A stretch of 64,000 bases of DNA. It comes from Norana najaformis (Eukaryota > Annelida > Clitellata > Crassiclitellata > Hormogastridae). The DNA lies in NCBI GenBank assembly GCA_964023275.1, contig OZ029916.1, positions 13,322,607 to 13,386,606 on the forward strand, in the 5' to 3' direction. The translations under genes were made by a program, and so were the position numbers. Shown in pieces: positions 1-64,000 of this stretch (within the stretch, counting starts at the first letter, position 1; every line of letters begins with the position of its first letter). The notes beneath the pieces are model-generated. The model saw only the letters and a program-made list of their open reading frames with translations. It made no database searches and was not told the DNA's origin.

Positions 1-540
1 TTTATTTCCATATCGCACTTTCCTTCTCTTTCTACTACTGATCCCAAGAATGTAAAGCTTGTTACCGTCTCTAATTCCTCTCCATCCACCATAAAACTGC
101 CCTCCTCAGCTGTTGTCATGATCTTCGTTTTCTTTATATTGAAGTATAGTCCTGCTTTCTCGCTCTCTCTCTTCAGCCTTCTTATCAGTTCTACCAGATC
201 GTTTTTTTACCTGCTAATAGTGTTGTGTCATCTGCGTATCTCAGATTATTCAGTGTTCTTCCCGCTATCTTTACTCCCTCACTTGCTCCATCCATTTCCG
301 CCATCCTCATTATCCTTTCTGCATATAGGTTAAATAGGAATGGGGACAGAATGCATCCCTGCCTCACTCCTTTCTTTATTTTGATTCTTTCGGTATCTCC
401 AAATTCAGTTCTTATTACCGCAATCTGTTCCTCGTACAATCCCTTAAGCATTTGTATTAAGTGCCTTGGTATTCCCATTTCTATTAAGGTTTTCCATTAT
501 TGCTACTGGCCTGAATATCTGTACCTTACCTTACCTTACG
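1..540 (-). mobile_element. RTE/BovB-like LINE reverse transcriptase fragment
   Basis: The minus strand encodes a reverse-transcriptase block. It contains GVRQGCILSPFLFNLYAE followed by NNLRYADDTTLLA, which is the catalytic YADD box. After a frameshift near position 190 it continues towards the window edge with KAGLYFNIKKTKIM and FTFLGS. These motifs in this order are those of RTE/BovB-type non-LTR retrotransposon polymerases. The copy is broken by a frameshift and cut by the window edge, so it is a dead fragment. The + strand ORFs over it are shadows. Confidence 0.85.
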
Positions 541-1130
541 TGGTCTCTTAATATTCAGACAAATAGAAATATAATATAGACAAATAGAAAACACAAACAT
601 GCAAGGCATCAAAAAAGTCACAAGTTTTACTGTGATGCAGTAATACAGTGTAACTGATATGACTTGGATTGCCGAGGTTTTGACTTATACAATATAAGTA
701 AATCAAAAAACTATCATAAAACCACTGGCATAGTTTTGGGGGACACATGCCCCCACTTTCTCCTCACTTACTGGCAGCCTGCTGAGAATTTGTGAAAACG
801 GTTTAATTTTAACCCCCATAACATGTTTCCTACTGCTGTAATTCTAGTCTGTTGGCCATGTAGATATAGTAACATTGGATATTGCATACAGCCAGATTTC
901 TATGCTGTATAGTGAAGCCAACATCTCTCTAGGTCAGATGATGTCATGCGTGGCAGAAAGCTGAGCTTTACGCGGTCTTGTCTGTGCTCCAAAGGAAAGA
1001 TTTGCATTGTTATCTGAACATAGTTCTTTAGTTGATGTATAAATTTACTTAAAATGACCAAATCATGTGCTGCTTGTGAATGTACAGCTAGACATGTTAC
1101 TGGAGGTTATGCACATTTCAAAGGTTATTA
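541..1130. other. non-coding stretch, nothing recognised
   Basis: AT-rich sequence with a few CTTAC repeats at its start (about 522-540). I see no convincing coding frame, splice structure or repeat boundary. It may include the degraded 5' part of the P-element-like copy that follows. Confidence 0.4.
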
Positions 1131-2135
1131 ATAAATAAGTTTAAAATACATATCTGTATAGGAGTTATTGTTGAATGGGATGGTCACAGATCATATGGAT
1201 TTGTTGGCTATGGAACTGGTTTTGATGATGACAGTGTTGGAGTTGGTCAGGAAGTTGTTGTTCTGATGCTGCTGGCTGTCAGTGGACACCAACTGCATAT
1301 TTTGAAACTGATGTCCTAGATGCTAAGGAGAAAGCAACCATCGTTACTGAACGTTTAATTAAAACCTATGCAACAGGAATTCAAGTGACTTCTCTCACAT
1401 ATGACGGAGCTTCATCAAATCTGTCAATGCTGAAATGTTGTGAGCAGACCTGTCTAATGTCCATAATACGAAGACTCAGTTCTCTCATCCAAGCAATGAT
1501 TAACCAGTTTTTGTATTGCTGGATGCATGTCACGTACTTGAATTAATTAGAAATTGTTTTGGAGAGAGAAAGATATTTCAACATTGTAACAACAGTACTG
1601 TAAACCATAACTTTATTGAAAAGTTGTTTGATCTTCAGACCAAAGAAGGACTGGAAACAAGTTGACACAGCATCATATGGAATGGCAGTAACAAAGAATG
1701 ATACTGAAATTAGCTGCTCAGCAGAAGTGTTGCAGATGCACTTAAATTTTGTGCAGAAGAACTACCTGCAAAACTTTCAAGGCTGTCAGGCTACAACAAC
1801 CTTTATTAAGGTTACTCATCAATGTTTTGATATCCTGAATAGCCACAATTTTCTGGGTAAAGATTTCAAGCAACCAATATCAACTAGAAACCTTGAAACC
1901 TTGGCTTCCATGTATCTCTTGAATCTGAAAGATCGTGATGAAAAATGTATGCATGGGAGCTATAGGAAAACTGGTGTTATTGCATTTGTGATCTGCTTAC
2001 AAAGTGTCATTCAGTTGAGCAGAATAACACTTGATCCTGGCAACAGTACTTTAAATTTTTTGCTGACATACAAGCTTAGTCAGGATCACACTGAAATGTT
2101 TTCAGTTTGATCCAAATTCAATGTGGCTATAACTT

Positions 2136-2292
2136 TTGGATCTTGACCTGGAACCAAACCCTTTTGCCTATCGTTTTTGTTTTGACTGAGCGCCGGTGAA
2201 TAAGCTGGTTCCCGTGACTTGGCTTTTGTTGGGCGCTGTAGAAGGTTCTTTCCATGCATTTGGAATTATGCCTATGATTATGATTAACAATA
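2136..2292 (+). mobile_element. LINE 3' tail (GATTAC-tail family) inserted in the transposase
   Basis: This segment reads ggatcttgacctggaacc ... ttgactgagcgcc ... gaataagctggtt ... gggcgctgtagaag and ends in gattatgatt. It is the 3' end of the same LINE family found at about 9795-9935, 12075-12200 and 27540-27625 (sense) and at 4440-4560, 8380-8560 and 35285-35415 (antisense). It separates two otherwise consecutive transposase segments, so it inserted after the transposon did. Confidence 0.75.
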
Positions 2293-2494
2293 ATCTGACA
2301 TTTCTTCAATCATGTCAACTTACAAATGTCTCGTAGTTCATCACACTATTAGAAATATCCAATCAGACAACTGCCTGGCCCAAGATACTACAGGAATTCT
2401 ATCTATTTCAAGTTCAACCGTTATTATAAATCAGTTACAGTGGCGACTGAAAATAGTGAATTTCCAAGTAGTACCTCAGAAGCAACCAGAGCAA

Positions 2495-2757
2495 CAGAAG
2501 CGTGTGATAATTCACACATATTTCACTTGTCTCCACCACAAATGTCGGAATAGTCTGAACAGAAGCATGTGATAATTCACACAAATTTCAATTGTCTCCA
2601 CCACAAATGTCGGAATAGTCTGAACAGAAGCATGTGATAATTCACACAAATTTCACTTGTCTCCACCACAAATGTCGGAATAGTCTGAACAGAAGCATGT
2701 GATAATTCACACATATTTCACTTGTCTCCACGACAAATGTCGGAATAGTCTGAAAAA
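2495..2757. repeat. 65-bp tandem repeat, 4 copies
   Basis: Four head-to-tail copies begin with cagaag at 2495, 2560, 2625 and 2690, an exact 65-bp period. Each carries gtgataattcacaca, cttgtctccaccacaaatg and cggaatagtctga with only a few substitutions. The array lies inside the transposase remnant. Its period is not a multiple of three, so it cannot be translated in one frame. Confidence 0.9.
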
Positions 2758-3720
2758 GTCATAAAGTACATTGGTGGTTTTGTTGCCATAAAAGTTTGTT
2801 GACTTATCCATTGTACAGCTTGCTGTGGTGCGGTGACAAATCCACATGCTTACTAGTGGATTAGAAGAGTTGTGGCCATATGTTAAAGCCATCTACAGAT
2901 GTAATCACAATCTGTAGAATAACAGCGAAATTTAAGAGACAAGCAGTTTCTGGAGGAGATAAGTGCAAGGACTTAATGAAGAAAGTGTCAGCTATGAAAT
3001 TGGCAATTAGAAAACATTTGACCAGAAAACAGCTTTTAGTCAGTCTGCAATCACACACTGAAGATTTGCCGGTGGAGGACAATCATATAATCTTGCTGAT
3101 TAATTTGATTATTGATTCTCATGTTGATGTCCGGTTCATCAAGTCAGTTGTGCAGAAACAATTTGACTCCAGTGGACCCAAGTTTGAAACAATTTCACAA
3201 AACTTATTCTTAAGAATCAGTAGCTTCACTAAATCAGACGTAAGTTCAATTACATAAGTAAACTCGCTGGACTATAGTTATCTACATCATTGGAATAAGG
3301 ACTAAGTCAAGTCGTATTTGATTTACTGGAAAAACTTATTTGTTGAATATACATACAGTTGTTAATTTTATATATGTCATCTCATCAGCACACAAATGAT
3401 TTATATGCTTAAAAAGTACAGAGCTATAAATAGGGTTACAGTAATTGCATGGTTCCAGCATCCCGAGCGCGACAATATTACCGTCATAGGAAATATGAAG
3501 CTTATTTGGGAATACTGTCACATGGCTGCATACGTCCTACATATGATGCTGATTGGGGAAAGGCATACCAATGTGACTCAAATTCCGAATGTGACTCAAA
3601 TTCCCAATTTGACAAATTTATGTTATCATTAAAATTAGCTTATTATATATAATGTATTGGAATTATTTTTAGTATAAATTATAAATGTACAGTAATTTTA
3701 GTTTTGTTACAATAGCCCTG

Positions 3721-3789
3721 CAGGCATGTCCATGCAAATCTGGTGGGCCCTAAATACAGGGCCCATTTGACCTACAGTAGACATGCCTG
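3721..3789. repeat. nested foldback hairpin
   Basis: Two nested perfect inverted repeats share one centre. The outer arms are CAGGCATGTC (3721-3730) and GACATGCCTG (3780-3789). The inner arms are TGGGCCCT (3744-3751) and AGGGCCCA (3758-3765), around a 6-nt loop. It could be a small foldback element or a structured transcript. No function can be assigned. Confidence 0.7.
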
Positions 3790-3861
3790 TGGCAGAGTAT
3801 ATAAAGAATTCACAACACTATGAAAACTACTGCAATATATTATTGTGGCAATATACCCCCC

Positions 3862-4102
3862 AACTGGCACTTAGGGGCTTTGCACTGCATGACCACATGA
3901 CTGGCACCTAAGGCACTTTGCACTGTATAACCTGACAATGGCAAATAAGGGGCTTTGCACTGCATGACCACATACTGGCACCTAGGGGACTTTGCACTGC
4001 ATGACCACATGACCGGCACCTAAGGGGCTTGGCACTGCATGACCACATTCAGGCACCTAGGTGGCTTTGTACTGCATGACCTCATACTGGCACCTAACGG
4101 GC
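3862..4102. repeat. about 37-bp minisatellite, 6 copies
   Basis: Diverged tandem copies of a unit reading roughly tggcacctaggggctttgcactgcatgaccacata. The tgcactgcat core recurs near 3881, 3919, 3956, 3993, 4030 and 4068, a period of 37-38 bp. Confidence 0.85.
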
Positions 4103-4107
4103 CTATA

Positions 4108-4206
4108 TAAGGGAGAGAGAGACAGACAGACAGAGACAGAGAGAGACACACACAGAAAGAGAGAGAGAGAGACAGAGAGAGACACACACAGAAAGAGAGA
4201 GAGAGT
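4108..4206. repeat. GA/CA-rich compound microsatellite
   Basis: The run consists of gagaga, gacagaca and cacaca blocks. A composite unit of roughly 40 bp (gacagagagagacacacacagaaagagag) appears about twice. The Arg/Glu/Thr- and Ser/Leu-rich ORFs across it are translation artefacts. Confidence 0.9.
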
Positions 4207-4439
4207 GTACAGTGATCAGAGAGGCCAAGTTTGTGAGTTAGATGTTGAAGTAAGTTCTTTCCATGCATTTCCACCATACAAGACCGCTTTCCACCACCCA
4301 TGACATCACTGGCTAAAATCAGATGTTGGCTTCAGAAATCTGGCTGTATGCTGTATCCGGTGTTAATATATCTGTGCCCCATTCACGAGGAGGGAGTTTT
4401 ACAAGTGGTATTTGCAAAACCTGCAAAAGTATTAACAAA

Positions 4440-4560
4440 CTATCGTAATCTCAAGATTTCTACAGCGCCCAATGAAAGCCAAGTCATGTTAACCAGCTTA
4501 TTCATAGACGCTCAGAGAAAACAAAATTGATAGGCAAAAGGATTCGGTTCCAGGTCAAGA
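4440..4560 (-). mobile_element. LINE 3' tail, antisense copy
   Basis: It reads taatctcaagatttctacagcgcccaatg ... accagcttattcatagacgctc ... aaaacaaaattgataggcaaaaggattcg ... aggtcaagatc. This is the reverse complement of the GATTAC-tail LINE 3' end found elsewhere in the window. Confidence 0.75.
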
Positions 4561-6239
4561 TCTCGATTTTAAGTAGTCACCCATGTATCATAACTCAATA
4601 CTTCATGGATCAACACATTGTACTGTGGTTATTGTAACTGTAAATGTAAAATATCATTTATACTGTACAATAAAGTAAGACTTGACAAAAGTCCAAATCG
4701 GTATCACACAATTGACAAATAGTTGCGGACACCATTTTCCAGCTGAAAAAAATGCAAAAGTGCCGGAAGCCCTGATAGGCTGAATCGTATGCATATTAAT
4801 GAGCATTTGCAACTGAGGCATATGAATATTAATGACATCCTTGTACAAGAGTGAGAAAAGGAAACACGCTTGCCGGGCTGCAGCCCTAGGGCTCAGCAGG
4901 TGTCCGAGTTTATTCATTAGGATGCACTGCACTCATCCAAGACTATGTTCGCTCTACTGGCCGCTGCAGCCCGGGCTATGGCGCTCATCAGAGGTATGTC
5001 TAGCTTGCATCCATGCTACCTTGGCTCCACGATTTCTGTCTTCCTTTGGCCCCTGTTTAGCTCGGTGGACAAGGTGAAGTGTTAGGGTTACAGCATTAAA
5101 ATTTGGACACTTCAGAAAGTACTAAAATTCGCTGGACTGACTATTACTGCACAGTATGTGGTCATATTCACTGAGCTGCACATCCTGCTGGATGAGCCTC
5201 TTACAGCCGGCTGTAGTTGCTGCAGCCAGGGCTATAACCAGGGCTGAAGCCATGCCCATATGCTAATGGAAAATTGGACCACGATACTATAAGATTGCCG
5301 ATATGATTACTATTAGGAATATGTTTTTATACTTTTATTTATGTTGTTTAATAAATAAAAGATTTCTTAAATAAACGTACAGTATAAATTATGTTCTTTT
5401 AAAATTTAAATCTCTAAGTAGAAAATAAACATTTCGGTGTTGACTGACACTGCGTTACATGTATGTACATAACTTACAGTATGTAATACATAAAGTAACT
5501 TGCATTATATTTATTTAATAATATATTAAATTTGCTAATTGCTATGAAGGCCAATAAAACGGATAATCGGTTTAAATCCAGATTTCTACAACCAATAATC
5601 GGTTTGCCAAAAAAACTGATATTAACGACCCTAGTTCAAAACTATTCAATTAATAGAGCGTTTTCCGGTAAAATCGCTCATCATCAGGACCTAAGCGGAA
5701 AAATTCTCTTATCAGCTAAGGGTTAACCTGGCTTCTCTAATGGATTATGATTTTGAATACAATTTCACTTGAAGCTATTGTTGACAGATGTCTTTGGGCA
5801 TTATGATAACGGTGCTATAGAAGTCATCATATTAGATTAGAACAGATTTTGCGGTTGGGTTTTCATAATTCTGTTTAGATTTTCCGATTTGTTAAAAAAA
5901 ACTGTATCCATCTATTTATCAGTTCTGCGCTAGCCATACCTTCACTTGCTACTGTCAATTTTAAGGTCACTTGTTACTGGAACAAGTGTAGACTTCTTGG
6001 GGTCCGGACAGTCACAACTGTGCTTCTCGTCCACCTGCAGTAAAATTTTGTTCTGCTGGTGTTTTGTAATCACAGCGTTAAATGACTTGGATAAGAGAAA
6101 TTCCGTGTTCAACTGCATCATTGAACACTTTCAGCATCATGACTTGGTTTTGCTTCCATCTGTAGTCTTTGATCGATTCCATGCACACAGATGCTGTAGG
6201 AGGAATTGATGAAGCTTATATGTTATAATGAGGACCTCC
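4561..6239. other. non-coding stretch
   Basis: No supported gene. The segment 4850-5260 is richer in GC and repeats gctgcagcc-type words. The segment 5300-5560 is very AT-rich. Short ORFs here show no family motifs. The last part (about 5940-6240) may be the degraded upstream portion of the LINE fragment that follows. Confidence 0.4.
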
Positions 6240-6720
6240 CTTCTACCTGAACAGCAGTCGGGGTTCAGAAAGTTTCACTCACTCTGAGTATGTTCTAACA
6301 CACATTCTTGTTGACAATTTTGGGGCTGTTGATCAAAGACATGTATCCCTATTCGCCCATTTTGAGGCGAGTGTGGCCTTCGGCACTGTCAACCACAGCA
6401 CTGTTTTGCAGAGCCTTGAAATGTCGTTTGGTGCCACAAGTCATGCTGTGTTGTGGTAGTGCTCATTAATCTGTCTGTACTTGGGCACTGGATTTTGGTT
6501 CTGAACTGTAACTTGTCCTTGGCCTAACCCTGTCTCCCACAGGATTCCATCTTGGGGCCCCTGATCTATTTTCCCTACACAGCCAATTTAAGCCTGGTCC
6601 TTTCTTCTTTAGAGATTGCAACTCATCAGTATGCTGATGATACTCATGCATACGTCCATGGCGCACCTGCATGTACATATGCATCAAAAAACTTTTTATA
6701 GCGCTTTTTAGGTACCTCAT
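6240..6720 (+). mobile_element. LINE reverse-transcriptase fragment
   Basis: Broken + frames read like a CR1/L2-type polymerase. There is an LPEQQSGFR-like stretch near 6245 and a box reading HQYADDTHAY near 6626-6655. Multiple stops and frameshifts make it a pseudogene. Confidence 0.65.
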
Positions 6721-6948
6721 AAAGGCACTACCTGCGCTAGCCTAAATGATGTTAAGTATCACTAAGAACAAAAATTCCATCATTTAGCAAGAAGTGTTCA
6801 GATAACTCGAAATGTCACCAGTAGCAGACTCACTGAGCCCAACCAACAGGTTTTCTCCTGAGTTGACACATGACATGTTCAGAGTTAATGAACTGAGTAG
6901 CGTCAAAGTCGTATAATGACAATGAGCGGGCAATAACGTCCGCAGAAA

Positions 6949-7190
6949 ATGAGGGCCCCATTGTCCAACACTATCAGTCAGATGGTAGAAGACAGGGTGC
7001 CCAGGTACTACTCGAGCTACCAGGTAGATTCAAGACAGACAGCTGTTCAATTGATAGCAGAACCCCTTTTTGCCAGACAACTGAAACAATTCCAAAGCGT
7101 TAGGCGTGAGTTGCGACCATTGATCTGGGAACTGTCATCTGTTGAGCATTTAATGAACTATTCCAGGGAGAAAATTTGAACGCCAAGTCA
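6949..7190 (+). repeat. dispersed repeat with a coding-like frame, related to 28.2 kb
   Basis: The frame begins MRAPLSNTISQMVEDRVP and contains LIAEPLFARQLKQFQSVRR. The reverse complement of about 28200-28320 can be read as LMVGPPSARRSKQFQSVRC, and the nucleotides align over more than 80 bp (both contain cctaacgctttggaattg in the same sense). This is therefore one of at least two copies of an unrecognised element. A retroelement gag-like origin is possible but not shown. Confidence 0.55.
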
Positions 7191-8379
7191 GACATAACAG
7201 CAGTCTGGACATAAATCTAGCTTAAAACAAAATTTAGGGCGAAACGACAAGCAGGGAAAAACATGGCCACATAATGGCTGCCGAACATGCACAAGGTAAT
7301 TTGTTGAGAGACAATCTCCTCAGTGAAGAAATGTTTCAGACATCTAAGACACTCTGCACTTAGATGTTGTCAAATCAACTCTGGATGAAACCTGGGAAAA
7401 TCTTGCAAAACACATCATGATTGCTGTCAACCCTAATTGGTTGCGGCTGCGATCATCAACGTCTGCCAATATACTCATGTCAGCAACTCAGGGTAAAATG
7501 TTCAGGAGTCTAGTAGTCTAATTAGGGGAATCTAAAGTTAAAGATGAAAATCAAAAGTTTCAACTGGCCTCAATCAATCCAAACAGGCGGAGAGATGAAG
7601 AGATTGAACAATTAGTTGGAAGATGTGATAGGACGACACACTGCAGTGAAAGAGCTGGCTGAATGTAGCAGTACATCAGAGATGAAAAAAGCTACTTTTC
7701 GAGAAAAAATACCTTCTAGGATTTTAGATTTTAGGGCGGAAAGCCAAAAATAGCTTTAAAACTATGGCATTGCACAGAATATTTAACTCTTGAGTTCAAT
7801 GCCACAATGCAAGCTGGTACAGCATGATCTGCATTAACATCGCAATCACCGCAACGCTAATTAATTGCAAATTATTTTTCAACCACAAATTATTTTTCAA
7901 CCACAAAAATATAAAAGCAAAGTACGATTTTATACTTTTCATTTCTACCAAAGAAACTCAAAATCTATTTAGAAATTTCGTATGTATCGTCAGTTTTAAA
8001 ACCCTAAAAACCCTTCAACCTAAGAAAACCGTCTTCTTGTATCCTTGGGGTTCATATTTATTGATCGACGTATTTGATTCTTTCGATTTTTTGCATCTTG
8101 CCAATTAACTGAAGCCCCAACTGAAATCGTTTTCATCACAAGCCCAGATAATACTAAATTCGATTCATTTGAAATAACTTACCTCGTCTGTTGCAGAGTA
8201 AAGCCAGCTAACGTTGCTCAAATCAGATTACACGTTAAACACAAAATACAAATCGCAATTAAACTTTCCTTACTTCTGACAAATTTGCCGCTTTTACCAA
8301 ACCAAGGACCAAAACTGAAGAGGACCGGGACTTCTTACAACTTTTGAAGCGCATACACTAGCGTACTCTGACGACTGGA
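7191..8379. other. non-coding stretch
   Basis: No supported gene. The segment 7260-7740 may be a continuation of the unknown element that begins at about 6950. The segment 7820-8300 is AT-rich with a short direct duplication (aattatttttcaaccacaa, at about 7867-7903). The 94-codon ORF there has no recognisable motif. Confidence 0.4.
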
Positions 8380-8735
8380 ATTAGTAATTGTTCGTAATCG
8401 TAATTGTAGTTGTAAAATCGTAATCGTAATTCCGAGATTTCTACAGCGCCCAACGAAAGCCGCGCCGCGGGGACCAGCTTATTCACAGGCGCTCGGTCAA
8501 AACAAAATCGATAGGCAAAAGGGTTCGATTCCAGGTCAAGATCCAAAAGTCAGACGGAGAGACAGCGTGACACCTACGGGTGGTGGTGTTTGGGGTTGGA
8601 GAGGAGAGAGAGATAAAAGGAAGAAGGGGTGTCAGGATAGGATCTGTGAAAGAGGAATGTTTTCAGTTTTGAGTGAAAGGCCGAAGCAGAAATAATATAT
8701 TGCAAATGGAGAAACTACACCGCACAGTGAAAGCT
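8380..8735 (-). mobile_element. LINE 3' end, antisense copy
   Basis: Starts with repeated cgtaat units, then atttctacagcgcccaacg ... cggggaccagcttattcac ... cgataggcaaaagggttcg. It continues with a 3'UTR-like part (gacggagagacagcgtgac ... gttttgagtgaaaggccg) that is nearly identical to 35285-35560. The LINE therefore reads on the minus strand. Confidence 0.8.
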
Positions 8736-8829
8736 ATATCGAAAGAAGCACCTTATTCACAGGCCTTAAGTCAAAACAAACTCCATAAGTAGGAAGGGTT
8801 CGAGTCCAGATCATGATAATCTATAGCTC

Positions 8830-9940
8830 ATCTTCTTGTGGTTAAGCAAATCTCCTCCTGGATGACATTTAATCTCTTGTACCTCAACCCATCCAAAACC
8901 GAATTCATATTTCTTGACCTATGCGACAACAAATTCCTGACCACTCTATCTCCATCACCCTGGACTCTGCCTCCACCCACACCTTTCATACTAACTCTTC
9001 TGTTCGCAATTAGCTGTAATATTCGACTAAAACCTCACTTTTACTGATTATATCACTCGTCTTTCCCGCTCTTGCTTTATGCATATGCGTGACCTACGCA
9101 AAATGTGCCCAATGCTTGATTCCAAGACTGCATAATAATAATTAGCAACTTTGAATGCGCCAGTGTCTAATGCACAAGATATCAACCGATGGCACACTAC
9201 CATTGCCACATCCATTCAAAACTAGACTACTGCAATTCACTTTTCCTCAATATAGATACCACTCAAGTAAACCGCCTTCAAGCTATTCAGAATGCTGTCG
9301 ATAGGCAAAAGGGTTCGATTCCAAACACCATCACATCACCTCTGTTCTCAAATCACTGCACTGGCTTAAAATACCAGAACGAATAGAGTACAAAGTCTTA
9401 TCCCTCACCTACAGCATACTTCAATCCTCCCAACCCTCCTATCTTCGTCAATTATTTACTATCCAACCAATCCGTTCAACCCGCTCCTCATCTGTCCTAA
9501 CACTTCTTCGCCCTCCCGTCACCTCATCCTTAAAATTTGGAACTCGCTGCATAGCCATAGCTGCCCACCCCTCTGGAATAAACTCCTCCAGAATTAAGAC
9601 AATTATCTGGTCCATCGTGAGAACTCATCAACACTTCACCTCTTTCAGTTTCTGTGCAGGTCTTTCACTCAAGACTGAAAACACTTCTTTTCCAAAAATC
9701 TTATCCTGATTCTTCCTCTTCTCCTTGTCTCTCTTCTTGCTTCAATTTCAATCACCAGCCACCGTAGCCGTCCAACTGTCTGACTGCCTAACTTCTGGAT
9801 CTTGACCTGGAACCGAACTTCTTTTGCCTATCGATTTTGTTTTTGACTGAGCGCCTGTGAATAAGCTGGTTCCCGCGACTTGGCTTCGTTGGGCGTTGTA
9901 GAAATCTTGAGATTACGATTACGATCCAAGAGTCAAGCAG
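8830..9940 (+). mobile_element. LINE ORF2 C-terminus plus 3' tail (CR1/L2-like)
   Basis: Broken + frames read LLYLNPSKTEFIFL near 8875, SKLDYCNSLFL near 9215 and VNRLQAIQNAV near 9270. They are followed by a 3'UTR-like part and the GATTAC-type tail ending at about 9935. NPSKTEF and LDYCN are typical of the polymerase C-terminal part of CR1/L2/jockey-like elements. A fragment of another LINE tail (tgcgccagtgtctaatgcacaa) is embedded at about 9127-9193. Confidence 0.75.
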
Positions 9941-10260
9941 GCTACGGTGGATGGTGTTTGGCACTGTAGCGGAACGAGACATTAGGGGAAGAATCAGGAT
10001 AGGATTTGTGGAAGAGGAGTACATGCCATGGTCGAAATCGTTCATGATGGTGGTCGTGAGATGGTACAGGAGTGGAAGCAGGATAGAATAGCTTGACAAG
10101 TTTTCAGACTTGAGTGAAAGGCTGCAGAAGCGAGGGCAAGCGAAGTGCGCGTTTTGACAGGCGAGAAAGGAGGTTGAGCGACAGAACTGACGGAGGTCTC
10201 TCGAGTGTTCGACTGTTCGCCCCTCCAAAGTATGGAATCAGCAATGAAGTTAGCCAATGT
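9941..10260 (-). mobile_element. LINE 3' region, antisense fragment
   Basis: It shares the words gattacgattacgatcc and ttgagtgaaaggctgcag with the antisense LINE copies near 8.6 and 35.5 kb. It directly abuts the sense LINE tail at 9940, giving a tail-to-tail pair. Confidence 0.5.
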
Positions 10261-12000
10261 ACCCGAAGCAATGCAATAGGACTTTGAAGAACTGAACTGC
10301 AGATATATAGCATTGAAAACAGAAAAGCATTAGGTGGCAGGCTTACTTATATTTCGGTTTCGTTTTCGGCTATAGGAAACATGGAGGTCATATTTATTAC
10401 ACTACTGGGAGTATGACGTCACTTCCATAAAGCAGCCGCATAAAACAACCTTGACTGATAGTGCAGACATCTGAAATAAAACTGTTTGACACTGTTGAAA
10501 CGACCAACTTCAAATTGTGTGACATATGGATGTAACAATTTATTATCTCCCGAAACCAAGGCAGCCGGAATATCATTTCATCAGTAAGTTGTTTCTTTTT
10601 GTGTGTTTTGTACGTTTAGAGTATATATCTTTGATAGCAAATACTGCTAATACGTCATAGGAAATTCTGTGGTTATATTTATAACGTAATATAGAAATTT
10701 TTATGCTGTGTATTAATCATTTCGTACTTAAGGTGAGTATTTTATAATTGCGGTAATGAAATATTTATTTTGAAACGGTTATGATGGTATGGTAAATTTA
10801 GTCTTTCAGTATCATGATGACAGGAAGAGAAAGCAGAATTGCGTCGTAATGGAACTAGTAGGCTTACTCTGGCTGCGGGTCTGTATTGTATGACCTGCTT
10901 GTTTTATTACATTACTATGATCGACTAATATACCAGCAGAACTGCTGGTGCGTATAGCTTTTCAGGTAAACTCGTATTTTAGTGTAATTTATTCGTAGCG
11001 TTAACAAGTCATCGTAATGTAACGTATTTTATTACATACCGACCAAATATACTTATATGGACTTACTAAGAGTATTGGATACTGATAGAAACAGACAGTA
11101 ACCATTTTATAAATGAATGCATGCAATGAAATTTCAAATTGTATGTATTTAATTTCAGTTTATTGGTCTAGCATATGCATTTTGTGTCCAGCCAGTTGGC
11201 TGGTGTCATCATCAGCGAAATTAAGAGCCAGTATATTTAGTCTGCCACTGAAATGTGTTTGTAAACGAACATCTTCAATCTGCGCCATAGTCTGCATTGT
11301 GCCACAACAGCACAATGGTTCAGAGCTTTCATCCATTTAACGAGGTTGTAGGCACAGTAACCCAGGCACATTCAAAATCGATTTAGTGCAGGCCAGAGTC
11401 GTTAAGGCAAGTTGAAACCTAGAGAACAGACAGCTCAGCGATTAGGGAATGGTCAGAGACATCTATTGCAGTTCATTTGTCCCTCCATGCTGGAATAGAT
11501 ATCATGTCGCCAGATGGCATATACCACCAATTTGGGTGTCTTGAAGACAGGCATGTGTGTGTGTGATGTGATGTTGTCATAAAACGTGGCAACTCTTTGT
11601 TTGCACCAATCATTTTCAGCAGCCTTGCAGTAGACTCTGTCCTGTGGAGATGATGTTGCTTAAGATAGGCAGCCACAACAGCTGTTTAGGCACTGCATTC
11701 TTGAGATGAAATGCACAGGCGCATGGAGAGAGATATCGACCAACCTTACATGGTGGTGTAGCTAGGTACTTTGGCACCCGGGGCAAGCGATGGCATCTGA
11801 CCCCCAATAGAAATTTGGAAGTTTAACAAAAAACAACAGTTTAGGGAAACATCATGTGTTGGACATTGATTAATGATCTAATTTTATTAAACTTATCAAA
11901 ACTCTAAAGAAAACTTTTCTTGCCTTGGTAGCTGCAACGTGTTTGAGAACTTCACAGAAACTAATGGTATTTCATTCTGAAAACATTACTTTAAAAAAAT
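10261..12000. other. non-coding stretch
   Basis: No supported gene. A perfect palindrome TGACGTCA, the consensus cAMP-response element, occurs at 10414-10421, but no transcription unit nearby gives it context. The remainder is AT-rich with weak ORFs only. Confidence 0.4.
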
Positions 12001-12200
12001 CTTATCCTGATTCTCTTCCCGCTTTAATTTCTAACACCATCCACCATAGCCATCTGACTGTATGCCTGCCTAACTCCTGGATCTTGACCTGGAACCACAC
12101 ACATTCTGTCTATGGATTTTGTTTTGTTTTGACTGAGCACCTGTGAATAAGCTGGTTCCCATGACTGTAGCGCTGTAGAAATCTCGAGATTATGATTCAT
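12001..12200 (+). mobile_element. LINE 3' end, sense copy
   Basis: It begins with cttatcctgattctcttcc, the end of the LINE ORF also seen near 9700. It continues with ggatcttgacctggaacc ... gactgagcacctgtgaataagctgg ... gctgtagaaatctcgagattatgatt. Confidence 0.75.
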
Positions 12201-12649
12201 TCTCGGTTTCCTAAACTGAGCCCATTTATTTTCTGCCTCATAATTTTTCCTAAAGGCAAGTGAAATGCACAAGATCATGAACAAAAAATAATAAATTAGA
12301 TATTACACCTTGCATATATTTCATGACTTTATGACTCGGTGCCACTGTCTAGGCTGCTGCCTTGCTGACCTTTCCTTAATGCCTTAATGCCTTATACTAG
12401 AACCTGATGCTTTGGGCATTGTTGTGCTTTCCCAAGCATGGACAATCTGTTTTGAACAATCTTCCACTGAAATTAAAACTGTTCTGCCAGATCAGCCCAA
12501 GATACATTCTTGGCTTATATTAAGTTTTTCCTTTTTAGAACTGTTAGATAGCCATGTTTCAGTGCTTTTGTGAAGTTTTTAAAATGTGGTATATAAATTC
12601 GGAGTTTTAGATGCGTACAAACATACTGCTCACATCTGACACGCCTGAC

Positions 12650-12817
12650 GTGTGCCCAGCCAGAATGAAACTGACTACCAATCTTTGTTCAAAGCTTGAA
12701 TTATTTTTCTTCCTTCAAGAAATGCTTCTCACTCACTATTTCTTACTTGCTTTGGATATCTAACTGCACTATCATCTAGCAGATGACTAACTGCACCTCA
12801 GATTCTCATTTCTACAT
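12650..12817. repeat. left arm of a 168-bp inverted repeat
   Basis: The reverse complement of 13373-13540 matches this arm almost base for base. The mismatches I can see are gactacc/aactacc and tctacat/tctgcat. It starts tgtgcccagccagaatgaaa and ends agattctcatttctacat. The arms are separated by about 555 bp containing LINE polymerase sequence. Confidence 0.9.
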
Positions 12818-14150
12818 CTGGCAGATAGCCATTCATTTTGGTCATGCCATGTTTTTGGCTCTCATGAACTGTGCATTCAGCATGTGGTCAGCGTCCATAT
12901 CCTCTGACTCTACTTTCCCACCACATTTGGAATTACTTTCTTGGAACCATTCCTGTCTCCAGGGGTGTGCTTTTATGTGGTGATTGGTTCAGACAGTTAC
13001 ACTAGAATTGTGGTGGTCCAGTGGCCCTCAGGGCTCAGTTTCTTGAGCCTCTCCTCTTTATATTGTACACTGCTAACTTTATGGACTTTATAACTTTACT
13101 GCCATAAGCAGTGATCTGAGTAATTTGTTCTGTAAGAGACCTTATGTAAACTGACAAACACAATACAAAATAGTAAATACAACTAGACTTTAGTATGCTG
13201 ATGACATATGGCTGTTTGGGTATGCTGGCTGGTTGATGCTGTTGCATGCATGCATGTCATCCGTGATGGATGTCATCAAGTCATAAGTGTATGAACCCAA
13301 ACAAGACAATACATATTATTATTATTTTTATTGTGATTATTATTTTGAAAATTTGTAACACACATAAAAGTCATGCAGAAATGAGAATCTGAGGTGCAGT
13401 TAGTCATCTGCTAGATGATAGTGCAGTTAGATATCCAAAGCAAGTAAGAAATAGTGAGTGAGAAGCATTTCTTGAAGGAAGAAAAATAATTCAAGCTTTG
13501 AACAAAGATTGGTAGTTAGTTTCATTCTGGCTGGGCACACATCGGGCACGATCAGGGATCAATGCTGAGGTGCTACAGACTGGATTTCCCAGCTGGGATG
13601 TGCTGCCTGTGGTCTGCGATCTGGGTGTCCTCCTGGAAGGTGAACTGGCTGACCATGTCAACTCTTTTTGCAGATCTTGTTTCTACCAGCTACGTCAGAT
13701 TCGAGTTACAAAACGCGCAACCTCTCCTCCAAAGCTGCTGTTACCCTAATTCACTCATTTGTTCTGACGCGAAACAACTACTGCAATTCTATCTTAGGCG
13801 GTTTTCCTAAGTCCAGACTTAACCAACTCAAGTCTGTTCTAAACTGTGCTGCTCAGGTGGTTGCCAAGCAGCCAAAGTATTCCCACATATCAGAATACAT
13901 GCAGGAAACACTAGATTGGTTCCCTGTTCCAGAATGGATACTCTTCAAGGTTTTCCTGCTTGACTGTTCTGCTATGGTTGGCACTGTGCTGGCATACATC
14001 AGAGAGCTGTGTGTACCTGTCTCCAGTCGGCCTGGTTGCAGGCATTCATTTTCTGCTCACCTTAAGATGCACTTATTTAGATTGTTTGGATAGCCATGGG
14101 ACCAGCGCTTTTGAGAAATGCTTGAAAGGCGCGATATAAATGCTTGTTGC
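12818..14150 (+). mobile_element. LINE reverse-transcriptase region and 3' end, interrupted
   Basis: A broken + frame before 13300 contains a GPQGSV-like block near 13020 and YADDIWLFG near 13198. After the right inverted-repeat arm, the frame continues DLGVLLEGELADHV, CFYQLRQIRVTKRA and SFVLTRNNYCNSIL (about 13610-13800), then HLKMHLFRLFG near 14070. It ends gcgcgatataaatgct at about 14135. The order fits a CR1/L2-like polymerase C-terminus and tail. The inverted-repeat arm lies between the catalytic box and the C-terminal part. Confidence 0.75.
13373..13540. repeat. right arm of the 168-bp inverted repeat
   Basis: Reverse complement of 12650-12817 with about two visible mismatches. The near identity means the duplication is much younger than the decayed LINE around it. 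Confidence 0.9.
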
Positions 14151-14159
14151 ATTGCATTG

Positions 14160-15300
14160 GGCAGTGACATGGAATGCCTGAGAAGCCACAACAGTGCCGC
14201 ATCGTGGCTCAGTCAAAGACTGGCACTGAAAGACTGCAGGCTGTGAGTGGGATACAATGATGGGACTAGTGGTTGAAAGAAGGTAGGAGTGTTCATGTTA
14301 ATAATTTTATAGGTCAGACAGGCCAGTTAAAATTTGTATCCTGAATTCTACAAGAAACTAATGCAGCTGACAAAATAGGGTTATGGAGTTTGTTCAAGGA
14401 TGTGCCATGGAATTTTGGATGCATTGAAGTCTGTTGAGTTCAAGATCACAGATACATGTACCTATGTAAAACTGAGTTAGTGTGATCTAGGCAAGAGCAG
14501 ATAAGAGAGCAAGCCATGGTTTGTGATATGTCTCTGGTCATAGCTGACCTGATGTGATAAATTGCCCTGATGTCATAGAAACAGTATTTGCAAAAGTTTG
14601 CTATGTAGTGTCGGAATGTGAGCTTACTGTCCCTTGAAGGGTTTTGACAGTGTTTGGTGGTGGAACAGCAGTGCCAGCAAGGTTGATGGAATGAAATGGG
14701 AGAGAATGTAGGCATTCATGTGAGTCAAATATCATTGTCTCATTTATGGCCACACCTTTGAAGCAGAACCACATATGCACATAAGAGAGACACTCCTCAA
14801 GCATTACCTTACCAGACTGATCAGTGGGTGACAGAGTAATGAAAAGCTCAATATCATTGGCATGCTGCTATAAATGGACTCTCAAATCATTAGCTATGCA
14901 TCTGACTGGTGAAGTGAAGATTGGAAATAAAAAATAATAAGAAGAAACAAAGGTCAAATCCCTGTGCAACTGCAATAGTGCAGAGGTATCAGACCAAGCA
15001 GTATCACCACCAATTTGACCTATTGCAGAGATAAGAAGCTGACCAGTTTAAGGATTTGTAAGAGACAATTGAGCTTTTGTTGAGTCTGGGAAGGAGAAGC
15101 TGGTGCTCAACAGTGTCATATGCAACACTAAGGTCAAGGCATACTGAGAGCTATCAATAGGTGGAAAGTTGTTGCCTGTTGTGAAGGTAAGAGCAGTTGC
15201 GGTGATGCAGCCTTCATGGTAAGCTGATTGGTAAGCAAAAGTCTGGTAGCACACCGATGTTGGGAGTCAAGCTGTCAGAACCGCTTGTAACTGAATCTCT
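14160..15300 (-). mobile_element. LINE reverse-transcriptase fragment, antisense
   Basis: Broken minus-strand frames read QSAYHEGCITATAL near 15210, LDLSVAYDTVEHQLLL near 15110, a degraded NDIELFITLSPTDQSGKVMLEECLSY block near 14810-14860, and NRLQCIQNSMA near 14410. These are successive blocks of a CR1/L2-like polymerase in the correct minus-strand order. Many stops and frameshifts are present. Confidence 0.7.
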
Positions 15301-15789
15301 TGCTACCTGAATCTACTGAAATATCTTTGTAATTATGTATTGGCAGTATAGCCTACATGGGTTTGGATAGGTGTATGTGTTTTTGGCATCCTTGTCAGTT
15401 TCAAAAATATAAATTCAATTTTGTAATTAATAAAAGCTCAATAAAAGTCATAAAACTTTAAAGAAGTATTATTTTAAATGATAAATGCTTAAGTGTTACC
15501 AATAAAAGCACATAATGAAAAAAGTTTCAACTTAGTTTCACAATACACTAGAGTCCACATTTATACAGAGTACAGAGTGAACTATACATTACTTTATGAA
15601 TATAATATATAGAGTCCATGGGATATTGAGGCCTTGGATCAAAAGTGTCTGCCAATTATAAAGAAAAGTAAGATATTATTTTCTGCTGATTTTGGTTTTC
15701 AACTTTTCTTTTTTTATGAAATCTTTTCTTTTGAGATGAATTGTTTGCACCTTGCTTCTCTCAATATTGTATTGTCATGATATTTTTAC
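15301..15789. other. non-coding AT-rich stretch
   Basis: No supported gene or repeat boundary. Confidence 0.4.
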
Positions 15790-16510
15790 AGTATGAACTA
15801 CAGCATTAAATTGTTGCCTTCATTTAAGCTTATGTTTGAACTCTCACCCTTACTTTCCCTGTCGAATTTATCTGTAAAACCCAATATAGCATTTTTTCCT
15901 TGGACAAAAATTTGGCAACAGGACAGTCTTCATTCAAGTTCAGCCACACAGTTATGTCTTCTGTCTTCTGGTGATCCATCAGAATTCAAGCCCTTTATGA
16001 GATCCCAGTGAACCCTAGTATTTTCTTTATTTTGCTTACTTGTTTGTTGAATGTCTTGTTCCAAAAAACCTTTAAAGTCAGGCTCTGAATCCAAAGCATG
16101 TGATGATTCCTCACCTTTGTCTTCATATTCTTCATGGTAATTTTCATTTTCTAAAATAGTTTTTTAAACTCTGTGGGAAATTTGTTCACGGCTATTTTAT
16201 CAGTAGATTGGCTTTGGCGAGAAATTGTTACTTTGGATATGCTAATTTAAAACCTATTTACAACTTTTGGAATGACTTGGACCCAGCTAGATTTCCACAT
16301 TTCGTCTCTTGTGCTTGAGCCTCTTTCTGGTGTTCTCTTTTGTCTCTCTTAAGCCAACCACATGTGTGTGGCTTTGTCTGTTTCTGATTTATAAGAAGCA
16401 CACATGTTTTTGCTCAAGCCCGATGTAATTTTACAAATTACTCCATTTCTCCGTGAACCTCAGAGCGTAGATTCGTTAACCCCAAGATCTTTTTGGGGAG
16501 TTTTTCTTGG
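15790..16510 (-). pseudogene. possible decayed coding remnant, family unknown
   Basis: The minus strand can be read as a frameshifted but protein-like series: ICKITSGLSKNMCASYKSE and TDKATHMWLA (about 16330-16440), then ENYHEEYEDKGEESSHALD and PDFKGFLEQDIQQTSKQNKEN (about 16025-16150), then WDLIKGLNSDGSPEDRRHN (about 15950-16010). The frames must be joined across shifts, so this is only suggestive. It could be a decayed transposon ORF or a retro-pseudogene. I do not recognise the family. Confidence 0.3.
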
Positions 16511-17775
16511 ACAGTGTACTGATTTAAGGCCAATGCTAAGATTATCAAATTTCAAAATATTATATAAATGCAAAAAATAAATAGCATGAAAGCTTGAACA
16601 TCTGTGATAGATCTTACCAATGTCGGCAATCAAATTAAAAAGGAAATAAAAGGGAAAATGCCTTTACAGGAAATTAACTTGTTAGACGTAATTAATTTAA
16701 ATTACTTACTAGCTAGTCCATGTATGGGCAGTTTCTGCATACTTAATTGGTAGCCTTGGGATGCAGGGCTCTGCCATGTGTTAAGCAAATGCGCATGTAA
16801 CCAGGGCGCGTGTTACTGGACTTTTACTCTAGTTCGGAAAGGAAGTAATGTGTTTCTTAATCTGTGTTAGAAAGGAGATGTTCAACAATTTTAAAAATGT
16901 TACTGAGTTTGGAGATGGATCTAAAATTTTAAAGATTGTTGTTGTCCACTGTCTGGGTCAGGTTTTTAAATAAAGGAGTGAATGAGACAGATTCGAAACT
17001 TTATCAAAAACAGCCTTCAGCATAAGACAAGTTGGCAATGTGCAGTGAGGTAAAAGAAAATATCAGAACAAGATACAACAGGTGATGTGGGTGTGAAGTC
17101 CACTGGATAGGCTTTAGGAACAATGCAGTTAAGAAGAGACAGGACTTCAGTTTAAGCTACTTGTATGTCATTACCTGCAGTGCGAGATAGTTAGAGTCAA
17201 CATGTAAAATGGCAGGCGACAGGTAAGGGCCAAGACCTGCTATGCAGCATTGTCATCAGCATTTCTGAGTTGGCTGATGACGGTCTAACTTTGGCCATTG
17301 ATTTAAATTCCATCTGCTTGTCTTGCTACTGAGTCGAGACAGATCAGAATCATTCTGCAGATCTTGCCCTGTGAGTATTAAGAGAAATACTGGTTTTAAG
17401 CCACCTCCCAAATGAAAAAAAAGAAGGAAGTATTGAATTTTTTTTAGAGTTTAAATTTTTAGATTTTAACGTTTAAACTTTTTAACTTTTAAACTTGAAA
17501 ATTCTAAACTATTTAGATGGATTTTAAAACAGATTTAAACTTCATTTTTCTTCTTTATTCTTCTCAAAAACGTTAAATTCCATTTTAAAATCTAAAGTTT
17601 AAAATTTTAAAGTTTAAGAGGTAAGATGAAAAAGATTTCAATTTTGCTTCCTATTTTTCTTCCATTTTTCATTCTTTTTCTTGTCAGAAAGAATTTATTT
17701 GCTTTAAAGTCTAACAATTTGTAAAATAATAAGTAGAATTAGGTAAAGTAGAAGCAGCCCTCTCTTGGCTTGTAG
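16511..17775. other. non-coding stretch
   Basis: AT-rich. The segment 17425-17640 is dominated by tttaaa-type words and has local self-complementarity (aaatttttagattttaac against attttaaaatctaaag). The segment 16860-17350 resembles degraded antisense LINE text, but I found no clear catalytic box. Confidence 0.35.
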
Positions 17776-17905
17776 TAAAACCGGTCCTTGTTTTGGAGGT
17801 GGCTCAAAACCGGCCCTCGTTGGGAGGTGGCTTAAAACTGGTCCTTGTTTGGGAAGTGGCTTAAAACCGGTCCTCAGTTGGGAGGTTGCTTCAAACCAGT
17901 CCTTC
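17776..17905. repeat. 29-bp minisatellite, about 4.5 copies
   Basis: The unit aaaaccggtccttgtttgggaggtggctt starts at 17777, 17806, 17834, 17863 and about 17892. The GSGLKPVL-type repeats in the ORF across it are a consequence of the array and are not evidence of a gene. Confidence 0.9.
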
Positions 17906-18058
17906 TCTTACTACTCCTGTGGCTCTGTCACCAGCATGCTCCACTCCCTTTGCATTGGCAGGCTTGGGTCATTGCATCAGTGTATTTGTAGAATGTCCAC
18001 TCTTTCTAAGTCAACAACTGCTCTGAGTACTAAACTGCTTCCCATCTACAATGGATTA

Positions 18059-20472
18059 CACTGGATCACACGAAAAAATTTTTCGCCTGCTACTAGGCAT
18101 ATGTTATGTGTACTACACTAAATCGAATCTGCTGAGTCCAAATCTGAAGTCAGATTTTGTGTAGCACGTCAGGATCTTAAGATATGCAGCATACATGCTA
18201 ATAATTATGCAAACTCTTTACAGAACTAGTATTTCCTTATAACTGTGTAATTATGCAAACTCAGAGTATTCATAACAAGAAACAAAATGTTATTCTTTTA
18301 TAACTTGAAATTAAAATATGTTTTAAAATGTAATATAAATATATGTATGTTACTCAGATGAAAGCATACATTTCAAAATTTTGTCTCTAGCTTAACTCTA
18401 TACGAGTTCAAAAGTGCTTTAGACACTTGCTGTTGCGCTTGTGAGTGGCCGCTGTTGCCCGCTGCAGAAACCAGCAGTAATCACCCATCATGTTGGAATT
18501 GCAGTGGCCCTGATATCTTGCTTCAAAGGTGGAGATGTCTTGATGGAATCTCTCTCCATGCTCATCGCTTACATCACCCAAGTTTGGTGGGAAAAAATCC
18601 AGATGGGAATGTAAGAAATGTATTTTTAGTGACATCCGGCAGCCGAGTTGCTTATATGCTGTTAGCATGTTGCTAACGAGTTCAGCATAGTTCTCAGCTC
18701 GGTGATTCCCAAGGAAGTTTTGCACCACCAACGTATATGCATCCCAAGCGGCAAATTCCAGTGGGTTGAGCTTGGTTCTAAATACAGTATCACGCATTAG
18801 TTCGCGGATTTCTGGCCCAATAAAAATTCCAGCCTTCAGCTTAGCATCAGTTTTGACGGCTCCAAATTTATCTCTCAGATACTGGAAGCCTTGTCCAGTA
18901 CGATCCATTGCCACTACAAAATTCCTCATGAGGCCCAGTTTAATGTGAAGTGGTGGTAAGTACACTTTCAATGGATCAACCAATGGTTCGTGTTGCACGT
19001 TGTGCCGACCAACAATGTGCTGAGATCTAGGAGGCCACAGTTTCACTTTGTAATGGTTGCTGTCATCACGACTGTGCCACAAGCACAAAAAGCACATATG
19101 TTTTGTGTACCCCAGCTGTAGGCCTAGAATAAGTGCTACCACTTTGAGGTCCGCACAGATGTTCCATTTGTGGTCTGAGTAGTTGATCACTTTCAAAATG
19201 AGTTTCATTGAATCATATGTCTCTTTGAGGCCTACAGCGTGGGCTATAGGAACAGACGGCTTTTCGTTACCATTGTGCACCAACACAGCTTTCAAGCTCT
19301 CTTGGCTGGAATCTATGAACAGTCTCCACTGATCAGGAACGTATTCGCAACCTAAATTCAGCATGAGACCGTTCACGTCAGTACAGAAACAGATATCATT
19401 TTCCAGTTTGTAATATGTAGCTAACTGTTTGTGACGATAACGGAAGTGTGATGTTGTGGTACCTTTTTGAAGCAAGTTCCACTCCCCTAGTCTGGAGGCT
19501 AACAGTTCAGATTGCTCCTTTGACAAAGATAGGTCCCTCACCAGATCATCTAACTCACCTTGCCTTATCAAATGCGGCCTACCCTCTTCCAAATCTTGAT
19601 CACTGGATTCATAAACAGTAACGTCATCTTCTGTATTACCATCAGAACTGTCCGTTTCATCAGCACCCGCAGCAGGCGGAAATGATACTGGATTCTCTTC
19701 ATCATGCGGCACTGGCTTTAGAGCGGACTCGCAATCAGGATAAACGATTTTAGACTTATTTTTCTTTGAAAATCCAGCAACTTTAATAATGCAGAAATAA
19801 CAGTCTGCATGATGATTTCTTGGCTCGCGCCACACCATAGGCACAGCAAACGGCATTGAATTCCTTTTGCCATTCAGCCACTGTGTAAGCCCAGAGTAGC
19901 ACACGGTGCAGCAGACATGAGGTGCCCAACTTTTATCCTGGTCTCCGATTTGACATCCAAAATAATACTTGAAAGCAATCATCACTCCCTTAGTTAACTT
20001 CTTGCGCTGGTCACAAAGAGTATATTTACCACAAACATAGCAAAAATTGTCTGGATGGTTAACACAGCCTCGCGTATTCATTTCAAAATTAAATCTCACA
20101 CACTAGCTACGGCTATATAAGAAAACTTCACCTTCGTTCTACGCAATCTCGCCTTATATACTGGTATTGATGCTGACGACAGCTCGCTGACGTGCCCATT
20201 CATATCTAGCGGCTGCTGCAGTCTTGCTGTTAGGAATATTTCAGGCGACACTTGCAGGCATGCACGTATCACTGGCAGCAATCGTGGAGACACATACAAC
20301 AGAATGTACAGACATAACCGAAAACGAGTCCTTACGTCATTACTTGAATGCATGCATAACTTAAAATCTAGACGTGCTGGGCAGATTCTGACTTCATATT
20401 TGGAATCAGCACATTTGAATCAATATAAGGCACATGCATTACTTTCATTAGCAAAATCGTTGTGATCCAGTG
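18059..20472 (-). mobile_element. complete 2.4-kb DNA transposon with CACTG termini
   Basis: The two ends are inverted repeats. Both start with CACTGGATCACA (18059-18070 and the reverse complement of 20461-20472, 12 of 12 identical). About 60 bp inside, both carry CTGA-TCCAAAT-TGAAGTCAGA ... AGCACGTC ... TTAAG-TATGCA at roughly 80% identity. The trinucleotide TTA lies directly outside each end (18056-18058 and 20473-20475) and is a candidate target duplication. One intact ORF sits inside on the minus strand. CACTG termini with 3-bp duplications resemble the CMC group (CACTA/Mirage/Chapaev). The assignment to that group is inference. Confidence 0.75.
18408..20081 (-). CDS. uncharacterised transposon-encoded protein, putative transposase (557 aa)
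   Basis: This is an uninterrupted 557-residue frame. I start it at the first ATG (MNTRGCVNHPD) because the longer open frame begins with GTG. The N-terminal 100 residues carry three Cys pairs (CYVC 14-17, CCTVC 57-61, CYFC 94-97) around conserved-looking Trp and Pro residues, suggesting zinc binding. The centre has FIDSSQESLKAVLVHNGN and ADLKVVALILGLQLGYTKHMC followed by FLCLWHSRDD. The C-terminal part has HGERFHQDI. From memory, this protein family is present in many copies and described as uncharacterised in arthropods, Hydra and other invertebrates. The spaced Asp, Asp and Glu residues with an intervening CxxC could be an RNase H-fold DDE centre, but that is inference. The ORF lies between the terminal inverted repeats of the 18059-20472 element, which supports a transposase role. 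Confidence 0.8.
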   Translation of the reverse strand: MNTRGCVNHPDNFCYVCGKYTLCDQRKKLTKGVMIAFKYYFGCQIGDQDKSWAPHVCCTVCYSGLTQWLNGKRNSMPFAVPMVWREPRNHHADCYFCIIKVAGFSKKNKSKIVYPDCESALKPVPHDEENPVSFPPAAGADETDSSDGNTEDDVTVYESSDQDLEEGRPHLIRQGELDDLVRDLSLSKEQSELLASRLGEWNLLQKGTTTSHFRYRHKQLATYYKLENDICFCTDVNGLMLNLGCEYVPDQWRLFIDSSQESLKAVLVHNGNEKPSVPIAHAVGLKETYDSMKLILKVINYSDHKWNICADLKVVALILGLQLGYTKHMCFLCLWHSRDDSNHYKVKLWPPRSQHIVGRHNVQHEPLVDPLKVYLPPLHIKLGLMRNFVVAMDRTGQGFQYLRDKFGAVKTDAKLKAGIFIGPEIRELMRDTVFRTKLNPLEFAAWDAYTLVVQNFLGNHRAENYAELVSNMLTAYKQLGCRMSLKIHFLHSHLDFFPPNLGDVSDEHGERFHQDISTFEARYQGHCNSNMMGDYCWFLQRATAATHKRNSKCLKHF

Positions 20473-20475
20473 TTA

Positions 20476-21227
20476 TATGCGACGTACTCTCCACCGACTG
20501 ACTGTATACGTTACATGATCAGAATATGTGTACTTAAAAGTGCCCTGTAATTACTATGATAGATACATTTGAGCTTGAGTGGGCGGTGCTGCTCCTGAAA
20601 ACATCCATGACAACCATGTGTCAACCCAACCTGGTCATCACTATGTCTACACATGTGCTTCAGAGGGGTTCTCCTGTAATGGGTTTTCTTTGTTGAACAA
20701 TCTTCATTTTGACATTTGTTTAGTTTTGATTGAGGCAAAGAGTGTTACAGCATGCTGGGCTTTAAAGACATGCCATTTTCAACTGGCTGATGACCATGTA
20801 TAGTGCACTTCTGAGAGGTTTCATAAGAGATTTCGTGCAAATATTGTGTTACAATTACAGTTACCATTACCTTTACCTTTTTATTACAGTTTTAACTGGA
20901 CAGAAACTGTTAGGAAATGCATAGTCGTGTTAGAACTATTTGAGAATACTTAGTTGTTCTAGAAAGCCGTATTCAGAGTGCCTATATTTATTAGAACTCT
21001 TTAAGTTGTTTTTTGTTGTTTCGGAATGACTTACTGAGATGGTTGAGTTGTGTGAAATTGTTGGTCATGCTCTGAGGAAATGCTTTTGGACTTGGAAAAT
21101 AGAGGTGGATGATTTAAAAACCAAATATGGTACAATTTGAAAGTGGCTGTTTTTGCATTTCATTATTTTTGTTCATTGAGAGTAAATGCTTCTTTTTGTT
21201 ACCAGCTGACATTATTAGCCTGATCCT
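20476..21227. other. upstream region of the TIR/RHIM gene
   Basis: No coding frame supported. It lies between the transposon end and the first proposed start codon, so it should contain promoter and 5'UTR of the TIR/RHIM gene. I see no clear TATA box. An in-frame TAG at 21216-21218 precedes the ATG. An acceptor-like ttttattacag near 20880 and another attattag just before the ATG leave room for an upstream non-coding exon. Confidence 0.4.
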
Positions 21228-21333
21228 ATGTCAAACAAAATGAGCCGATCATCCCAGCAGACAACTCATTTCAGTTCTACTGCGACCAGGCCAAATCTGA
21301 CACAGTCGACTTCAGCCTGTGCTTCTCAGCCCG
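21228..21333 (+). CDS. TICAM-like: TICAM-like exon 1
   Basis: Starts at ATG (MSNKMSRSSQQ) with an in-frame TAG 12 nt upstream. Ends CAGCCCG before gtaatc, leaving one base of a split Gly codon. Ser/Thr/Gln-rich, no domain. Confidence 0.6.
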
Positions 21334-24300
21334 GTAATCACAGCTATAGTTCTTGACTGAGAAGAGTCATCAAAGTTGGAACTTGATTAATTACACATTC
21401 TTTTGGATGCTGAGTCTGTCGTGTCAGGTTCCTACCACACGCGAACTGATAAATGGTTGCATATAACTGGGTCCTCACTGTAGTAAAATTTACTATATTT
21501 GTAAAAACTTCATGCATCAATAGTATTACATTGTGCCTATCTAAATCTGACATAGCTGCAAAATGCTTGTTCTGTTTTTGTTTAAATATTTGAGTCTGAA
21601 TGTCTGTTTTTACAGGTGCTGTCTTTACACGTGTCATACCATCATCTATAAAATGCCCAGGTGTTCAGGGTAAGCCGATGGAAAACAGTTTTTTTAGTGT
21701 TGCTTGCGGCTGTTTCACTCATATAGTCGAACTTGTTTAGTGACTACGTTTTCGTGTGTTAATATTACTGTCTATTCCCTGTGGGTTATTCAGAACTTTC
21801 AATTTTTGGATATACTTTTGTGTATATATCAAGCGAACATACTTGATGGCTGATGTTTTGCTTGACAGTTGGAAGGGACAGTGGACTGGGATCAGCAGTC
21901 ACCACAGAGTTGGCCAGTATCAAGATGAATGAGTCAGTTCATCATCTGCTCAGCAATTCCGGCAGTTCTGGTTCCTCAGCCTCTTTGTCTTGTGAGGAAC
22001 ACTATCATACTGTGGTGGAATTGCCATTGCAGATTGAGACAGGAACCCAGTCTGTGTCTGGTCGTCTGTCAGAGCACCAGTCCATTGCAAAAAGTTCATT
22101 GACCAGTTCACTATCAGTGGCAGAACCTCTGCCTGTTCTGAAGTCTGTGCCAGTTCATCAGTTTGTGGCAGAAAAACAGTCTTTGATGTCAGAACAACTG
22201 TTTTCAGTATCCAGTCAGATAGACAGCGAAGGTTCAGCAAGAGCATCAACAAGTTCACTAAAATATCCCACCCAGGTTGCTTCTGCATCAGACATGTGTG
22301 GTTCCCTACCTGACAACTTATGGACTTTTTCAGTTCCATTAGCCTCCAATTTTTCTCTGGAGGCTGCTCCTTCAGATGCTGATTTGGAGCCATATAAAGA
22401 TGAATTAGACGAGATTGTTATTCTTCCTTATGAGTATAAGGAAGAATTCAAGGAGGGTCAGTTTGATATTGTCTTGGTATACAGTGAGACAGATCGTGAT
22501 GAGGCTTTAGCTTTCCGGGAAATTTTGATAAAGTTTATATCTCTATGTGATCGTAAACCTCCGGCAATCTGTGTGCTCGATCAGAATGCACATTTGAGTT
22601 ATATCAACTCTAGGTTCTCACACATGGAAGAGGCTCTTCGACGCAGTACATATATGTTTCTGTTTCTTACAAAAGAGTTTTGTGGGGACAGTTGGGCACA
22701 GCTGCAGAGGGATGAATGTCTGATGGAGTCCATCCATAATCCAGAGAAGAAATGGTGTGTTGTTCCAATTCTAACAAAGTCACGAAGAGAGGCCAACTAT
22801 CAGTTACCATTTGGCTTGAGAGCTTTGAAAGGAGTTGAAATCTCGCATATGCTTCGTGGGAAAACGTTGAATTCTGTGGATGTAAATGCCTTGGAACCAA
22901 AGGATGTTGATCCTTTCTTTCTGAAGAACATGACAAAGATGTTGAATGATAGAATTTATTTGAAGATACAGCGAGAAAAGCAACAACTTGTCGATTTTCA
23001 GAATTGGTTAAAGGAGGAAAAGCACAGAAGATGGAAGAAGCTGCAAATGGAAAAGCTTGAAAAGGAACTGAAAGAGCTGAAACATATCAGGGAAAGACAA
23101 AATCTGCAAAAAGAACTTGAACATCGCAAAACACAAGAAATAATGGTAGCAAAAGCAGAAGCAGCAAATGTGGCAGAAAAAGAAGCAGCTGAATGCATCC
23201 GCCAACTGAGGATAATTGAAGAAGCAAGAAATTCTGAAAGGTTACAACCGGCAGTTCACAATCTGGTTCCTAAGACAGGGCTTATGGGTAAGCAAGTGGC
23301 AACCAAAGAAGCAACAACTGTTGAATATCATCATCATTATTATGGTCCAGTAAGTCAGGGTCCAGCGGAACAGACAGTCTACAAAATTTATGGTCCAGTA
23401 TCAGACTCGCAGATCGGCCGTGGAAATGTTCAACAAAGGGAAAAGGTATTTTATCAGACATCTGCGTTATTTGCTTTTAATTGCTTTGCCAGTTTAGTTT
23501 TCAGTTATTATAGAGTTACACCATTGACCCATTATAATGTGCTCATGAGTTCTGTTATGGTCATAGTCATGGCTCCTAAATTTTGTATGAAAAACATTAA
23601 TTTCTATCACAGTATGTGGTAGCATTCAGTTGTTCTCACTACATCAGACCCTCCTTTCATTACAATACTAATTCTGATGCAAGATGGTCAGAATAGGGAT
23701 CCCAAAGTTAGCGGAGCATACACAATGACCTCTTCATAACACACTCGTCCTTGATATGGTCCCCAAAGGCACTATTAAAAGGATGTTCAGGTGTATTAGA
23801 AAATGATGTTGGCAACATATCAGACGCTTTTACCAAAGATGAATTTGTTGACATATTCAGATGCTTTTACAAAGTATTTTCTTATTTTGTGCATTTTATG
23901 GATAATAATGTTCTAGCATAGTTGTGCATTTTGATTGTGTTATGGTATGCAATTATGAATTTCTGTTAAAGGAAATCTCTGATCATGTGTTACTGGATGA
24001 AACAAATCTGGAGACAGATGCACCAGAATCCATAGAATACATTGTTGAAACTGAGGAGGCTGCCACTCCTTTCCAACAGGGTTCACTTTTATTAACCTCT
24101 AACTTTCTGCATATTTCTTTGCTGTATTTCATTTGCTTGGGAACATCGGCAGTATATGTGCACATAGTCAGTTTAATCTTCTGTAGCAGTGCATTTGTTA
24201 ACGTGCCAGATGTCCATCAGTTGAGCGAGGAATCGTAGGCGAAAAACCTTCTGATGCTTTCGGATAAGTATTTATGGCTGGGCACTATCTGAATGGTTGA

Positions 24301-27300
24301 TGAAAAACAGTTTCTGAAGTCAAGACTGTTAAACTTACATGAAGGTCTTCAGGTAGCACTGTGACACAGAACTTTTCATGTGAAAATCATGAATTTCTCG
24401 TGAAAGCCAATAACTGAACTGATATACTCTGTACTTCAAGGCACTTTGATTTTCCTAACAAAGGAAGATGGGATTTAGAAACTCCTTAGTTCTTTGAAGC
24501 TTTTGTGGCTGATGTGAATTTCTTTTTCATTACAGCCCACATTGCAGGCAGGAAACCAACAGACTTCATATGACAGTTTTTTGAAGTTTAATTGTAACAA
24601 GAATTTCTAGATAAGCTTGCATTAAGTACACCTTCTGTCTGTGTAGAGAAGCTTTTACACAGCTAACTTCTATACCAGTGTATCCTGAGTAAGACTGAAC
24701 TTCTGCAACTGTACAATATGGTTATGTATTCAAAGAGGGCCCACATAGATGGTGCTACAGTAGTCAATCCTACTACAGATGAGCAGGTTTCTGTGAGCTG
24801 CAGAACTCTATTGTAATTAGTAACTTCTGTCGTGCTGGTGTCTAATGCACAAGGCATCAACCAGTGGCACACTGAAGCAAAGTCGCAATCTGGTCAATAT
24901 CCAGAAGGTCAGTCCACTGTACCTGAGAGGCAGCCTGTGGTGTATAAGCAGTTTGAATAATAATCAAGTTCAGAGTGAAATGACACAAGCAGTTGAGGAG
25001 AATGAACAGACGCAGGGAGAGAGCTCCAAAATCTGGGTCCAGCAACCAAAAAAGCCCATTCACCACAAACAGTTCTAGTTCTAGGTATTAGCAGAGAAAG
25101 ACAATAGGAGGACCTGGTTGAATATTGATAAGACTGGGAATGAGGACTGATTTTAAGTATTTTGGTTGGCCAAAGTTCAGAGTTTTATAAACTATAGGCC
25201 CCAATTTGAAACAAATTCTTTGCTGAACGAGGAAGCCACCAGTGTAACGATTTAAGCACAGTGGTTATATGCTCATATTTTGATGTATTAGTTATAGGTC
25301 TAGCCAAGAAGTTCAGTGTTTTATAAACTATAAGCCGCAATTTAAAACAAATTATTTGCTGAATGCAGAAACCAGTGCAAAGATTTAAGCACAGATTGTA
25401 TGGATTTACCAAAAATATCCTTGGAGTCATTGGGACATGACACGTAATACTGCTGATGATGATGAGTTCTCTGCCTGAAGGCAGGTCCATTGGCTTTATG
25501 CCACCCAGGGATGAGATGAGTGAGGTGGTATCGCGTTGCCTTCCTTACAGACAATTGTGGGTGAACAACTTGTCCAAGGTCACTACGCAGTGGCTTGATT
25601 TAGATTCAAACCCTTGACCTGATGCACCTGATGCAATTTCATTTTCAGAGAGATTCTTTTTGTCATCTGAAGCAAGTACAGTGTCCAATTAAACAAATTA
25701 ATGCTCCCGTAGCATTTAAAATGTTGCTATATACCAAGGGGAAGGTTGAAAAATCTACATTTTCATTCAATTTAATGAGAATGCAGTGAAAATAAACTGT
25801 GTGTACTGGTTCAGTCATTTTAAGGCATGGGTGAGTGCTTGAGAACTATGGCTCTATGGTTTGTGCAGGCCTGTGGGGGGTTACATGTGTGTGGGCTATA
25901 CCACACTGTGTTACATGTTTTCCTAATCACTGAGTTATATGCCTGCATGAATTACACTCATGTGCAGGTTATGTGCATGAAAATGTGGTATTACGTGATT
26001 CACATAATGGATTTTGTGACCTTACTAGCTTAGATAAATTACTGCTGTTTTTTCTGCAAAGCAGAACTTGAGGTAACAGACATTTTGGCATTGATTAATT
26101 CTGTGAAAGTCTTCATAAAACTGGGTTTCTACTGGTTTGGGTCATAGATCCGTGTGCTTTTGCAGATGCTAGCCTTGAGACTTCACCTGTCAGTAGGTCT
26201 GATTCGCTGGCTGCTGAACCTGATCATCCATTAGAAGGGATGGCTGAACAAAAAAGAACTGCAGTTTTGTAAGTATCAGCAGTGTCATATAGTTGGCCAT
26301 CGTACATAATTGAGTTATCAGATAAGTTTACCATATGCTATTTAATTAAAATTTTACCTGTTGTGCTGCTTAGAAATGGCCAACATTCTCAAGATTTGTG
26401 CTTATAATTGTAATTGTAATTTGAGATTTATAAAGCGCCTCTTAGAGGATAAACTCAACAGAGGTGCTTCTGACCCGAAAAAGTAAAATCACTGTTGAAC
26501 AGTACAGTCTTCAGGCGCCTGCGGATTTAGACTAAATCTATAGAACTATATTTTATACTTGGTTTAGCAGTCACTGTGATTCATGACACAATGTTTTTCT
26601 TAAAGTGAAACGCATGGACTTTCACAGAATTATCAATTTTATCTTGTTGCTCCACAAGTAAACATAGATTTCATTGTAGGATGTTATTTTTATTTGATTC
26701 AAATCCAAAAATTTAGCATACAGTCTAGTTGTAATGTTAAAAGTTTGAAAACGTCATCTTCTTCTTTCTTCTTCTTATTATTATTGTTGTTATTATTATT
26801 ACTATTATTACTATTATTATTATTATATTTATGGAATGGTGTTTTGAAATGGCCAGTTTTCGCTGCTATCTGAGTTTGACAATGTCCCTTGAAGGGTAAT
26901 CGCGTTGAAGCACTGGATGGCCATGGAAACAGAAATAAGGTATTTCCGTTGTCACCAGTTGTTGGGCCAAATGTCTACCAAGACTGTTGAAAGCAATGCC
27001 ATCTTGATTGATGAGACAAAGTTTTGAAGGCCAAGGGAATGAAGCAGTAAGCTGGCAAGATATCATATTTAGGTACCTTTCTTTGGGGTGCGTTCTCAGC
27101 AGAAGCACCAGCCTCTAGCAAAATCTGCCAGGGTGCTATTAACTGTTTCATCACAGGCAAGGCACCTGCGTCTCTCCAAAGGAATAATTATTGTGCCCTT
27201 AAGGTGCCTTCTATTAGACCTTGTAAGCCCAACTGGCTCCTTAGATGACACCTTGACTCTGGAATGATCTCTCTCCTGAATTTTGCAAAATCTCCTTTCC

Positions 27301-30300
27301 TTCACCCCTCCCATGGTTAACTACGATGATCTGCCTCAAGCCTCTTCATCTGTTATTCCTCAGGCTTATCATTTGAAACTAAAGCCCTACCTTTACAAGA
27401 AATCTTACCCTGATCCATCCAATCCATTTCTGTCAATCTAAACACAACCCCCATAACAGCTCCTCTGCATGCTCTCTCTGGCCTTGTGGCAACCGGATTT
27501 TGTTCTTCACATGATATCTCAGGAAACCCCCTGACTTTATGTAGCACTCGTGAATAAGCTGTTGCCCTGTACTTAGCTTTAAAGTGGTGCATTAGAATTC
27601 TCGAGGTGACGATTACGATTAAGATGACACCCAAGCCTCTAGATGGCCAACTTCATTATACAAGCTGCAGCAAGGGGGTCATTTGTGAGGCAATGCATAT
27701 AGGCCTAGGTATTGTTAGTATGTATTTGGCTCAAAACTCCACAAGAGGTCAGGACAATGGTGATATGAGGTGTATGTATAATTTATGATAATGGATTGAA
27801 TACTGTATTTTATGGCAAGCCCAAGGGAGTGGCAGCCCAGCAGAACTAAGTCAAGTCAGAGACAGTAGCACTTATTATTTAGTATTGTAAGGTAAAGTAA
27901 GGTCGATGGCAGTCACAAGACTGGATGACTGCACATGTTCAGCAGCCATGTGGCCATGCTTTTCACCGCTTGTCATTTTGGATAAAATTTCGTCTTAAAA
28001 CAAAAATATTTGTTTGGAAATTCTTTTGGGTTCGGACTGCTGTTGTGATCAACTTGACATTAAGATGTTTTTTAGAGGAGTTCATTATGGTTTTTAGTTT
28101 TCAGACAGTTTTTCTGTTCATTATTGACTCCCCTTCCCGTTGGAATAGCTCATTGTGTACTCAAGAGATGACATGCCATGCCTAACGCTTTAGAATTGTT
28201 TCGACCATCTAGCAAGGAATGACAGATTGCAACTAACACCTAACGCTTTGGAATTGCTTCGACCGTCTAGCAGAGGGGGGTCCTACCATCAATCAAATGG
28301 CTGTCCATGATGGATCAACTGAGTGCTCGAGTTACACCTGGAAAGCCACCTGCAAGGGACGGCATTGGACAATGGGGCTCTCGTGTACTGCGGACGCCAT
28401 CGCCCATCGTCGTTCTACAACTCTGACACTACTCGGTTCACAAACTCTGAACACACTGTCATCAGTTAACTCGCCAGTTGGTTGGGTTCAGCTTGTCTGT
28501 GCAAGTCCACTACTGGTGACATTTCTAATTAATTATCTGAACATTGCTTGCTAAATGACTGGATTTTTGTTCTTAATGACACTTGACACCATTTAAACTA
28601 GCGCAGGAAGCGCCTTTGCGAGATACTGAAAAGGTGCTATATCAAGTTTCTTAATACATACATACAAGATATTGTTCAACACTGGATACTATTAAGAAGG
28701 AGCCATACTAGTTGCGAAGATAACCAGTAACACCAAATTGAGACAGAGATGCTGTAGAATAGTATATCGTGGTCAGCAGTGTCCCATGTTACACTGATAT
28801 CAAACAGGTAAGAGAATAACCAGAGCTCTGTCTCAGGCCTCATATAGATCCCAGAACAGGCATACCAGGATTGTCTCAACTGAATAATTTTTCTAGAAAC
28901 CTGATGACCTTCTTTAGAATTGTTTGACAACTTTTATAGTTACCCTCCTTTTTCATAGCACTTTCAGCACTGGTCAGCATTTCATCATATAGTCAGTTAT
29001 CACTCACATGCACAACTAGTAGGTTTGTAGGCTTTAAGAAAGACCTGTTTACTCTCTGTTGTGGCACTTTGAACACACAGTGCTTGGGAAGCAAACGGTT
29101 GGCCTGCAATCCAGTGGGGATGGTCTGAAAGCAGTGATGGGAAAATTTTCCTTTCCCCACAAAACTGCACACAGGTTCTTTTATTCACAAATGTGTCAAA
29201 TAACATGAATCTTTATCTCTCTCTTGGATGAAAGGGGTGGTGTTGGTGATGGTGGCTAGGCCACGGTCTGACAGAGCTGCAGATCCACCATGATGCAGTT
29301 GTCCATAGTCATAACAACATCAAGCCAGCCTTCAGGCTTTTATGTAGACTCGGCTGTGTGCTGGACCAGACCAAATTGCACAAGAATACAACAGATCTGT
29401 CTGCCACACTTCAGGCAGGGTCTGGTCCTCTAGATGGATATTGAGGTTACCAGTAATGAATAGCTGGGTGTTGTATATGGCGAACTGTTCCCACAGGAGG
29501 AAAGTTAGCCAAAAAAAAGACGGACGTTAAATGACCAGTAGTCAGTGGAACATGAGGCAAGGAAAAGGTCATGCAGGCTGCTCAAAACATGTTGGTGCCC
29601 AGTTTAGATTGATCTTTCTAATCCAGAGAGTTTCCCTCTAGAAAATTAATGCACCTGTTCGTGGCAGTCTGGAAAGATGGCATCAGACTGTCCAGCAATG
29701 TATAATATAAGGCCCCAATTGACAGACGGACACATCTGATGATGGACAGCAGGTGCTACTGCTTTGTCCACAATGAAAGTATTGGCCACTGCGGCATACC
29801 TTTTTCTCAAGAAACGAATATTCCTTGGAGCTAGATGTACTACAGAAGAAGCAGCAGCAGCATGCATAGAGGCATCAGCTAAGGGTGTCAGTGAAGAAAA
29901 TGGCAGCTTGGATTGACAAGCAGCCAAAGGGTACCACAGCCGGGGACAAACAGCATTTTCTTTATTTTCTTTATAGCATGCCTCTGCATAACATGCATTT
30001 GACATCATAGGTGCCAATGGCAATGCTTTCTACTGCTCCATGGATATTTTCTCTACCAGTGTATCATGTTGCTGCATACTGAGTATATAGGCATGTTTCT
30101 AGCATCATTCCAATTATATCTAAGCCTCATCTTATCCATGGAGATGATGTTTTTATTCTTCATGGCCTGAAAAACAGCCATCAATAAATGCATGGGATCA
30201 ACTGCTTAAAAAGTTTCCAGAAATCAAGATTGTTCATCACCTAAAGTAAATGTAAATGTGCATGATTTTCTAGAGCAACTGTATGTGCTGACCACTGGTT

Positions 30301-33274
30301 CTGATTTAGGGAGCAATTATACATAGGATCGCAAAGCCTTTAGGCAATGTGCTGAAGCAGCCAAAATGGCTATCTCAATCCTACAGATGACCAAGAGGAC
30401 CACAGTTAGCAGAATAATACTGAGGTTGTACAAATCATTTACATTTACTTTTGGCCTTGGAATCCATGTCTGAAACATAACATAGAATAACTGGAGATAG
30501 TTTAGGGGAAAGTTACCAAAATGATTTGGGGTTATTAGGATCTGAGCTATGAAGAAAGGTCGAAAAGGTGTGGGTTAACAACATTGGAAAAATGAGGAGC
30601 AGAGAAGACCAGATTGAAGCTTACAAGAAGATTTTCACCAAGAAGGAGGCAATGCAAGGTTCTCGAGTAGCATGAAACAAGGCAACCCAAGGCCACAGAT
30701 ATAAATTATTTAAGAAACTGACAGGAGCATTAGGGTAGAAGTTCTTCAGTGCAAGACTTGTACACTTGTGGAATGGTTTGGATGATACCGCTGTCTCAAA
30801 GGACACTATTACAGCTTTAAGTGGAAGCTAGGAAGAATTGGCTTTTGAACATACTCAGGAATTTGCAGTGGTTCTAACACATGTTAAATGTCTTTTAAAC
30901 CACTTAAGACCCATGCTGTGTTATTTTATTGTACTGAAAGAAAGATTTTCCTGCATCCATTTGCATCGACAGAAGGATCTGCCGGTGAACACAAATCTTG
31001 GTTTCAGTGCTTGGTAGAAAGCAGTGCTAGTATAATAGGCATTTACTCTTTGGGGGCTAAAAAGCCTTTTCACAAAACGTGGGTTCTTGAATTTAATCGT
31101 CCGAGGAACAGTGAGACGTAACAAGCGATCATTTCTTCACAAGTATGTTAACAAGTATAATACATTGCATTTACAGCACACCAGAGTCATCGATTTGCTT
31201 CGGCTTAATCATCTCACGTGGGACCTGTTTATGAGATGCACTAACAATTATTTCCGCTGCTGTCCAGGACGTCCATCACGTTCGGCCATTAGTTAGCGAA
31301 TTTGCCTTTCTTGCTTCACCCCTGTCCCATCTTTAGCTTCCACTTGCCAATCATTCATTTATGCCCTGTTGTTAACACATTTGACATTTGTTAACACACC
31401 ATATGTCCATCGGCTGAGCGAGGAATCGTAGGCGATTCCCTGTTCTCACAGTCCTTCCATCCCGCCTTTCTCTCTGTATCTCACTTCACATCCGCCTGTT
31501 ACTCTTCCATCGTTTGCCCCTTTCACGCACATTAGGCATGTTGCTCTTAATGTTAGTCCTGCCTACCACATTAATAGTATAGTTCTTTACATGTTAAACA
31601 CAGTAACATTCCTAAACTAAACAGCAACCTCTACATTTATGTTAAAACTAATATCATTGTCTGTGCAAAGTTTCACTACAGTTATGTTATTTAGTGCACT
31701 ATAGATCTGGCTTTGCATTTGCCTAAAAAGTTACTAGCAAAAATTAATTGTTTGCTTCTTCTAAACCCCAGTTTTGTAGATTTCACAAATGAGCTTTTCC
31801 CCAATAATGTTTTGTCTAATCATATTCATTTCTCCAGAACTCTGTAGACCAATTTATTTATCATTGTGTTTGAGTTAAAATTAGGTATTCATTTGTCTAC
31901 AAAATACCATGCAGCAGCATTACATTTACTTGCAGGGGCAGAGTTACCCGGGGCATGGGCCCAATTCTGCCACACTGTAGAAGGGACCCTCATGGAGTGT
32001 GAAAAATTATGAAAAGTTCCATTTGTGAATTTCGTCAGGGAATATGTTAAGTTATGCTGTGAATGTATGAAGGCAGCATCTTTAGTTGAACAATATTGAC
32101 AGAAGTGGTTGCTTCTTAAAAACGGATATTTTTGCTTGAAATTCCTGTTACATGGTAACATTTGTTTAGATGACAGTGCACCAGATGTGGGAAAGCGCAC
32201 TCTGTGGGCCATTGCCTGGCCATGCACCAAGCTGTGATGTAGAATATTTGTTACAAGCACAATGCAGTTGGTGATATATGTACTGTATGTCTGAATAAAT
32301 TTTTTAGGTCTTCTGCTACTGGTCAAGCCTTGGCTCTGTCGTCATCTCCTAAATCAATGCATCTGGAGAAAGATGAAATGACTGCTGGAGAAGAACAGTC
32401 CCCAGAAGTTGACCGTCCTCAGTCTCCGCCTGTGTTAAAGTTTGAACAGAGCATGCTTTCGCATTATTGGCAACCTCGTGGGACTGATTTAGCTGCTGGC
32501 AAAAGTGGTTCGGCTCTAGGTAACAGCAGGACTGCTCAAAGTCCAACATCATCTGGAACAAATATGGTGGATGCTGGTAATTCACTGCAAGGTATTACTA
32601 CATCAGGAAGCTTTTCAAATGATCCACCAGTGCGACCGATGGCAGCTGTTACTCCCATTCGTCAGAAATCATTACCAGAGCCAAATTTTGAGGAGGAGGG
32701 AGAGGAAAGGAGGCTGAAGTTGCCCTGTGATGGTGGGGAGGAGGAAGAAACTAAATTGAAATCTTCATATCTTGGAGAAAGTGCAAGTGTGAATGCAGAG
32801 ACAATTGTAAAACATACTGGCAGGGACTTTTGTGACAGAAAGAGGTTGACAATAGCTAATCAGCCTGTTACAAAAAACCAAGAGACTGTAATAGTTGCAA
32901 GACCGGAAGCTGGTTTGGAGCCAGTTTTAAAATCAGCTCGAGCGTGTACCAGCTCAGTGATGCTGGAAAAAATTGTAGAACAAGTTGAAGCACATCTGAA
33001 ACCAGGGGATGTCATGTGTGAAGTCCCAGGGAGGAATGATGTATCAGGCACTGAGCAGAAGTCCAAGCCTGAAGTTGCAGAAGGTTTTGCAGGAAGTTCA
33101 TCAGTAGATGTTGTACGGTCAAATAGTCAAAACTGTGATGAGAAACAGGTCAGCATAGGTAAGGACTGCAGTAACGAGAGTGTATTCTGCCACAGATCAC
33201 CTGATTCTACCGCTAGCCACAAAGCAACAGCCACCCCAGCTGCAGAGAACAAATCAACCTGCATGGTTTCATGA
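21228..33274 (+). CDS. TICAM-like: TICAM (TRIF/TRAM)-like TIR adaptor with RHIM-like motifs, six exons, about 971 aa
   Basis: Six exons (21228-21333, 21616-21669, 21869-23445, 23972-24080, 26166-26268, 32308-33274) join with compatible phases at all five junctions. The product has a Ser/Thr-rich N-terminus, a TIR domain at about 252-405 starting FDIVLVYSETDRDEALAF, and a BB-loop-like KPPAICVLD with prolines 284-285. Further TIR blocks are FLFLTKEFCGDSWAQLQ, CLMESIHN and WCVVPIL. This pattern is closest to TRIF/TRAM rather than MyD88 or TLR TIRs. A charged Lys/Glu coiled coil follows at about 422-512, then a RHIM-like block (VYKIYGPVSDSQIGRGN, core 567-570). The C-terminal 390 residues are acidic and low-complexity and end in CMVS. 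TRIF also has TIR followed by a C-terminal RHIM, which in vertebrates recruits RIP kinases downstream of TLRs. No death domain, transmembrane segment or kinase is seen. The junctions are predictions without transcript support. Confidence 0.75.
21616..21669 (+). CDS. TICAM-like: TICAM-like exon 2 (54 nt, symmetrical)
   Basis: The acceptor is tctgtttttacag and the donor is CAGG before gtaagc. It encodes AVFTRVIPSSIKCPGVQ plus split codons at both ends. Both splice phases are equal, so skipping this exon keeps the frame. It carries the first half of the VQVG core. Confidence 0.65.
21869..23445 (+). CDS. TICAM-like: TICAM-like exon 3: TIR domain, coiled coil, RHIM-like motif
   Basis: The acceptor is gttttgcttgacag and the donor is GAAAAG before gtattt. 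The open frame extends beyond the donor to a stop at 23620-23622, adding a hydrophobic tail if the intron is retained. That extension lacks domain features and is probably intronic. Confidence 0.85.
23972..24080 (+). CDS. TICAM-like: TICAM-like exon 4
   Basis: The acceptor is gaatttctgttaaag. The exon encodes EISDHVLLDETNLETDAP, an acidic stretch, then TPFQQ. The donor GG before gttcac is weak, but it is the one that leaves the single base needed by exon 5. A stronger-looking GT at 24152 would end in the wrong phase. Confidence 0.55.
24190..24240 (+). repeat. short direct repeat shared with 31.4 kb
   Basis: Contains atgtccatcagttgagcgag followed by gaatcgtaggcga. About 31381-31435 has nearly the same 45-50 bp in the same orientation. 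The family is unknown. Confidence 0.7.
24830..25400 (-). mobile_element. LINE 3' end, antisense, with an internal duplication
   Basis: It starts with the LINE tail words ggtgtctaatgcacaaggcatcaacc and gtcaatatccagaaggtcag. It then continues with two partial copies of a segment containing gttttataaactata ... tgaacgaggaagccaccagtg / tgaatgcagaaaccagtgc (about 25180-25255 and 25315-25390). The minus strand reads NTSKYEHITTVLKSLHW. The sense family copies are at about 41270-41640 and 52475-52980. Confidence 0.7.
25455..25640 (-). mobile_element. possible SINE/MIR-like fragment
   Basis: The stretch cttgtccaaggtcactacgcagtgg ... ttagattcaaaccc resembles the core and B-box-like end of MIR/L2-type short elements. 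The resemblance is from memory, the boundaries are not visible, and even the strand is uncertain. Confidence 0.3.
26166..26268 (+). CDS. TICAM-like: TICAM-like exon 5
   Basis: The acceptor is gtgcttttgcag and the donor is TTTT before gtaagt. Only one of the three frames is free of stops. It encodes ASLETSPVSRSDSLAAEPD and continues to KRTAV. That frame fits both neighbouring exons. Confidence 0.65.
26395..26545. repeat. dispersed repeat (LINE tail type) related to 52.75 kb
   Basis: It reads taattgtaatttgagatttataaagcgcc ... cagaggtgcttctgacccg ... acagtcttcaggcgc. The same arrangement (ttgtaaagcgccgcttcaag ... agaggcgctctcgtcccgg ... acggtcttcaagcgc) is at about 52748-52855. Confidence 0.7.
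26763..26832. repeat. TTA/TTC trinucleotide microsatellite
   Basis: Imperfect ttc then tta/act triplet run in intron 5 of the TICAM-like gene. Confidence 0.9.
26880..27630 (+). mobile_element. LINE C-terminus and 3' tail, sense copy in intron 5
   Basis: Near 27355-27420 the + strand reads PQAYHLKLKPYLYKKSYPDP, a typical end of CR1/L2-like ORF2. The sequence continues to gtgaataagctgttgccc ... attctcgaggtgacgattacgattaag, the GATTAC-type tail. Confidence 0.65.
28180..28330 (-). repeat. dispersed repeat related to 7.0 kb
   Basis: It contains two partial copies of ctaacgctttagaattgtttcgacc (near 28181 and 28233). Its reverse complement can be read as LMVGPPSARRSKQFQSVRC, matching the frame at 6949-7179. 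Confidence 0.55.
28560..30030 (-). mobile_element. LINE with endonuclease and RT remnants, antisense in intron 5
   Basis: In minus-strand order there is an N-terminal ORF at about 29646-30023. An endonuclease-like FITGNLNIHLEDQTLPE follows near 29410-29460, and an RT block reading LFDISVTWDTADHDILF lies near 28750-28810. The tail (aggtgctatatcaagt) is at about 28635. The Asn-Ile-His motif is characteristic of AP-endonuclease domains of CR1/jockey-like elements. The copy is decayed. Confidence 0.65.
30490..30835 (+). mobile_element. LINE polymerase C-terminal fragment, sense
   Basis: Broken + frames read YEERSKRCGLTTLEK-like, IEAYKKIFTKKEAMQG, HRYKLFKKLTGA and VHLWNGLDDTA. This matches the conserved end of CR1/Rex-type polymerases or related jockey-like elements. 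It differs in sequence from the GATTAC-tail family. Confidence 0.55.
31381..31435 (+). repeat. short direct repeat shared with 24.2 kb
   Basis: Contains atgtccatcggctgagcgag followed by gaatcgtaggcga, the partner of 24190-24240. Confidence 0.7.
32308..33274 (+). CDS. TICAM-like: TICAM-like exon 6: acidic tail ending in CMVS
   Basis: The acceptor is aataaattttttag. It encodes 321 residues rich in Ser, Glu and Pro with no recognised domain and a Glu-rich stretch (PNFEEEGEERR). The last codons give ENKSTCMVS then TGA, a match to the CaaX prenylation pattern. Confidence 0.65.
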
Positions 33275-33694
33275 GCCAGTTGGCATCTGATTTTCTAGCC
33301 TTAGTCCTTGCTTCACCAGATGGTCTAGGATAACCCTTCTGTTCTTGCCAGACATTTTTAAAATGCTTACATGGCAAGCACATCTGAGTGGAGAAATGTT
33401 TTAGCTTAAATTATCAGTAGTGCTTCAGGGCAACCTCAGAAACTGCCAACATCTCTTTGTGATCTAAATGCAGTAAATATTTACATATTAAAATACGAAC
33501 TACTTATAAGCATTTCTTGTAAGGCAATGCTCATTCAGTTTGATTCGCTCAATGTAAAAGTCATGAGAGAAACGGTAATGCACTGCTGCACTGCCATGTG
33601 AAATGGCTCCGAATTTTGCTGAGTGTCCTTTCAAAGTTTGATGTAATATCTAATTCTTTGAAGTTTGTGGCTGATCACCTGATTTGCTTTGTCA

Positions 33695-33700
33695 AATAAA
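33695..33700 (+). terminator. TICAM-like: candidate poly(A) signal of the TICAM-like gene
   Basis: AATAAA lies 421 nt downstream of the proposed stop codon, in a gene-free 3' region. No closer canonical hexamer was noticed. Confidence 0.5.
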
Positions 33701-33936
33701 TCCAGTGTGTTCACACTGGAGTTCAGTCGGATGCATCATACAGGAAAATGATTGCTTTAAGTTGTTCAGAAATTTGCCACTGGAGTGCAGAAAGTGGTGC
33801 ACTTGATCATTCTGGCTTCCAAAGAACTACTGCACCAAGTCTCAGCTTTTTCAGAATTTGCAAATTCTGACATTAGGCTGCACATTTGCATGTATCAGAG
33901 CATTTACACAGTGCCTGTTAACCAATTTGCCCTACA
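33701..33936. other. 3' flank of the TICAM-like gene
   Basis: Non-coding sequence between the candidate poly(A) signal and the 43-bp array. Confidence 0.4.
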
Positions 33937-34130
33937 ACCCTTCGGGCCTAAAGGCTCGTACACTGTTGCCCAGTACATGACCCTTCGGGCCTAAGGGCTC
34001 GTACACTGTTGCCCAGTACATGACCCTTCGGGCCTAAGGGCTTGTATACTGTTGCCCAGTACATGACCCTTCGGGCCTAAGGGCTCGTACACTGTTGCCC
34101 AGTACATGACCATTCGGGCCTAAGGGCTAC
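33937..34130. repeat. 43-bp minisatellite with a small palindrome, about 4.5 copies
   Basis: The core ttcgggcctaagggctcgtac starts at 33941, 33984, 34027, 34070 and 34113, an exact 43-bp spacing. Each unit includes CCCTT-CGGGCCT-AAGGG, which can form a short hairpin, and ends tgttgcccagtacatgac. Confidence 0.92.
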
Positions 34131-34880
34131 TAATCTACCAAAAACTGTTTGCCAGTATATTGTGTAGGTGTTGTGTACATACTGTATAAAAAGGTCTTTG
34201 CAAATTTAGATTATGGTTCGCTGGATGGCAGCAGTGGCAGCTTTATAAACCTATGCAGTGGCTTATATATACCTGTATAGAAAAAAATTGCTAATTGCAG
34301 ACTGAGACAATTAATTAAGAAAAAGCATAACTATAGCACCAAAAAGGTACTAGAATTGATTTTCCTAGAGAAAAGCAATGATGATGAAACTGGTTTATGT
34401 TGACTGATCCCTTATTAGTGAATGGAGTATATATGTAAAGGTGCTTTGCAATGTGTAGGTCTAATTACCTTTGTCCAAATCACAAACTTCTGTAAATTCT
34501 TTGAATTTCTATTGTTTTCTCTGTTTATGAAACTATTTTGCCAGTTTTACAATGGTTAAACCATGATTATATATTGCAAAATAACCACAGATGCAAAGCA
34601 AGCTCGCTTCTAATAGTTTACTCTCCACGGTCACTAGAATATTTGCATCAACTTATGGTAAGATAATGCATCAAATTTCTACATAAAATCTTATTTTTAG
34701 CTGTTAAAATCTTGGTTTTAGCCAGCGAATTTTTGTATTTTCTGTTAGAGTATTTATCTTTTCTGCTTCTGAAATAAGTTTTAATAATTTATTTCTTGAT
34801 GTATTAATTTATGCGACCGCCGACCGACCGACTTGTGTTTATGTAGCCAGTTTCTAAGAATGGGTACTTCATGGTCTGCA
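34131..34880. other. non-coding stretch
   Basis: AT-rich, no coding frame. Contains a short gaccgccgaccgaccgac run at about 34815-34832. Confidence 0.4.
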
Positions 34881-34889
34881 TGTAAATGT

Positions 34890-35170
34890 ATAGGTTTTAT
34901 ATAGCGACCGTATGGCCTCGACCCTGCTCATTTTGCAATGAATTTATCGGGTGAGATCCATAACCACTGCTGCCCGTTTGAATGGGCGCCACGCCGTTTA
35001 AGGTCCCCGTGCACGGACAGTACTAGCCCGAGATTTAAATCTCCGAAATAATCCACGACCGGGACGCGAACCTGGGATCCTCACTCACAGAGGCTCTTGG
35101 ACACAGCAGGTCCTAACTACAATCTCGAAGTTTACGGTTTTAAGTCCACATTAACGTGGTCTGTCCCTCT
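34890..35170 (+). repeat. dispersed element, copy 1 (inverse of 39.9 kb)
   Basis: It carries gtatggcctcgaccctgctc ... tgcccgtttgaatgggcg ... ttaaggtccccgtgcacgg. The reverse complement of about 39890-40010 has the same words in the same order. The part cgggacgcgaacctgggatcc, read on the minus strand, resembles a pol III B box. A tRNA-derived SINE is therefore possible but unproven. Confidence 0.6.
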
Positions 35171-35284
35171 TTTATTTGTGTGCGTTCACGAGGAACCCAT
35201 GAACTTAAGAACTTTTCTTATTTAGGGTACGCCCATTTTACTTGAGCACTGTTTCCTTTGGCCTCGTGTTTTGCAAGTTTTGTG

Positions 35285-36300
35285 AATCGTAATCGTAATT
35301 CCGAGATTTCTACAGCGCCCAACGAAAGCCGCGCCGCGGGGACCAGCTTATTCACAGGCGCTCGGTCAAAACAAAATCGATAGGCAAAAGGGTTCGATTC
35401 CAGGTCAAGATCCAAAAGTCAGACGGAGAGACAGCGTGGCACCTACGGGTGGTGGTGTTTGGGGTTGGAGAGGAGAGAGAGATAAGAGGAGGAAGGGGTG
35501 TCAGAGTACGATCTGTGAAAGAGGAATGTTTTCAGTTTTGAGTGAAAGGCCGAAGCAGATAGGCCTATTGCAAGTGGTGGAGCATCGATGAGTTTGTATG
35601 ATGGGTCAGAAAACTGTCGCAATTCTGGGGGAGTTTATTCCAGAGCGGTGGGGCAGCTATGGCTATGCAGCGATTACCAAATTTTAAGGATTAGGTGAAG
35701 GGAGGTCGGAGAAGTGTTAGGGCAGAAGAGGAGCGGGTTGAGCGAAGCGGTTGTATTGTAAATAACTGACGAAGATAGTTGGGAAGATTGAAGTGTGTTG
35801 TAGGTAAGTGATAGGACGTTGTACTCGATTCGTTCAGGTATTTTAAGCCAGTGTAGCCATTTAAGAACAGGAGTGATGTGATGGTGTTTGGGGGTTTTGG
35901 TGACAGCACGAGCAAGAGCATTCTGTATGGCTTGAAGGCGGCTTATTTGGGTGGAGCCTAACCTCAGGAATAGTGTATTGCAATAGTCTAATTTAGCATG
36001 GACTATGGATGTGGCGATGGTTGATGCAGTTTTAAAGTCAAGCATAGGGGGATTCTGCGAAGATCACGGATATGCATAAAGCAAGAGCTTGAGAGATGGG
36101 TAATGTGATCAGAAAAGCTGAGGTTTTGGTCGAAGATCACACCTAGGTTACGGACAGAAGAATTAGTGTTAAAGGTGTGTGTGCAGACAGAGTCCAGGCG
36201 GAGAGAGATAGAGGAATCTGAAATTTTCTTGAGCTGGTCGCGTAGGCCTGTAAGTATGAATTTGGTTTTGGATGGGTTCAAGGTTTGCAGTCTAAAGGAT
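35285..36300 (-). mobile_element. LINE ORF2 C-terminus, 3'UTR and GATTAC-type tail, antisense
   Basis: Minus-strand frames read LNPSKTKFILTGLRDQLKK, TNSSVRNLGVIFDQNLSFSDH, AKLDYCNTLFLRLGSTQIS, RLQAIQNALARAV and WLHWLKIPERIEYN. They are followed by a 3'UTR and the tail ctgtagaaatctcggaattacgattacgattc. This is the best-preserved copy of the family in the window and defines the orientation of the other tail fragments. NPSKTEF/LDYCN/IQNALAR blocks are those of CR1/L2-like LINEs. Confidence 0.8.
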
Positions 36301-36790
36301 ATAAAGCAGTGGACCTAGAATGGAACACTGTGACTTGAGTTCGGTCAGAGAGGAACGAGCACAACCACTGCAGAGGACGACCCACGATACAAAACGTATG
36401 GTGATGGTGACGGTATGGCGATAAGATGCGTTCTTGAAGTACGCCGGTTTTCGTCTGGAAGTATTTTATTATCTTATCCACTTTTATCGCACTTGCGAAT
36501 TTCCGGTAGGGCCTATATATTTTGCACAAGTTTATTCCCTCATTTTCCATTGCCTCTCACATTCTGTCAAGCCATACGCTGTCGATTGCCTGTTTGCAGT
36601 CTGTGAAGTTTCGTCTACTACTTTCTAGTTGTGCTCGATGTTCTCAAATTTCTGTCTTGTTGTGAATAGCTCCTTCCTGGTCTGAACCCTGCTATTTACT
36701 CTTCAAGTTCATATTGTTTAATTCTGTTTGTGTAATTTTTGTGAGAACTTTTTCTTGGAGACTCTGTAACGTTATACTTTATTACCGTAT
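36301..36790 (-). mobile_element. second LINE reverse-transcriptase fragment, antisense
   Basis: Minus-strand frames contain AGFRPGRSYSQQD, FTDCKQAIDSVWLDRM, EAMENEGINLCKIYRPYRK and FQTKTGVLQERILSP, which are RT blocks up to the degraded GVLQGCILSP box. The sequence differs from the 35.3-36.3 kb copy and belongs to another LINE family. Confidence 0.65.
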
Positions 36791-37039
36791 AAACTGGTTT
36801 ATTATCGCGCTAACAATCTACAAGTCTACAACACGGTATGCGGTCTACAGTTATGTAGGAGGCTAGCGTCTAAATGAGCGGTATCCAGATCGGAGGCCAA
36901 CGATCGAGCGCCCTAGTCTTTCGAGATTTGCGCGTACGAACCTTCTTCAGTCTTGGTCATTGCGCGTGATGCGTATTCAATTGGCTTTCCGCGTTGTAGC
37001 AGGACGGCACCTAGCCCGGCTTGACTCGCGTCACATTGA

Positions 37040-39110
37040 ATCACGATTGCTTAGGAGATGTCAACGTACACTAGGGCTGGCGCACGGCCATCTAAATAGG
37101 AACCGTGGCTGGCGCCTCCATTAACATCTGCTTTAGTTTGTCCAGCGCCACGCCATGAGTTTCCGGTCTCCAACATAATGCTTTCTCCGTTTTTAGTAGC
37201 GCGCGATTGGGAGCGTTGTTTTCACTAAAATTTACACAGAATTTGGCCAGATAGGTTGCCATGCCGAGCAGGCATAGCACACCTTGTCGATCGTGGCATG
37301 TTCTGGATCGCTGCGACCTTCCGCTGGTTGGGACGGACGCCGTGCCTTGTTAGTTCATGCCCACAGAAAATAGTCGACTCTCGATTTAACTGCAATTTCT
37401 GGCGATTCAGCTTTGTGCTTTTCGCTCTGCATCTGTCCATCAGCGCCCGTATATTGCTGTTATGGTTCGCGATCGCCTCTGCTTCTATATCCCCGCTCGT
37501 ATAATTAAAATATCGTCCGCAATGCATGCGAAGGTTGTTACTCGGCTCGATATTTCGTCGAGGCGAAGGTGCCAAAACCCGTCTTTCACGTCGACTGTGC
37601 TGAATACTTTGGCGCCCGCCAACTGGGGTAACACGTCGTCAATTGTTGGCATATAGTATTGCGTTCGCAAGAGGGCCCTGTTCAACGATCTCGGATTGAC
37701 ACAGATGCGAATTCGACCATCAGGCTTGGCGACGACAAGCAACGCTGAAACCCATGGAGTTGGCTCGCTCACAGGCGCTATAGGCCCTAATGTCAATTGC
37801 CTCCAGGCGTTTCAGTTCTGCGGTGACCTTGTTTCGGACGCCCAAAGGGAGTCGTCATAGAGGCATCTGTGTGGAAGGAATCGCGTCGTTTGCGTCGAGA
37901 GCAAACCCACTCCGTCAAATAGGTATACGCGTATTCGGTAGCCGCTTCCGCTTTCGTCACGCAGTCATGTGATGTGTCGGGAGGAGAAAGAGCGCTCGTC
38001 TCGCGGACCTCACATATGTTCTCCTCGACGACGATAAGAAGCTGCAGGCCTTGAATCCAAGGATCGGCTGATGCTTCAATTTAAAAGATGTAGAAGTCTA
38101 TCTCGAAGTTTGTCGCTGTGAGTGGGTGCCGTGCGGTGAGGACTATCATGCCCCTAGTTTTCGGCTCTGACCGATCGAATATGCGCAGAGCCGCCGCTGC
38201 TGGACGGACCTCATGCCTGCGACTGAGAACATGGCCTCTGGGAATCAAATTAACGGTGACCCAGCTGTCTAGCAAGAATTTCACTGTTTGCGTGTCTATT
38301 TTCAACTTTGTAAACCATCTGTCTTTGCCGTGAGCGTTAAGCGTTAACAACTGTTCCTCTTCTAGTCCAAACTGGCATACTTCAGGTTTGTGGGACTACT
38401 TGCCAGTCGGCTTTGACTGGCAAAGGGCCTGATAATGGTTCGCTCTGTTGCACCTTTTGCAGGTTTTAACGTAGGCTGGGCATGCTTCTTTCTGCGGTTC
38501 GTGCATTCTACCGCAGTATTTACAACTGGTTGTTCCTACCTTTTTGCTGCTGTCTGGGCCACTTGCTGGCTGATACGATCGATGGCGGCTTCGTGCGGCT
38601 GCTGTCGTATGCGTCGTTCGACAGAGGGCGTGTACCTGATCCGGCGTCGTCATCGTCTTCAGCTGCTGTTCCGCCAATTCGGACGCTTTGCATACATCGA
38701 TGGCCCTGCTCAGTGTCAGGTCGCGGATTTGCAAAAGCTTGTGCCCGGTGGAGTCGCTTCTGATGCCGACTATCAAACGATCCCGAATCATGGACTCTTC
38801 GACGGCCTCTAACCGACAGGACTTTGCTATGTGTCGGACGTCACCCGGGAACACGTCGAACCGTTCGCCGCTCTCTTGCACTCGCCGGTAGAACATGTAC
38901 CGTTCGTTCATACGTTACGTTGACAGCGCCGACACAGAACGTTTCGAATGCGTCTATAATTCGGCCAATATTCTTCCTGTGGACTGTAGGGAGATCCAAG
39001 CTTCTATGCGTGTGTAGGCCTCGCTCCCTAGACACGTCAAGAAAACGGCTGCGTGCTTTTCCGAGCTAGCTTCGGTGAGGTCTATGGCCAGTCCACAGTT
39101 CTCCCACTGA
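37040..39110 (-). mobile_element. decayed Ty3/gypsy LTR retrotransposon (gag, protease, RT), antisense
   Basis: In minus-strand order: gag at 38911-38396 ends with two Cys/His knuckles, the second matching CX2CX4HX4C. A protease-like segment follows at 38350-38081, where the usual DTG active site reads DSW. RT blocks at 37796-37485 include VVAKPDGRIRICVNPRSLN and FSTVDVKDGFWHLRLDE and then jump from VTTFA directly to CIADDILI. The polymerase stretch between those two blocks, normally a few dozen residues, is therefore missing. The connecting part CGHELTRHGVRPNQRKVAAI follows in another frame, ending around 37092. No RNase H core, integrase or LTRs were found. The region is noticeably CG-rich compared with its flanks. 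Confidence 0.85.
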
Positions 39111-39255
39111 TCGCGAAAACGGGCAGAGAGAAGATGCTGCTACAAAAGCGTCGGTATTGAAGATATGGATTATTGAAATACGTTGAAACAGATAGCTTTA
39201 TTCTCTCGCGTCTCCGGAAATGCGAGTTAGACTACGTCCCAAATTAGAAATGAAA

Positions 39256-39258
<3 letters not shown>

Positions 39259-39309
<51 letters not shown>
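39259..39309. repeat. (TTA)n microsatellite
   Basis: Perfect tta triplets for about 50 bp. Confidence 0.95.
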
Positions 39310-39312
<3 letters not shown>

Positions 39313-39476
39313 TTTATAAGCCTTTATTATATCGTTGAGAGTGAAAGTCAGAAACGAAGATGAAGAAAATGACAAGACACTTGTGAAGCTATAAAAATGA
39401 CGAAGTATTGATTGGTATTATCTTGATTTATCTTGGTATTATCAGTATTATCATCAATATTATCTTGGTATCGTCT

Positions 39477-39514
39477 GTTATACTGTTTCCGAAGTCTGTG
39501 ATGAACTCCAGTCC

Positions 39515-39571
<57 letters not shown>

Positions 39572-39870
39572 CATCATCATCATCATCATCATCATCGTTA
39601 TCATCATCACCACCACCACCATCATCATTATAAATTTAAACAATTGTGAATTTAAATGATCTATGAAATCCTACAAAGTTATTATTGTCATTATTAACTT
39701 TAGCGCCATATGAAGGGGGAATCAGGGCATGGTCTTAATGCCCCGGGGAGGCAGATGAAGTTTTCTCTTTGGACAACCACCGAAATCCTCTGGAACAAAT
39801 GGAACATCATTAGTGGATCACGGGCTGCGTCCATTATCCTACTTCCGAAGTCTGTGGTGAATTCCAGCCT
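39477..39870. repeat. compound ATT/ATC/ACC microsatellite between two copies of a short repeat
   Basis: The triplet run at about 39515-39632 goes from att through atc to acc. The segment ttccgaagtctgtgatgaact before it (about 39487) recurs after it as ttccgaagtctgtggtgaatt (about 39843). Confidence 0.8.
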
Positions 39871-39884
39871 TTCCCTGCTCTTGG

Positions 39885-40010
39885 CTAGCACGGTCCGTAC
39901 ACGGGGACCTTAAATGATGTGACGCTCTTTCAAACGGGCAGAGGTGGTGAGTTAATTCATTCAAAAATGAGCAGGGTCGAGGCCATACAGTCGCTGTAGA
40001 AAAACGTCTA
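39885..40010 (-). repeat. dispersed element, copy 2 (inverse of 34.9 kb)
   Basis: Its reverse complement reads gactgtatggcctcgaccctg ... ctgcccgtttgaaagagcg ... ttaaggtccccgtgtacgg, matching 34890-35040. Confidence 0.7.
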
Positions 40011-40269
40011 CATTAACATTTATGCGCCGCTTGTCTCCAGTGCGACCGCCACAAAGGGTGTGGTTTGAGTAATGACGGTGGCCCAATTCATTCTTTTCGC
40101 CGAAGTTGCGCGGTCTGCGGCTTCTTCGTCAAGCCTTCGTGCAAGATAACACAATGCCCAACTTGTTTTAAACCGTCCCTCTTCCCTTGACGATCTCCTG
40201 CTGCACTGACCAACCGCCTTGATATGCATACGTACTCATTACCAAACACATCACACAACCCTTGGTTCA

Positions 40270-40735
40270 CATCTTACTTTCAGGCATACACCTTGAACAT
40301 ACATGCCAGTGCACTGTTGGCCCTATAGCTAAGGCAAAGGCACTTCTGAAATCTGCCACCAACAAATACCACCAAATTATTGCTTCAGCCAAGAAGAAGT
40401 ACTAGGCTACTTGTAGCGCTCTTCTTTTCTGGATTGGTAATGCAAAGGCGCGAGGACAGTCGCTGAAGTAGGATGTCGTGGTCGACTGCATCGAATGCGG
40501 CCGCCATATCAAGTAGCGACAGAAGCGCTAGTTGGCCTGAATCGATGATATCGACCATGTCGGAAAAGCAGTCTCATTTGAGCGGCCGCGCCTGCAGGCA
40601 GACTGAAACCGAGGAAGTAGGCGAGATTCAGACAGGTACTCTGTCAGTTGTTGGTTCGCACTTTTGAGACGAAAGGATAGGCTAGACAACAGTCTTAAGT
40701 TCGCTGAGGATGGATGATTCATAGTTTTTATCTTT
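40270..40735 (-). mobile_element. LINE fragments, mainly antisense RT
   Basis: The minus strand reads NLRLLSSLSFRLKSANQQL, LTEYLSESRLLPRFQSACRRGRS (in pieces) and SLLDMAAAFDAVDHDILLQR (about 40440-40730), the early RT blocks of a CR1/L2-like element. A short + strand piece at about 40320-40400 (AKALLKSATNKYHQIIAS) belongs to the linker between endonuclease and RT of a similar element in the opposite orientation. Confidence 0.7.
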
Positions 40736-41269
40736 CTCAGAGTGGTTTGACCTTTGCGTGTTTCTATTTTTACGAAAAACAGCCGGTGACAAAGAACATC
40801 CGAGCGAAAAAAAAGCCAGCAGCGGGGTCGCCTCCTTCATCAGCCACGCTGGAAGTGTGTCAAAGTTTCGCTGGTGACGAAAGAATTACCTAATTACGCG
40901 GTCCGCGGTAATCGGTCTAAACGCACACAAGCTTGGGGAAGGGTAATTGGTAAACATCGCCCGCTCGCGTCAGACGTCGAATCTCGGATGTCAGCGATTT
41001 TCATTTCCATGTAGTCATGTTAAGTAGCAGAAAAAGACCCTGGCCTGGAGGTGTCTTTGCCTTCGCCAAGCAGCTGGTTTACTGATTGCCACACGCGACG
41101 CTAACTAGTGGAAAGGCAGAAACTAAGAAACTCGAGGCACTTGAAATGTGGATATGGAAAGACTGGCCAAAATCAGCTGGAAGGATTATAAAACAAAAGA
41201 GGAGGTGCTGCACTTGGTACAGGAAGAAAGGACAGCAAAGGATTTGTTTTAAACTGTGACTCAAGTTTA

Positions 41270-41663
41270 TAAAACATTGAACTCTGGCTAACCAAAGTAC
41301 TTTAAATCAGTTCTTATACCCAGACTTACAACTATTCTGCAAGATCATCTTGTCTTTCTCTGGTTATAACTAGGACTAGAACTGTTCTTGATGAACGGGC
41401 TTTTTCGGTGGCTGAACCTAAATTTTGGAACTCCCTCCCTGTGTCTGTTCGTTCTGCTCAGTCGCCTCTGTCATTTCGTTCTCAACTTGAAACTTACCTT
41501 TTTCAATTTGCTTATCTACCGTAAGCTGCCCCTCTGTCCTGTGGACTGACCTTTTGGATATTGACCTGATTGCGGCTAGGCTTTGGTGAGCTATCGGTTG
41601 ATGCCTTGTGCATTAGACACCAGCGCATTAGAAGTTACTTATTATTATTACTTCTACTATTAT

Positions 41664-41710
<47 letters not shown>

Positions 41711-41822
41711 GCACTACTACTACTGCATATCATAATTTTCTACCCTCGCTCAACATGTCGCAAATCCAACCTTGGCAGCCGCTTGAGAGTTTTTAAATAG
41801 GGCGCTATACAAATTAGATAAT
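41270..41822 (+). mobile_element. LINE 3' end with CTA microsatellite
   Basis: The + strand reads a polymerase C-terminus (TRTVLDERAFSVAEPKFWNS and PLSFRSQLETYLFQFAY, about 41370-41515). It is followed by the tail ggatattgacctgattgcgg ... gccttgtgcattagacacc ... gcgcattagaagttact. A TTA/CTA triplet run (about 41639-41722) and a second LINE-like end (gggcgctatacaaatta) follow. It is the same family as 52475-52980. Confidence 0.75.
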
Positions 41823-42444
41823 ATTTCAAATGAATTTCACTGCAAACGCAGACTGTTCGATATTATACCTCGGCAATTTTTGTAAAGGAATGCATACTGA
41901 AGGTAACAGACATTTTGATGGATTTAGAAAGTCAAAGTTTAAAATGTTTACAGAGATAAAGTAAATTATTTTTATTTAACTGTTAATACTATGTATTATG
42001 TTATGTATGTTACAAGGTTCACTCAAGTTCTGCATTGAAGGGCTCATGATGAATTACTTCACACATCGACATTAAAGAACTGTCATCACAGTTAGGCTTT
42101 ATTAGATATGAGCAAGCAAGTATGTCTATTAGATCTTCTCACATTCATGACAACAACTAGCATAGGCCCATGCGTATAATTCAATTCTAAATTGAAGTTA
42201 AGTATACGTCTGCATGTATGATTATAATAAGCCGAAGAAAGATAATTCGTTGTATGTTAGCTTAATAACTGACAATAATTATATTACCTATAGTTTCCTA
42301 TGGGGTTAATATGAAGCAGGTTCACTGGAGACTCGCAGTTCGGTCAGTCATAAAATCCTAAGCGACGCCAAATGCAACAACGTCAGCAGAGAACGCTCTG
42401 CAGATGGCTGACAGTAGTGTCATAATATATCGATGTATATAGTG
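41823..42444. other. 3' region of the minus-strand 854-aa gene
   Basis: No coding frame. Reading the minus strand, AATAAA occurs at 42103-42098, about 340 nt after the stop codon, and is a candidate poly(A) signal. Confidence 0.45.
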
Positions 42445-45009
42445 TTATAGTTTCCACTTTGCCGAGTGTTTGAAGTTCGATGTAACGACGAAGGTTTTCA
42501 GGAATGCCCGTTGCGCCATATGGTCTGTATGCGTCTTCATGACGGCATTGGTGACTATGGTGTCAAGGTACTGCCCTGGGTCATGCATCATGGCGTCTTT
42601 CCATTCGGACTCGTCCTGTCCGCGGAATTCCTCTTTTATAATCCATACGATGTGCTCGATTATAGTCGGAAGGATCTGATCTTTAAGCTCAGTGTCTCCT
42701 TTCTGCATAATCTCGAGTTTTTTAGCCTCGTCCTTCCCGTCTTGTACAAGGTTTTTCAGTTTGTAGCGAATGGCCGTATAGAGACTCTGAACTACCTCGG
42801 AGGCAAAGCTCTTGAGAGTAGCTTCAGCCTCTGGATCCATCGTAGCCTGCTCTATTGTCTCCTCAAGATCTTCCCTATTCGAAAAGATGATGCTCTGAGA
42901 TCTTGTCGCCGCCTCCGAGTCTTTCTTATTCACTCCATCATTTCCAACTGATGCTTTTACAGTTTGACTATTATTTTCAGCTCTAGATTGTAGCTCGTGT
43001 TCCTTTCTTATAGATGTGGCACTGGGTTCCGAAGCAGACGGATGAGACGATGGCTGAGGACGAACAGAGCGATACTTGACCGCTTCAGTCTTTTCTACAT
43101 AGTCATTGTTGCGGAGGAGGAGGAGGGTCTGGTCGCCTTTAACCTGCTGCTGTCCTTCCACTCTTATATCTGAGGATTTTGCTTTTTCATTTGTACTCTG
43201 GACTTTGTCATTTTCTATTCCTTCTTCATCTTCGTCCTCTTCTTCGTTATCCTCACCGCCTTCTTCGTCATCTGCTGCATTATTTGCAGTAACAGAGTGA
43301 CCCGATTCACTGCTGCTTGCTTCTCGAATTTCGTCATCTTTAGCACTTGTAATATCACGTTCATTGTCGTCGGTCTTGTTGCTCTTTATTTCGTCGCTCA
43401 GGTTTCCATGACTTTTGTTCTGGTCTGAATCCAAACTTACGTCTGTTTTATTCTGGTTTATGTTCGGAATTGAGTTATCGTCGCCATTAGTTCTACCCTG
43501 CGCGCTCTTTGTGCAATTTTCCTGCTTATATGGCCTACTTCCGCTACGAAGATTCATTTTATCGTCAGATTTTCTCTGCGAAAGCGAGTTTCTATCACTC
43601 TTCGCCATCGTGGTCTGGATTTCCGACGGATTGTGGAGTTCCTGACATGTATCTTGTTCAGTGTTATCCTGCTGGTTTGCTGATCGACAGATGATTGACT
43701 GCATATCGATCTGATTAACCAATGTGTTCCTCTGGTCGTCGGCTTTCGATGATTGTTCCTTGGCGACACGCTTCTCAATCGCTTGGCAACTGAGGTGTTT
43801 GCTTTCACTCGCGTCGTCTCTGAGTTCTTCGTAGTCGTTTGTTGTGCACTTGCTTTGTACTGCGTGTTCTTTCGTTCCATGGCTACATTGCTGATGTTCG
43901 TTCACTGCACGGGGTTTGTGTTCTTCTTTCTCAGTCATTGCACATTCATGTTCTACAGTCCTAGGCTGAGTTCCTGAATCCAGGTGTAATTTAATCTTGC
44001 AAATGAGACTTTCGATTAGCTTGCCGGCCATCTGTCGCAGCTTGACCATAGACTGATTTTCTTCAACGCCAGATGGCGGTATGTTGTTCCAGAGTTTATT
44101 CCAGCAGCGCTCGGCGTCAGAGTGCGTCTGATGAGTGTGCTCCGCCTTCAGCACGTGGTGTTCCTCTGGAAGAAGAGCCGCAGACTTAAGCATACCGATT
44201 TCTTCGCCCACATTGTTACCCGTCTGAAACTCTGTCGCAATGTGAGCAATAGCCTCCTGAATGTTAACAGTGCTTTCGCTGCCCACTGGAACAGTGTCAA
44301 CGGAGCTACAGCCTCTGTCGTGTAGGTTAAACTGTAGTTCAGCGCAGTTGGCTGCTTGCCTTGAGCACTGGTACGGAAGAGTGGAGCACCAGACATCGAC
44401 ATCTGGCCTTAATTGTCCAGTCCCTCGTCTACAGTTCGCTCGAAACAACGAGAACCTAGCAGCGGGTTTTGTGGCTTCGTACTTGGTGCTTTCCATTGTG
44501 AGATTTTTGTGCATGTCTCTGTCGACTACCGTGCAGTACGAGTGGGATGAGGAGGACGAGGAGGTTCTGGAACTGATCGTTTTCAGAGGCCGACTGCTGT
44601 AGCTTCGAGACTGTACCGAAAACCTCGTCTGAATCGAAGGGCAACCACAGCCAGCAGACCTCATCACTCGCTTGACTGACTGAGCACAGGTTGTAAGATT
44701 ACCAGTGTTAGTTCCATTTGCATCCCATTTGCCTACGTCGCCTTTTATCGAATCCATTAGAAATCGACACGGTTGGATTCGGTTTCGTTTCGATTTCATG
44801 TCGGATAAAGCCGGACTAATTCCGGCCACGGATCTAAACTTGACCGCCGTCTGACTGCAGTTATCGGGTAACCAACATTCAAAAGCGCACTTTTTGCCGT
44901 CAGGTTTTCCATAAGTAGTTATTCGGGGATCTGTAGACATACGCGAACCTTTTGACGAACGGAATGGATCTGTATGCAAACGGGAATCCTGGCAGCTTCG
45001 AGAAATCAT
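42445..45009 (-). CDS. uncharacterised acidic single-exon protein (854 aa)
   Basis: A long uninterrupted minus-strand frame. The open frame runs four codons further upstream than its TTG end to a TGA, so I take the first ATG (MISRSCQDSRLH) as the start. Residues 1-200 are Ser/Arg/Cys-rich. The middle is hydrophilic with many Lys, Glu, Asn and Gln. Residues about 577-600 are strongly acidic (DDEEGGEDNEEEDEDEE). The last 140 residues look folded and helical, with EEATLKSF-like, VVQSLYTAIRYKLKNLV, IIEHIVWIIKEEF and QYLDTIVTNAVMKTHTDHM. No known family, signal peptide or transmembrane segment is recognised. Its length without stops in a decayed neighbourhood argues that it is a real gene. A retrogene or lineage-specific gene is possible. 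Base composition is richer in GC than the flanks. Confidence 0.7.
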   Translation of the reverse strand: MISRSCQDSRLHTDPFRSSKGSRMSTDPRITTYGKPDGKKCAFECWLPDNCSQTAVKFRSVAGISPALSDMKSKRNRIQPCRFLMDSIKGDVGKWDANGTNTGNLTTCAQSVKRVMRSAGCGCPSIQTRFSVQSRSYSSRPLKTISSRTSSSSSSHSYCTVVDRDMHKNLTMESTKYEATKPAARFSLFRANCRRGTGQLRPDVDVWCSTLPYQCSRQAANCAELQFNLHDRGCSSVDTVPVGSESTVNIQEAIAHIATEFQTGNNVGEEIGMLKSAALLPEEHHVLKAEHTHQTHSDAERCWNKLWNNIPPSGVEENQSMVKLRQMAGKLIESLICKIKLHLDSGTQPRTVEHECAMTEKEEHKPRAVNEHQQCSHGTKEHAVQSKCTTNDYEELRDDASESKHLSCQAIEKRVAKEQSSKADDQRNTLVNQIDMQSIICRSANQQDNTEQDTCQELHNPSEIQTTMAKSDRNSLSQRKSDDKMNLRSGSRPYKQENCTKSAQGRTNGDDNSIPNINQNKTDVSLDSDQNKSHGNLSDEIKSNKTDDNERDITSAKDDEIREASSSESGHSVTANNAADDEEGGEDNEEEDEDEEGIENDKVQSTNEKAKSSDIRVEGQQQVKGDQTLLLLRNNDYVEKTEAVKYRSVRPQPSSHPSASEPSATSIRKEHELQSRAENNSQTVKASVGNDGVNKKDSEAATRSQSIIFSNREDLEETIEQATMDPEAEATLKSFASEVVQSLYTAIRYKLKNLVQDGKDEAKKLEIMQKGDTELKDQILPTIIEHIVWIIKEEFRGQDESEWKDAMMHDPGQYLDTIVTNAVMKTHTDHMAQRAFLKTFVVTSNFKHSAKWKL

Positions 45010-45294
45010 TGAGCTGCTGTAGATTGTAATGTCTGTCTGTTGTACTTGATTCAACTCAGTGTTTCATCGGATAATCTTCTCGACTTGACGCACTTCTTTG
45101 CTGCTTGTTTCCTCTCGAAATTTACCTCAGACAATCGATAATCGGCGTTGACCTATGCAGTGGTCCTAAAACAGTAGAAGAACATTGGCAGTGTTTGGTA
45201 CCTTAACCGAATTCAACCAAACCATCGAAGTGGTCCTCAAGCTTCACTACATTGCTACCTTTGCTAGGCGACAAGAACAGGAACTAGCTTTTAG
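45010..45294. other. upstream region of the 854-aa gene
   Basis: Probable 5'UTR and promoter of the minus-strand gene. No TATA box or other element is clear to me. Confidence 0.35.
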
Positions 45295-45302
45295 ATTTCA
45301 CT

Positions 45303-46289
45303 GATGCTGGGTCGGTTTAACCGATACCGAACAGATATCGCAATAATCAGAAACATCGAAACCGACAAGGTTTACCTATACTGAAGTCGGTATTCAGAAA
45401 ACTGAAAATTATACAGAAAACCGAAGCAAAACCGACAAAACTGGAGTCAATATACACAGAATTCAAGTAACAAAATAGTAGTTTTCCTCACAGATATTAT
45501 TTTTTGTTAACTGAACATTCCGTAACACTTTTGAAAGTTTTGATGCGATTGATATAGGGACCTATGTAACATATTTTGTTCTCCGTCACAGAGAACAACA
45601 GTATAGTCCTATGGCTATGCTAGACTAGAGTAAATGACGTACGAATTACGTAGCAGAAGCTGTGAAGTCATGTACTTTGCTGCAGAAAACAGCAATTCAC
45701 TCCAGGGTTGGGCCACCAATCAATCGAATTTTCAAAGTGTGGCCCAGGTCGCTAGGTCGTATATGGGAATTCCAACCACATCTGTGGCTAATGAGCCAGT
45801 GTGTGGGCTGACCTTCGTGCTTTTATAGACTCAGTCCACGGTTCACTGAACAGTTATAGTTTCGATCGCAAAATTTGCCCGACGACGAACAAACCAAGAA
45901 CTTCTTAGGTAAATCTTGAACCTACGTACTTTTGGCTACTTTAGTATTAAAGATGACACTTTGATAAGTTGCTTCATTTCTTATGAGGCGTCGTGTACAG
46001 AACTGCAGCCACAATACAGACATTTTAATACACACAAGAACACATAGCCTAAACAATTTTATTTTTAAAATGCAGTTTGTTACAATAGAACAACAATGCA
46101 CATTGTAAAGTTGCAGTGTACATTGCACAGCAGCTAAGTAGTATTATAAACTTAAGTATAAAGAACACAAAAAACCGATACCGAAATCGCGATATTTAGG
46201 AAAATTGAAACCGAACCGACTTTTTGGGAAAAACAATGCATAAAACAAACACCGACACCGACTTTTAAAACGGATACCGACACAGCTCT
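45303..46289. mobile_element. probable non-autonomous hAT-type element
   Basis: The ends are short imperfect inverted repeats (GATGCTGGGTCGGT on the left, GAGCTGTGTCGGT as the reverse complement of the right). They lie between ATTTCACT and ATTTCAAA, which could be an 8-bp target duplication with two substitutions. Both subterminal regions carry aaccgataccgaa ... gaaaccgac in direct orientation. No transposase frame is inside. An interior AT-rich filler fits a deletion derivative. Confidence 0.5.
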
Positions 46290-46299
46290 ATTTCAAATT

Positions 46300-47100
46300 C
46301 CATTATAGAAGCAAATTACACCCAGAACTTACATGGGGCAAAATGCATTGCCATGTGGCAATATGGCTAATACCAGTAAAAAAAGGCCTAGTACAGAGCT
46401 ATTTTTAAGCAGCCATGCAGTGCCATGACCTTATTGGAGTAGGCCTACGTATTTCTGAAGTGTTGGGGCTAAGTTGTGGAATGCTAAAGGCACCGACGGC
46501 GACTACCGGCATATGACCAGCCGGTTAAGCGCATTTGGACGTCAGAATGAAAGCAAAACGCATTTCGCACGACCAACATTGAGCTCAATTAACCAGTGAT
46601 ATTTTCGACAGCCGAAAATAATAACCCGAGTGAAGCTCTGCAGAATGAACTCCACTGGCTCCCCATCAGCTATCGAATCAAACTACATGTAATGGAACCG
46701 AGAAGACGATGATGCGATATACGATCATAAATAGAGGACAATAAATAATTATATGAACTATTACTTATATGAACAATTAACTGTAGTACTGTAAAATTAA
46801 ATTATAGATAAAGGGCAGAAAAACATAGGCATGACGGATGCAAAGACGCCACCATATAATGTTTTAGAAAGACTTTCAGTGATCAGTCTAAAACATTTTT
46901 GGTGGTAGCGGTGCTATTGGCGTCTCTTCGGGGTTTTCTCTGCGTCTGTGGTTCGTTGACGAAGATTGTTTAAAATAATTCTTTTATTTCTTTTTAATCA
47001 GCCCATGTACAATGTATTTACAGCAACCAAAGTCACGATGTTCTTATAGGCCTACACACTAATTTTCGCTCTCTGCTGCTATTGATCTATTTTTACAGCG
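46300..47100. other. non-coding stretch
   Basis: No supported gene. A short LINE-like phrase (ctccactggctccccatcagc) occurs near 46650. The rest is AT-rich. Confidence 0.4.
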
Positions 47101-47450
47101 TCATTCGTCTGTTCGTCGGTGGTCGCAGTTGCGAGCGGATTCCTCTATAAATCCTCGCTGAGAGTGAATCCCGACTCGCTTGTCCGTTCCCTTTTTATCC
47201 TTTCCTCCTGCCCCTGGCGGCAGACTTCGATCGCATACCATCTCCTCTCTTCCTGCCTCGCAGCACCTTTGTAGCTTACACGCTGTACTGTGCTGGCGGC
47301 AGACTTCAATCGCATTCTGTAGAAGTTGCCTGCAAGCGGGATGAAGGTCAGTCGCAAGAAGCTAAAGGATGAACACCGGCGCTCTTGTCCTCGGTCTTAA
47401 TCACTTAATCAGAATTCTGATCATTAGACACTTCTCACTTTATTACTTTT
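47101..47450. repeat. dispersed element related to 51.8-52.1 and 53.65 kb
   Basis: Contains gagtgaatcccgactcgc ... ctttttatcctttcctcctgcccctgg ... ggcagacttcgatcgcat ... gaacaccggcgctcttgtcctcggtc. The first three phrases recur in order at about 51860-52050. The last recurs at 53647-53672, immediately after the CCA array. Confidence 0.6.
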
Positions 47451-48100
47451 TATACTACAATTATTGTCAGTAAATTATTTTATTTGCAGTTTAGACTAGT
47501 GCCCATGCATCATCCTTTGCAAGTTTAACCAACTGCTCTCATCGCACCTAGCTGAGTCACGATGCGTTGAGTCTGTTGCGTAATAAATTTTCGTAACAAC
47601 AATAATAACAGCGAACTGTGTACTAATCATGAATTACACAATTACGAATTGTGTAATTATTTTCTCCCCATAGGACCTGAATACATATGGTACGGATTGA
47701 GAGCCAAATAAAAGATTGGTTGAAATTTTCCATTGTGAGGGAACGGTTTACCTCAGTTCTTTTTCCTAAGTTGTTGCTAAATAGCGATAGGCTACCTCAT
47801 CTCTGAACTTGAGAGAAAATTGTGGTAACATATATTCGTGACATTTTATCCATGGAGATAGTTGCTAGGCCTACTTGGGATGCTAATTCCGATCTCACTG
47901 GAGAAATGTAAATTCAGGATCTCCAGGGATTAGTTAGTCATTCATATCTGGAATGAGACTCGGAAATGCAAACGAAATAGATTGATATCTGATAGGAGTT
48001 ATTTGGAGGGCAGACGAATTTGACTGGTGCAAGGGCCCGAGTTTGGAAAGTTTGAAATGCTATATTAGACTTGGTCCTGCTATGACAGGGAGAAGAACAG
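47451..48100. other. non-coding stretch
   Basis: No supported gene. Contains a local inverted repeat of acacaattacgaattgtgtaat near 47636-47658. Confidence 0.4.
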
Positions 48101-48109
48101 AGCATTATG

Positions 48110-48760
48110 CAGGATCAGCGAAAGATGACAGGGAACTTAAGACCCATCTCCTCCAACTTGCATACCCACCGTAGCCTGGCTTCTGTTTTCTCTGACCTAT
48201 CGGAATTCAACCCGGCTTCTCCAGCGGTTTTTTATTTTTCATTCATTTGTTCACATTCTGCTCATGTTTGTATTCTTGATCTAACGTTTGCGGGAATCGT
48301 TTAAGTTAATGATATCGTTTAAACACAAAAGTTTTAGAAATGCGCGAACAGCATTACTGCAACATTTGTAGGAAACATAGTTTAGGCCCCATTTTAACGT
48401 ATTCAATCTAATTTAAAGACTTATATAGCGCCGCTGTGACAATGCCCAAGTCATCAGTCGATGGTAGCTACAAGTCAAAAACGCAATCCAAAATCACAAA
48501 ACCGCTGTAGAAGCCGGTTCGAATTCTAATAGGTCAGAGAAACCAGAAGCCAGGCTACGGTGGGTAAGCAAGTTGGAAGAGATGTGTCTTAAGTTTAGAT
48601 CTAATGGCATAAAAAGTGGCAAAATGAATTGAACTGGGCAGTGAAATCCAAAACATTGGACCAGCTACCGAGAAGGCCCGAGATCCCAACACTGCTCGGG
48701 TAGCCTATAGGGCACAGCAAAAGTCAGCATCCACTGGTCGAGTGCAATGTCTACTAGTGC
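48110..48760. mobile_element. two LINE 3' fragments facing each other (inverted repeat of about 100 bp)
   Basis: The segment 48137-48235 (cttaagacccatctcctccaa ... ccaccgtagcctggcttctg ... ctctgacctat) reappears as the reverse complement of about 48495-48598. The second copy continues into a tail reading agacttatatagcgccgctg, which is related to the LINE tail at about 55310. Confidence 0.75.
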
Positions 48761-49118
48761 TAGTGGTTAGCATGGAATGTAGGTAGGTCGGCTGATTTAA
48801 ATGTACACTAATGTTTATACCATGCTAGAACGTTTTGATACAAACCATGCTAGAACGTTTGGTACTTAGGACTAAACATTTCCGCTAGAACGGAGCCGAG
48901 GAGAAATCAGCTGGAGATAAATTAAAAACTGTCATCACTTAAGGTCTTCAGATAAACCGTTCTTTGGTATCGCGCAGGCGTAGGCCAAGGAACAACGGCA
49001 GCTACGCTTGTATTATGACGTAGTGATTCGGGCGAAGTCTTTTACCAAGACGAATAATTAACAAACTCTTGTATTATGGTTATATTAGCCTATTATGAGA
49101 TTTTTCTGATGCATTATT
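48761..49118. other. non-coding stretch
   Basis: No supported gene. A short direct duplication of ccatgctagaacgttt lies at about 48819-48860. Confidence 0.4.
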
Positions 49119-49183
49119 AGTTACTGCTTCCCTTGCGCACTGGCACGGACGAGTGGAACACCAGACATCGACATGCGGCCTCA
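49119..49183 (-). pseudogene. short duplicated fragment of the 854-aa gene
   Basis: The segment with gcactggcacggacgagtgg followed by aacaccagacatcgacat matches 44345-44405 inside the 854-aa gene (gcactggtacggaagagtgg then agcaccagacatcgacat). The orientation is the same. The match ends abruptly on both sides. Confidence 0.65.
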
Positions 49184-49855
49184 GTGATGCTACTGCTGGT
49201 GGTGATGATTATGATCATAATAATAATACTGATGATTATGATGGTTATACTATTACTGGTAATAATAAAACACATAAAACCACAGAGCTTGATGTTATAA
49301 ATCCATGAAATCCTGGGTCTTCCTCTTCCACGACCCCCTGGAATTGTTCCGAATGGGCTGATAAGCCGTGGGAGAAATGGCGCACATACAAATTTCAGAG
49401 GAATTAAAAAGAAAAATTACGTTTTTGTGCAAGGGGAATTGCATCACTGGTTTTGGGGAGGCGTCCTTGGCCTTCGTCGAACAGACGCCCCCTCCCCTAT
49501 AATATTTCTGTCCGAGTCGTTTTCAGCGTCTCTTCACACGCGCGCAGTAAGGCTACAAGTCGAGGGAACTTCTCCATCACTGGTTCAGGTCATCCCTAAC
49601 TGCATTGACGTCCGACATCTCACTCAGAGATAATCATTTTACCCTGCAATCCATATTCTATAGATGGCGGGATGGGGTTTCACGAGGATTCCAACTCCAG
49701 CAACCTTCCATCAGTATTACCGACGACCTACTTCTTCCAACTTAAGAACCACGGTTGCAGTAAGGACTGCTCATTTCCACGTACTAGAACTGATCTTCTC
49801 TTCACCTAACAAAAGCTCCTTAACACCAACTGTACATCTTTTCTGAAAGACTTGT
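49184..49855. other. non-coding stretch
   Basis: Begins with an imperfect gatgat/aataat run (49195-49265). The following ORFs show no family motifs. Confidence 0.4.
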
Positions 49856-50993
49856 TGATTTTCCGAAGTCCAACCATTACATCAATTATCCATTTCCAGT
49901 TGCATCAGGGATCCTTCCTATCTGCCTTTATTCAAGCCATAGTTCATCCTTTGTTAAAGAAAACCTCTCAACCCGGGTGACCTGTCTAATTACTTACCCA
50001 TTTCAACTTTGAATTTTGTATCTAAAATTCTTGAACGGGTAGTAAAGAATTGTATGCATAAATTACCTATCTTCCAATGCACTAATCTCCCCCCTTTCAG
50101 TCTGCATACTGGTTCATTCAACAGAATCTGCTCTTCTTGTTGTTCATAATGATATTATGTGTTCATTGGATGTACGGTGACAACACTTGTTATTCTTGAT
50201 TTATCAGCTGCTTTTACTGCCGTGGACCATTCCTCTTTCATTTGCATCATCTCCAGCACTGGTTTGGGATTTCTGGCCCCACCATCAATCGGCTTGCTAT
50301 TTATCTCAGTCCACACGCTCATTCAGCCCCATATTTAAATGGTAAGTATTAGTATAATACTTCTTTGACATGTGGTGTTCCACAGGGTTCTGTGCTTAGT
50401 CCTCTTTTATTTATATTATAAACCACACCACTACGTACACTGCTCAACAATCATTCACTAGGATATAATTTCTATGCTGATGATACTCATATCGAGATTT
50501 AATTTGAAAGCCTGTCTAGTCACTTGTCTGTGCAGTGGGTGGCCCAGTGCCTTTGAATGGAGCAATATTAGATGGTGGCTAATAAACTCCTCCTTAGCTC
50601 ATCGAAAACTGAATTTCTACTACTGGGCACTCCACAGCAACTCAAGAAGCTTGAAAGGCTTAAATCTTCATAGCTGGGCAACTCGCTTGTTGAGTTGGTT
50701 GATGCTGCTCATTACTTGAGCATTGCTTTAGAATCTACTATGTTCTTTCACTGACCGTGTAAATAGTATTTGTAAGTCGTCACACAGGGCTTATGTCTAT
50801 TTAGGCGACGTACGCAGATTTAGATGTCATGTCCCTCTGTCTTCAAGAATATCTCTGGCAAACGCCTTGATCTCCATTTGCCTTGATTACTGTAACTGAT
50901 ACTGGTAACACAAAGTCAAACATCCAGAAACTCCAGAGTTCAGAACTCCTTGGTTACCGCCATAATAAATACATCAAAATATGAGCATATAAC
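49856..50993 (+). mobile_element. LINE reverse transcriptase, sense, 5' part (split by a hAT element)
   Basis: Broken + frames read NYLPISTLNFVSKILERVV, VTTLVILDLSAAFTAVDHS, GVPQGSVLSPLLFIL (after a shift), NFYADDTHIEI (about 50470-50502) and SISLANALISICLDYCN. This is the standard RT block order of CR1/L2-like LINEs. It is cut at 50993 by the inserted element and resumes at 52475. Confidence 0.8.
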
Positions 50994-52466
50994 CAGAGGC
51001 GAAAATCTCCACATAATTTTGGGGGATAGCGCCGAAATTGTTTTTGCAATTTTTGTTTGTAATGGGGGGACAGAAGGGGACAGTAAACATAAATGGGGGA
51101 CAGAGTCTACAGAAATAGGTCTATTCATAATTCATCAACTGCATGCAGATTACAGAGTTCATATGATGATAAGGGGTAAATATCTAGGTTCTAAGTAAAG
51201 GTTAAATAAGCCAAAACTGCTAATGACTTTTTAGTGAGAGACAACAAAGAGATGGCTTACTTTATACAATTTTCTACACATACTGTTGCAACTTGATTAA
51301 AGTGTTTGAACACTTTTATTCACAGTTGGTGAATAGGCGTAGTGCCAGTGAACATAAATATCATACATGGGGAGGTATGCAAAGATATTAGATCTTACAG
51401 TGGAACAAGAAATAAATGTGCAAACAATTAATCAATTTTATAAATTATGGGAGATGGGACTCAGTAATGGTAGGCCTATATGGGAACTTATATGTTGTAA
51501 TACTTACCCGATTTTTTCTTTTTGCTGGAACTGAAACTTAACAATGACTGTTCGAGATGTTTGATTGAAGCATTCTTCGAAGATGCATCAGAAGTAGAAG
51601 ACGTGGCTTGGAGCCTAGATCACTTAAACTATCGTTAACAAATAAACACGCAACAAGGTGCTACTACACTATGTGCCGAACTCTGAGACAAATAATAATA
51701 ATAATTAGCAACTTCTAATGCGCCGGTGTCTAATGCACAAGGCATCAACCGATGGCACACCAAAATCAAGCCGCAATCAGGTCGATATCCAGAAGGTCAG
51801 ATAGCAAGGAGTAGTAGTGAATAAAGACTATCTCAATAAATTCCTCAATAGCGTCTTGCTGATAGTGAAACCCGACACCCTTCGTCTTTCTATATTTATC
51901 CTCCCCTCTAGTCCTGGCTATTTTCCTCATACGGTGGTTCTTCGCTGCCTTACCGCACATTTAGCATTCTATATCGCTCTCCCTGTAGGCCTTTTGCGAT
52001 ACACGGTCTTATTTGGTCATCCTGATGTCGTGGCAGACTTCAGTAGCATTCCACCTTCTCTCATACATTGCAGCAGCATCCTCCCCTCACATTCCTGAGC
52101 TCCGCCATCTGTTCTACAGATCGCACTCTTCCTTCCAGCTCCCATCCTCGGGTGATCGCGTTGCCTTTGGGGTCATACCTCGCCGTGTCTTCATATCTGT
52201 GTGCCTCTGTCTATCTCCTTTCCGCTGTCTGTCGTCTTTTTGTCTTTGCAAGTGTCATGCCTACTTGTCTAAAAGTTCCTGTCTTTTATCATATAACTAA
52301 TTTAACTCTACAATACTTTAGGATAAAAGTTTAATGAAGCAGAGGGGACATTACTAGGTTTAGCACTGTCCCTCTCATTAGAAGTTTTAACTTTGGGGGG
52401 ATAATCCCCAGTCAAAACTTTGGGGAGGACAGTTCCCCTCTGTCCCCCCCATGATTAACGCCACTG
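50994..52466. mobile_element. hAT-type element with perfect 8-bp target duplication
   Basis: The element starts CAGAGGCG and ends CGCCACTG, short terminal inverted repeats with one mismatch. CATATAAC lies immediately outside on both sides (50986-50993 and 52467-52474), a perfect 8-bp duplication as produced by hAT transposases. Poly-G/poly-C runs sit near the two ends (gggggatagc, gtcccccccatg). Removing it rejoins the LINE frame. Inside are an antisense LINE tail (about 51690-51800) and a copy of the 47.1-kb dispersed repeat (about 51820-52100). I found no transposase frame. Confidence 0.88.
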
Positions 52467-52474
52467 CATATAAC

Positions 52475-52980
52475 CCCTGTGCTTAAATCTTTGCATCGGC
52501 TTCCTGTTCAACAAAAGATTTATTTCAAACAGGGGCTTACAGTTTATAAAACATTGAACTCTGGCCAACCACAATACTTAATACATTCCCCAAACTTATC
52601 ATGTCTTTCTCTGGTCATACCTAAGACTAGAACTGTTCTTGGTGAACAAGCTTTTCAGCTGCTGGACCTAGATTTTGAAACTCCCTCATTGTTGTGACTG
52701 TTTGTTCAGTTGCTTGTGTCACTTCGTTCTTAACTTAAGACTCTCTCTTGTAATCGTAAATTTGTAAAGCGCCGCTTCAAGGTAGCCTCATCAGAGGCGC
52801 TCTCGTCCCGGAACTGGGGAATAATACGGTCTTCAAGCGCTTACACAGAGGGAGGGGAAAGGGACTGACCTTCTGGATATTAACCTGATTGCAGCTTGGC
52901 TTTGGTCTTTGGTGCACCATCAGTTGATGCCTTGTGCATCAGACACTAGCATGACAGAAGTTACTAATTAATAATAATAA
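52475..52980 (+). mobile_element. LINE polymerase C-terminus and tail, 3' part
   Basis: Continues the interrupted LINE: PVLKSLHRLPVQQKIYFKQ, LTVYKTLNSGQPQYL, TRTVLGEQAFQLLDLDF, then tail ggatattaacctgattgcagc ... gttgatgccttgtgcatc ... agaagttactaattaat. A foreign block with taaagcgccgcttcaaggt (about 52748-52855) is inserted between them. It is closely similar to 41270-41640. Confidence 0.8.
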
Positions 52981-53187
52981 TAATACAGTAGTAATCATTC
53001 ATAATGATTTTAAATTATGACATTTCGCACACCATAGTTTACTACTGTGTCAATACAATAATAATATAATAATAATAAAACTCTGCTACTGCTGTACTCG
53101 CGTAGTGCCAGTACCAAGCCTGGATAAAGGAGGGCAACATCAATGGTCTTTGATGCCATGGGATGTCGTTAAACTGTGGGATGTCAT

Positions 53188-53646
53188 CCACCACCACCAC
53201 CACCACCACCACCACCACCACCACCACCACCACCACCACCACCACCACCACCACCACCACCACCACCACCACCACCACCACCACCACCACCACCACCACC
53301 ACCACCACCACCACCACCACCACCACCACCACCACCACCACCACCACCACCACCACCACCACCACCACCACCACCACCACCACCACCACCACCACCACCA
53401 CCACCACCACCACCACCACCACCACCACCACCACCACCACCACCACCACCACCACCACCACCACCACCACCACCACCACCACCACCACCACCACCACCAC
53501 CACCACCACCACCACCACCACCACCACCACCACCACCACCACCACCACCACCACCACCACCACCACCACCACCACCACCACCACCACCACCACCACCACC
53601 ACCACCACCACCACCACCACCACCACCACCACCACCACCACCACCA
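53188..53646. repeat. (CCA)153 perfect trinucleotide array
   Basis: 459 bp of CCA with no visible interruption. It is followed by aaaacaccggcagtcttgttctcggtc, a phrase also present at 47384. The poly-His, poly-Pro, poly-Thr, poly-Val and poly-Trp ORFs on the two strands are translations of the array and not genes. Confidence 0.97.
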
Positions 53647-53699
53647 AAACACCGGCAGTCTTGTTCTCGGTCGTAATCACTTATAATTTGATCTGATTG

Positions 53700-54880
53700 C
53701 TGGATGACTGTATGTCATAGACCCATGATCGGCAAAATCCTACAGCTTTATCAAGTGTTTAGTAGTTTCTCTGTCTCTCTGCTTTTGGTTTGTCATTATG
53801 TATCATTATTATTAGTATAAACCAATTTACTAACTACTTTGCAAGGCTGAAAGTAACCAAAAAATGAACTAACATAATAATTATAACTGCACCTGATAGT
53901 ACAAGACCAGTAAATGCTTTGCATTTTCTCATTGTTCCATTTTACAAACAACAGCAGCAATAACTTTTTGGACTATAATATAAAAAAAGACTGAAATAAT
54001 GGGCTTGCAGTTCAATTACAAGCATACACATACAGACTACGGATAATGAAACAAGTATGACCTGCAAAAGCCTATTTATAACTGCCCAGACGTATCCAAG
54101 TGTGTAATGGCTGAAGTGCAAGACATAGTAATAACATCCCATTTGCAACAACCAGTATGTGAGTTATATGGAAGTAAACCACACAACTTCAATTCAGTAT
54201 ACTTGAAAATATATTTACTCATAATATAATAAGATCCCAACCAAAATGCTAAAAATTTAAGCAAAGATAACAACGTAAATATGATCTCTCCTAATAATAA
54301 AGCACACTTTGTCTTCAAAATAATTTGTTTTAAACAATTTGAACATTTTTCAGAACTGCAAAATAGGAAGCCAATGGCTCCAAATTATTGATGCACATCT
54401 TTAAACAACACTACAGCAAATACTCAGAGTAACTGGTTAAGTACATTAACCTTTTGTATTGTAAATCTATAAACAATGACTATAATGGAAAGTGTCTAAA
54501 ACAAGTCCATCCAGGTGTGGTTAGACTAAAACGTCCCAAGTAAACTGTAATAGCTGGAGCCTTGATGGGTCAAAGAAATTGCAAAATGGCCAAAAACAGA
54601 AAATATAACTCTGTTTCATGCAATTACCATCAGATCGAAAGAAATCATATCAACCACAAACCTGAATGAACAAACTGCCGTCATAAATATACAAATGTAT
54701 CATCTAAAAATACAATCAACAAATCGGAACATCCAATGGTCAATGCCTTGGCAGCAGGTCAAGAGACAAGATACATCCTGAACAGCTAATTGCTAACCGT
54801 GGTGACAAGACAAACCTATTCTATTTCCCTGATACAAAAACAAATATGAGACACTGCTTATTTTAACATGCAGTTAATTA
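53700..54880. other. non-coding stretch
   Basis: AT-rich and without a supported frame. If the Cys-rich minus-strand exon at 54884-55098 is real, this would be its 3' flank. I found no clear minus-strand AATAAA close to it. Confidence 0.4.
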
Positions 54881-54883
54881 TGT

Positions 54884-55098
54884 TTATGTGATCAACATTT
54901 TGCACTTGAAGCATTGCCCAGATTGCCTCAGTATGTTAAAATAGTTTGCTACTGTCTTGTTGGCTTTAACCTGAATAATGATGACCTGGACATTTACTAA
55001 CTCATCTGTTCTTCTGGTACTGAAGATAGGGCACATCGCAGTAGCAGGACAGGCCTTTCTCCATCCACCCTTCTTTAAACAGTTGCAGTCAGCAGATA
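54884..55098 (-). CDS. candidate terminal exon of a Cys-rich protein
   Basis: On the minus strand a good acceptor (gtatgggttgttttcag) opens a frame SADCNCLKKGGWRKACPATAM, then CPIFSTRRTDELVNV, VKANKTVANYFNILRQSG and QCFKCKMLIT before TAA. Six Cys in about 70 residues and an open protein-like frame suggest a small disulfide or metal-binding module. No family recognised. The upstream exon was not found in the LINE-filled sequence. It could also be a chance frame. Confidence 0.35.
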
Positions 55099-55299
55099 CT
55101 GAAAACAACCCATACACAAAGGATCTATGCAAGCATCAATGACAAGCAGAAACATTCAGACAGACAGACATATGACAGATACACAGCAAGTAATGTAATG
55201 TAATCTGTACACTTCTATAGGACTGTCAGTCAACAGATACAGGGTACATTAGATTATTTCACTCAACCCTGCAGACAGTTAAACCAGACATCCAATCTA

Positions 55300-57200
55300 T
55301 CTGATCTAATCTGAGAACTTCTATAGCACCACTGTATAAATGCTCAAGGCATCAGTCGATAGTCACTACTAAGCAAAATCATTGTGCAAGCCAAATTCCA
55401 GGGTTAGTCTGGTAAAAGCCAAGAAGGAAATCTGAAAAGGCATGGAAACAGCCTAATGGGGAAATGAGCCCTGGAAGAGACAAGTTTTTAGTTGAGATTT
55501 GAAGGCCAAAACAGACCTAGCAGAGGGTTTGCCAGAAGAGAGCTACAGAGTCTAGTGCCAGTGACAGAAAAGGCACGCCTGCCTGGAGCTGTCCTTGCCC
55601 ATGCAATAGTCAGCTTCAGACAGCCAGAAGAACTGGTTGAGTAGAGACAAGTCTTGACAGTCAGTACAGAATGAAGACAGTGATGTTGGCTGAAATGTTT
55701 TATATACAACTAGCCCAGACTTGAAAATTATATGCTTTTTTATAGGCAGCCAATGTGATGTTAGGACCGGTGATATATTTTCATATTTTGGAGTTTCAGT
55801 GATAGCTCTTGCCAAGGTATTTTGGACTCTTTAAAGCATCACCAAATTAGCCTTTGAAATGCCAGTAAGAAGCGAGTTGCAGTAGTCAAGATGGATGGCG
55901 ATCAAGGCATCAGTCAAGCAAAACCAGGGCAGAAGAGGGAACGTGGCACACAATCCTACAGATATCATGGAAGTGGTAGTGGGAAGACCTACATAGAGAA
56001 TTAAGGGTGTTTACTGAATGGCAGGTTGAAGTCGAACACAACACTCAACTTGCAGGCTGAAAAGCTGTGTTGAATGACAGAGATGTCTAGATAGGCAATT
56101 CAGAGAGTTAAATTTGTTCAATTGCTGTGGAGTTCCAAAATGGAGAAACTCAGGTTTGGACGGGTTTAAGAGCAATCAATTTTCTGCCATTCAAGACTGA
56201 ACTCAGTTAAGACATCAGATAACAGAGTGAGAGAAGAGCTGGAAGATGAAGAATTATCAAAGAAAACGTAGAGATGAGAATCATCAGAAAAAAGATGTGT
56301 TTCAGGCCACTTTGACTCAGTAAAACACTTGGCGGAATGGTGTACAAGAAAAAAGTAACGGCAAAGAATAGAGCCTGAGGGATGCCGCAAGTGAGTAGTG
56401 CTTGGTCTCACATTGCTTAACTGATGAAGACAGACTAAGTATGAGGAGTATGGTATGATTTGAACCAGTTTAGAGCTAGACCGGATACACCAAACCAGTG
56501 CTTAAGGCGATGGAGCAAAATAGCATGGCTGACAGTGTCAAAGGCAGTAGCCAGGTCAAAGAGATCAAGTGGTTACTTTAGCATTGTCCACAGAGTGGAT
56601 AATATCATTGCGGACAGACAAGAGCTGTCTCAGTGGAGTAGAAGTTGCGATATGCTGACTGGAAACAGAGGAAGGGGCCTGAAGATAGGTGGGATTAAGA
56701 GAGTCAAAAGTCAAAGAATTAAAAGTAGGTGGGAAAATCAGGAGATGAAAAGTCATTTGATATATGAATACCAAATAATTTCAGCCTGATGTTGGATATC
56801 TTGTCACTAAAGTATTTAATGAAAGCAACAGCCAGAGTGTATGGTGAGGATGTCTTGGGTTGCATGCATTGTTTTTCCCATGGAGTAACTTACTGAGGGC
56901 CATCCAAAGGGACACCATGCAAGATGAGTTTTTTAAATTAGGTTTGAAAGACAGGAGGATTTGGTCTTGGAAACTAGATTATGAACAATGCCAAAATTTA
57001 CTCGATTCTTTGAAACACACATGATAGAAGGTAAGTCGTGAGTTACACCAAGCAAGTTCACGTTGGCTACATCAACGCCAAGCTTCAGCAATTTCAGAAA
57101 TAAACCATAGCTTTGGGTCACAAACAACCTTTCTTGATTTAAGAGGAATATGCTCACCAAGCAATTCGGTTAGAATAGTTTGAAGTGGTTAAGAGAGCAT
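55300..57200 (-). mobile_element. LINE, antisense, RT through 3' tail
   Basis: In minus-strand order: a linker block with LLGEHIPLKSRKVVCDPKLWF and RELAWCNSRLTFYHVCFKESS (about 56960-57160); an RT block with [10 protein letters not shown] (about 56565); FSDDSHLYVFFDNSSSSSSSL and FSLEWQKI (about 56170-56320); MARAITETPKYENISPVL and WLPIKKHIIFKSGLVVYKTF (about 55690-55815). The tail reads catagcaccactgtataaatgc on the + strand near 55325. Frameshifts break it. Decayed upstream portions, possibly endonuclease, may extend to about 58480. Confidence 0.7.
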
Positions 57201-59028
57201 CTGCAGATAGGTTTGAGTCAGAAGAAGAGAGGAGCAGATGTCATTTCTGGAAAGTCTGGACATCCAGTTGATGATGTCAGATAAAAAAGATAACAGTGCA
57301 ATTTGGTGGTGGTATGGTAAGAAAACAAAGGGAAGCACCAATAGCCAGCTGATCAGAAAGATAAGTTTCTTTAATCAAGACATCTTGAATTATGAAAGGG
57401 GGTTTCATTGAATCCAATACTTTCCCGTTGCTGCACATAGGCCTGAAGGCCCAAATGCCCAGCTGGTAACCTGCTACCCTCCAAACAGCAGAAGTGCCAA
57501 ACAGAGATGAGGTGTCGATCACATGAAATTAAACACCATCCAAAAATCCACAAAAACCATGTCATAATTGATAAAAAATAGTGAAATGCAGACTTGGTCA
57601 CAGTAGATGTCCAAACAACTAAGAATTATTTAGAAAATTTTGGGTGCAAGACAAAGGAAATGCCAACTGAAATAAATTAGGATAAATACGACTAACCCCT
57701 TTTTGAACATTTCCAGATATGCCAGCACATGAAACTCCCAAGTTATATCTCTAAATATTGCCCAATCTGCACCAAATTTTGAATACAGACTTTTTACATT
57801 TTGATAAGAAAGAAGAGTAGCAACTCCTTTTATGGGCTACACTAGTAGTTCCAATTAATTCAAAAACCGACTTGCACCTACTCAGCATGGAGATGTGGTG
57901 AACAGTTGAGTATGAAGGGAATGGAATGTCTGCTGATGCTGTGTCACCAGTGGTGAAAGTATTTACTCAGGTGACACCTATAGTATTACAAAAAGTAGGA
58001 AGAAGTAGGCAGGCTCAAAAAACCCTGGAAATGGATAGCTAACAAAATCAGCAAGCTTGCTTTCAGGATATCCAAGCCAGGATACAGAGGAGGATCAGAT
58101 AAAAGGGTGTAGATATACTGCCCATAAAGAAGACAGAAATCCATGGCACATGATAATCATAAGACAAAACACAGGCTCAGGTGTCGCCAAGATCAACAAG
58201 CACCTTCTTAATCCATTAATACCTTAATAGATAACACGTTCTTAAACTGTTAATGCCTTGATCTCTTTCCTTCTCATCAGATGACTTCATTTCAACTCAT
58301 TTCTTGACTGCACTCTGGTGGTGTGCAACAGGGAGGTGGGTCATTCAAGCTCAATTTAACCAATTCTGAGCAACACTGTCACTTGACCAGCTCGGAATTA
58401 GCTGATATTTAAACACTTGATGCAACAGCGTCACCTTGTCACCTTGTGCTGTCAGCTCTTTGAGCTCTAGCGACCGTACTACAACAGCGTACTATAAGAA
58501 AAAGTCCAATACCTTTCTGAAATATTTAAAATACTGAGAATTTTTGGATTCCATGACCCCACCTTCAGAACACGTTTTGCAAACTTTGACACGCACAATT
58601 TTTTATAACTATCTTTAGAACTGGCAATCAGTAGTCAAATGTTTGACTTGATTCAGTGTTCATGTCTTCTGAATATAGGCTGCCAAATTTGACAAAGGCA
58701 ATTTTAAAGCCAATCAAGAATGACTCCTCGTGCAGTTGATCCCCATTCATTTGGGGTATCAACTGTTAAACGCAAGGAGTTAGCCCTTAATCTAAAGGCA
58801 ATATTTGGTTCTCCCATGCTATATGTAAATTAGCTCATTTTCACATATGGAATATGAGTAAATTCAGAATTAGAATAACGACACTGTAGAAGTCCTTAGT
58901 GTAGGCTAGATTACAAGTGATACTTGTGGTATTGTCAAACAACAGTATAAGACAGAAAGACAGAATTTCAAGAAACATACTGAAATGACAGAGACATAGA
59001 ATATTTTGTACCTCTGTCAAATTTGTCA
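57201..59028. other. degraded LINE flank and 3' region of the 414-aa exon
   Basis: No clear catalytic motifs. Parts of 57300-58480 may be the 5' half of the antisense LINE. The segment 58490-59028 should contain the 3'UTR of the minus-strand gene at 59029. Confidence 0.35.
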
Positions 59029-60275
59029 TCAGGTGAAGAAGTTGCTCTTCAGTTTGTCATAGCTCTCCTGCTTAAAATCATCACTGGTAAATTCCATTAA
59101 TTCACTATCAGGTGGAGATGGACCACTGATAGCAGGTTCTAAGACAGGGCTGCACACTGCAGCTGACCTGTAACCATCTGAATCCCTGTCAACAGTAACG
59201 TCTGCACTGCGCTGGTTGTTATTCCATTTCTCTGCATTACACTGGATGGTTGCAGTGACTGATTCTGATACAGAAGCATTCATCAAGCACCCAGCTGATT
59301 CACCTGAGGAACCTTCCTCAATTTCTGAAGAAATTGATTTGTAATGTGCTGACGTTTCCGCTTTGTATACTGATTCACTTGGGTCAAGTTTAGACACTCC
59401 ACATACAGCAATTTCTTCAACAGCTTTCCTTTCTGGTTCTGTTGGTTTTTGACATTCTAAAGGGTCTTTAACTGTTTCTCTGAGAGATGGTTTGTCTTCC
59501 AACTGTTTCCTTTGAACAGACTCCACAGATCGATACTGTTCACTGCATTGTTTAGGCACAGTTTCTTCTGAAAAATGCATCACATAACCTGGTTCAGATA
59601 CGATGACAGAGGTGGTCTGGACGTTTTGTGGCAGTTCCAAAAGACCTCCAGCTGCCCTTCTTCTCCTGTGGACACTTTGAGGTACACCAGTCTGTTCAAA
59701 CAATGTTGGATCAACAAATGATGATTCTGACTCAGTTAGTGTTGGCTCAACCAATGCAACAGGTAAAGATCCTGTCGGTAGTGGCTCAGCAAAGACTTGT
59801 TCTGTGGAACCTGGGTCAACCAATGCTGAATGTTCAGCCAGTGCTGATGTGGTCCATGGTTGAAGCAATGGCTGTTCAAACTGAGGTAAAGCAACTAGTG
59901 GAAACTGCTTCATTGGCAATATGGATTGCTGCACCACAGAAAATGACCGAGCATACTCTGGCTCCATGGAATTTAGTGATTCCCTTTCGGAGTATCTACT
60001 TATTATTTCTGATTCAAAGACTGAAGAACTTGAAGAACTGGGAAGCAGATTAACTGGACTGATCAGTTCATGTTCTGTGGTTTCATTCATTGCATTCACT
60101 TCTGCAATGAAACTATTTTTATATACATTACGAATTTCATTTCTTCCACATGTTGCTGCTGCACAAGTTACCTGAATACTGCCATGCACTGGATCGGTTT
60201 TCAAGTCAGTCTGACAGAGATCTTGTCTCTTTATTTTGCAACTGTCATCTGGCTTTTCAGTGGATTCTTTATTAC
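59029..60275 (-). CDS. uncharacterised Ser/Glu/Pro-rich protein, terminal exon (414 aa visible)
   Basis: A minus-strand frame opens right after a strong acceptor (tatttccttctgactttcaag) and runs 414 codons to TGA. The first two bases complete a codon begun in an unseen upstream exon. The sequence is low-complexity: an SSSSSS run, a Pro/Leu/Val/Glu-rich section (FAEPLPTGSLPVALVEP), one basic cluster VHRRRRAAGG that could be a nuclear localisation signal, and a final acidic/Ser section ending DKLKSNFFT. No domain, signal peptide or membrane segment is recognised. The general composition resembles the flanking parts of the TICAM-like protein, but I see no alignable homology. Upstream exons should lie beyond 60275 on the minus strand, possibly outside the window. 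Confidence 0.6.
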
Positions 60276-60531
60276 CTTGAAAGTCAGAAGGAAATAAAAA
60301 TTATGAAAACAACAATTGATTTCATTTTGAAATGACAAGACTAATATTTTACGGTATTTGATTTTTCAATTAAGAGGGGTTCTAGCAACATGTACCAGGA
60401 TGATCTTCACTAATCCTATCTACCAAAGTTCTATTCCCTGTGATTATGGCTCCTGTGATAACCTTTATATGAACAAAGATCTTTAAGTGTTTAATGTTTA
60501 ATGTTCTCGAAAACCCTAGTAATAACAGTTA

Positions 60532-62023
60532 CTGTATATACCCGACTATAAGTCGATTCAAATATAAGTCGAAGTGTACTTTTTTGAGAAAAAAAGCGTC
60601 CAAAATCGACGGCTCGAATATAAGTCGAACCCATATATACAGCCTTATGATATGGGCCCGTCCATATATTACGTATGCAAAGAAAATTATAGGGGGAGTT
60701 TTCTTCGGCTAGCATGCAGAGACTGTGTGGGGAATATAATTAAAAAGGGCAACTACACGAATATGGGTATATATGTATCCACTCCATATTTACAAAACCA
60801 TATGTACATAAGGTACATGTATATGGTTTTGTAACTGAAGGAACTAATTTAGCGGGTCGGCTTACACCCCTTAGTAGTGCCTGACTGGTCAAAGATGACA
60901 TCCAGATGGCGATGGCAGTGATGTGAGTTGTCTGATCTGCATTCCATTAATTTTTCAGGGTTCTGTCAAATCTTGCTATAGATCTGTGCCCTCTGGCGAC
61001 CTGTGTGGCTTCAGGTCTGTATGTCCGACTGCCTGTGACTCAGTTCCCTTGTTTGACCTGGTTCTCAGCACAGAATAACTGCACATCGCTTTTATATAAT
61101 GTAATAAATTCCATCGGACGACTATAGGATAATACAGTGTTATAAATAGGCTAATGTGGAAATTTATTTTGCGCACGTACACATTTTGTCGAGACCCACC
61201 CCCTCGCCATACGCACCCATACGCAAAATCGCCTAAATCCGATCACCCCTCCCCCTCATTGCGTATGTAATATATGGTTGGGCCCTATACAGAATTTCTG
61301 GAAAGAGTTGATAGGAAGTGAATTGAATCGCCGGGATCAATCAAGAGGACCAATCAGCATATTGCAAGCAAATTTCACTATAGGCCTTTAAATAAATATT
61401 ACCAAGTGCATTTACAATGGCTTATAATTTGCAATATTCAAATATCAGAATGGATTAAATTATTTCATTTCAGCCAGAATCAATTGTCTTTAATCTCTTA
61501 GAAATATGATCTCTGCAATCGCTTCTTATGAGACTCCCCATGCAGCGACTTTCCCCTTTCAAACGGTTCATCAGCTAGGCTCACAGCCCGACTCTCGTTT
61601 TGCACACATCTCTACACCTATGTTGGAGGTCTTTCTCTTGCTCAACATTACTGCGCGTATACGTGATATTTGATTTCTTTTGGCGGAGGTCTCAGCAAGC
61701 GATACTAAAGGACATCGTTTTCGATGCATGAAATATATCGTAGAAGTACCGGTATATAATAACATTGTTATAAGAGAAGAATATTTCGTTTTGATCTATA
61801 TGTAGTCAGTAATTTGTTGAAATGTGATTTTTCTTGAAAAACGATATAAAAACAAAGATAACTAAAATAAAATGAGCGTTTAATTTTTAAGGCCATTTTC
61901 GTAATGTTGAATATTCGGTCCAAAAATCTTCCATCTATTTTGTCCCTCGAGTATAAGTCGAAGGCCTTTTTCGTAGCCCCGAAATAGACATAAATTTCTC
62001 GACTTATAGTGGAGTATATACGG
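60532..62023. mobile_element. non-autonomous DNA transposon with TA duplication, about 1.5 kb
   Basis: The left end CTGTATATACCCGACTATAA and the reverse complement of the right end CCGTATATACTCCACTATAA are inverted repeats that continue with gtcga. TA flanks both ends (60530-60531 and 62024-62025). Repeated ataagtcgaa words occupy both subterminal regions. No transposase frame inside. Confidence 0.75.
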
Positions 62024-62465
62024 TAGTTCTACTGCTGCATGAACTTCTGTTTTCATCTTCTGGCATAGCTAAAGGTGAATAAGAATAGCGGTATAGTGCA
62101 CCAGGTAATTAACCCTTTGCAAGCCAGATATTTAAACCCTTTTTCTTGCCCTGGCCAGATATTTTTGGATTTTGGTCCATCTTTTTCATCCCCTCAAGGT
62201 AAAAATGTTATGTCTCATTAACTACTGAAGATAGAGTTAAAGTGTAAACATGATATTTGCTTAGAAATGAAATCTGAACAAACCTATGTCATTTAACTGT
62301 GAATTTTGAACAAACCTATGTCATTTAATTGCTTGTATGTGATTGTATTTTTAGATATGACAAGAGAAATGTAAGGGTGTGGCATTATGCTTCATCATAT
62401 TGTCTTTATGCATTCTGTGATGTTTTAAATAAATACATGTGAGTAAGACATATTAATAGTTATTA

Positions 62466-63049
62466 CAGTGTGGACTCGTTAACGCGAAGTTGTGGGGGGA
62501 CACGCCTTTAAAACCGCACGTAAACCAGTTCGCACATTAAACAGGACATTGTTGAAATATATCGTCTCTGCTACTTGGTCGCCCACACTCCCCTATCCTA
62601 CACTGTTCCCTCCAGCCAAGCTCCTCTTCGCACGGCAGGCAGGTCTGTACTCAGCTGACCGACCAGCCAGCCAACCTCTCTGCGGACGCGCCGGTCAGGC
62701 CAGACCTGCCTTGTTCTGCCGATTCCCCCTCCTAACCAGTTAAAACCGGTTCCAGCCAGACTTCCTTGTCTATCCCTCCTGCCCTAATTAGCTACCTCAC
62801 GCGGCTGAGTCACATGCCCGTTTATGTAGAAGACACCCTCCCGCTTGTACAGCTAATGCCAAGTTCGGGAATGAATGGAATGTTACAGCTGCCAGAGTAC
62901 GTTCCCCACTGTTTTAATTAGCCTTATTCCCAGTAGTAAAATGCGTTAACCAATATGGCGTGTTAAGTAATAGCTTTGGGGGACATACAACCACTTCGCG
63001 TTATGCGGAATCGCGGGTAAACCGGGAGCGTATTAACACGTCCACACTG
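62466..63049. mobile_element. pogo/Tigger-like MITE, 584 bp
   Basis: The ends are inverted repeats: CAGTGTGGACTCGTTAACGC on the left and CAGTGTGGACGTGTTAATAC as the reverse complement of the right. TA lies outside each (62464-62465, 63050-63051). CAGT termini with gttaacgcgaag-type subterminal words and TA duplication fit pogo/Tigger-derived elements. The interior has no transposase. Confidence 0.78.
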
Positions 63050-63051
63050 TA

Positions 63052-64000
63052 TAAAGTTGCAGTTTAAACTAGAGTTTAGGTGACTGTCTTTGTCATGGCT
63101 GGTTTGGTAGGTAAAACCAGTGTTTTTGAATGACCACTGCTTTCTTCAACACTCACTTCACAATCTGGGTGTTACCCAAACCTACAAAGGTCATTGATAC
63201 ATGCATTAGACAGAAGCAGTCAAACTTCATAAACAGTTATGTTTTAGAAGTACAGAGAACAAAGAAGTGTCATTGCCATTTAGGTGAAAAAAAACTTCAA
63301 ATTATCTCTAACTTTTAGCATGGCATGATAGATCTCAAGCCAGGCATCTTAAGGTAAAGTTATGTTGTCCAGTAACTATCACCATGGCAAATTTACGATT
63401 CTTCAAAGCAGAATAAAATTGATAAATCTGCGTAGGTCCACTTTATTTGTTTATGTCTGGGCATCGCTAGGTCAGCAGTTGGAGCACTGTGTCTGCTGTG
63501 CAATTAGTAGCAGGATGATTAGGTTAAGCGAGGATTGAAGCTTGCGATTCTCGTAAAATTACCAAATTATATCAAACACTGATGAATCTATCGTATCAGT
63601 GAACAGGCCAACCCTTTAGCAATAGTTTTCTACCAGCATCACCCAACACTGCTGCTGGTATTGCTTTTATGACTGTTTGAAAATGTCTTAAATCATTAGT
63701 AAGAACGATACTTACAATACTGTTGGTCCGTCTACATATAAATGCATGAGAATCTTCAAAACCTAACTCTTTATTAGAGGGGAGCTTATTTTTGAAGTTG
63801 AGAAATATGATCTTATCCTCTCATGTTATTCCTATACTTGAAAAAAATTCAGGCAAAATATGACTACTATTGATAAATATTTAGAGGTAGCTTAACGATG
63901 CTGAAGTTTCTCATACTACATAAGCTGAGGCCGCTGCAGGCATTTTCAAAAACTAATTACCAGTACTGGTCCAGTAGGCATTTTCTTGAGTCATGCATAT
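63052..64000. other. non-coding stretch to the window end
   Basis: AT-rich. ORFs are short and show no motifs. Upstream exons of the minus-strand gene at 59-60 kb could lie here, but I could not identify one. Confidence 0.35.

What the first reader, a model, noticed from the sequence alone, without database searches (positions are those of the whole stretch)
21228..33274. Invertebrate TIR adaptor with TRIF-like architecture (TIR, coiled coil, RHIM)
Seen directly: one open frame with TIR blocks (FDIVLVYSE, KPPAICVLD, FLFLTKEFCGDSW, WCVVPIL), a charged coiled coil and then VYKIYGPVSDSQIGRGN. Known: vertebrate TRIF (TICAM1) is a TIR adaptor with a C-terminal RHIM. Its TIR resembles this one more than MyD88 or TLR TIRs do (DEAL after the first strand, a KP BB loop, a Trp-x-x-x-Gln block). 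Inferred: this is a TICAM-family member, which would place TRIF-type TIR to RHIM signalling outside vertebrates. The SQIG core deviates from the usual V/I-Q-I/V-G at its first position.
Basis: partly seen in the sequence, partly recalled or inferred. Interest (0 to 1): 0.88.

Follow-up and report, generated by a model that had tools for sequence, protein, structure and literature searches.

The report
Invertebrate TICAM-like immune adaptor gene
A gene in an unnamed invertebrate joins a signalling domain that most resembles the vertebrate antiviral adaptors TRAM and TRIF to a short motif resembling the amyloid-forming RHIM, and related proteins (one from an oyster) have the same layout, although several papers report that molluscs lack this adaptor family.

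Summary
A six-exon gene (21228-33274, +; 971 aa) is supported by a homologous ORF on a 3,152-nt contig that matches the exons in order without introns. Its TIR scores best against human TICAM2 in 13 of 13 family members and groups with the TICAMs in nine of nine tree builds. Foldseek ranks TRIF and TRAM first, but a second aligner ties MyD88. After a long helix comes a segment, HHHYY...YKIYGPVSDSQIGRGN, whose core recurs in 10 of 12 homologs. A profile of that core ranks human RIPK3 RHIM first among 177,635 PDB sequences (E 0.086, not significant alone; 0 of 300 permuted profiles score as well). Pfam's RHIM model does not fire there. So it is RHIM-like, not a proven RHIM. No pLxIS motif or N-terminal TRIF domain was found; it is not TRIF itself. 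Papers seen as passages call TICAMs absent from oyster, sea hare and mussel (one weak mussel TRAM hit). Most likely it is a TICAM-clade scaffold linking Toll-type TIRs to RIP-type kinases. RHIM function is untested, and no invertebrate non-TICAM TIR was in the trees.

The parts
21228..21333 (+). exon 1, Ser/Thr-rich N-terminus, start ATG at 21228
21616..21669 (+). exon 2; its end with exon 3 encodes VQVG (strict RHIM tetrad) followed by DSGLGS
21869..23445 (+). exon 3: low-confidence N-region, TIR, long charged helix, HHHYY and RHIM-like motif
22459..22836 (+). TIR core (aa 251-376), TICAM-type
22954..23241 (+). predicted long charged helix (exon-3 residues 362-457)
23320..23433 (+). conserved segment VEYHHHYY...TVYKIYGPVSDSQIGRGNVQ (aa 538-575), RHIM-like core SQIG
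23972..24080 (+). exon 4, acidic
26166..26268 (+). exon 5
32308..33274 (+). exon 6, Ser/Glu-rich tail ending CMVS (CaaX-like) and stop

Best explanation
It is a cytosolic TIR adaptor of the TICAM clade with a diverged RHIM-like motif. Proposed working: on receptor activation the TIR docks on a Toll-type receptor TIR and polymerises, as the TRIF TIR does. The long helix spaces or multimerises the tails. The clustered RHIM-like motifs then nucleate a cross-beta assembly that recruits a RHIM-bearing RIP kinase and turns on NF-kB or cell death. Shown here: gene structure, TIR kinship (within the sampling), conservation of the motif, and its sequence likeness to RIPK3 RHIM. Inferred: polymerisation, receptor and RIPK partners, and outcome. 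IRF3-type interferon output is not expected, since no pLxIS motif is present.
For: TIR: phmmer of the exon-3 frame against the PDB gives 4 hits at E<=1, 3 of them TICAM2 chains (1.8e-5 to 5.4e-5). The family profile gives 8 hits at E<=10, the TIRs among them being three TICAM2 chains (best 4e-6) and TICAM1 (9.8). TICAM2 is the best of eight human TIRs for 13 of 13 members. Family and TICAMs form one side of a branch in 9 of 9 builds: 98/95; 93/91, 87/84 (built without TICAM1), 91/90 (without group B), 94/96 (group B only); 98/95, 99/96, 96/93, 97/95 (the first repeats the tree, so 8 are distinct). Foldseek ranks TRIF 1st and TRAM 2nd to 4th. Motif: a recognisable core in the window and 10 of 12 homologs; P0006 and P0012 lack it. 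A profile of 7 group-A motifs finds the same segment as best match after the TIR in 4 of 4 group-B proteins (shuffles reaching it 2, 2, 3, 18 of 2000). Conservation rises again at the motif (0.49 within group A, 0.27 between groups; linker before it 0.18, 0.07; 5 group-A and 3 group-B sequences used). Core profile: 3 of 5 PDB hits at E<=10, and the top three, are RIPK3 RHIM chains; permuted profiles reaching the score 0 of 300 for RIPK3. Published (PMC12119088 section 8): tetrads LQIG, CQIG and TQIG occur naturally in fish, amphibian or lamprey RIPK3; all variants tested there kept ZBP1-dependent death; zebra mussel RIPK1 C-terminus needs its RHIM for full NF-kB activity.
Against: Pfam RHIM does not score on the C-terminal motif (0 of 13; window fragment none). 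The RIPK3 match has E 0.086-0.12 and its three chains are one protein. The reverse motif test was weak: a group-B profile reached the core in 1 of 7 group-A proteins and otherwise met only the His/Tyr run (shuffles reaching it 3 to 582 of 2000). In group B the tetrad is VAIG, and N stands at +2 (3 of 4) not +3. For 7 of 13 members the second-best human TIR is TIRAP, not TICAM1, and the group-B profile is weaker on TICAM2 (E 0.0081). AU tests do not firmly reject family+TIRAP (0.068) or family+SARM1 (0.061). The leave-out builds have lower, unstarred TICAM support, three of the four with long-branch warnings. VIA-align ties TRAM 12.0, MyD88 11.8, TRIF 11.8, and in Foldseek MyD88 4eo7 has the higher TM-score by target (0.62; TRIF 0.56, TRAM 0.52-0.60). 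In the same paper TQIG lost NF-kB activation, and mutating the RHIM of human TRIF did not affect its NF-kB activation. No RIPK or TLR of this genome could be examined.
Confidence: 0.6

Rival explanations
1. An orphan invertebrate TIR adaptor (of the kind catalogued as 'ecTIR-DC') whose TIR resembles TICAM2 by retention of old features or by long-branch attraction; the tail motif is an unrelated conserved beta segment that binds something other than a RHIM.
For: ecTIR-DC families are widespread in invertebrates and unassigned (PMC6321704; PMC5549309; passages). AU p 0.061-0.068 for SARM1 and TIRAP placements. Pfam RHIM is silent on the motif.
Against: Nine of nine builds join TICAM. The PDB profile search, whose library also holds oyster TIR-STING and Hydra TRR-2 TIRs, returned only TICAM TIRs. 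RIPK3 is the top motif hit.
Confidence: 0.27
2. A sub-case of the best explanation: the TIR is TICAM-clade and the motif works as a RHIM, but the motif arose independently (convergent functional amyloid), so that TIR-to-RHIM architecture evolved twice.
For: Motif core differs from TRIF RHIM and drifts between groups; the profile's score on the recalled TRIF RHIM is low (3.6 bits), though only 1 of 300 permutations reaches it.
Against: Same order (TIR then motif) as TRIF; amphioxus TICAM is reported to use a RHIM with RIP (PMC6043800).
Confidence: 0.2
3. A NAD-cleaving TIR effector like SARM1, with the tail only for oligomerisation.
For: Some animal TIR domains are enzymes (SARM1); the family has an invariant Glu three residues further on (alignment).
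Against: Four residues after the alpha-C Trp, where SARM1 and TLR2 have Glu, the family has Gln (9) or Ser (4) of 13 (read by eye; the automatic alignment put SARM1 out of register). SARM1 scores worst of eight with the group-A and whole-family profiles.
Confidence: 0.05

Closest known systems
TICAM2 / TRAM (human)
   Same: closest TIR by sequence; DEAL, KP and Trp-x-x-x-Gln shared; no RDxxPG box 2
   Different: TRAM is TIR only (PMC9440496), without RHIM or long helix; this protein does not begin Met-Gly, so N-myristoylation is not expected; its tail ends in a CaaX-like CMVS instead
TICAM1 / TRIF (human)
   Same: order of parts: N-region, TIR, RHIM-like; top Foldseek hit
   Different: TIR less similar than TICAM2; no pLxIS motif, no Pfam match to an N-terminal TRIF domain; long helix between TIR and motif; acidic and Ser-rich tail after the motif
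amphioxus bbtTICAM
   Same: reported non-vertebrate TICAM that binds RIP through a RHIM (PMC6043800, passages)
   Different: chordate; sequence not available here. PMC9440496 (passages) reports RHIM not conserved in Leptocardii
RHIM of RIPK3
   Same: the core profile aligns without gaps to NIYNCSGVQVGDNN
   Different: first tetrad position S/L/A in group A instead of V/I, second Q/T/A; below Pfam's cut-off

Membership tests
TICAM clade (TIR level) | TIR nearer to a TICAM than to other adaptor and receptor TIRs | tested here: met
   (TICAM2 best in 13 of 13; second best is TIRAP in 7 of 13)
TICAM clade (TIR level) | one clade with TICAM1 and TICAM2 in a tree | tested here: met
   9 of 9 builds (8 distinct; one without TICAM1); human references only, long branches; AU does not firmly exclude TIRAP or SARM1
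TICAM clade (TIR level) | absence of the RDxxPG box 2 of MyD88/TLR TIRs | tested here: met
   alignment, by eye
TRIF (TICAM1) | N-terminal TRIF domain | tested here: not met
   no such Pfam match among 11 families found in 13 members at E<=5 nor in full-length P0011 at E<=10
TRIF (TICAM1) | pLxIS motif for IRF3 | tested here: not met
   no L.IS in the window protein and 12 homologs (several homologs are partial)
TRAM (TICAM2) | Met-Gly start for myristoylation | tested here: not met
   protein begins MSNKMS
RHIM | Pfam PF12721 above cut-off | tested here: not met
   0 of 13, window motif none; recalled RIPK1 and RIPK3 control stretches hit at 5.2e-5 and 1e-10
RHIM | tetrad V/I-Q-V/I-G | tested here: not met
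   C-terminal site is SQIG; relatives SQIG, LQIG, STIG, AQFG, VAIG. A strict VQVG lies at aa 52-55; a strict tetrad appears in 236 of 5000 shuffles
RHIM | profile likeness to known RHIMs | tested here: inconclusive
   RIPK3 ranks first of 177,635 PDB sequences but E 0.086; 0 of 300 permuted profiles reach it
RHIM | amyloid formation and RHIM-RHIM binding | not testable with these tools
   needs bench work
NADase TIR (SARM1-type) | catalytic Glu in alpha-C | tested here: inconclusive
   Gln or Ser at Trp+4 in 13 of 13 by eye; SARM1 not aligned in register

The most novel reading that the evidence does not exclude
TICAM-type adaptors with TIR-to-RHIM wiring predate chordates: the last common ancestor of molluscs and vertebrates had a TICAM that passed Toll-type signals to RIP kinases through an amyloid motif, and molluscs still use it. 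It would be the 'unknown adaptor' that the oyster literature suggests. An additional strict tetrad (VQVG) at the N-terminus may make it a two-RHIM scaffold.
Probability: 0.4. Interest if true: 0.85.

Novelty: new variant of a known kind. Interest (0 to 1): 0.74.

Why it matters
Papers seen here as passages state that TICAM1/2 are missing from C. gigas (PMC4346834), M. edulis apart from one weak TRAM hit (PMC3308963), S. glomerata (PMC4892480) and Aplysia (PMC9334734), and that the MyD88-independent branch or TRIF arose in chordates (PMC9334734, PMC6043800). PMC4892480 notes that downstream parts (TBK1, RIP1, IRF and others) are present and suggests an unknown adaptor. A TICAM-clade TIR protein with a RHIM-like motif, with a homolog in the oyster Saccostrea echinata, is a concrete, testable candidate for that adaptor, and would move the origin of TRIF-type signalling back before chordates.

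Tried and rejected
TIR-only AlphaFold model: mean pLDDT 61.7, with runs of 25 and 32 residues under 50; poorer than the TIR in the exon-3 model (ten-residue blocks 64-92 with one at 40), so it was not searched. VIA-align does not separate TRAM, MyD88 and TRIF, so it is not used for kinship. The 48-position motif profile against the PDB (116 matches at E<=10, 60 shown) was swamped by His-tags (first row E 0.0011 is a tag); RIPK3 was 8th at 0.081; hence the 23-position profile without the His run. A protein search with the TIR region alone gave 3 members, all known already. The first two protein searches scored only the 7998 and 7992 candidates sharing most words, so further relatives may have been missed. 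Own-genome search for TIR, RIPK or TLR genes could not be done (tool unreachable). The RPT and CBM_14 Pfam hits are weak and taken as chance. The coiled-coil label was tested by heptad contrast and not supported. DSGxxS is present only in 3 of 13 sequences, so it is not used. An earlier count said all homologs keep the motif; the recount is 10 of 12.

Paper coverage: 10 searches, listed of found: 6 of 6, 20 of 35, 25 of 62, 7 of 8, 15 of 205, 3 of 3, 15 of 415, 19 of 20, 10 of 12, 13 of 15. No title or abstract start in those listings describes a mollusc TICAM with RHIM. Papers were otherwise seen as an outline, single sections (first of two parts) or passages; none was read whole. The source paper of the ecTIR-DC families is known only through other papers and the amphioxus TICAM paper is not held, so an earlier description of this family under an orphan TIR name is possible.
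Full report
What is there. By splice sites and by comparison with P0011, the gene has six exons, 21228-21333, 21616-21669, 21869-23445, 23972-24080, 26166-26268 and 32308-33274, all with GT..AG, encoding 971 aa. P0011 is a 965-aa ORF on a 3,152-nt contig. It matches the exons in order with the introns gone: exons 3 to 6 strongly, the short exons 1 and 2 weakly on their own (E 0.16 and 0.12); 67.6% identity over 988 aligned positions. In this genome the same parts spread over 12 kb, so that contig is best read as a spliced transcript. The RHIM-like stretch is therefore in mRNA of a near relative.

Relatives. Three protein searches gave 12 homologs; the first two scored capped candidate lists. 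P0001-P0003 and P0011 are 71-78% identical to the exon-3 protein, P0004 49%, P0005 37%, P0006 32%, P0012 36%, and P0007-P0010 25-28%. Only P0010 has a named source, Saccostrea echinata (that this is an oyster is recalled). I call P0007-P0010 group B and the other eight, with the window, group A (the scripts call them bivalve and gastropod, which is my label only). The species of the window was not established.

TIR domain. Pfam TIR_2 is found weakly in 13 of 13 (best 2e-4, window 0.004, below the curated cut-off); Pfam TIR (PF01582) in none. Against the PDB the exon-3 frame hits only TICAM2 among TIRs (1.8e-5). The family profile hits TICAM2 (4e-6) and, without significance, TICAM1 (9.8), with no other TIR at E<=10. 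The library also holds human MyD88, TIRAP, TLRs and SARM1, oyster TIR-STING and Hydra TRR-2. Against eight human TIRs, TICAM2 is best for 13 of 13 members; the second is TIRAP in 7 and TICAM1 in 6. In the tree the family and TICAM1+TICAM2 share a branch at 98/95. Four leave-out builds keep it at 93/91, 87/84 (no TICAM1), 91/90 (no group B) and 94/96 (group B alone), not starred and with long-branch warnings in three. Four builds on other alignments and models give 96-99/93-96, one of which repeats the tree. AU tests reject family+TLR (0.018) and family+MyD88 (0.039), but only nearly family+SARM1 (0.061) and family+TIRAP (0.068). In the AlphaFold model the TIR's ten-residue pLDDT blocks are 64-92, with one loop at 40. 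Foldseek ranks TRIF first, TRAM second to fourth, MAL fifth, MyD88 sixth by E-value, though MyD88 has the higher TM-score by target; VIA-align ties TRAM, MyD88 and TRIF. Together this supports a TICAM-clade TIR nearer TRAM than TRIF, with the caveat that no invertebrate non-TICAM TIR could be put in the trees.

Helix. Residues 362-457 of the exon-3 protein are modelled as one helix. Heptad contrast is no better than in shuffles (206 of 300), so it may be a single charged helix rather than a coiled coil.

RHIM-like motif. After a poorly conserved linker comes VEYHHHYYGPVSQGPAEQTVYKIYGPVSDSQIGRGN. Group B has a similar His/Tyr run and then NYNI or NFNI, four residues, and NVAIG at the same place. 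Eleven of 13 sequences carry a recognisable core (window and 10 of 12 homologs); P0006 and P0012 do not. A profile of 7 group-A motifs finds the same segment as best match after the TIR in 4 of 4 group-B proteins (shuffles reaching it 2, 2, 3 and 18 of 2000); the reverse search reached the core in 1 of 7 and otherwise met only the His/Tyr run. Identity rises again at the motif (0.49 in group A, 0.27 between groups) from 0.18 and 0.07 in the linker before it (5 group-A and 3 group-B sequences). A 23-position profile of the core, searched against 177,635 PDB sequences, had five hits at E<=10, and the first three are human RIPK3 RHIM chains (0.086, 0.11, 0.12), aligned without gaps to NIYNCSGVQVGDNN (that these chains are human and span the RHIM is recalled). 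The E-values are not significant alone, and the three chains are one protein, but RHIM was the prediction beforehand. Column-permuted profiles reach the real score in 0 of 300 for RIPK3, 3 of 300 for recalled RIPK1 and 1 of 300 for recalled TRIF. Against this, Pfam's RHIM model, which finds the RIPK1 and RIPK3 controls, scores none of the family at this site. The first tetrad position is S, L or A in group A and V in group B, and the second is Q, T or A. LQIG, CQIG and TQIG occur naturally in RIPK3 of fish, amphibians or lamprey; [quoted passage not shown] So the motif is best called RHIM-like.

A second site. Exons 2 and 3 join to make CPGVQVGRDSGLGS (P0011: CRGVQIGRDSGLGS), a strict tetrad. 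Such a tetrad arises in 236 of 5000 shuffles of the protein, and Pfam RHIM touches only the P0011 version given as a fragment (E 0.13, below cut-off), not the window's. It is recorded as a lead.

What it lacks. No L.IS (pLxIS) in any of 13 sequences, no Pfam match to an N-terminal TRIF domain, no Met-Gly start. The protein ends CMVS (P0011 CTVS), a CaaX-like tail that could carry a lipid; this is inference from two sequences.

How it probably works. The TRIF TIR forms filaments (title of 9dk8). By likeness, this TIR would co-assemble with a Toll-type receptor TIR and bring the RHIM-like tails together, which could seed an amyloid with a RIP-type kinase. Mollusc RIPK1 with RHIM exists, and for zebra mussel RIPK1 C-terminus RHIM mutation attenuated or prevented NF-kB activation in HEK293T. 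In the same work mutating the RHIM of human TRIF did not affect its NF-kB activation, so cell death is as likely an output as NF-kB. Every step after 'TICAM-type TIR plus RHIM-like motif in one protein' is inferred.

Against what is known. Statements that TICAM1/2 or TRIF are absent: C. gigas (PMC4346834), M. edulis except one weak TRAM hit (PMC3308963), S. glomerata, with the suggestion of an unknown adaptor (PMC4892480), Aplysia (PMC9334734), placozoans (PMC6321704). TRIF-like TIRs were said to be limited to gnathostomes (PMC7075850). PMC3308963 also cites a claim of TRIF and TRAM in cnidaria, which, if right, would lessen the surprise. Amphioxus TICAM is the nearest described case (PMC6043800), while PMC9440496 finds RHIM not conserved there. 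The family could already be listed as an orphan ecTIR-DC family; its source paper was not seen.

Verdict. Real gene; TICAM-type TIR well supported with the sampling caveat; RHIM-like motif conserved and suggestive but not proven; not TRIF by its defining features.

Noticed in passing
23446-23622 (+), and P0001, P0002: Two homologs (P0001, P0002) read through the exon-3 donor into a hydrophobic peptide (VFYQISALFAF...) that matches the window's intron (VFYQTSALFAF...): retained intron, genomic contig or alternative C-terminus.
   Followed up: partly
33260-33274 (+): C-terminal CMVS (CTVS in P0011), a CaaX-like prenylation tail; not present in P0010.
   Followed up: partly
exon 2/3 junction, 21663-21894 (+): Strict RHIM tetrad VQVG shortly followed by DSGLGS, a beta-TrCP-degron-like string (label recalled).
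   Followed up: partly
P0010 residues 769-806: Saccostrea member has a weak UBA-like domain near its C-terminus (DUF1421 E 0.0043, below cut-off).
   Followed up: no
18411-20102 (-): 564-aa open frame without a Pfam match at E<=1.
   Followed up: no
42448-45063 (-): 872-aa open frame, rich in charged and Ser residues, no Pfam match at E<=0.01.
   Followed up: no
59032-60300 (-): 423-aa open frame, no Pfam match at E<=0.01.
   Followed up: no
1604-2107 (+): Fragment matching Pfam TNP-like GTP-binding insertion domain (E 2.1e-11), likely a transposase remnant.
   Followed up: no
53021-53714: Stretch open in all six frames, in a 2-kb block with GC skew -0.407 (52001-54000): probably simple-sequence repeat.
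   Followed up: no
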